Shown here in pieces: positions 1-27,251 of a DNA stretch of 27,251 nucleotides. The stretch is from a virus. Made by a program: the position numbers and the translations under genes. The notes beneath the pieces were generated by a model, which was not told the DNA's origin, made no database searches, and saw only the letters and a program-made list of their open reading frames with translations. Location of the stretch: positions 1 through 27,251 of IMG/VR virus record IMGVR_UViG_3300020176_000075; one strand, 5' to 3'. Every line of letters begins with the position of its first letter. Position 1 is the first letter of the stretch.

Positions 1-109
1 CGTCCTGAACTTCGTGAACCTTGAACTCGTTCCCGTCGGTGGATTCATTGACGTACCACGTCTGAATCCCGGTCAACGGATCGATATCAATCAAGCGTTT
101 GTCGGTCAT
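1..109 (-). CDS. Partial phage structural-region protein, C-terminus beyond left edge
   Basis: An ATG at 109 opens a frame that runs off the left end with 36 residues visible (begins MTDKRLIDIDPLTGIQTWYV). A clear Shine-Dalgarno GGAG lies 5 bases upstream of the ATG, after the terminator-like hairpin that follows the capsid gene. The N-terminus resembles conserved hypothetical proteins found next to the capsid gene in other podoviruses, recalled by sight rather than by search. The role is unknown. Its position directly after the major capsid gene fits a head or head-completion protein. The start is well supported; the function is not. Confidence 0.7.
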   Translation of the reverse strand, partial: MTDKRLIDIDPLTGIQTWYVNESTDGNEFKVHEVQD

Positions 110-118
110 GATTTCTCC

Positions 119-146
119 AAAGGAAACGGGGGGCCGAAGCCCCCCG
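119..146 (-). terminator. Strong hairpin after the major capsid gene
   Basis: On the minus strand an 8-bp perfect stem (CGGGGGGC/GCCCCCCG, 127-134 with 139-146) closes a TTCG tetraloop and is followed by TTTCCTTT. This is an intrinsic terminator or attenuator shape, placed between the capsid stop at 154 and the next start at 109. The U-tract is interrupted by CC, so read-through is likely. Such a hairpin would raise capsid mRNA relative to downstream genes and protect its 3' end. Confidence 0.75.
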
Positions 147-153
147 CTCATGG

Positions 154-1125
154 TTACGCAACCGCGAGGTCCGCGATCTTACCGCTTGCGGCCTCGTTGC
201 AGCATTCAAGGGTATATTCCCCTAGAATGTGGCGCTTCTCGGAATCACCGGTCTTCGCCAAGCGCTCTTGCTTGAACGAACGCCCAGACAGCGGGCAAAG
301 CTTCCAGTAATCCCAATCGACCACCAAGCCCGTCCGACCCCGCATGAAGCGGTTGGGGACGATCGCAAGTTGACCGAAGTCGCTGACATAGACATCGGCG
401 GCGCCGATGATCTGCGTCTGGCCAACCTTCGGCGCGGTATCGCGATACAACGTCGCGATGCCGGAGAAGGTCGAAGCCTGCTGCTTGTTGAACGAGCCCA
501 CCATGAAGGTCGACGGATCACCGCCCGCGTCCCAAGCCGAAGCAAGAACGGTCTTCAGTTGAGCCTCGGCCAAGGTCCGAACGGTGGTGCCGTCGGTCGG
601 AGCCGTGGTCGGAGCGCCCGAGGACGTTACCGGCGTGGTGCCGTCGGTGAAATTGTCCTTGTTGGACGCGATCCACGTTTCCATGCCGGCCATGGCGCGA
701 GCCGTCGCGGAACTGCCGGCAACCGCCGCACTGTTCTGGGTAACCGAAAGCTCAAGATCGCGCTTCACCTCCTTCGAGCGTTTGGACATCTGATACGCGA
801 GTTCCTTCGCCCGACCGGCCTTGTTCACGGCGTCGGAAGTGCCGGAAACCTGGACGGTCTTTTTCAGGATTTGCGTGTAGTTGCCAAGGCGCGAAGTCGC
901 CTGAATGGTATTCGGGCTCGAATCGTCGCCGTCGAGATGAGAATTCGACGCGGCGGCGGCGAGAGAATCCGTCTGCCATTCATGGTAGGTGCTGGTTGCG
1001 GTGCCCTTCTTCATGTTACTCACCGCCGGGGTTTCCGTTGGCGAGATGTTGAAGATAAGGTTACTCAGGTCTTCACGAATGCCCGTGAGGTCAAACGTGG
1101 TAGTCGTTCCGGAGGGGACAGCCAT
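154..1125 (-). CDS. Major capsid protein, SU10/DUF5309-like
   Basis: 323 residues forming the main shell protein of the head. The sequence is typical of the HK97-fold group annotated as DUF5309 or SU10 major capsid protein. The N-terminus is MAVPSGTTTTFDLTGIREDL, followed by an LSNLIFNISPTETP segment, a long middle with a Thr/Ser/Gly-rich loop around residues 165-185, and a C-terminal segment with 'FMRGRTGLVVDWDYWKL'. The start has a good AAGGAG Shine-Dalgarno 7 bases upstream. It follows the acidic scaffold-like gene by 32 bases, the usual scaffold-capsid order, and is followed by a strong hairpin. Family assignment is by recognition of overall pattern; the position supports it strongly. Confidence 0.88.
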   Translation of the reverse strand: MAVPSGTTTTFDLTGIREDLSNLIFNISPTETPAVSNMKKGTATSTYHEWQTDSLAAAASNSHLDGDDSSPNTIQATSRLGNYTQILKKTVQVSGTSDAVNKAGRAKELAYQMSKRSKEVKRDLELSVTQNSAAVAGSSATARAMAGMETWIASNKDNFTDGTTPVTSSGAPTTAPTDGTTVRTLAEAQLKTVLASAWDAGGDPSTFMVGSFNKQQASTFSGIATLYRDTAPKVGQTQIIGAADVYVSDFGQLAIVPNRFMRGRTGLVVDWDYWKLCPLSGRSFKQERLAKTGDSEKRHILGEYTLECCNEAASGKIADLAVA

Positions 1126-1157
1126 TTCAAGGCTCCTTATGTCCTCCGCCGAAGGGG

Positions 1158-2177
1158 TTACTTCATCATGTCGGCCATGAGAATGTCCGTCATTGATTCA
1201 GCACTGCCCTTCTGGCGGTGTGCTTTCACAAGGCGCGCTTTCCTGGAATCGGGTCTTGGCTTCGGAGCGGTTTCCGTCGACCTCACGGGAGCCGGGGGCT
1301 TTGCGGCCACCTTTTTCTTCGCGAGGGCAACCTTGGACTTTTGGGACGCCACATGCTGGTCATAAAGATACGCTTTGCGAGCGATGACCACGGCCCGGCT
1401 ATCAGCTAGACCGTTAATCTCATCCTCGGTGTATCCGGATGACAAAAGCATGCCTCGCACACCCGCCTTTTCGTGGCTTGCCACTTCCGACGTTGCCCAC
1501 TCGGGGATACGTCGGGGCAGCAAGGCCGCTTGTTCGGCGGCGTATTGAGCCTGAGCGTGGGCGTGTCGCTGTTCATGCTGTTGCAAGAAAGCGGCGCGCT
1601 GTTGCATCACAGCTTCATACTGGTGCTGAGCTTCAGCCGATCCGATTGGATCATCCGAATCCCATTGCGGTTTCTGAGGCGTGTTGGCCTGTAGAAACAA
1701 CAGCTCTTGATCCTTTACCCGCTCCCATTCCTGCGCGCGGTTCTGGAGTGCGCGGGCCTCGTCACTCAACGACGTGGTTTTCCGCGTGTAATCCTCGGTC
1801 CGCATGTAACCGTCACGGAGTTCGTCAAGAGCTACCCGGATCGGGCCGTGGACGGGATGTTCCCATTCGACAAAGTCTTCAAGGTCATCGCCCTCGGCCT
1901 GTTCTGGACTCTCTTCGCCCTCGGCTTCAGTCGCATCGTCTTCGGATTCGGACGATTCCTCGTCCTCGGCTTCAGAACCTTCGGCGTCACCGCCTTCTGG
2001 CTGCTCTTCTGCCCCCTCGTCGGCCTCTGGGCTACCCTCGAAAGGACCATCAACCGTCTCGGTGTCTTGCTCTCGATTGATGCCGTCTTCGGCGTCCAAT
2101 TCCTGAGACGCGAACGCCTCGAAACCGTCGAGATTAAGGTCATCGACGCCTGGTGAGGCGCTACCGACAACTGCCAT
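1158..2177 (-). CDS. Probable scaffold / head assembly protein
   Basis: 339 residues from an ATG at 2177, chosen because AAGGAGG sits 7 bases upstream; an in-frame start at 2243 would overlap the terminator hairpin and lacks such a site. Residues about 25-105 are extremely acidic (runs of Glu, Asp and Ser). A short 'VEWEHPVHGPIRVALDELRDGYMR' motif follows, then a long Gln/Ala-rich predicted coiled coil, and finally a very basic Lys/Ala/Pro tail ending MTDILMADMMK. An acidic head, helical middle and basic C-terminus directly upstream of the capsid gene is the signature of phage scaffolding proteins, whose basic tail contacts the capsid. It is the first gene after an intrinsic terminator at 2219-2240. 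No catalytic motif is seen. Confidence 0.72.
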   Translation of the reverse strand: MAVVGSASPGVDDLNLDGFEAFASQELDAEDGINREQDTETVDGPFEGSPEADEGAEEQPEGGDAEGSEAEDEESSESEDDATEAEGEESPEQAEGDDLEDFVEWEHPVHGPIRVALDELRDGYMRTEDYTRKTTSLSDEARALQNRAQEWERVKDQELLFLQANTPQKPQWDSDDPIGSAEAQHQYEAVMQQRAAFLQQHEQRHAHAQAQYAAEQAALLPRRIPEWATSEVASHEKAGVRGMLLSSGYTEDEINGLADSRAVVIARKAYLYDQHVASQKSKVALAKKKVAAKPPAPVRSTETAPKPRPDSRKARLVKAHRQKGSAESMTDILMADMMK

Positions 2178-2218
2178 TTTCAACCTCCTTGCGACGCCCT
2201 CGGGCGCTACCGCAAATG

Positions 2219-2240
2219 AAAAAAGCGCCCCGAAGGACGC
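2219..2240 (-). terminator. Intrinsic terminator between portal-side genes and scaffold gene
   Basis: On the minus strand GCGTCC-TTCG-GGGCGC forms a 6-bp stem (one G.U pair) with a TTCG tetraloop, followed immediately by six T residues. This is a textbook Rho-independent terminator 44 bases after the stop at 2284 and 42 bases before the scaffold start at 2177. No convincing promoter fits in the remaining 42 bases. The capsid operon is therefore reached by partial read-through or by antitermination. Confidence 0.8.
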
Positions 2241-2268
2241 CAACTAACCCCTGTCAATGCAGGGAATT

Positions 2269-2290
2269 CTTGTTAGACGCTTGTTAGACG
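2269..2290. repeat. Tandem 11-bp direct duplication over a stop codon
   Basis: The plus strand carries cttgttagacg twice in succession (2269-2279 and 2280-2290), an exact tandem duplication. The right copy contains the TAA stop of the 91-residue gene (2284-2286). The left copy lies in the short gap before the terminator. It looks like a recent small duplication. Confidence 0.85.
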
Positions 2291-2559
2291 ACCTCGTGGT
2301 TGTGCCCGAGCATGGCTTGAGAAGCCTTGCCCGCCATCAAAGCCGCGCCAAGCGCGCCCCGAACGTGTTCAAGAACCTCGATCGCTTTCAGGCGATCCAG
2401 CCTCACGGTCGATTCCTGAGCGCTGACCGCATCGCGGATGTAAAGCTCGCGAAGATCGTCAAACACCTTGTTGAACAAATCGCTTCCAAGGATGCGCTGG
2501 GCCTCTTCACCCGCGCGCTGTTGCTCTTCTAGCTGACGCTTGGCGTCTTCATCGGTCAT
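2284..2559 (-). CDS. Small helical phage protein of unknown function
   Basis: 91 residues, charged and predicted almost entirely helical (starts MTDEDAKRQLEEQQRAGEEA). Similar roughly 90-residue helical proteins are common in structural modules of alphaproteobacterial phages, but no function is established. Its ATG overlaps the stop of the upstream gene in an ATGA arrangement at 2556-2559, so translation is probably coupled. It is the last gene before the intrinsic terminator at 2219-2240. Confidence 0.75.
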   Translation of the reverse strand: MTDEDAKRQLEEQQRAGEEAQRILGSDLFNKVFDDLRELYIRDAVSAQESTVRLDRLKAIEVLEHVRGALGAALMAGKASQAMLGHNHEVV

Positions 2560-3386
2560 GCCGAGTTCCCATCGGGGCCGCTGTTATTCCGAATATAAGA
2601 CGTGTACCAATCCGCCATGTTGGATTGGTTGCTTGGATCGTATTGAGCGTCCCAATCTTCCTCGGTAAAGCCGCCAACAGGCGAGAATCCGCCGCTGCCT
2701 ACCGAGCCGAACACGCCGCCATTCGCGCCGCCGTTTCCGCCGTTCATGAGGTGTTGAGCGTATTGCATGTTCACGCCCCTCTGACCCGCGACCTCCATCG
2801 GGTCGCCGCCGAGAAGATGACCGTTCATCATCTCGAACACCTGCCGATTGGTGAAGCCCGGCGCCGTCGCGGCATCGCTTGTCGCGCTCGGGTCGGGGTT
2901 GTTGTCCCAAATGCCGGATGGTGTGACAGGGCGGATTTGATTGCCCGCCATCGGGTCCATGCCCTGCGGTTGATTGGCCATCAAAGATAGCTGTTCCGGC
3001 GGCAGTTGACCGTTCGGGTTATTCGACAGAAGCCCGTTGCCGCCTTGCCCCGTGGGCTGGGCTAGAAGGCCTTGTGACTGGACCGGCTGCATTGATTGCG
3101 CCGGTTGTGGCTGGGCCATGATGTTTTCCGCCGCCGTGCCGCCCCAAACGCTCGGGTCGCCCGCGCCGAGAAGCCCGAAAGACTGCGGGTTGGCTGGCGT
3201 TCGCACCTGGTATCCGCCCTCGCCATAAATGCCGCCCGCGAAATGCGGCATGACCTCGTTCATTTGCTTGTCGGACAAGAGCCCCTTTTGCCACTCGGGC
3301 CAGATGCTCGTTCCGGGCATCATCGAAGGCCCGCGCCGGGTCATCGTCCCCGCGCCGGGAATTGTTACTTGGTCAGGACGAGGCAT
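2556..3386 (-). CDS. Gly/Asn/Gln/Pro-rich structural or ejection-associated protein
   Basis: 276 residues with strongly biased composition: Met, Pro, Gln, Asn and Gly. Low-complexity segments such as QPQPAQSMQPVQSQ lie near residue 95, and a Gly/Asn stretch near 215-235. A short aromatic-acidic C-terminus (WDAQYDPSNQSNMADWYTSY) ends the protein. No enzyme motif is visible. AAAGGAG lies 6 bases before the ATG. It sits between the second polyvalent protein and a small helical protein inside the head-gene cluster. It is probably a virion-associated or internal head protein, inferred from position only. Confidence 0.65.
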   Translation of the reverse strand: MPRPDQVTIPGAGTMTRRGPSMMPGTSIWPEWQKGLLSDKQMNEVMPHFAGGIYGEGGYQVRTPANPQSFGLLGAGDPSVWGGTAAENIMAQPQPAQSMQPVQSQGLLAQPTGQGGNGLLSNNPNGQLPPEQLSLMANQPQGMDPMAGNQIRPVTPSGIWDNNPDPSATSDAATAPGFTNRQVFEMMNGHLLGGDPMEVAGQRGVNMQYAQHLMNGGNGGANGGVFGSVGSGGFSPVGGFTEEDWDAQYDPSNQSNMADWYTSYIRNNSGPDGNSA

Positions 3387-3419
3387 TGTCGTCTCCTTTG
3401 AGCGGGCCGCTTAACAGGG

Positions 3420-5009
3420 TCAATAAGGCTGCTGATCGTCCGCGAGCATCCCGCGCGCGACAGGTGCCGCTAAGAGCCCAGCGCCAGCGACCGAGAACAT
3501 TAGGTCAGGGAATTTCTTAAACAAAGCAATCCGGTCCTCTTCGGTGCCGTACTTAAACACCCGATCGATCCCGTGTTTCTGTAATATGGCCTCTGTCTCA
3601 GGCGTTATTTTCTCAGGCACAATTGCGCCAACAAATTCGTCTAAGCCGACCGCCCTGCGCGGCTTTGCTTCAAAATACGTGGTTGGCAGTTCCGCCGCTT
3701 CTTTCGCGAGATCACGGATATCATCCTGCAAATGTTTGGGGATGTCTTCAAACCACGAAACATCCCGCCTCGCCATCAGGTCTTCCATGTACCCGGCGGC
3801 GCTATCAAAAGCTTGATACCCATCTCGCCCGGATGCTTTTGCCACTTTCTCGACCAATGCGATATATTTTTTGTCGAAAGTCTCTATAGCTTCTTTGCCG
3901 ACTGCTGCCGTGACAATGCGGCCCCGAGATTTCTTCACATCCGCCACGCCGCCTAATCTAGGCGAAACAGCGGCGCGGAAAGATGATGGCCCGTAATTGA
4001 AGCCTTCTGACTGAGCGAACCCCGCGCCATCTCGCTTCATCTCCCTCATGACATTATCAAGCGTATATGGCTTCGGCTTCTTCCTATTCCCGCTATCAGT
4101 GAATCCTTGCGGCAGCAGTCTTTGTGTTTCGCCATAATCCAGCAACCCGCGCCCGCCCACGCCATCCTCAAGGTACCCTGCGACTTGCCGCGCTTCGCGG
4201 TGCATATCATCGAATGAAGCGAATTTCTTAGGGTCCAAACCCTTCTCAACCGCTGCGTTTACGGTTCTTAACGCTCGGTCGGCCCCCTCGAAACCGTCGA
4301 ACATATGGAAAGCGTAGTCACGGTCAGAAAGGTGAGAGAATTTCGGATCATTCGCGAACTTCTTCATGGCGCTCCGATGATCCACGAAATCGACTTCGCC
4401 CCTCGGCTGCCGACCCGTATACGCATCATTGGGCCAAACATTCGTTGAGCGTGACGGCATCGCCATGTCCTTATTCGCGAGCAAGGTGATGTCGCCAAAA
4501 TTAGTCAAAGGATGGTCCGCGCGCGAAATCGCCAGGGAGGGCATCGGCAACCCACCTATTTCATCCGCGACGTTTAATCCCCCTGGCCGAATATTCGTAT
4601 GGGCTATAAGAGGGTCGGCGGGCAGATCCGCCGCCTTCCCCGCCCCGCGAACCGCCTTAACCGCTCCATACCCGACAAACGGCAGCGCCGCCGATGCCAA
4701 TCCCAAACCACCGCTTATCGCTGCGCCCCGCCAGTCATCCTTCTGAACCGCGTCATAAACATCCTTGGCGCTCAAGCCGACATCCGCCGCCGTGGCGAAT
4801 GGTTCAAATGGCGACATCGATACCGCCGTTGCACCAGCCTCAACCGGGTTCTGCCGCGCCCAATTCATCAGATCCGGCACGATGTTATGACGGCTTTGCA
4901 TCGCCGCGATGTCGCGGCGGTTAGGTTGACCCAGCAACCCAGCATGCGCCAAACCATATTCGTCGGCAAGCAAACCAGAACGCGCGCGTCTATCTTCAAG
5001 CAAACCCAT
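3420..5009 (-). CDS. Polyvalent (probably injected) phage protein, paralogue of the 636-residue protein
   Basis: 529 residues. The N-terminal ~110 residues resemble those of the 636-residue protein encoded at 6371-8281: RHNIVPDLMNWARQNPVEAG here versus RNNVVPGLLEFARENPVEAG there, each followed by a hydrophobic Ala/Gly segment and a KxADL element. The middle contains 'MPSLAISRADHPLTNFGDIT' and 'VWPNDAYTGRQPRGEVDF', which I associate with the large polyvalent proteins phages deliver with their DNA. The C-terminus again ends with a hydrophobic Gly/Ala helix (LMFSVAGAGLLAAPVARGML) before a short polar tail. No catalytic residues can be assigned. GGGGTGAG precedes the ATG and the gap to the upstream glycosyltransferase stop is 3 bases. 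Confidence 0.7.
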   Translation of the reverse strand: MGLLEDRRARSGLLADEYGLAHAGLLGQPNRRDIAAMQSRHNIVPDLMNWARQNPVEAGATAVSMSPFEPFATAADVGLSAKDVYDAVQKDDWRGAAISGGLGLASAALPFVGYGAVKAVRGAGKAADLPADPLIAHTNIRPGGLNVADEIGGLPMPSLAISRADHPLTNFGDITLLANKDMAMPSRSTNVWPNDAYTGRQPRGEVDFVDHRSAMKKFANDPKFSHLSDRDYAFHMFDGFEGADRALRTVNAAVEKGLDPKKFASFDDMHREARQVAGYLEDGVGGRGLLDYGETQRLLPQGFTDSGNRKKPKPYTLDNVMREMKRDGAGFAQSEGFNYGPSSFRAAVSPRLGGVADVKKSRGRIVTAAVGKEAIETFDKKYIALVEKVAKASGRDGYQAFDSAAGYMEDLMARRDVSWFEDIPKHLQDDIRDLAKEAAELPTTYFEAKPRRAVGLDEFVGAIVPEKITPETEAILQKHGIDRVFKYGTEEDRIALFKKFPDLMFSVAGAGLLAAPVARGMLADDQQPY

Positions 5010-5012
5010 CGC

Positions 5013-6140
5013 TCACCCCGCTTGAAATACACTGTCACCGATTTGGCGGATCGGCAGGTCCAAGCCCCACTTGCCGCAAAAATCACGAAGGTCGGTCAAT
5101 CCCATCTTCGCCTTGCTCAGGAAATACGGGTCCACGCCCGAGACCGCCGTATATGCCAACTCCACCGCTCGGCTCTCGCCAGCACGCGGGACAAGATCCG
5201 TCGCAATCCGCTTGTGGGCCTCGCCGTCGCTACCCACGCTCGGCACCTCGGCGGCTTCGACCAAATCAAGCGCCTCGCCGATGTCGGCGGTAGATGGGAA
5301 AGGGGGATAGTTCGTCGCGAAAACAGCGTCATCGTGATCACCCACTAACAGAGATACCGAAGGCACGCCCATATGCGCCGCCTCAAGTGCCGTCGTGCAG
5401 CCCGTGTGCAAGACACAGCGCGCGCCCCGCATCCATTGAACGTGGTTCCCGGTAACGGCGACGTGAACTCTCGGGTTGCCTCGATATAGATTTAGCCACG
5501 GGTCCGGGTTCTCGCCGGGATGCGGCCTGATCACCACCTCGCCGTCGTATGCCTCGATAAACTCCCGCACTTTCCTGATACACGTCCAATCGTGCTCGAT
5601 ATGAGCGATGAACTGCTCTCGGCTATCGAACACCCCCGCCGAAACACACATGGCGTGATAGGCCTTGATGTCGCCGCCTCGGGGGTTGGCCCCGCTGGTG
5701 TTGGTGTTGACCAGCAGATATCCTGATCGATCGGGCTCGCCGTAAATCTCTGGCCTTTTAAGCAAATCCAACCTTGGATTGCCCGTCCATTTGCCATTTA
5801 TCGCGTGTTCGGCTTGCCACTCGTTGGCGACATAGGTCACGTCGACCGGCAGGCATCGCAATATATCCTTGCGGAAATGCACCGGGCACCGAACCGCCAG
5901 CCCTTCTTCGTCCATCACCGCGATGTTGTGGCCGGCCCGCTTTGCCGTCTCCATCCATCCGCGCATGGCCTTGTTTTCGCCCTTGAACACGACACATCCC
6001 ACCGGGAGCGATTCAAGGTTCGGAGCCAAAACCCGCTGGCTTCCGATGATGCTTGATATCCCCCAATCATGCAGCGCCGACGCGACCAGAAGCCGGGACC
6101 ATAACTCCCGGTCACGGTTTTCAATCATGAAGTAGATCAA
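5013..6140 (-). CDS. GT-B-like glycosyltransferase / surface carbohydrate protein
   Basis: 375 residues from a TTG at 6140. This start has GGGAGG 4 bases upstream and overlaps the TGA of the preceding frame (TTGA), and it places the first beta strand correctly (IYFMIENRDRELWSRLLVAS). A GTG at 6164 is the alternative. The C-terminal half has the nucleotide-sugar-binding pattern of GT-B-fold and epimerase-like surface carbohydrate proteins: VVIRPHPGENPDPW, then VLHTGCTTALEAAHMGVPSV. The donor and acceptor cannot be predicted. It may modify DNA, virion protein or host surface glycan. It is unusual to find it inside the portal-capsid cluster between two polyvalent proteins. Confidence 0.72.
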   Translation of the reverse strand: MIYFMIENRDRELWSRLLVASALHDWGISSIIGSQRVLAPNLESLPVGCVVFKGENKAMRGWMETAKRAGHNIAVMDEEGLAVRCPVHFRKDILRCLPVDVTYVANEWQAEHAINGKWTGNPRLDLLKRPEIYGEPDRSGYLLVNTNTSGANPRGGDIKAYHAMCVSAGVFDSREQFIAHIEHDWTCIRKVREFIEAYDGEVVIRPHPGENPDPWLNLYRGNPRVHVAVTGNHVQWMRGARCVLHTGCTTALEAAHMGVPSVSLLVGDHDDAVFATNYPPFPSTADIGEALDLVEAAEVPSVGSDGEAHKRIATDLVPRAGESRAVELAYTAVSGVDPYFLSKAKMGLTDLRDFCGKWGLDLPIRQIGDSVFQAG

Positions 6141-6371
6141 GCCGCCTCCCTCATTTCTCCCCACCGCACAATCGAATACTTTCGGACAATGCGGGGCGGC
6201 ATCTCGATCCTGTTCGTCGGGGCCGCATCCGACAATTCATAGCGCCCCCGGTCCAGCATCACATCGATCGCACGGGCAATCTCATCGGTGGCGTTTTACC
6301 GTTGCCGCGTAAATCGCTTGCTCGATGAAGTCTCCGACCGTGCGATGCAAAAGCGGGGCAAAGATTCTCAT
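6137..6371 (-). pseudogene. Small gene split by a +1 frame change at an A4 run
   Basis: An ATG at 6371 overlaps the TAA of the upstream gene (TAATG) and reads MRIFAPLLHRTVGDFIEQAI YAATVK before running into TGA. After the AAAA run at 6294-6297 (minus strand) another frame continues uninterrupted as NATDEIARAIDVMLDRGRYE and on to a TGA at 6139-6137, which overlaps the TTG of the glycosyltransferase. Removing one base joins the frames into a protein of about 76 residues with coupled junctions at both ends. A disrupted gene, a sequence error, or frameshift decoding are all possible. No function is recognised. Confidence 0.65.
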
Positions 6372-8281
6372 TAATACAACAACCCGCGCTCGTCCTCGGG
6401 TGGAATTGCCGCCCGCGCGCCGACGCCGAGAAGGCCAGCGCCAGCCACGCCGGCCAGAAGGTCGCGGCTGTTTATCTTTTTGGGATCGAACTTGGCGAAG
6501 CGAGAACGGATGGGCATGTTTGGCCCCGCGACAATAGACGTACCCGCCTCGTCGGAAACCAAGAACCCAGACTTTCCTTTTTTCGCTGCCGATTCAAGGC
6601 TCTTTGTGTCAGTGCCGGTATTAAATCCAGCTAACATACCTCCAAATAAATCCCGACCATCCATGTTTTGATAATTAACTTCAGGGATGTCTTTTTTGTA
6701 ATACCTAAAACTCCCGTCCCTCTGGAGAACGGATTCATAAACATCATCCCAATATTTTGCCCCCATTGCTTTCACCCTATCGGCGACATCCTTTATCAGA
6801 TCCTCATCGTCGATAACGTCTGGCAGTTTCCTCCAAATATCTTCGCGAACGGACATCCCTGCGATGTCTTTAGACCGCACTTTGAGCGGCATCGTTATTT
6901 TTCTGCTCCTATCATGACCGAGGTCAGATCCAGGGTTGAGATTGTCAAGATCACCAAATAAAGCGCCCCGATGCGCCCCGGCAGGCGTTTGAGCTAGATA
7001 TGTAGACCCACGCCATCCTGGCTTGAATTCATCAAACGCTTCATTTGTTGCGTGGTACGCATCAACATCATATCCCAGCGCGTTCGCTCGCATTTCTGAT
7101 GTGTTGTCGGGGGGAAGCCCAAGCCCCCCATTCTCTAACGGCATAGCCGCGTTGCGCTGCGCCATCCTCGACGCCTCATCCATCGGCAGATCCGCACTCA
7201 TCTGCGGGCCGTCTCCCAGCAATCCCCGCCGGACTATCTGCTGATCACGGGGCACGTCCTCGGTTGCCCATGGCGGCGTCTCGCGGCGCTGTTCTGGCGT
7301 CCAGTCCATGCGCTTCTGGACATTGCGGGCCTCGACCTCGCCGGCGAGGCGGCGATACGATTCCATTGGGTCTTCCGCTAAACGCGCGGCATCCCTCGCA
7401 CCATCAAGCGTCTTCCCCCTGCCAACACGCTCTAGCGCAGAAAACGCCTTGCGGGCAGGCTCGCGCCCGATGACCTTTTTGAAGTGCTCCATTGCGTCGA
7501 GTTGGTTCATGCCGCCACGCCCCGACATCATCTTGTCGATGATCGCGGCGTCAGTGAGTTCGTCAGCCGTGTACGTCGTCTGCGGCACGAATTCTTTCGG
7601 ATTGCCTCCGAGCCCGAACCCTTCTTTGCTTTGGACCATGTGCTGTAATTCGTGCAAGGCCGTAGACCGGTGCCCCTCTCTTCCGCGCGCGACAATCGTG
7701 TTGCTGCTTGGTAGATACTTCCCTCGGATAGGGCCCCCATTATTCAAGATACTTTGCTGGAGGGATCTCATCCGATCCGGATAGGCATTTTCGAGATCAT
7801 CATGTTGCAAACGGTAATAACCGCTCGGGATGTTCCTTGGGTGCTCCAAGAATGCGTCACTATCATCAATCTCAAACCGCCACTCATCATCCGCGCCGCG
7901 CCCCCAGCCCGTCTCGCGCCAGATGTCGTCAGCGTTCCCGCCCGCTTTCTCCAAGTCTTCCGCTTTGCGAAGCTGGACTAAATCGGCGGTCTTAGCGCCC
8001 TTACCCGCGAGCATGCCCATCCCACCAGCCGGCACAAGTGGCAGCAGGCCTAGCGCGGCAAGTCCCGCATTCGCCCAAGTCCGATCTTCTGGGCGCTTAA
8101 CCATCCCCGTCACGTCACCAAGCAGCCCGGCAACATCCGAGACGACCGGGACCGGCGCCATGCTCGTTGCTAGCAACCCGGCTTCTACCGGGTTTTCTCG
8201 TGCAAATTCGAGGAGCCCCGGCACTACATTATTTCGCCTGCCAAGCGGCGCGAGGTCGCGTTGGTTTTTCTTGAGCATCAT
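6371..8281 (-). CDS. Polyvalent protein with HExxH peptidase-like and ADP-ribosyltransferase-like regions
   Basis: 636 residues. Residues 1-100 share the 'VVPGLLEFARENPVEAG' head with the paralogue at 3420-5009. Residues 119-140 (IWRETGWGRGADDEWRFEID) and 205-217, with HELQH at 210-214, match a zinc-metallopeptidase-like domain of phage polyvalent proteins; 'YRRLAGEVEARNVQKR' at 309-324 is part of it and may give the third ligand. Residues 408-470 (AYHATNEAFDEFKPGWRGST and on) resemble the ADP-ribosyltransferase domain of polyvalent and MuF-type proteins, closing with IRSRFAKFDP at 591-600. A Gly/Ala hydrophobic helix at 608-625 ends it. Such proteins enter the host with the DNA and act on host targets (established for the class, inferred here). 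It follows the portal gene by 6 bases. Confidence 0.75.
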   Translation of the reverse strand: MMLKKNQRDLAPLGRRNNVVPGLLEFARENPVEAGLLATSMAPVPVVSDVAGLLGDVTGMVKRPEDRTWANAGLAALGLLPLVPAGGMGMLAGKGAKTADLVQLRKAEDLEKAGGNADDIWRETGWGRGADDEWRFEIDDSDAFLEHPRNIPSGYYRLQHDDLENAYPDRMRSLQQSILNNGGPIRGKYLPSSNTIVARGREGHRSTALHELQHMVQSKEGFGLGGNPKEFVPQTTYTADELTDAAIIDKMMSGRGGMNQLDAMEHFKKVIGREPARKAFSALERVGRGKTLDGARDAARLAEDPMESYRRLAGEVEARNVQKRMDWTPEQRRETPPWATEDVPRDQQIVRRGLLGDGPQMSADLPMDEASRMAQRNAAMPLENGGLGLPPDNTSEMRANALGYDVDAYHATNEAFDEFKPGWRGSTYLAQTPAGAHRGALFGDLDNLNPGSDLGHDRSRKITMPLKVRSKDIAGMSVREDIWRKLPDVIDDEDLIKDVADRVKAMGAKYWDDVYESVLQRDGSFRYYKKDIPEVNYQNMDGRDLFGGMLAGFNTGTDTKSLESAAKKGKSGFLVSDEAGTSIVAGPNMPIRSRFAKFDPKKINSRDLLAGVAGAGLLGVGARAAIPPEDERGLLY

Positions 8282-8287
8282 GCCGCC

Positions 8288-10606
8288 TCAGTCGCTCAAA
8301 TTGATGTCGCCCTGCCCGTCGCGCGAGCCCGCCGCCATCTTCAATTGTTCCAATTCAGCCTCCATCACCAGCTCCCGCTCGCGGAATTGCTGATCGACGG
8401 CCATCTTCTCAACATCCAATTGATATGCCCGCTCGGCCTGGCGCTCGGCGGCCTCCAGCTTCATGCCCTCAATCGCGCGTTGCTGTTCCAACTGTTGCTG
8501 GAACTGCTGCTCTTGCATCGCCGCGTTGCGCTGAGCCTCTTGGGCTTTGATCTGCTGTTCTGCCTGGAGCCTCTGAGCGGCAAGAGCGGAATCGGCTTGT
8601 AATTTCTTCTCCGCCATGGCCGCCTCGGCTTGCATCTTCTGGCCGTCCATTTGCTGCTGCATTTGGAGCTTCTGCATCTCCATTTGCATCTTGCCCTGAG
8701 CCTCAACCACCTTCGGGTCTTGCCCCGGCGGTTGCGGCGGCATCGGGTTTTTGTCCGGGTCGGTGAAGAAAATATCAACGTCCGGCAAGTCCGCCGCCTC
8801 GACCATCTTCTCCAACGTGTTGTAATAGTTCCTCATGGTGACCAGCGGGTTTTGCATCCCCGCGACCTGTAGGATCTGCTCCTGCTTCTGAGCGATCACC
8901 ATATAGCGCTGCATCTGCTGGTCACGATTGCCGGTTCCCAAGCCAACAGACACCTTGATGTCCATATTCGCGTTCCACGAGCGCGGGTCCATCGGCACCC
9001 AATTGCCGCGAAGGCGAATGATCCGCTCTTTGTCCTGGTGCTTGGTCACGAGATGGAGCATCAACCGGGCCAGTTGCTTGAACCCCGTCTCCGCATACAC
9101 GCGCGTGATAAGTTCGGTTCGCTCGCGGCCCTGATTGCTGTCCTCGCGGACCTTTTCCGCCGTCTCCGGCTGCAATGCGTTCGGATTAAGATCCGGCCCC
9201 ATCGGGGTGACGCCCGTGCGGCGGACCAATTGGCCATCAACATATTCGAGCATCGGAAAGGCGCGCTGGCCTTCCCATGTCGTCTGGAGCGGCACGATCG
9301 CGTTCGGCCCCTTGGCGCGGATGATGGCGTCCGGCGCCTGGTTCAACACGTCGTTGAAAAACTCCGGTTCAATCTGGCTCATGTCCACGACTTTGCGCGG
9401 GAAGACGGAGTGATAAAGCCCGTCCATCATCATCCGCAGTAAGGTCGACTTCCACCGCTGGACCTCTCGCGACCCGTCCTCCATTGACAGCCCGATGCGG
9501 CGATGCGGCAGGATGATCGGCGTTAGGTCGCAGAACGGAAGCAATCCCTCGTGCTTGTCATTCTCGAAAATAACCGGAGAGTCCGGACCGTTGCCCATGA
9601 CCACTCGCCGCCATTCGGTCTCGCCGTCGCCGTCATAATCGAACTGGATATAGACCTCATAGATCCGGCACAGTTGCGCCGCCTCATCCGTGGCGTCGTT
9701 GTCGTCATCGTACTCGAGGTCGTCAAACCGCTCTTCGGTTTCCTCATACAGACTATCGTCGGCGCTCAGGCTCTCAACTTCCGTCTCGTCATATCCGCGC
9801 TTCAACAGGTCGCTCTTCGATACCCGCGTGCGCCGGGCCACCATGCGCGCATCTTCCAAAGACTTGGCGCGGCTGTTGGTCAAGAACTCTTCGGGCGCAA
9901 GAGCCTCCATCTTGATTTCGCCGCTGGTTTTGACGCGGCGGATCTTGGTGTCAAAGAGCATCGTCGGCTCTTGCATCGATATAACCCCGCCAACATCCCC
10001 CGGCATCGGCGCTTGAGGCATGCCGCCAGCATCCGGCCCCATCGGCTGCGGTGGCATTTGCGGCTCGGCGGGCATTTCAACCTCCGCCGGGTACTCTTCA
10101 ATCTCTTCAACCGTCACGCTCTCATCGTTGACGATCTCCGTCATCTCATCAATGCTAAGGCCGGTATATTCCTCGGTGACTTCGGTTTCGGATTCCTCCC
10201 ACCAGACATGAAGCACGCTGTTCTTGTAAATCAGCGGCGATTTCATCCAATCGAATATCTGCCGGAAATTGCCCTTGCGACGCATCAGCCACGAGACATA
10301 GTCCGTCGCCTGTTGCGCCGCCTCTTCGTCCTCTTCGCCTTCGGGCTCAAATCGGAACACCTGATCCGTGCCGAGAAACACCCGCACCAATGACGGCATG
10401 ACCGTTTCGACCGTCTCGTACACGTCACGGGACATGACCTTCGATCGTCCCGGGATGCTCGGCAAAGTCGATTGCTCGCCCATGTAATAACGCCAAGCGG
10501 TGGCGCGTTCGGACGACAGCTCGTCATTGTCATACCCAATAGACGAGCGCAGTTGCGACGATAACGCCGCCCTAAGCTTGCTATCGGATCGGGAAGAATC
10601 AGACAT
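8288..10606 (-). CDS. Portal protein, long P22-like type
   Basis: 772 residues from the ATG at 10606 (MSDSSRSDSKLRAALSSQLR), which overlaps the stop of the upstream AT-hook gene by 8 bases; longer in-frame starts would read through that gene. It forms the dodecameric DNA channel at one head vertex. The body has typical portal segments: 'ERATAWRYYMGEQ', 'MSRDVYETVETVMPSLVRVF', and 'SREVQRWKSTLLRMMMDGLY'. Residues about 180-212 are a Pro/Met-rich acidic insertion. Residues 629-760 are a very long Gln/Ala/Met/Glu helix, as expected for the C-terminal barrel of P22-like portals. Its length is close to the roughly 725 residues of P22 gp1. This supports a podovirus morphology. Confidence 0.88.
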   Translation of the reverse strand: MSDSSRSDSKLRAALSSQLRSSIGYDNDELSSERATAWRYYMGEQSTLPSIPGRSKVMSRDVYETVETVMPSLVRVFLGTDQVFRFEPEGEEDEEAAQQATDYVSWLMRRKGNFRQIFDWMKSPLIYKNSVLHVWWEESETEVTEEYTGLSIDEMTEIVNDESVTVEEIEEYPAEVEMPAEPQMPPQPMGPDAGGMPQAPMPGDVGGVISMQEPTMLFDTKIRRVKTSGEIKMEALAPEEFLTNSRAKSLEDARMVARRTRVSKSDLLKRGYDETEVESLSADDSLYEETEERFDDLEYDDDNDATDEAAQLCRIYEVYIQFDYDGDGETEWRRVVMGNGPDSPVIFENDKHEGLLPFCDLTPIILPHRRIGLSMEDGSREVQRWKSTLLRMMMDGLYHSVFPRKVVDMSQIEPEFFNDVLNQAPDAIIRAKGPNAIVPLQTTWEGQRAFPMLEYVDGQLVRRTGVTPMGPDLNPNALQPETAEKVREDSNQGRERTELITRVYAETGFKQLARLMLHLVTKHQDKERIIRLRGNWVPMDPRSWNANMDIKVSVGLGTGNRDQQMQRYMVIAQKQEQILQVAGMQNPLVTMRNYYNTLEKMVEAADLPDVDIFFTDPDKNPMPPQPPGQDPKVVEAQGKMQMEMQKLQMQQQMDGQKMQAEAAMAEKKLQADSALAAQRLQAEQQIKAQEAQRNAAMQEQQFQQQLEQQRAIEGMKLEAAERQAERAYQLDVEKMAVDQQFRERELVMEAELEQLKMAAGSRDGQGDINLSD

Positions 10607-10805
10607 TGGCGATCTTTCTCGGGCGCCCGCGCTTGCGGGGCATGATTTCAACGACCGCCCCAGAAACATCGGCTGGCCGCGTTTCCAGATCCTCGACGCG
10701 CTCTTCGAGAGCGGCAGACTTCGCACGGAGATCCGAGATCAGATCAAGCGCAGCCGTGAGGGATTGATCCAGCCGCGCAACGCGGACAGCTAGTGCTTGA
10801 GACAT
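10599..10805 (-). CDS. Small coiled-coil protein with AT-hook-like tail
   Basis: 68 residues. Residues about 5-45 form a predicted coiled coil (LDQSLTAALDLISDLRAKSA). The C-terminus carries PRKRGRPRKIA, a classic AT-hook (GRP core flanked by basic residues) that binds the minor groove of AT-rich DNA. GAGG precedes the ATG by 6 bases and its stop overlaps the portal start by 8 bases. Placement between TerL and portal suggests a packaging accessory role, which is inference only. Confidence 0.72.
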   Translation of the reverse strand: MSQALAVRVARLDQSLTAALDLISDLRAKSAALEERVEDLETRPADVSGAVVEIMPRKRGRPRKIANV

Positions 10806-10830
10806 TTACAACCTCTTTGGGATGGGGGCG

Positions 10831-12252
10831 TTACTCGACCCAGCTTGTATTGACGTTGATGGGCTTGTGCGGCGCGGGCTTCGTCCTGGCCTTGCGCTTC
10901 ATCATCACCGCGTACCTGGTCGCATCCATCAGATCATCGCGTTCCTTGACGATCTTGCCGTCCTTGCGATGATAGATACGGAACTCTTCCCACCACTCAT
11001 TGAGGTGAGCGAACACCTTAAACCGCCCCGTTTCCATCCTTTCCAGGATCTCCATGAGGCCGGCCTCGACGGATACGCCGCCGTCATCGAATTGCGCTCT
11101 ATCAGACAGCATCTTCAGCCCGTGACCACGATACTGCTCGACAAGCGGCGTTGCGCCGTCCCTGCCGTGGCTCCCAGCGTCCGAAGGCCAGGCCACGGGC
11201 ATCCAATCACCCTTGGCCTTGATCGTCGCCGCGTGCATCGCCGGGACGGCCTCGCTCTTGCGGTAGGCGTCCGTGACGTAGATCGTGTCCGTGTCCTTGT
11301 CCCATGCCAGCCAAACGGCGGTTGTCGGGTGATTCCAGCCCAAATCCATGCCCACGATGCGCGCCCAATGCGGCGGGATCGGACACGGCGCGATGGTGAT
11401 TTCTTCTTCCGAGATCGGATAGACGCGACCCGAGCCCATGATCGGCGTGCCCTTGGTCCGCGCTTCGCGTTCGTGCTTTGGGTAGCTGGCGATAATCTTC
11501 TCACGCTGTTCCGGCGAGTAGTGCTCGGCGTCCTCGATGGTCATCTGAGTAACCGAGCGGTCAGGGTTTTCCTCCATCAAAAACCTCACCACAACATCGG
11601 ACATGCCTTTGAGCGGCGTGAACGTCATCCAAATCGGCCCTTGCGTCGTATTCGTGCGCGTCAGCCCCTCGGTGAAGATGTCAATCGGCGGCTCTTCATC
11701 AAACCAGCAAAAGTCGAGCGTTTCGCCCTGGAACTTCTCCCGCCCCTGATTGTACGACTTCAGCGTTAATTGGCTTTCATCGCCCGACACATGACGAACC
11801 TTGATGACGCCCTTCAAACCTGGCGTGCCGAGAGCGGAATCAGCGCTGATCACATCCGCCTGCGGGATCGCCCCCGTCCCCCAGGGCTCAACGCGGCCCA
11901 ACAGCAACCGTTGGATGGTGTCGCGGACGACCTCGCCCGTCTCTCCCGCCGCCCAGCCAATCACAGGCTTTTTGAAACGTTTGCCTTCCCACCAATCCGG
12001 GTACTTCCCAGTCAGGTGCATCGCGCACTCGAAAGCCCCCGCCCAGGACTTCCCGAGCTGGTTGCCCGCCATGAACAGCCGCTCGCGGACCGTCTCGTGG
12101 TGAAAATCTTTCTGCTTGGAATAAGGCCGGTATCGGGCGAGAAGGTTAGTGTCGAGTCGCCTCTTCCGTTCCGTTTGCAGCCGCGCCAGTTCCACCAAGA
12201 GCGGAGTCAACGGCGTCCCGGAGTTCTCCGATCCGCTCGATAAGCTCGGCAT
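10831..12252 (-). CDS. terL: Terminase large subunit
   Basis: 473 residues. The ATPase and nuclease motor packages DNA through the portal. Walker A is AGNQLGKS (62-69), Walker B is CWFDEEP (182-188), the coupling motif MTFTPLKG lies at 209-216, and the RNase H-like nuclease begins at GMDLGWNHPT (301-310) with Asp303 as a likely metal ligand. Late acidic residues appear in ERDDLMDATRYAVMM. The ATG at 12252 overlaps the TerS-like gene by 107 bases, which is large. An in-frame GTG at 12195 (…VELARLQTERKRRLD) would shorten the overlap, but neither start has a strong Shine-Dalgarno. Confidence 0.93.
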   Translation of the reverse strand: MPSLSSGSENSGTPLTPLLVELARLQTERKRRLDTNLLARYRPYSKQKDFHHETVRERLFMAGNQLGKSWAGAFECAMHLTGKYPDWWEGKRFKKPVIGWAAGETGEVVRDTIQRLLLGRVEPWGTGAIPQADVISADSALGTPGLKGVIKVRHVSGDESQLTLKSYNQGREKFQGETLDFCWFDEEPPIDIFTEGLTRTNTTQGPIWMTFTPLKGMSDVVVRFLMEENPDRSVTQMTIEDAEHYSPEQREKIIASYPKHEREARTKGTPIMGSGRVYPISEEEITIAPCPIPPHWARIVGMDLGWNHPTTAVWLAWDKDTDTIYVTDAYRKSEAVPAMHAATIKAKGDWMPVAWPSDAGSHGRDGATPLVEQYRGHGLKMLSDRAQFDDGGVSVEAGLMEILERMETGRFKVFAHLNEWWEEFRIYHRKDGKIVKERDDLMDATRYAVMMKRKARTKPAPHKPINVNTSWVE

Positions 12253-12541
12253 CGGTCAGCTCTTCCAACGGGTTGATTGTGACATTGAGATCCTTCGGCA
12301 AGATGCTGGCCAAGACCTTGACGTAAGCAACGGGGCTGTCCTGGCGGCATTTGACGATCGCGTCGGCGCCATGCTCGTTGAAGTCCTCGTGAAGCGCCTC
12401 CAAGAACGCCTCGCCTAGCTTGTTGCGAACGCCTTTGCCGCGCCCCCGAGGGTTGCCGGATTGGCCGGGCTTGAACTGATGAGCCTCCATCGCTTTTGGA
12501 AGCTGCCTTTTGGCTGTACCCGCAGGTTTACGCCCAGCCAT
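12146..12541 (-). CDS. DUF5681-like protein, probable terminase small subunit
   Basis: 131 residues. The N-terminus FKPGQSGNPRGRGKGVRNKL is the hallmark of the DUF5681 family, commonly encoded just upstream of large terminases and thought to recognise the packaging site. The middle is helical (LGEAFLEALHEDFNEHGADA) and the C-terminus acidic, then Gly/Ala-rich. It overlaps the upstream gene by 14 bases and the large terminase downstream. Family recognition is firm; the TerS role is from position. Confidence 0.8.
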   Translation of the reverse strand: MAGRKPAGTAKRQLPKAMEAHQFKPGQSGNPRGRGKGVRNKLGEAFLEALHEDFNEHGADAIVKCRQDSPVAYVKVLASILPKDLNVTINPLEELTDAELIERIGELRDAVDSALGGTGAAANGTEEATRH

Positions 12542-12725
12542 GAAAGACCACCGTCACGGTTGCGTCGTAGCGATTTGACGTGTCGTCGGGCGGGGCGAAG
12601 GACACGGACTTACACCGGCGAACCTGCCGGCCAGTCTCGACGATCCTCGCGCGCATCCAAACCGGGAGATCGAAAAAGTCGCGGGCAAGTTTATCAATTT
12701 CGTCACCGTCCCACGCATCAACCAT
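12528..12725 (-). CDS. Small conserved-looking protein of unknown function
   Basis: 65 residues from the ATG at 12725 (MVDAWDGDEIDKLARDFFDL), chosen because it overlaps the upstream stop by only 8 bases; an upstream in-frame start would run through that gene. It has an aromatic/acidic helix followed by a VRRCKSVSFAPPDD strand-like segment. No family recognised. It belongs to the packaging cluster by coupling on both sides. Confidence 0.6.
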   Translation of the reverse strand: MVDAWDGDEIDKLARDFFDLPVWMRARIVETGRQVRRCKSVSFAPPDDTSNRYDATVTVVFHGWA

Positions 12726-12969
12726 CAGACGCTTCGACCTTCTTCCGGCTCCGGCGCTTCGTCGGTGCGTGTTCCTCGACCACTCCCAGCGCTTGGCGGT
12801 CGACGGCCTCGATGGAGATGGGTTGGCTTCCACCATTCGCCCGGCATCCATAGTGACGGTAGCTTGTGGCGTCGATTGCGGCCTCCAGGACTTGTCGCTC
12901 GGATAGGGCGCCCTTGAGGATCAGCGGCTCGTCGTCGGCGCGCTCAATATACGTTACTTGGGAAAGCAT
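12718..12969 (-). CDS. Small protein with basic C-terminus, unknown
   Basis: 83 residues from the ATG at 12969 (MLSQVTYIERADDEPLILKG). AAGGAAGC lies just upstream and supports this start over the one at 12984. The N-terminal half is acidic and mixed. The C-terminus is basic (TKRRSRKKVE), suggesting nucleic-acid contact. No family recognised. Confidence 0.6.
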   Translation of the reverse strand: MLSQVTYIERADDEPLILKGALSERQVLEAAIDATSYRHYGCRANGGSQPISIEAVDRQALGVVEEHAPTKRRSRKKVEASDG

Positions 12970-13013
12970 GTTGCTTCCTTTCAAACGATTGAAGTCTTGG
13001 GCTTACCAACCCC

Positions 13014-13244
13014 TCACTCACCCGCGATCTTCGCGCGATATTCTTCGACCAGCGCCTCGGTGCGAGGGTGCCCGATGTACTCCAGGGCCATTTGGTTCAT
13101 CCCGATATCGTGCTCGACGCAAAGTGGCATCCACAGGTTACCGGTCGCGCAACACTGCCATTGAAATTCGCCTCGATTCTCGCAGCCGGAAACGCAGCAC
13201 TTGAGACGCCGGATGCCGATTTGCGTGTATGGCTTTCGGCGCAT
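13014..13244 (-). CDS. Small Cys-rich, probable zinc-binding phage protein
   Basis: 76 residues with cysteines spaced as CCVSGC at 16-21, a CC pair near 31-32 and C near 42, followed by H (LCVEHDIGMNQM). This looks like a structural zinc site. Proteins of this layout recur in alphaproteobacterial phages (recognised, not searched). GAGGTGAGGG precedes the ATG. It lies in the late operon between tRNA-Gly and the terminase genes. Confidence 0.68.
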   Translation of the reverse strand: MRRKPYTQIGIRRLKCCVSGCENRGEFQWQCCATGNLWMPLCVEHDIGMNQMALEYIGHPRTEALVEEYRAKIAGE

Positions 13245-13247
13245 CCC

Positions 13248-13412
13248 TCACCTCACCAATGCCGTTAGATGACCGAGCCGCCGCCATTGATATCTCTTGC
13301 GCCCTCGATACCGCTTCGTTCCGTGCCGTTCATGTCGCTCTCCATATCCCTCACGCCTGGTTGACGGTGGACCTTGTTTAAGATCCCAGGCGCTTGGACT
13401 GCTCCGGGTCAT
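13248..13412 (-). CDS. Possible small basic protein
   Basis: 54 residues from the ATG at 13412 (MTRSSPSAWDLKQGPPSTRR), rich in Arg, Gly and Tyr. Its ATG overlaps the stop of the 47-residue gene upstream (ATGA), and its stop lies 3 bases before the next ATG, so it tiles the strand exactly. There is no recognisable family and no independent Shine-Dalgarno. Reality rests on the coupling. Confidence 0.42.
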   Translation of the reverse strand: MTRSSPSAWDLKQGPPSTRREGYGERHERHGTKRYRGRKRYQWRRLGHLTALVR

Positions 13413-13552
13413 TCCGGGGCGAGTCTCGATGTTGCGTTTCGCTTGTGCGTGCCCCGCAGGATCTCCCGAAGGCGCTTCGTCGCCGGGACTCGCCGGAGCT
13501 TCCTGCACATTTTTACCGACACGTTATCCCGCCTCGCGAGCTTGAGCGTCAC
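13409..13552 (-). CDS. Very small basic protein with GTG start
   Basis: 47 residues from a GTG at 13552, preceded by a perfect GGAGG with 6-base spacing. The protein is highly basic (VTLKLARRDNVSVKMCRKLR, then RVPATKRLREILRG), consistent with nucleic-acid binding. Its stop overlaps the following ATG (ATGA). Third positions are GC-rich, as in neighbouring real genes. Function unknown. Confidence 0.55.
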   Translation of the reverse strand: MTLKLARRDNVSVKMCRKLRRVPATKRLREILRGTHKRNATSRLAPE

Positions 13553-13641
13553 AAAACGCCTCCATCATGTCGGTTGATTGAATTCACGATCGCAGACCCG
13601 GAGGGTTGGCGTACTCGCCGCTTTACCCTGACCGAAGCCAC
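13549..13641 (-). CDS. Low-confidence micro-ORF ahead of the 47-residue gene
   Basis: A 30-residue frame from a GTG at 13641 (VASVRVKRRVRQPSGSAIVN) whose TGA overlaps the GTG of the next gene (GTGA). GAGG lies 10 bases upstream, which is far. The frame stays open upstream for about 45 more codons without a good start. The coupling makes it worth listing. Otherwise 13553-13703 holds nothing I can support. Confidence 0.22.
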   Translation of the reverse strand: MASVRVKRRVRQPSGSAIVNSINRHDGGVL

Positions 13642-13703
13642 CCGGACAGATCCTCGCAAAGGCTGGCTAACCTTGATCGCAATCGTGAAACTGGTCCGAG
13701 TGG

Positions 13704-13994
13704 CTATCCGTTTGCTTCCCGCCGATCGAGGAAAGTGCCTTCCAACGCGAGCGCCGGATTTTTCTTTGCGTTGATTTCACTTAGCGCGAGATTGCCGCCC
13801 TGGCGCCGCACGGCTTCGCTCTTCTCGGTCCACCCCAACTCTCTCGCCCGCTTTTCTCGTGATATTTTTTTCGCCTTGCACTCGATAGAAAACCTTTGCT
13901 TGGGTTTGGCATTGAATGGTCGACGGCGGACCAATCGAGACCATTCAGGGTTATCTTTTTTTGTGTCTTTGGGCCAAACATTGTGGACTTGCAT
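13704..13994 (-). CDS. Basic protein of unknown function next to tRNA-Gly
   Basis: 96 residues from the ATG at 13994, with GGAGG 4 bases upstream; the frame extends further upstream only through the tRNA, so this start is clear. The sequence is Lys/Arg-rich (RLVRRRPFNAKPKQRFSIEC, KAKKISREKRARELGW) with a helix-loop look. No family recognised. It begins 24 bases after the 3' end of the tRNA, so the tRNA may be cut from the late transcript upstream of it. Confidence 0.62.
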   Translation of the reverse strand: MQVHNVWPKDTKKDNPEWSRLVRRRPFNAKPKQRFSIECKAKKISREKRARELGWTEKSEAVRRQGGNLALSEINAKKNPALALEGTFLDRREANG

Positions 13995-14018
13995 GAGTCC
14001 TCCATTATGCCGGTTGTC

Positions 14019-14092
14019 TGGAGCGTCCCGTCGGATTCGAACCGACGATCGCGGGGTGGAAACCCACTGCCTTACCGCTTGGTTAGAAACGC
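14019..14092 (-). tRNA. tRNA-Gly (anticodon UCC), CCA encoded
   Basis: A 74-base cloverleaf. The 7-bp acceptor GCGTTTC/GGGACGC has two G.U pairs. The anticodon stem GTGGG/CCCGC has loop TTTCCAC, giving anticodon UCC. The T-arm is GTCGG-TTCGAAT-CCGAC. The discriminator is U73, as in bacterial tRNA-Gly, followed by an encoded CCA. The D-stem has an A10-C25 mismatch, leaving two good pairs, so it is slightly degenerate. It would read GGA/GGG glycine codons. It lies in the late operon between two small genes. Confidence 0.88.
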
Positions 14093-14217
14093 TGGAATTG
14101 ATGATGCGGGCCGAGCGTTGCGCGTGGGTCGCTGGCTTCCCGGCTTCCTCTCCTATCCCACGCGCCGCCGCATCAATGACCCGGCACCAACGACGCCGGC
14201 CAGGAACATCCATACGG

Positions 14218-14472
14218 TCAATGCCGGTTGGCAGCCTTCTTGGCCCCGTACATATCGACGATCATGCAGGCCTCGGCGATGCAGTCCTGGGCGTCAAGCA
14301 AATCGTTCATCCATCCCTCTATTTCTTCTGGGATGTCTTCGCCGTATTTCTCGCTAACCCACGCCGAGGCCGCCTCAATACCCCTGTACAGCGCACCGTC
14401 CGCCGCGACGATCTCCGCATCCAGCAAGGCCACGTAGTCTGCGATCAATGCTTTGAAGAGTGGGTGTGACAT
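14218..14472 (-). CDS. Small acidic helical protein, first gene of the late operon
   Basis: 84 residues (MSHPLFKALIADYVALLDAE), acidic, predicted helical, with many Ala and Asp/Glu and two Cys near 64-69. GAGGG lies just before the ATG. It is the first gene after the late promoter and terminator. No family recognised. A holin or lysis role is unlikely, as there is no membrane segment. Confidence 0.62.
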   Translation of the reverse strand: MSHPLFKALIADYVALLDAEIVAADGALYRGIEAASAWVSEKYGEDIPEEIEGWMNDLLDAQDCIAEACMIVDMYGAKKAANRH

Positions 14473-14645
14473 TCGCCCTCACGACCAAATTAAATGATTG
14501 AGGCATCAACGGGGCGCGGCCCTCCGCCTCGATACCTTCCGCGCGGCTGGTGTGTCCGTGCCAGGACGTTTGAATTGAAGGACGGGACCGAAGCCCCGCC
14601 GGGTGGCTCCTACTACCAGGTTGCGCCTGATTCAGAGCGGGAATC

Positions 14646-14678
14646 AAAAACCCGCCGCCGATTGCTCGGGAGCGGGTT
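14646..14678 (-). terminator. Intrinsic terminator immediately after the late promoter
   Basis: Minus strand: AACCCGC / GCGGGTT outer stem (14672-14678 with 14649-14655) enclosing CCGA-GCAA-TCGG with a GNRA loop, running into TTTTTG. A T-run also follows on the plus strand (14681-14685), so it could work in both directions. It ends about 55 bases after the predicted start site of the promoter at 14710-14739. Bases 14473-14645 hold no gene I can support and form the leader before the 84-residue gene. Confidence 0.72.
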
Positions 14679-14709
14679 GATTTTTGTGTCACCACTGGAC
14701 ACTGACGAA

Positions 14710-14739
14710 AGTATGCCACTCAGCATCACGCTATGTCAA
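14710..14739 (-). promoter_or_regulatory. Candidate late promoter
   Basis: Minus strand: TTGACA (14739-14734), 18-base spacer, CATACT (14715-14710) preceded by TGG, an extended -10 TGn motif. The -35 box starts within the last codons of the DUF6456-like gene (…TTG ACA TAG). Predicted start near 14703. It points at the late genes and is followed by a terminator within about 60 bases. Confidence 0.7.
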
Positions 14740-15252
14740 CCCATAGTGTCTCGCTAATGCATCAAGCGCTAGACGTAGTACCGCGATGCCCGATTGCGGG
14801 ATGTCGCCGCGCCCTCTTGCCCAATCCGATGCGCTGCCGTCCAGCAAGGCGACGTGAACCAGGATCGGCGATAGCTCGACACCAACGGCGCGCGTGGCCT
14901 TCACATAACGAGCACTCGCCAGCGCGGCCATGTCGGACATCTCGGGATTGCCCTGCCCCGCCTGGCCATAGGTGCCGGTCACCGCCATTTGACGCCCGGC
15001 CATCTCCCAATCCGCCCGCAGCTTTAGCGCCGCGTCCGATTGCTTGACCGTGATTTGCTTCTTGTGCCGGTAGCGGTCGATCATGGACACCGTGATCACC
15101 CTCGCGCCCTTCACGCCGGCCTGAATGGTTTCGCGCCTCTCGATTACGTCGCCATGCTGATAGCGCTCTTTCGGCCCGACATCGGCCAATGCGAGAGCGG
15201 GCGGGCGATCGGCTTTGTTTTTCTGCTTTTGCTTCGCGGACTTCCTGCCCAT
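14731..15252 (-). CDS. DUF6456-like protein, candidate late regulator
   Basis: 173 residues. The N-terminus is Lys/Gln-rich (MGRKSAKQKQKNKADRPPAL). The middle has helices with HKKQITVKQSDAALKLRADW. The C-terminus 'SGIAVLRLALDALARHYGL' matches the conserved end of the DUF6456 family of alphaproteobacteria (W/S-x-VLRLALDxLAxHYG). It is the last early gene; a promoter and terminator follow directly. The position equals that of lambda Q, so an antiterminator or late activator role is proposed by context only. It has no similarity to Q that I can see. Confidence 0.68.
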   Translation of the reverse strand: MGRKSAKQKQKNKADRPPALALADVGPKERYQHGDVIERRETIQAGVKGARVITVSMIDRYRHKKQITVKQSDAALKLRADWEMAGRQMAVTGTYGQAGQGNPEMSDMAALASARYVKATRAVGVELSPILVHVALLDGSASDWARGRGDIPQSGIAVLRLALDALARHYGLT

Positions 15253-15256
15253 ATCG

Positions 15257-15532
15257 CTATTCCTCCTCCGCTATCCGATTGTTTCGTGAGTCGACTTGCG
15301 CCTGTGCCGCGCGGATGAATTCCGCAGGCGCGGCGAGCCGCTGGTCCAGCATCCACCCGTCGCGGCCCTTCCATGCTCGTATCGGACCGAGGACGCTCAC
15401 AGCCTTCTGAAAAGCCGTCTTCGGCTTCGCTATCCCATCAGCCTCGGCAAGGGTGCAGCCATAGGCCCGGGTGATGCTGAATTCGTGGCGGAACCAGCAA
15501 TCCGGGACAGCGAAGGTTGGGAGCTTGGTCAT
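15257..15532 (-). CDS. Small protein of unknown function
   Basis: 91 residues (MTKLPTFAVPDCWFRHEFSI). Its ATG overlaps the stop of the cytosine methyltransferase (ATGA at 15529-15532), implying coupling. It has mixed charge with an aromatic WKGRDGWMLDQRL element. No family recognised. Its stop lies 4 bases before the next ATG. Confidence 0.65.
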   Translation of the reverse strand: MTKLPTFAVPDCWFRHEFSITRAYGCTLAEADGIAKPKTAFQKAVSVLGPIRAWKGRDGWMLDQRLAAPAEFIRAAQAQVDSRNNRIAEEE

Positions 15533-16920
15533 TCGGCGGCCTCCGCTATAAGGTCGAGGCTATCCACCGTCGCGATGCGCTCACCAATCCAACGGACCAC
15601 CGGCACCGCCATGCTGTTTCCAAGGGCCTTGTATCGATTGCCGTCCGCCGCTGGCTTTCCGCGATAGGTGATGGCGGTATAGCCTCGCGGAAATCCTTGT
15701 AAAAATTCACATTCGACGGGCATTAATCGCCGGACGGCGGAGTCAATGCGAATGCCGGTCTGGCGTGAACTGGTTTCGCTCTGGGGGTGCGCTTGAATTG
15801 CCCTGAGCGTCGGGGCTATGTCTGCTGCATCCCCGCCGTCGTCCTTGCACGAAAAGGCGACCATTGGGGCCGAACCGCTCGCCCGGTCAGCGTTTGTGCC
15901 GATCGTTCCACTGATCTCGCCGACATCGAGGTTTGATCCACGTGTCTGAAAAGCAACAGCGTGCTGCGCGCCCGCCTGCAGGGTGAACACGGCTTGCCCT
16001 CGTTCGGAAACCGTGAACGCTGGGTCACCTGGATTCCCCACGCCATGGCCGGGAGCCCCACCGCTACCTCCTTCAGCGCGGTTATTGGTTATCTTCTCGC
16101 CGCGACTGGCTTGGCGAAGGTCGATGGGAATGATCGGCGTTCCGCGCCCGGTCCCATCCTCCGATGCGTCGCAGCCATCCCCGCGCAGGGTGTGGGTGAC
16201 AAGCGTTTCGCATTTCGCATTAATGCGTCCAGAGCCGCCATGGGCATTTAGACACATCGCAACGACGGGGTCTTGGCCTCGGCTCTCTCCGGCGCGCTCT
16301 ACGCCGTGGCCACTCGCTGTAAAACTTGGTGCAGTTGGGGCGGCAACCTCTTCCCCCGCTTCTCGGCTCGGCGGAGGATGCCCTGACAGGCTTTCCGGCT
16401 CAAAAAGTACCGCCGCGGCACGTCTCCAGTCTCCAAGATATCCGACAACGAACACGCGCTTCCGTCGCTGGGCCAAGCCGAAATATTGAGCGTCAAGGAC
16501 TCTGTAGGACCACCCATACCCGAGTTCGCCCAGCGCCCCGAGGAAGGCTCCAAAATCCCTTCCTCCGTTCGATGACAGGACGCCGGGCACGTTCTCCCAG
16601 ACCATCCAACGGGGCCGATAGCGGTCAGCAATGGCAAGATATGTGAGGGCGAGGTTACCACGCGGATCATCCAATCCCTTTCGGAGTCCGGCGACGCTGA
16701 AGGACTGGCAGGGGGTTCCTCCAACGAGAACATTGATGTCTGCATCGGGCCACTCCTTGAATTTGGTCATATCGCCCCAATTCGGGACATCGGGGTAGTG
16801 GTGAGTAAGGACGGCGGACGGGAACGGCTCGATTTCGGAGCAAGCGACGAAGTTCCAGCCGAGCGGAGTCCATGCCGCTTCAGGCGCACCTATTCCAGAA
16901 CAGACGGACAGGACGTTCAT
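15529..16920 (-). CDS. C5-cytosine DNA methyltransferase
   Basis: 463 residues. Methylates cytosine C5 with SAM. Motif I (VCSGIGAPE, 6-14), PCQS with catalytic Cys71 (70-73), ENV (109-111), QRRKR (151-155), then a long target-recognition region (about 165-395) rich in Gly, and finally RRLMPVECEFLQGFP and YKALGNSMAVPVVRWIG (motifs IX and X). All key residues are present. No restriction partner adjoins it. It is probably an orphan phage enzyme protecting against host restriction. Its ATG overlaps the previous stop (ATGA). Target sequence unknown. Confidence 0.92.
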   Translation of the reverse strand: MNVLSVCSGIGAPEAAWTPLGWNFVACSEIEPFPSAVLTHHYPDVPNWGDMTKFKEWPDADINVLVGGTPCQSFSVAGLRKGLDDPRGNLALTYLAIADRYRPRWMVWENVPGVLSSNGGRDFGAFLGALGELGYGWSYRVLDAQYFGLAQRRKRVFVVGYLGDWRRAAAVLFEPESLSGHPPPSREAGEEVAAPTAPSFTASGHGVERAGESRGQDPVVAMCLNAHGGSGRINAKCETLVTHTLRGDGCDASEDGTGRGTPIIPIDLRQASRGEKITNNRAEGGSGGAPGHGVGNPGDPAFTVSERGQAVFTLQAGAQHAVAFQTRGSNLDVGEISGTIGTNADRASGSAPMVAFSCKDDGGDAADIAPTLRAIQAHPQSETSSRQTGIRIDSAVRRLMPVECEFLQGFPRGYTAITYRGKPAADGNRYKALGNSMAVPVVRWIGERIATVDSLDLIAEAAE

Positions 16921-17504
16921 TCAGCGGCCCTCATGGCGCCGCCCTTCATCGCCTTGGTCCGCGCCACCATGCCATCGGACATCGCACGCAATCGCTCGCC
17001 GATCTCACGCACCTCCGCCGCCTTGGCCGGGGCGCGTTCCTGACGCTGCCGTTCCAAGGCCTGTTCATGCGCCGCTTTCCCACGGGCGGCTTTCAGGCGG
17101 GATAGCGTATGGCGGCGGGCAGAAAACTCGCTGGCGACCTGATCCCGGATCGTCGCTGGACGGGGGAAAAACTCGCAACTCTTCGTCACCTTCGCCATCG
17201 CGGACCGCAGCAGGTCAATCGGCAAATCCGACAACGCATGGACGTAGAGCGGCATGGCGTCTTGCAGGTTCAATTCTTTCGGAGGCGTCCACATCACCAG
17301 CGTCTTGCCGAGAACAACCGCGACATCCTCCGGTTTAGCCGGGGCCAGCATTCGCTCGACAACGGCAATAGCTCCGTCCACGTCGTCAAGCGACACCGGC
17401 ACCGATTGGTCGGCCTTCCACACCGCCAACCACGAAGGCGCTTGCCAAACCTCGTCTGATCGCGTCTCCAGAACCCCCGCCGCCCGAGCTACCGCCTGCG
17501 CCAT
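16917..17504 (-). CDS. Candidate helicase-loader-like replication partner
   Basis: 195 residues from the ATG at 17504, which has GGAGGG 5 bases upstream; this decides the start. The segment 'AMPLYVHALSDLPIDLLRSA' followed by 'CEFFPRPATIRDQVASEF' resembles phage replication proteins of the P / G40P-loader style, in which this pattern precedes a charged helix (here RLKAARGKAAHEQALERQRQ). The position directly after the replication initiator matches lambda O-P order. The overlap with the initiator's last 39 codons is 119 bases and out of frame. Function by motif and position only. Confidence 0.55.
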   Translation of the reverse strand: MAQAVARAAGVLETRSDEVWQAPSWLAVWKADQSVPVSLDDVDGAIAVVERMLAPAKPEDVAVVLGKTLVMWTPPKELNLQDAMPLYVHALSDLPIDLLRSAMAKVTKSCEFFPRPATIRDQVASEFSARRHTLSRLKAARGKAAHEQALERQRQERAPAKAAEVREIGERLRAMSDGMVARTKAMKGGAMRAAE

Positions 17505-18237
17505 AAGAACCCTCCATGATTTTCGTGAAACTCTTCGCTTGAAGGACGAAATCAAAGTCCGCCTTCCACCCTCGGTCGTTATGGCCAAGCAGGAACGGCG
17601 ATCCTCGGATGTTCTTGATCGCGGTTCGCCAGCCATCGATGCCGCCGCATTCCGCCAGCCTTGCCGTCAGAGCCTTTCGCCGCGTCGGATTGAGCAACTG
17701 CGCTTTCGCCAGCCCAACCTCGCTTGCCAAGTCGTTAAAGGCTCGGAAAGCCAGATCGATATCCGGATCGGCATCGGGGCGGGCCGGCGCGGTCACGCGC
17801 CCTTCCTCCTTCCCTTCCTTTCCCTTCCCTTCTATTTCCCTTCCCTTCCCTTCCCCACGTGCGGGTACTGGATTTGCACGTGCGGGTACTGGATCGGCAT
17901 CGGTTAGGTCGGGTATTTTGCTCTGCTGTTCACGGACGTTCACATGCTGATGCTCGGAAAAGGACGGTATCCAGCCATATTCTTCACCGTTCACGGCGTA
18001 TCGTTGAACGAACCCGGCACCGGACAAAGCATCGAGAAGCGCCGCAAAGTCCACTTCGTCATATGGCAGCACGTCGAGCTTGATGGTTCGGGGACGCCAT
18101 TTGAATCGGCCCTCCCGATCGGCAACCGTCCAAAGCCCAGCGAATGCCAAGCGGACCGGAAAGCCGGTTTCTTGCTCAAGATCGAACAACTCTTCATGGG
18201 AGAAGAATTCCGGCTTTATTGAACGGATGCGCGCCAT
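17386..18237 (-). CDS. Phage replication initiator (O-like), DnaD/replisome organiser type
   Basis: 283 residues. The N-terminal winged-helix-like domain (1-100; MARIRSIKPEFFSHEELFDL, then LAFAGLWTVADREGRFKWRP) is typical of phage initiators. A low-complexity linker (about 110-155) contains PVPARAN/PVPARGE repeats and a Gly/Lys/Glu tract. The C-terminal domain (155-245) has the DnaD/DnaT-like 'WRTAIKNIRGSPFLLGHNDR' and 'GWKADFDFVLQAKSFTKIMEG'. The last ~38 residues are a Gly/Ser extension overlapping the next gene, probably non-homologous. The linker DNA carries direct repeats and a polypurine tract, a candidate origin. It begins 2 bases from the previous stop. Confidence 0.8.
   Translation of the reverse strand: MARIRSIKPEFFSHEELFDLEQETGFPVRLAFAGLWTVADREGRFKWRPRTIKLDVLPYDEVDFAALLDALSGAGFVQRYAVNGEEYGWIPSFSEHQHVNVREQQSKIPDLTDADPVPARANPVPARGEGKGREIEGKGKEGKEEGRVTAPARPDADPDIDLAFRAFNDLASEVGLAKAQLLNPTRRKALTARLAECGGIDGWRTAIKNIRGSPFLLGHNDRGWKADFDFVLQAKSFTKIMEGSYGAGGSSGGGGSGDAIRRGLASAFVVGGVEGRPIGAGVA
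17800..17894. other. Candidate replication origin: polypurine/polypyrimidine tract plus direct repeats
   Basis: The plus strand 17800-17856 is 57 bases of pyrimidine with a single purine (A at 17834), built from repeated ccctt units. Two identical 18-bp copies of cacgtgcgggtactggat adjoin it (17856-17873 and 17877-17894; 21-bp period). Both lie within the initiator gene linker, as lambda's iterons lie in gene O. The repeats are in the coding frame (PVPAR twice), so protein-level explanations remain. Confidence 0.45.
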
Positions 18238-18238
18238 G

Positions 18239-18688
18239 CTACCCCCTCGCCGCTAGGTCTGCGGACGATGCCGTGGGGATGTGAGTGCTGGCATGCCACA
18301 TGCGGCCATGCGTCTCGCGCGGATCGGGCTCTACGTTGTCTCGACCAAAGCCGCGCCCCCAATCAAAGTCCACCGGGGCTTTCTTGACGCCTCGGTCATT
18401 AAGCCCTGCAATGCCGCCTATTATTTTCGGCTTTAGGGCCTTCTTGGCTTTCAAATAACCAGTGACCTGGCCGTGCGTGAATTTGAGACTGGCGGCGATA
18501 TCGGTTGGCCGCTCGCCTTTTTGGTAGCGCCGGATGATGTCCTTGCCGTGAACCGCGATCCTCGCGTCATTAAGGATTTTGCAAATTAAAGCCCGCCGTA
18601 ACCCCCAAGCTTTGCTCAGTGCAACGGGCGACGCACCGGCTTTATATGCGGCAACGATTTCAGCGTCTCTTTTGTCTCGATCAAACAT
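18239..18688 (-). CDS. HTH DNA-binding protein
   Basis: 149 residues from the ATG at 18688 (MFDRDKRDAEIVAAYKAGAS), with GGAG 7 bases upstream; an ATG at 18706 would overlap the previous gene. Two helix-turn-helix-like stretches are seen: EIVAAYKAGASPVALSKAWG near 10-30 and IIRRYQKGERPTDIAASLKF near 52-71. They resemble resolvase/Hin-type recognition helices. The C-terminus is polar and Gly-rich. A regulatory or replication-accessory role is likely. It sits one gene before the replication initiator. Confidence 0.65.
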   Translation of the reverse strand: MFDRDKRDAEIVAAYKAGASPVALSKAWGLRRALICKILNDARIAVHGKDIIRRYQKGERPTDIAASLKFTHGQVTGYLKAKKALKPKIIGGIAGLNDRGVKKAPVDFDWGRGFGRDNVEPDPRETHGRMWHASTHIPTASSADLAARG

Positions 18689-18689
18689 C

Positions 18690-18923
18690 TCAAATCTCCA
18701 CTTCATGAAGCATTCGGGTTCCCTCGGTCGCGAAGGCTAGCCAAGCGTCTCGCTTGCCATGGAGCATGTCCGCGCCCCGTTGCTGGCCCGGTTCCGCGCG
18801 GTCATAAGCTCGCCATGCCGCCGTGATCCCGTCCTCGTATGCTTGGAGTGCGGCGGTTCGCAGTGTGAGCGGCTGCCGGGCGTCCAGTTCTTCTATGGAC
18901 GGGAGGTGGATGACTTGGCCCAT
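18690..18923 (-). CDS. Small unknown early protein
   Basis: 77 residues (MGQVIHLPSIEELDARQPLT), helical with Ala/Trp/Arg (AAWRAYDRAEPGQQ). It starts 4 bases after the DUF1064 stop, with GGGAG upstream. No family recognised. Confidence 0.62.
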   Translation of the reverse strand: MGQVIHLPSIEELDARQPLTLRTAALQAYEDGITAAWRAYDRAEPGQQRGADMLHGKRDAWLAFATEGTRMLHEVEI

Positions 18924-18926
18924 CCG

Positions 18927-19304
18927 TCACGTCTCCCGTATGTCGATGTCGTATTCGGCCTTCATCCACTTGCGCTTGAGCCGGTAGATGTCGGTCTTCG
19001 TGGCGTTGCCGCCCTTCACGTCCTCGACGATGTATCGATTGCCTTCGAGATAGGTGAAGTCGGCCTTGTACGACGCGATCTTGTCGCCGGCCTTGCCGTG
19101 CAGGGGAAACGGGACCTGGCGTCGTAAGTCGGTGATCTCTCCGGCTTGCTGCCGGGCTTTGAGAACCAGCCAGCGCTTGGACTCCTTCACGCTGTCAAAC
19201 CAGATACCGTCGACCTGGACGCGGCGGTTGTTGTACTTGGCGCGCTTTTTGGGCACACCGATCCCGAGCGCGGCGGCGTCCCGTTCTGTGATCACCGCCG
19301 CCAT
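18927..19304 (-). CDS. DUF1064 family PD-(D/E)XK-like phage nuclease
   Basis: 125 residues. The layout matches DUF1064 proteins of lambdoid-type phages, predicted Holliday-junction or recombination nucleases. FDSVKESKRW (36-45) gives the first acidic residue Glu41, YKADF (79-83) gives Asp82, and VEDVKG (93-98) gives the E-x-K pair Glu94/Lys97. A basic N-terminus KKRAKYNNRRV precedes the fold. It starts 2 bases after the ParB-like stop. Activity is unproven for most members. Confidence 0.75.
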   Translation of the reverse strand: MAAVITERDAAALGIGVPKKRAKYNNRRVQVDGIWFDSVKESKRWLVLKARQQAGEITDLRRQVPFPLHGKAGDKIASYKADFTYLEGNRYIVEDVKGGNATKTDIYRLKRKWMKAEYDIDIRET

Positions 19305-19306
19305 GC

Positions 19307-20140
19307 CTAACCCCGGCCCGCGCTTGTGTTGTCAAAGACGGAAACGCCGGTCAGACGGGCAATCGCATCGCCAAGCGCTTTCATGCCGCCGCTGTAGCAA
19401 TTGGACTTAAGAACATCCCATTGCTCGCCTGGGACGTAATCGATGATTTGTGCGGCGACCCTTTCAACCGCTTCAATCTTCAGGTCATTTGTTTCGGCGG
19501 CTAAGGCGCGTTTTGATGCGCCGGACATGCGGGCCGAAACCCGTTCACCCGCCTGAGCTTTGGCGATGATATCCTCGCGATCCGGCTCATCCATCTTGGC
19601 CAGGGCGTCTAGCTCAACGCCTTTGTCGAGGGATGTCCCGGCCACCCGCTCAACGTCTGGAATGGCTTCGGCGCGGGCGACCTTGCGGTTGATGTCTTGT
19701 TTGGATTGCCCGGTTTTAACGGCGGTTTCAGATGCAAACTCCGTTTTGCCGCGCCCTCCTAAACTGGAACAATTTGTTCCACTATTCGCCCGCGCCTCAA
19801 AAAGCTCCTTCCGCCTCGCGAGGTGCGCCGCCTCTTCCGCTGGCGACAGCCCCGCGCGCATCAGGTTCTCGTCAATCTCCCATAGCTCGCGGTCGATTTC
19901 GTCCATGTCCACGAAAAAGCATGGAACTTCATCCCAGCCCAAGGACTCGGCGGCGGCGAGGCGATGACGCCCCGCCACCAGATAGGCCTCTGTCGGATCT
20001 GGCGACCAAACGTGAATCGGGTTTTGAAGCCCGATTTCGCGCATGGATTCAGCGAGTGCGCCAACGCGATCCTTAACCAAGGCGCGATGGCGCTCGCCGA
20101 CGACAAGGCTATCTATGTAGACTTCGCCGAGACGCATCAT
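19307..20140 (-). CDS. ParB/Srx-fold nuclease-domain protein
   Basis: 277 residues. The N-terminal ParB-like domain (about 5-85) has 'LAESMREIGLQNPIHVWSPD' and 'AYLVAGRHRLAAAESLGWDE', the conserved GRHRL being the active or CTP-binding signature. A DRELWEIDENLMRAGLSPAEE element and then a KTEFASETAVKTGQSKQDIN HTH-like region follow. Its ATG overlaps the upstream stop. Phage proteins of this type are thought to act as nucleases or regulators rather than in partition. It is one of two ParB-like genes in tandem. Confidence 0.78.
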   Translation of the reverse strand: MMRLGEVYIDSLVVGERHRALVKDRVGALAESMREIGLQNPIHVWSPDPTEAYLVAGRHRLAAAESLGWDEVPCFFVDMDEIDRELWEIDENLMRAGLSPAEEAAHLARRKELFEARANSGTNCSSLGGRGKTEFASETAVKTGQSKQDINRKVARAEAIPDVERVAGTSLDKGVELDALAKMDEPDREDIIAKAQAGERVSARMSGASKRALAAETNDLKIEAVERVAAQIIDYVPGEQWDVLKSNCYSGGMKALGDAIARLTGVSVFDNTSAGRG

Positions 20141-21036
20141 TTGGCCCTCGGCAACGGGCCGCCGTCAAATTCAAACCGAGCGGCTTTCCGATTTTGCCGC
20201 GCCGCATTCCACGCTTGAATGATGTAAGCGAAGATGTTGCGCGGTATGATTTTTTCGCCATTCGAGCGGGTCAGCTTTTCCCGCAGTTTAAAAGCGGGGT
20301 CCGACCTACTCGTAAAACCAATGCCGTTGGCGACTTTTTCAAAAAACGCATCCGCTTCAGCACGGTTTTTGCCAGCACAGATATAGTGCGCCGCCAAGGC
20401 AACGGTCGGATTGGGCAGACTGTTCCGGCCCCACCAGTCCAAGACGACCCGGCTTTTTTGAAGATCGGCGAGCTGAAGATAATAATTGTAGAGGTCGGCG
20501 TTGGTAAGGCGGTTTGAGGCATGCCCTCCCGAGTTGCCCGTTCCAGCGGCAAACCCGCTATTGTACAGGTATATCCACTTTGTCGCGGCTGACATCCCGC
20601 TATAATTCGGCACGCCGTTAATGGCAAAGACATCGCTCCCCGTCCGCCTTCGCCCCGTGTCGATCTTATCAAACACCTCATCGACCACGCCGAATGCCAC
20701 CATGGCCTCAACCGCGCACCCGGACTCAACGATCGCCGAAAGGCGGTGTTGGCCGTCAATCAAGCGCCCCTTGTTGGAGAACATGATCGGGCTCGGCGCG
20801 AACATCCACGCCCCCCGTTTCATTTCAGCGGCGAGATTGCTGACGTGTCCCTTCGAGAGCGGCCTGTTGGAGGTGTTGTACTCCATCATCGCGCTGGCGA
20901 TTTCAGAAGTAATAATCATCTTGACGGGGTCGACGGGCGCACTGTCCACCAGCCAAGCAATTTTTTTCGGCGCGGCGGTCTTAGTGTTCGCCGCCGAAAG
21001 TCGCGGCTCTTGTTCACGCGAAAAGACATTAAGCAT
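20137..21036 (-). CDS. DGQHR/ParB-like phage protein
   Basis: 299 residues. The core motif 'KGRLIDGQHRLSAIVESGCA' (about 89-108) is the DGQHR signature of ParB-like domains in phages and plasmids. 'SEIASAMMEYNTSNRPLSKG' and 'HVSNLAAEMKRGAW' precede it as expected. The C-terminal two thirds are helical. It starts after a 164-base gap containing two inverted repeats. GGGAG precedes the ATG by 7 bases. Molecular role unknown; a nuclease or DNA-binding function is possible. Confidence 0.72.
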   Translation of the reverse strand: MLNVFSREQEPRLSAANTKTAAPKKIAWLVDSAPVDPVKMIITSEIASAMMEYNTSNRPLSKGHVSNLAAEMKRGAWMFAPSPIMFSNKGRLIDGQHRLSAIVESGCAVEAMVAFGVVDEVFDKIDTGRRRTGSDVFAINGVPNYSGMSAATKWIYLYNSGFAAGTGNSGGHASNRLTNADLYNYYLQLADLQKSRVVLDWWGRNSLPNPTVALAAHYICAGKNRAEADAFFEKVANGIGFTSRSDPAFKLREKLTRSNGEKIIPRNIFAYIIQAWNAARQNRKAARFEFDGGPLPRAK

Positions 21037-21074
21037 TCGTACTCTCCCGTTGTTATGGTGTTTGCACCCGAAAG

Positions 21075-21137
21075 CCCCGACGCCATCACACGTTCGGGGT
21101 GGGGAAAATCCCCCTGGTGACGACGTGCCACCAGGGG
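21075..21137. other. Two inverted repeats in the early-operon gap
   Basis: The 21037-21200 gap holds a perfect 9-bp inverted repeat CCCCTGGTG/CACCAGGGG (21111-21119 and 21129-21137), followed on the minus strand by GATTTTCC, and a 6-bp repeat CCCCGA/TCGGGG (21075-21080, 21094-21099). The first resembles a weak leftward terminator; the second could form an alternative hairpin. No clear promoter for the downstream gene is visible. This is the only sizeable gap in the early operon. Confidence 0.55.
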
Positions 21138-21200
21138 AGTTACAGGGAGGAAACGTGCGACGCTTCGGCCATGGGGATAGCCGCCCCGCGTCGCCGGGGA

Positions 21201-21893
21201 TTACGTGATCTCCAGTTGCATTGAGTCTTGGGTTGGCTTGGGGGTGGGGTCGGCGAATAGGCGGGGCTGTCTCAGCGCCTCACGCATCCGCTCGCAAGCA
21301 ATGTCGAAATACGTCTCGTCAATCTCTATGCCGATGAACTTGCGGCCTAGATTGAGCGCGGCAACGCCAGTGGTGCCGCTGCCCATTGTTGGGTCACAAA
21401 CCGTGCCTCTGGTCCAACCAATCACTTGCTCTAGAAGCGCCACTGGTTTTTGAGTTGGATGCAGTAAATTGTCGGTCCGCGTGGCGTAGACCACATCTGC
21501 CGGCCTGCCCTGCGGAAAGTCATGAAGGTCCCCCGGCCAAAAACACATCCCCTCGGTCTGACGCGCGTGTTCGTGATGTAAATCACCCATCGACCAGTTG
21601 TTTTTCACCCAGGTAATGAAACTCCTGGGGCTAACCGTGGTGCCAAGATTGTTCCATCGGCAGAACACGTACTTGGAATGTTTAACCGGGAGCCCGCAAA
21701 CCCAGTCAAACAACTCAACGTCTGAATCGCCTTCAATTCGTGCATGCGCCACTTGGCGGTAGGCCGATTTAAACGCCATGCCGAATGGAGGGTCGGCGAC
21801 CACCACGTCAAGATCACCAAGCGTGGGGACGATTTCTCGGGCGTCGCCGAGAAGCAGTCGGGCAGCCCCAATGGTAACGTCAGCTTTTATCAC
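21201..21893 (-). CDS. Beta-class amino-methyltransferase (N6A or N4C)
   Basis: 230 residues from a GTG at 21893, which overlaps the HNH stop by 14 bases; a longer frame would run through that gene. The catalytic DPPF is at 34-37, HPTQKP at 145-150, and the SAM-binding DPTMGSGTTGVAA at 168-179. This order (motif IV before I) marks the beta class (CcrM-like). There is no neighbouring restriction enzyme except the HNH protein, which overlaps. Target sequence unknown. Confidence 0.87.
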   Translation of the reverse strand: MIKADVTIGAARLLLGDAREIVPTLGDLDVVVADPPFGMAFKSAYRQVAHARIEGDSDVELFDWVCGLPVKHSKYVFCRWNNLGTTVSPRSFITWVKNNWSMGDLHHEHARQTEGMCFWPGDLHDFPQGRPADVVYATRTDNLLHPTQKPVALLEQVIGWTRGTVCDPTMGSGTTGVAALNLGRKFIGIEIDETYFDIACERMREALRQPRLFADPTPKPTQDSMQLEIT

Positions 21894-22377
21894 TGCGCGC
21901 CTCCAGCACCTCTGATCGGTGCTCGGCGATGTGGTTGGACCGCGACATCGCCTCCAGGTTTTCAATTGCGTCGTTTAGTGGGTTTCGGTCTTTGTGGTGA
22001 ACAACCCAGCCGCGCGGGACGGGACCGTGCGCGGCCTCCCAAACAACGATGGCCCGCTCTCGCCACGAGTTAGGATTCGCGATTTTTATGAATGCCCTGG
22101 GCGAGCCGTCACGGCTGCGTCTTCGTGTTCGCACCGAGCCAACTGGTAGTATTTTTTTGGACTTTTGGCCCGGCCTAAACTGCGTAGCGGGGGAAAGGTG
22201 AATTCCTTTCAATCCCTTGTTCCAGGGTGAACCGCCTTTGGTGAATTGGCCCCCAGTTGTGCCAGAGGCCTTTCGCCAGATGCGATAGCATGCCTGAGAG
22301 CAAAAACGGATCGGACGCGATCCCGCCTTGTCGCGCACAAAGTCATCCCCGCACTGTTCGCAGGTCCATTTAGCCAT
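21880..22377 (-). CDS. HNH endonuclease with N-terminal zinc ribbon
   Basis: 165 residues. Cys6-x2-Cys9 and Cys26-x3-Cys30 form a zinc ribbon. A GGQFTKGGSPWNKGLKG segment (42-58) resembles the NUMOD3-type DNA-binding repeats of homing enzymes. 'WVVHHKDRNPLNDAIENLEA' plus 'RSNHIAEH' (124-153) is the HNH core with the catalytic His pair. It overlaps the preceding small gene by 8 bases and the methyltransferase by 14. It could be a homing-type nuclease, or paired with the methyltransferase. Confidence 0.85.
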   Translation of the reverse strand: MAKWTCEQCGDDFVRDKAGSRPIRFCSQACYRIWRKASGTTGGQFTKGGSPWNKGLKGIHLSPATQFRPGQKSKKILPVGSVRTRRRSRDGSPRAFIKIANPNSWRERAIVVWEAAHGPVPRGWVVHHKDRNPLNDAIENLEAMSRSNHIAEHRSEVLEARSDKS

Positions 22378-22522
22378 TGGAGGGCTTCTCCACTTCTTGC
22401 CGTCGAGTTTCTGGGTCGCCAGGCTTCACAACGATTTCACCGCTCGCAATTTTTCGTCGGCGGATCTCGGCAATGGCCACGTCATAGGACAGGCGGGAGT
22501 CTTCGGCTTCGTCGTAAGTCAT
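22370..22522 (-). CDS. Small protein of unknown function (50 residues)
   Basis: Begins at the ATG at 22522 (MTYDEAEDSRLSYDVAIAEI), overlapping the upstream TGA (TGATG). It ends at the TAA at 22372-22370, 8 bases into the HNH gene. It is charged (RRRKIASGEIVVKPGD). The coupling at both ends supports it. No family recognised. Confidence 0.55.
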   Translation of the reverse strand: MTYDEAEDSRLSYDVAIAEIRRRKIASGEIVVKPGDPETRRQEVEKPSNG

Positions 22523-22992
22523 CACGCGCCTCCCGTTTCAACGGCGCTTCTGAGCGCGGCTAGCTCTTCCTCGATCGCGAAAATCGTTCCAAGGATGCGG
22601 GCGGAGTCTTGCGGGGTGCGTGTTGCGCCGCCGGGTGAATCAGGGTGGGAAGTCGCGCGGATTTCCGCCGATATCTCGCCAACCTTCTCGACCAGCGCCA
22701 GAACATGATCGGCAACCGGAAGGGTCTTGCTCTCAGGCGATGTCCGGCCCGAAAGGAACAACGACAAAATCGTTTGGCCCGCGAAGTCTTCCAGGTCCGC
22801 CATGACATCGGCGGGCATGAACTTCCCCCGCTGGTTGGGGTTCCCGTAGTCGTAGAGCTGGCTTTGCCCAACGCGGGTTATGTTGACGGCACACTCCGGC
22901 CCGCCGCACTGGTCAATCAAAAGCTTCGTGCGTGCCTTGATGGCGAGATAGATCGGGTCGCCCAAGCGGCGTGCGGAATTCTGGTCAATCAT
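22522..22992 (-). CDS. Phage regulator-like protein (CII-like position)
   Basis: 156 residues. The N-terminal region (KARTKLLIDQCGGPECAVNI, then 'TRVGQSQLYDYGNPNQRGKF') looks like a helix-turn-helix of phage regulators, with the turn at GGPECA. 'MPADVMADLEDFAGQTILSL' follows, then a helical C-terminus. It is in the early operon downstream of the Cro-like gene, where lambda has cII. The DNA-binding role is inferred. Confidence 0.55.
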   Translation of the reverse strand: MIDQNSARRLGDPIYLAIKARTKLLIDQCGGPECAVNITRVGQSQLYDYGNPNQRGKFMPADVMADLEDFAGQTILSLFLSGRTSPESKTLPVADHVLALVEKVGEISAEIRATSHPDSPGGATRTPQDSARILGTIFAIEEELAALRSAVETGGA

Positions 22993-23185
22993 TCCGCATG
23001 ACCTCCCCCGCCCCTGTCTCTACATACTCAGGCATGGATACGGATAGAACTGACGACGGGGCCGGACGCGGGGAGGAACGCCCGGCCCCGTCTATCAACA
23101 GCGGCGCTTTGGCGGTGCAGCCAGCCGTCGAATGCGAGGGGTTTGTGAGTATCGGCATGGCGGCGCGGAACGTGGTTGACGGCAT
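22985..23185 (-). CDS. Possible small protein of unknown function
   Basis: 66 residues from the ATG at 23185 (MPSTTFRAAMPILTNPSHST), overlapping the upstream TGA (TGATG). The stop overlaps the next gene by 8 bases. It is Pro/Ser-rich with no recognisable fold. A competing plus-strand frame exists over the same bases, so reality rests on coupling. Confidence 0.4.
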   Translation of the reverse strand: MPSTTFRAAMPILTNPSHSTAGCTAKAPLLIDGAGRSSPRPAPSSVLSVSMPEYVETGAGEVMRND

Positions 23186-23364
23186 CACGCGGCCTCCTCC
23201 CGGTTCTGTAATCGCCACCGACGCAGCAATGCAATCGCCCGCGCTTTGGCTCGTTGGGTGTATTTGGCGCTGCTGGAGCCATCGGTGAGGCGGTCCCAAA
23301 CATCAAACGCCGTCACGACATCTTCCGCCGTCACGAATACGTTGCTGTTGGGGCCATCGCTCAC
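23185..23364 (-). CDS. Small unknown protein, second gene of the early operon
   Basis: 59 residues from a GTG at 23364 that overlaps the Cro-like stop (GTGA). The sequence SDGPNSNVFVTAEDVVTAFD ends in a basic helix (RAKARAIALLRRWRLQNREE). The upstream extension would run through the Cro-like gene. No family recognised. Confidence 0.6.
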   Translation of the reverse strand: MSDGPNSNVFVTAEDVVTAFDVWDRLTDGSSSAKYTQRAKARAIALLRRWRLQNREEAA

Positions 23365-23567
23365 GCCGCTTCTCCCTTTGCAGGGGCGGGGTGCTCGGGG
23401 TCGAAGTCGATGCCCTTGGCGGCGCACATAGCCCGGATCGTGGAATGGCGCTGCCAAGGGAACCAGTTGTCGGCTCGCCAGTTGGTGACCGCCTGCTTCG
23501 TCACGTCGAAGGCGACGATCATTGCTCGGGTGCCGCCAAGGGCATCGATGACCTGAGATACGTTCAT
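23361..23567 (-). CDS. Cro-like HTH repressor
   Basis: 68 residues. A short helix-turn-helix (VIDALGGTRAMIVAFDVTKQ, then AVTNWRADNWFPWQRHSTIR) resembles YdaS/Cro-type proteins, with 'KQAVTNWR' as recognition helix. It is the first gene of the leftward early operon. Its promoter contains an operator, and the predicted start site falls on its ATG. It diverges from the CI-like gene, as Cro does from CI. Confidence 0.75.
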   Translation of the reverse strand: MNVSQVIDALGGTRAMIVAFDVTKQAVTNWRADNWFPWQRHSTIRAMCAAKGIDFDPEHPAPAKGEAA

Positions 23568-23573
23568 GGGGTT

Positions 23574-23601
23574 ATTATGGTAAAGGAAAGATTTACGTCA
23601 A
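23574..23601 (-). promoter_or_regulatory. Leftward early promoter (PR-like)
   Basis: Minus strand: TTGACG (23601-23596), 16-base spacer, CATAAT (23579-23574). Six bases (AACCCC) separate the -10 from the ATG at 23567, so the transcript probably starts at or next to that ATG. Operator 23580-23596 fills the spacer. Confidence 0.72.
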
Positions 23602-23613
23602 TCAAAAATTTAC
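23580..23613. promoter_or_regulatory. Two abutting 17-bp operators
   Basis: 23580-23596 is gtaaaggaaagatttac, a GTAAA-N7-TTTAC inverted repeat. 23597-23613 is gtcaatcaaaaatttac, the same pattern with one change in the left arm. They are exactly adjacent, between the divergent Cro-like and CI-like genes. Site 1 covers the leftward promoter spacer. Site 2 lies just upstream of the rightward -35. Confidence 0.75.
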
Positions 23614-23615
23614 TA

Positions 23616-23647
23616 TTGACTGACATCCGCTTGCTTTCGGCTAGAAT
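23616..23647 (+). promoter_or_regulatory. Rightward repressor promoter (PRM-like)
   Basis: The -10 TAGAAT (23642-23647) has either CTGACA (23620-23625, 16-base spacer) or TTGACT (23616-23621, 20-base spacer) as -35. Six bases separate the -10 from the ATG at 23654, so the mRNA should be leaderless like lambda cI from pRM. There is no Shine-Dalgarno before the ATG. Confidence 0.65.
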
Positions 23648-23653
23648 CCAGCC

Positions 23654-23941
23654 ATGAGCAGCAGGTCATACAATCCGCCGGGACTCGCTGAGCGTGTCTG
23701 CCGGATCATGGATGCCAACAAACTCGGGCCGACAGAGTTTGGCGCTCGGGTCGGCGCGACTCGCCAACGAGTCAAAAATTGGCAAAAAGGAATTAACGGC
23801 GTTCCCGTGGACATGGCCGTAAAAATAAGATCAGAATTCGGTGTAACGCTTGATTGGCTTTACACGGGCGACGACAAGTTTATGCCGCTAGGCACGGCAA
23901 GGTCTTTGGGGTTGGCGCCCTCATCGGGAACAGAAAAATAA
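23654..23941 (+). CDS. CI-like XRE-family repressor, single domain
   Basis: 95 residues with an XRE helix-turn-helix: LAERVCRIMDANKLGPTEFG, ARVGATRQRVKNWQKGINGV, then PVDMAVKIRSEFGVTLDWLY. The last segment and 'TGDDKFMPL' are typical of short phage repressors. There is no C-terminal dimerisation or LexA-like peptidase domain, so it cannot be cleaved in the classical SOS way. It starts with no Shine-Dalgarno, and its ATG coincides with the predicted transcription start. Confidence 0.78.
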   Translation: MSSRSYNPPGLAERVCRIMDANKLGPTEFGARVGATRQRVKNWQKGINGVPVDMAVKIRSEFGVTLDWLYTGDDKFMPLGTARSLGLAPSSGTEK

Positions 23942-24008
23942 TATCACCCCGCCCGTAATGTCCGGCAAGCCCACCATATTCTTCCAGATGACGAATCTGG
24001 AGGGTGCA

Positions 24009-24707
24009 ATGATACTTAAAACCGAATTGCAGACCGCGCCGCTGGATCTCGCGAAAGCGGTGATAGAAAAAGCCCAAGCCACCTTTGAAGACATGGGCGC
24101 AACCATCTTGGTCACTGGCGACTTCGATGCATTTCAGGCTGTCGATCGCGATGGCGCTTTGGTTTTTGGTGGGTATAACCCCGGCATCACCAACGCGACC
24201 CGTGGCGTGTCTGTCGTGGTCAGCGTCGATGGGGTGGCCGTCGCGACTGGCGCGGCGGGCCTGTTCGAGACTTACGAGCGATCGATGGCCGAGCTAATCC
24301 ATGAAATTGGCATCTATCAATCTCCATCGACGGATCGCATCACCCTTTCAGGTGACTGCCTGGATTGGCTTTCAAGCGTTACCGGACGGGTCATGTATAT
24401 CGGCGGGATATGGGTTCGCAAGGACTATAGGAAAACCCGGCTGTCTCACACCGTCGTTCCCCTAGTCCCGCTCATTACCGCTGCCATCGCCGCGCAAGTG
24501 TGGCGCGCCGAACATATGGTGAGTTTGGTCGAGAACGCGATCGTCACCGAAGGGATCGCGGATCGTTACCGCGCTTGGTTTGCCCGATCGGGCGCGATGT
24601 GGCGATTGAATGGCCGGGATGTCCCCATGGTGCTTGCCTACACCGCGCCGATACAGGCGATCATGGACGCCAAGGGCTTCATCCGCCAAGGTATGGAATA
24701 CCTTTAA
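24009..24707 (+). CDS. GNAT-like protein of unknown function
   Basis: 232 residues from the ATG at 24009, preceded by GGAGGG with 4-base spacing; an ATG at 23958 is also in frame. The centre 'VMYIGGIWVRKDYRKTRLSH', followed by a long hydrophobic helix (TVVPLVPLITAAIAAQVWRA), resembles the SAM/CoA-binding strand-helix of GNAT acetyltransferases, but the Q/RxxGxG/A loop is degenerate (RKTRLS). The end overlaps the convergent HTH gene by 29 bases. It may be co-transcribed with the repressor, in which case it would be expressed in lysogens. Confidence 0.6.
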   Translation: MILKTELQTAPLDLAKAVIEKAQATFEDMGATILVTGDFDAFQAVDRDGALVFGGYNPGITNATRGVSVVVSVDGVAVATGAAGLFETYERSMAELIHEIGIYQSPSTDRITLSGDCLDWLSSVTGRVMYIGGIWVRKDYRKTRLSHTVVPLVPLITAAIAAQVWRAEHMVSLVENAIVTEGIADRYRAWFARSGAMWRLNGRDVPMVLAYTAPIQAIMDAKGFIRQGMEYL

Positions 24708-25341
24708 ACGCCGTTGTCACGGTCTGCGAATTCTGGTTTGAGCCCGGCCGCCGCGTAGGGATGGTTAGAACCGTGAAGTGCAGTTCTTGACGCTGCACGA
24801 AGTAGAAACTCGGCTCGCCCGTTAGGATAGCTCGCCAGTTTCGCTGCGCTGAATCGCGGCCAATCTCTCGGTCGGAAATCTCCGTGACTTTCTGATTTTG
24901 GTCGGCGGGCTTCACGATTGGAATGGAACCACCGATACCGCCAAAGTAAAGCTCGCCGCCTTTCTCATAGACGACCGTCACCCGGTCTGTAACACGGGAC
25001 AATCGATCGACGACGCATTCATGGGTGCGCGTGTCGGCGGCTATCTGCGCCAATGCCTTAACGTTCTCAAATCGGTCGTCGAGCGCGGCCAGCCTCTCGG
25101 GCGGCAGGGCAACTGAAACTAAAGGCGGCACTGAAACACCAACCTTATCGATCTCGATGCCATCTAAAAGCATGGTGGACGCTATCTTTTCAAGCGTGCT
25201 GATACGCGCCTTTATCACGCCGTCCTGAGACAGCAGGCGATTGAGGGTTCGGGGGCTAAGTCCCGCCCGCTTGGCAATTTCGTCATGGCTTCTCTCAGCC
25301 AATGCCGCCGCCGCCCGAAACTGTGAAACTGTGAATCTCAT
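24679..25341 (-). CDS. HTH regulator with C-terminal PAS-like region
   Basis: 220 residues from the ATG at 25341, preceded by GAGGGG. The N-terminal HTH (RFTVSQFRAAAALAERSHDE, then IAKRAGLSPRTLNRLLSQDG) is XRE-like. The C-terminal half has a 'VTVVYEKGGELYFGGIGGSI' sheet, and the end (RAILTGEPSFYFVQRQELHF) looks like a PAS-type or sensor domain. It faces a perfect 17-bp palindrome (25379-25395), a plausible autoregulatory operator. It is a second, distinct regulator in the immunity region. Confidence 0.65.
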   Translation of the reverse strand: MRFTVSQFRAAAALAERSHDEIAKRAGLSPRTLNRLLSQDGVIKARISTLEKIASTMLLDGIEIDKVGVSVPPLVSVALPPERLAALDDRFENVKALAQIAADTRTHECVVDRLSRVTDRVTVVYEKGGELYFGGIGGSIPIVKPADQNQKVTEISDREIGRDSAQRNWRAILTGEPSFYFVQRQELHFTVLTIPTRRPGSNQNSQTVTTAFKGIPYLGG

Positions 25342-25378
25342 GAGCCCCTCGCTACTAAGCCCAAGATACCATATTAAT

Positions 25379-25395
25379 TGTCGTTTGAAACGACA
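25379..25395. promoter_or_regulatory. Perfect 17-bp palindrome, candidate operator
   Basis: TGTCGTTT-G-AAACGACA lies 37 bases upstream of the 220-residue HTH gene and 77 bases upstream of the plus-strand secreted-protein start. A second shorter inverted repeat (TATGTG/CACATA, 25414-25427) follows. It is unlike the GTAAA-N7-TTTAC operators, so a different protein should bind it. Confidence 0.7.
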
Positions 25396-25472
25396 TTTAT
25401 GTTTGACGCGCCCTATGTGCACACATAACGTCACCTTAGATATAGGAAATGAATTTGTTGTGTGGGGCAAAG

Positions 25473-25700
25473 ATGAACAAAAAATTAATGCGCAAAGACT
25501 ATGCCATCCGCCGCCGAGTGATTGGCGCTATGCTTGTGGCCCCAGCTCTTTCCTTTTCATCATCAGCTAATGCATCTCCCCACGGTGGCTCTGTCGCGCG
25601 AGCGATCGATGCGCTCAGAAATCCCGACCCCGAACTGCACACCGTAGGCACCGCACGAGACATGGCGCGCATCGCTGATATGCTTGAGCTTGGCGGGTAA
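25473..25700 (+). CDS. Small predicted secreted protein
   Basis: 75 residues from the ATG at 25473 (MNKKLMRKDYAIRRRVIGAM). The basic N-terminus, hydrophobic stretch (VIGAMLVAPALSF) and SSSANA|SP boundary suggest a signal peptide with cleavage near residue 32. The mature part is short (HGGSVARAIDALRNPDPELH). It lies between the second regulator and the operator-controlled promoter, so it may be expressed in lysogens. No family recognised. Confidence 0.55.
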   Translation: MNKKLMRKDYAIRRRVIGAMLVAPALSFSSSANASPHGGSVARAIDALRNPDPELHTVGTARDMARIADMLELGG

Positions 25701-25713
25701 ATTTTTCCTGTAC
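25697..25713. promoter_or_regulatory. Imperfect copy of the 17-bp operator
   Basis: gtaaatttttcctgtac has the GTAAA-N7-T(T)TAC pattern with one mismatch in the right arm. It lies 31 bp (about three helical turns) upstream of the perfect copy at 25728-25744 and overlaps the stop of the secreted-protein gene. Confidence 0.5.
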
Positions 25714-25721
25714 ATTCTCCC

Positions 25722-25750
25722 TTGACGGTAAATTTTTGATTTACTATTAT
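25722..25750 (+). promoter_or_regulatory. Operator-spaced promoter of the right-hand operon
   Basis: TTGACG (25722-25727) and TATTAT (25745-25750) are separated by exactly 17 bases, and those 17 bases (25728-25744) are gtaaatttttgatttac, a perfect GTAAA-N7-TTTAC operator. It drives the Nmad5-like gene and those after it. Six bases (CTCCCC) then an ATG (25757) repeat the leaderless geometry of the Cro and CI promoters. Confidence 0.8.
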
Positions 25751-25778
25751 CTCCCCATGACCACCGCACGACGCGGCC

Positions 25779-25795
25779 CGGTTAAGAGGGAGAGA
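25779..25795 (+). repeat. Duplicated ribosome-binding leader, copy 1
   Basis: cggttaagagggagaga precedes the GTG at 25800 and recurs identically at 26365-26381 before the ATG at 26387. The GAGGGAGAGA portion supplies the Shine-Dalgarno. This 17-base copy suggests that a start region was duplicated with its gene or is under shared translational control. Confidence 0.75.
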
Positions 25796-25799
25796 GAAC

Positions 25800-26363
25800 G
25801 TGGAACTCAAATCACAGAAGATTACCTGGAATATCGCTAGGCGGATCAAGGACGCGGTTATCAAGCACCGCTTCGCCGACGATAGAGACGCCCTAGTAGA
25901 GCGTGAGCGCGTATTCGCCGACGCCGTCTATCGAGATGTCTACAAGGCGCACCTAAAAAAGATGGAGGCGTTGCCGGAAGGCTGGCTCCAATCGCAAGGC
26001 CATTTCCACGTTGCGTTTGGCGGGCAATACGAGCGCATCAAGTTCGGTGACGTTCGGCGCGTTCTGGCCCGCGATGTCCACAACGCCGCCAAAGTCTACG
26101 ACGCGACGCACAAGCTAACGGTCGAATTTCGCGCGATCAAAGACGCCGATAAATCCCTTCGCGACAGCGTGCGCGAGGCAGAGTCCAAAGTCGAGTCCGC
26201 GATCAACTCCTTCAACACCACCAAGCAACTTATCGAGGGCTGGCCCGAGGTTGAGAAGTTTGTTCGCCAGATCGTCGGCCAGCCCAAGGTCAACCTCCCC
26301 ACCGTCGAGACCAAGGCATTGAACAAGCTGCTCGACCTCCCGCCCGAAGATATCGCCGCCTAA
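25800..26363 (+). CDS. Nmad5-like putative nucleotide modification protein
   Basis: 187 residues from a GTG at 25800 with GAGGGAGAGA upstream. The order 'ARRIKDAVIKHRFADDRDAL', 'KKMEALPEGWLQSQGHFHVA', 'GGQYERIKFGDVRRV', a long helical segment (HKLTVEFRAIKDADKSLRDS) and 'TTKQLIEGWPEVEKF' then 'PKVNLPTVETKALNKLL' matches my memory of the Nmad5 family, linked by genomic context to phage nucleotide or DNA modification. The biochemical function of the family is unproven. It is the first gene of the operator-controlled rightward operon, so it is expected to be off in lysogens and on during induction. Confidence 0.6.
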   Translation: MELKSQKITWNIARRIKDAVIKHRFADDRDALVERERVFADAVYRDVYKAHLKKMEALPEGWLQSQGHFHVAFGGQYERIKFGDVRRVLARDVHNAAKVYDATHKLTVEFRAIKDADKSLRDSVREAESKVESAINSFNTTKQLIEGWPEVEKFVRQIVGQPKVNLPTVETKALNKLLDLPPEDIAA

Positions 26364-26364
26364 T

Positions 26365-26381
26365 CGGTTAAGAGGGAGAGA
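26365..26381 (+). repeat. Duplicated ribosome-binding leader, copy 2
   Basis: Identical to 25779-25795 over 17 bases and placed 6 bases before the ATG at 26387. It provides that gene's Shine-Dalgarno. Confidence 0.75.
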
Positions 26382-26386
26382 CAGTA

Positions 26387-26629
26387 ATGGAAGACCGCCC
26401 ATTCAACGCACTGACGGCTTTCCGCGCCAAGGTCGACGCGCTTCGCATTGAGGCGCTGGCTTCTCACGACATACACGGCCCGAATGCGGCGGACGCTTTC
26501 ATCGACGCGGCCAAGGGCATTGCCGACACGCTGGCCGACATTGATTACGAGCTGGACCGCGACAAGGACGCTTCCGTATCGGTCTCGCTGTGGGTGCCGT
26601 CGATCGCGGTGCTGGAAGCGGCAAAGTAA
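26387..26629 (+). CDS. Small helical protein of unknown function
   Basis: 80 residues (MEDRPFNALTAFRAKVDALR), acidic and helical, with 'GIADTLADIDYELDRDKDAS' and a strand-like end SVSLWVPSIAVLEAA. It follows the Nmad5-like gene by 23 bases with its own duplicated leader. No family recognised. Confidence 0.62.
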   Translation: MEDRPFNALTAFRAKVDALRIEALASHDIHGPNAADAFIDAAKGIADTLADIDYELDRDKDASVSVSLWVPSIAVLEAAK

Positions 26630-26634
26630 GCGAT

Positions 26635-26820
26635 ATGGCCCAGCAAACCCTCACTTGGGGCGAGGCGCACGATATCCGTGTCGCTCTCTATGTCGCACGG
26701 CACGTCGCCGAAGACGGCCACAAGCTTGGTCCGAGCAGCATCGGATTGCTGACCAAAGCGCTGGCGATCCTCGGTGAACCCGAAGACGCCCCCACCCCAT
26801 CAACGATAGCGGCGAAGTAG
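26635..26820 (+). CDS. Small protein of unknown function
   Basis: 61 residues from the ATG at 26635 (MAQQTLTWGEAHDIRVALYV), which starts 5 bases after the previous stop. The upstream in-frame start at 26590 would overlap that gene. The body is helical (ARHVAEDGHKLGPSSIGLLT). No family recognised. Confidence 0.58.
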   Translation: MAQQTLTWGEAHDIRVALYVARHVAEDGHKLGPSSIGLLTKALAILGEPEDAPTPSTIAAK

Positions 26821-26825
26821 AGGAT

Positions 26826-27146
26826 ATGACCTTCAAATCAAGCGCTAACAACGGCAACGAATGCGTCGGAGTGATCGCCATTGTTTTTGCGCTGGCCATC
26901 ACCGCCCCGATAGCGATGTGGTGGGGATACGTCCTGTCAGTGATGTGGGGGTGGTTTCTAGTCCCCCTTGGGGCACCCGAGATAGGCGTGGCTCATGCCA
27001 TCGGGATTGCGGGGCTAGTGGCCATGATGGCCAAGAACTCCAACGCATCCAAGGACTACAAAAGTCTAAGTGGAAAGGTGGCCGAGGCGTTTGTTGCGCC
27101 TCTGGTCACGTTGGCCATCGGATGGGTCGCGAAGACGTTCATGTAG
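26826..27146 (+). CDS. Small integral membrane protein
   Basis: 106 residues with at least two hydrophobic segments: VGVIAIVFALAITAPIAMWW GYVL (about 14-37) and a second around VAHAIGIAGLVAMMA (about 55-69); a third, VAPLVTLAIGWVAKTF, is at the C-terminus. GAGGAT precedes the ATG. Similar roughly 100-residue membrane proteins are common in phage accessory regions and are sometimes called superinfection-related or holin-like without proof. No lysis partner is seen, so I do not call it a holin. A weak hairpin (CACCC-TTAC-GGGTG, 27151-27164) follows. Confidence 0.62.
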   Translation: MTFKSSANNGNECVGVIAIVFALAITAPIAMWWGYVLSVMWGWFLVPLGAPEIGVAHAIGIAGLVAMMAKNSNASKDYKSLSGKVAEAFVAPLVTLAIGWVAKTFM

Positions 27147-27189
27147 CCCCCACCCTTACGGGTGACCAGGAATAGGAAGGGAAAGACCC

Positions 27190-27251
27190 ATGACGACGAT
27201 AAATGCCATGAACGCCGCCCTCACCAATGCGGACGCCAATGCCCACCTGAT
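27190..27251 (+). CDS. Partial small protein at the right edge
   Basis: An ATG at 27190, preceded by AGGAAGGGAAAG, opens a frame that runs off the window after 20 codons (MTTINAMNAALTNADANAHL). Nothing more can be said of its function. It continues the rightward operon. Confidence 0.5.
   Translation, partial: MTTINAMNAALTNADANAHL

Follow-up and report, generated by a model that had tools for sequence, protein, structure and literature searches.

A phage protein of the GafA/GafZ family (DUF6456) probably plays the role of Q in a late switch of the lambda Q type, encoded in a virus record of 27,251 bases (the window, meaning the whole stretch of DNA analysed). At the boundary between early and late genes, the DUF6456 gene is followed by a promoter match that begins inside the gene's last codons, and then by an intrinsic terminator. 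Both the terminator and this gene-promoter-terminator order exceed what chance would give.

The genes of the window run on the minus strand, with the early genes at high and the late genes at low coordinates (Table 1). The phage is described as temperate, and its portal and head families suggest that it is podovirus-like. Its early region includes a CII-like gene and, upstream of the DUF6456 gene, HNH and methyltransferase genes; by gene order, DUF6456 is the final early gene, directly before the late operon. A sequence-only reading had proposed the main elements of this layout, and they are borne out: a DUF6456-like last early gene (PF20057, E 4.6e-13, 49.9 bits against a cut-off of 26.3); a TTGACA-N18-CATACT promoter with an extended TG at the end of that gene; a terminator with a GNRA loop (here GCAA) about 25-55 bases past the start; and late genes beyond it, since those for the terminase large subunit (TerL), portal, scaffold and major head protein all lie downstream.

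Table 1. Features of the window, in order of transcription (positions of the whole stretch).
Feature	Position	Strand	Remarks
CII-like	22522-22992	-	early gene
Replication initiation	17386-18237	-	early gene
C5-methylase	15529-16920	-	early gene
DUF6456 / GafZ-type gene, 173 aa	14731-15252	-	PF20057; last early gene
Proposed late promoter	14739-14710	-	TTGACA (14739-14734), N18, CATACT (14715-14710)
GCTGAGTG, candidate loading site	14717-14724	-	just upstream of -10; common to L157 promoter, same register
Inverted repeat GTGTC-N7-GACAC	14686-14702	-	start of predicted transcript; predicted hairpin
Intrinsic terminator (tR'-like)	14644-14678	-	stem, GCAA loop, then U-run
Second hairpin CGGGGC-UUCG-GUCCCG	14583-14598	-	late leader
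tRNA-Gly (UCC)	14019-14092	-	ARAGORN, Rfam; late leader
TerL	10831-12252	-	phrog_2 + phrog_5653; downstream late gene
Portal protein	8288-10726	-	phrog_1216, E 1.5e-137; downstream late gene
Scaffold	1158-2243	-	downstream late gene
Major head protein	154-1125	-	phrog_1328, E 9e-105; downstream late gene

The -35 hexamer is embedded in the reading frame (GGG TTG ACA TAG), the TG stands one base before the -10, and the transcript is predicted to start near 14703. Counted from that start, the terminator stem covers roughly +26 to +55, with the U-run at +56 to +60 (hairpin AACCCGC-T-CCGA(GCAA)UCGG-C-GCGGGUU at 14678-14649; U-run 14648-14644). Its predicted fold is worth -20.2 kcal/mol (z -4.19), and 0 of 200 shuffles were as stable. 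A nearly identical hairpin lies between two structural genes of an unrelated phage (L216:3100-3145, minus strand), so the hairpin sequence itself is generic, and the idea that it is specific to this phage was rejected. In the late leader, the pairing of the second hairpin is maintained in two aligned relatives (L003, L009) despite base changes. Another locus, L014, carries a tRNA-Leu-like sequence right after its DUF6456 gene (about 902-987).

A sigma-70-like scan of positions 8000-27251 returned 8 sites, against 6.7 +/- 2.7 in shuffled sequence. Because promoter-like sites are no commoner than in shuffles, the promoter match by itself proves nothing, and the gene-promoter-terminator order was therefore tested in related genes; comparison with other DUF6456 loci supports the position of the promoter.

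DUF6456 is the GafA/GafZ family. The literature links the name to gafA, whose product regulates the Rhodobacter gene transfer agent by activating it (PMC9638019). Caulobacter has the protein in two parts, GafY (DnaA-like) and GafZ. GafZ is reported to be an antiterminator that loads between the -10 and -35, accompanies RNA polymerase, NusA, NusG and NusE, and reads through both its own terminator and rrnB T1; Tran and Le drew the comparison with lambda Q (PMC11150451). According to published work, GafZ resembles the solved Q and AlpA proteins neither in sequence nor in structure.

An alignment of 15 phage-type sequences matches the cellular type from the same genomes (phage-type against GafZ-type profiles, hhalign probability 99.2, E 2.6e-19). 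These cellular genes are of the gafZ type, because their neighbourhood matches that published for gafYZ: a DnaA_C (DnaA C-domain) gene precedes DUF6456 in three loci (L108, L114, L116), and sufE lies downstream in L108. All 15 phage-type members match DUF6456 in Pfam, the sole family common to them; their Pfam results contain no match to a Q family (those of lambda Q being PF03589 and PF06530), and no sequence relatives of solved structure were found.

The phage-type proteins lack the N-terminal region of about 150 residues found in GafZ. In the window's protein of 173 residues the DUF6456 match starts at residue 67; in the cellular proteins of the same three loci (271-327 residues) it starts at residue 124-156. 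The counterpart of the missing region in GafA binds the omega subunit of RNA polymerase (PMC9638019). Nor was a gafY-like partner found beside the window's gene, whose neighbour (15257-15532) has no Pfam match. By analogy, the short phage form may act like GafZ without either the N-terminal region or gafY.

Since bacterial GafZ is a published antiterminator, the phage DUF6456 protein is most likely the phage version of a Q-like switch. In lambda and phage 21, Q is the last early gene, the promoter pR' adjoins it, tR' is close by, and the late genes lie beyond. The window shares each of these features: the factor as last early gene, an adjoining constitutive-looking promoter, a near terminator, and the late genes past it. 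The lambda Q protein, however, is unrelated in sequence to DUF6456.

This suggests the following model. Host RNA polymerase would initiate near 14703, from the promoter that overlaps the end of the DUF6456 gene, and in the absence of DUF6456 protein would stop about 60 nt on, at the terminator near 14645. As the early operon builds up DUF6456 protein, the protein would load onto polymerase at or just past the promoter, and would then ride it through the terminator and the entire late operon; the loading of GafZ between -10 and -35, and the likeness of the C-terminal half of DUF6456 to sigma region 4, are in keeping with this. What the sequences show is the family of the gene, the order of the elements, the promoter match, the terminator, their recurrence elsewhere and the gene exchange described below; promoter activity, a loading site and antitermination by the window's own protein are what we infer from the known systems.

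The closest of these on family grounds is Caulobacter GafZ (PMC9632790, PMC11150451), which shares with the window the DUF6456/PF20057 domain, control of a phage-like late cluster (proposed for the phage), and a terminator downstream of the start, with GafZ loading between -35 and -10. The phage protein, in contrast, is about half as long, has no adjacent gafY, and is encoded directly before the late operon, whereas gafYZ is remote from its cluster and the Caulobacter terminator follows the first gene. GafA of Rhodobacter capsulatus shares DUF6456 as its C-terminal region, but is a three-part protein with a DnaA-like N-terminus and an omega-binding centre, and is described as an activator (PMC9638019). 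Of the lambda Q / pR'-tR' interpretation first offered for this DNA, the arrangement is borne out and the role it assigns to the protein is the best supported; its expectation that DUF6456 would gain a function has been overtaken, because the family already includes the activator GafA (PMC9638019) and the antiterminator GafZ (PMC11150451).

How general is the arrangement? A PF20057 search of 289 genomes, from the class to which the host of L103 belongs (a Hyphomicrobiaceae MAG), separated strong matches of the gafA/gafZ type from weak ones of the phage type. In 13 phage-type loci of a first set, a same-strand TerL (seven phrog_2, five PF03237, and L157 by Pfam) lies 0.4-4 kb downstream; a second set, which came from two orders, has it so placed at 0.6-7 kb in all 18 loci with TerL within 10 kb on the same contig. 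Phage-type DUF6456 is thus upstream of same-strand TerL in 31 of 32 alphaproteobacterial loci with a TerL no more than 10 kb away, a count in which loci are partly non-independent and from which those without TerL on the contig were excluded. The single exception, L199, is a weak match with TerL on the opposite strand. Two other weak matches (L158, L161) are actually ECF sigma factors and were rejected as family members, and L159 was dropped as marginal. A tblastn search with four query sequences found DUF6456 in no named isolate phage.

Promoter-terminator pairs were then scored by one rule: a hairpin of -14 kcal/mol or lower with a T-rich tail, a promoter score of at least 6, and 0-110 nt from -10 to stem. 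Such pairs follow 6 of 41 DUF6456 stops, among them the window that prompted the test, as against 3 of 277 other gene ends taken from these loci as controls (Fisher p=2e-4); two of these three control matches (L150:5739, L195:5163) fall between DUF6456 and TerL. In the second set the pairs follow 3 of 32 DUF6456 ends (p=0.016), with weak promoters. The divergent prophage locus L157 repeats the window's layout: DUF6456, TTGACA-N17-TACATT, a terminator 27 nt on, HNH, TerL and portal. By eye, L205, L202, L198/L156, L195 and L197 are similar. At many loci, several of them directly before TerL, neither promoter nor terminator is visible. The order is therefore recurrent but not universal, and the earlier idea of a promoter and terminator "always" standing after a DUF6456 gene gives way to a clear pattern in a minority (6/41 and 3/32). 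Promoter-then-terminator pairs also occur between DUF6456 and TerL at L150:5760-5880 and L195:5350-5440.

The strongest evidence for a late switch, in our view, comes from an exchange of genes. In a sister phage whose TerL is 98% identical to the window's (L009), the DUF6456 gene and its promoter are replaced by a NusG/RfaH-like gene (L009:6785-7432), encoding a protein of 215 residues with NusG (PF02357, E 1.8e-9) and KOW domains. DNA identity between the two phages breaks upstream and returns within the terminator stem (window 14675-14551 against L009 7570-7695, 94% identity); the changed left arm of the L009 stem still pairs in the predicted fold. A possible promoter there, TTGACG-N17-TAGGAT, again has its -35 within the last codons. 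Another six relatives, whose TerL is about 60% identical (L018, L020-L024), carry a NusG paralogue upstream of TerL, with TTGAAA-N17-TAGATT in its last codons. Across that element seven codons are identical in all six, as against 25 of 83 conserved-residue codons elsewhere, a comparison made after the element had been seen. These relatives also share a conserved leader of about 130 nt, in which hairpin pairing survives a G-C to A-U change.

Specialised members of the NusG family are elongation and antitermination factors. Those of rhizobial phages (phiLM21 gp34, RHph_N28_2) are annotated as antitermination factors and correspond to the occupant of this slot in the window's relatives; they belong to the NGN/KOW family, unrelated to DUF6456. 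It is this exchange of elongation-factor families beside an unchanged terminator that argues most directly for a late-switch function. One other relative (L019) has neither NusG nor DUF6456; its DUF1367 gene (PF07105; 2099-2641), some 2.6 kb ahead of TerL, may be a further occupant of the slot.

Because GafA is reported as an activator, activation without antitermination has to be considered as the chief alternative. DUF6456 would then bind a late promoter and recruit RNA polymerase, and the terminator would merely close the early operon or insulate the late one. GafA is described as acting through omega (PMC9638019), many phage-type loci have no terminator after the DUF6456 gene, and the C-terminal half of DUF6456 resembles sigma region 4: in two ECF sigma factors, the residues that match sigma region 4 are also those that match positions 68-135 of the DUF6456 profile, in line with the sigma-like helix-turn-helix published for GafZ. 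Yet the window already has a strong promoter match ahead of the terminator, GafZ lets polymerase pass terminators, rrnB T1 among them (PMC11150451), and the replacement factor in L009 and its relatives is of the NusG family, in which the specialised members serve in elongation and antitermination. We consider simple activation unlikely.

Less probable still is that the promoter-terminator pair is unconnected with the DUF6456 protein, its product being either a short regulatory RNA or the leader with tRNA-Gly. The predicted product is indeed short and structured, the tRNA gene lies about 0.55 kb downstream, and L014 has its tRNA-Leu-like sequence after DUF6456; against this, unrelated DUF6456 genes that immediately precede packaging genes are followed by the same order, and in L009 the terminator persists where the upstream gene has been swapped for another of antitermination type. 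It is very improbable that the promoter match is fortuitous, with the terminator closing off the early operon and late transcription truly starting from a promoter further downstream: the scan excess is nil and a gene-terminator order is ordinary, but the full order is enriched after DUF6456 genes, and a -35 within the last early gene or right at its end occurs also in L014 (TTGACG) and in the NusG-type relatives with their seven identical codons.

Returning to the Q-like switch, a wider proposition can be put forward, one that we favour somewhat less firmly. Phage-type DUF6456 proteins may be a widespread third kind of Q, acting as late antiterminators in alphaproteobacterial phages, exchangeable with NusG/RfaH-like factors as a cassette (the factor gene plus its promoter), and the ancestral source of the gene transfer agent regulators GafZ and GafA. 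Q-type switches and GafZ antitermination in gene transfer agents are each already known separately; a literature search that took in few subscription papers did not turn up DUF6456 proteins in the role of late switches of phages. If the proposition is true, phage DUF6456 genes acquire a function, and many alphaproteobacterial phages acquire a late switch. It would also suggest that a gene transfer agent regulator is a domesticated phage Q, and whether GafZ arose from a Q-like gene of a phage becomes a testable question. The NusG-like swap amid late genes that are otherwise 98% identical provides a natural experiment, in which two unrelated proteins can be compared directly at one terminator.

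Where might the protein load? An element just upstream of the -10, GCTGAGTG, is common to the window and L157 only. Its sharing has P of about 7e-4 for this pair, and about 0.05 allowing for all pairs, which makes it a lead as a loading element. No GafZ-like palindrome stands out between the -35 and -10 of the window's promoter, and such a palindrome was rejected as a family-wide loading site after showing no significance in 13 promoters.

Finally, in the order to which genome G437 belongs (loci L225-L250), 28 of 33 genomes contain a DUF6456 gene of the phage type, in most cases next to TerL. Such near-ubiquity suggests that these genomes share a phage-like element, which may have been domesticated.
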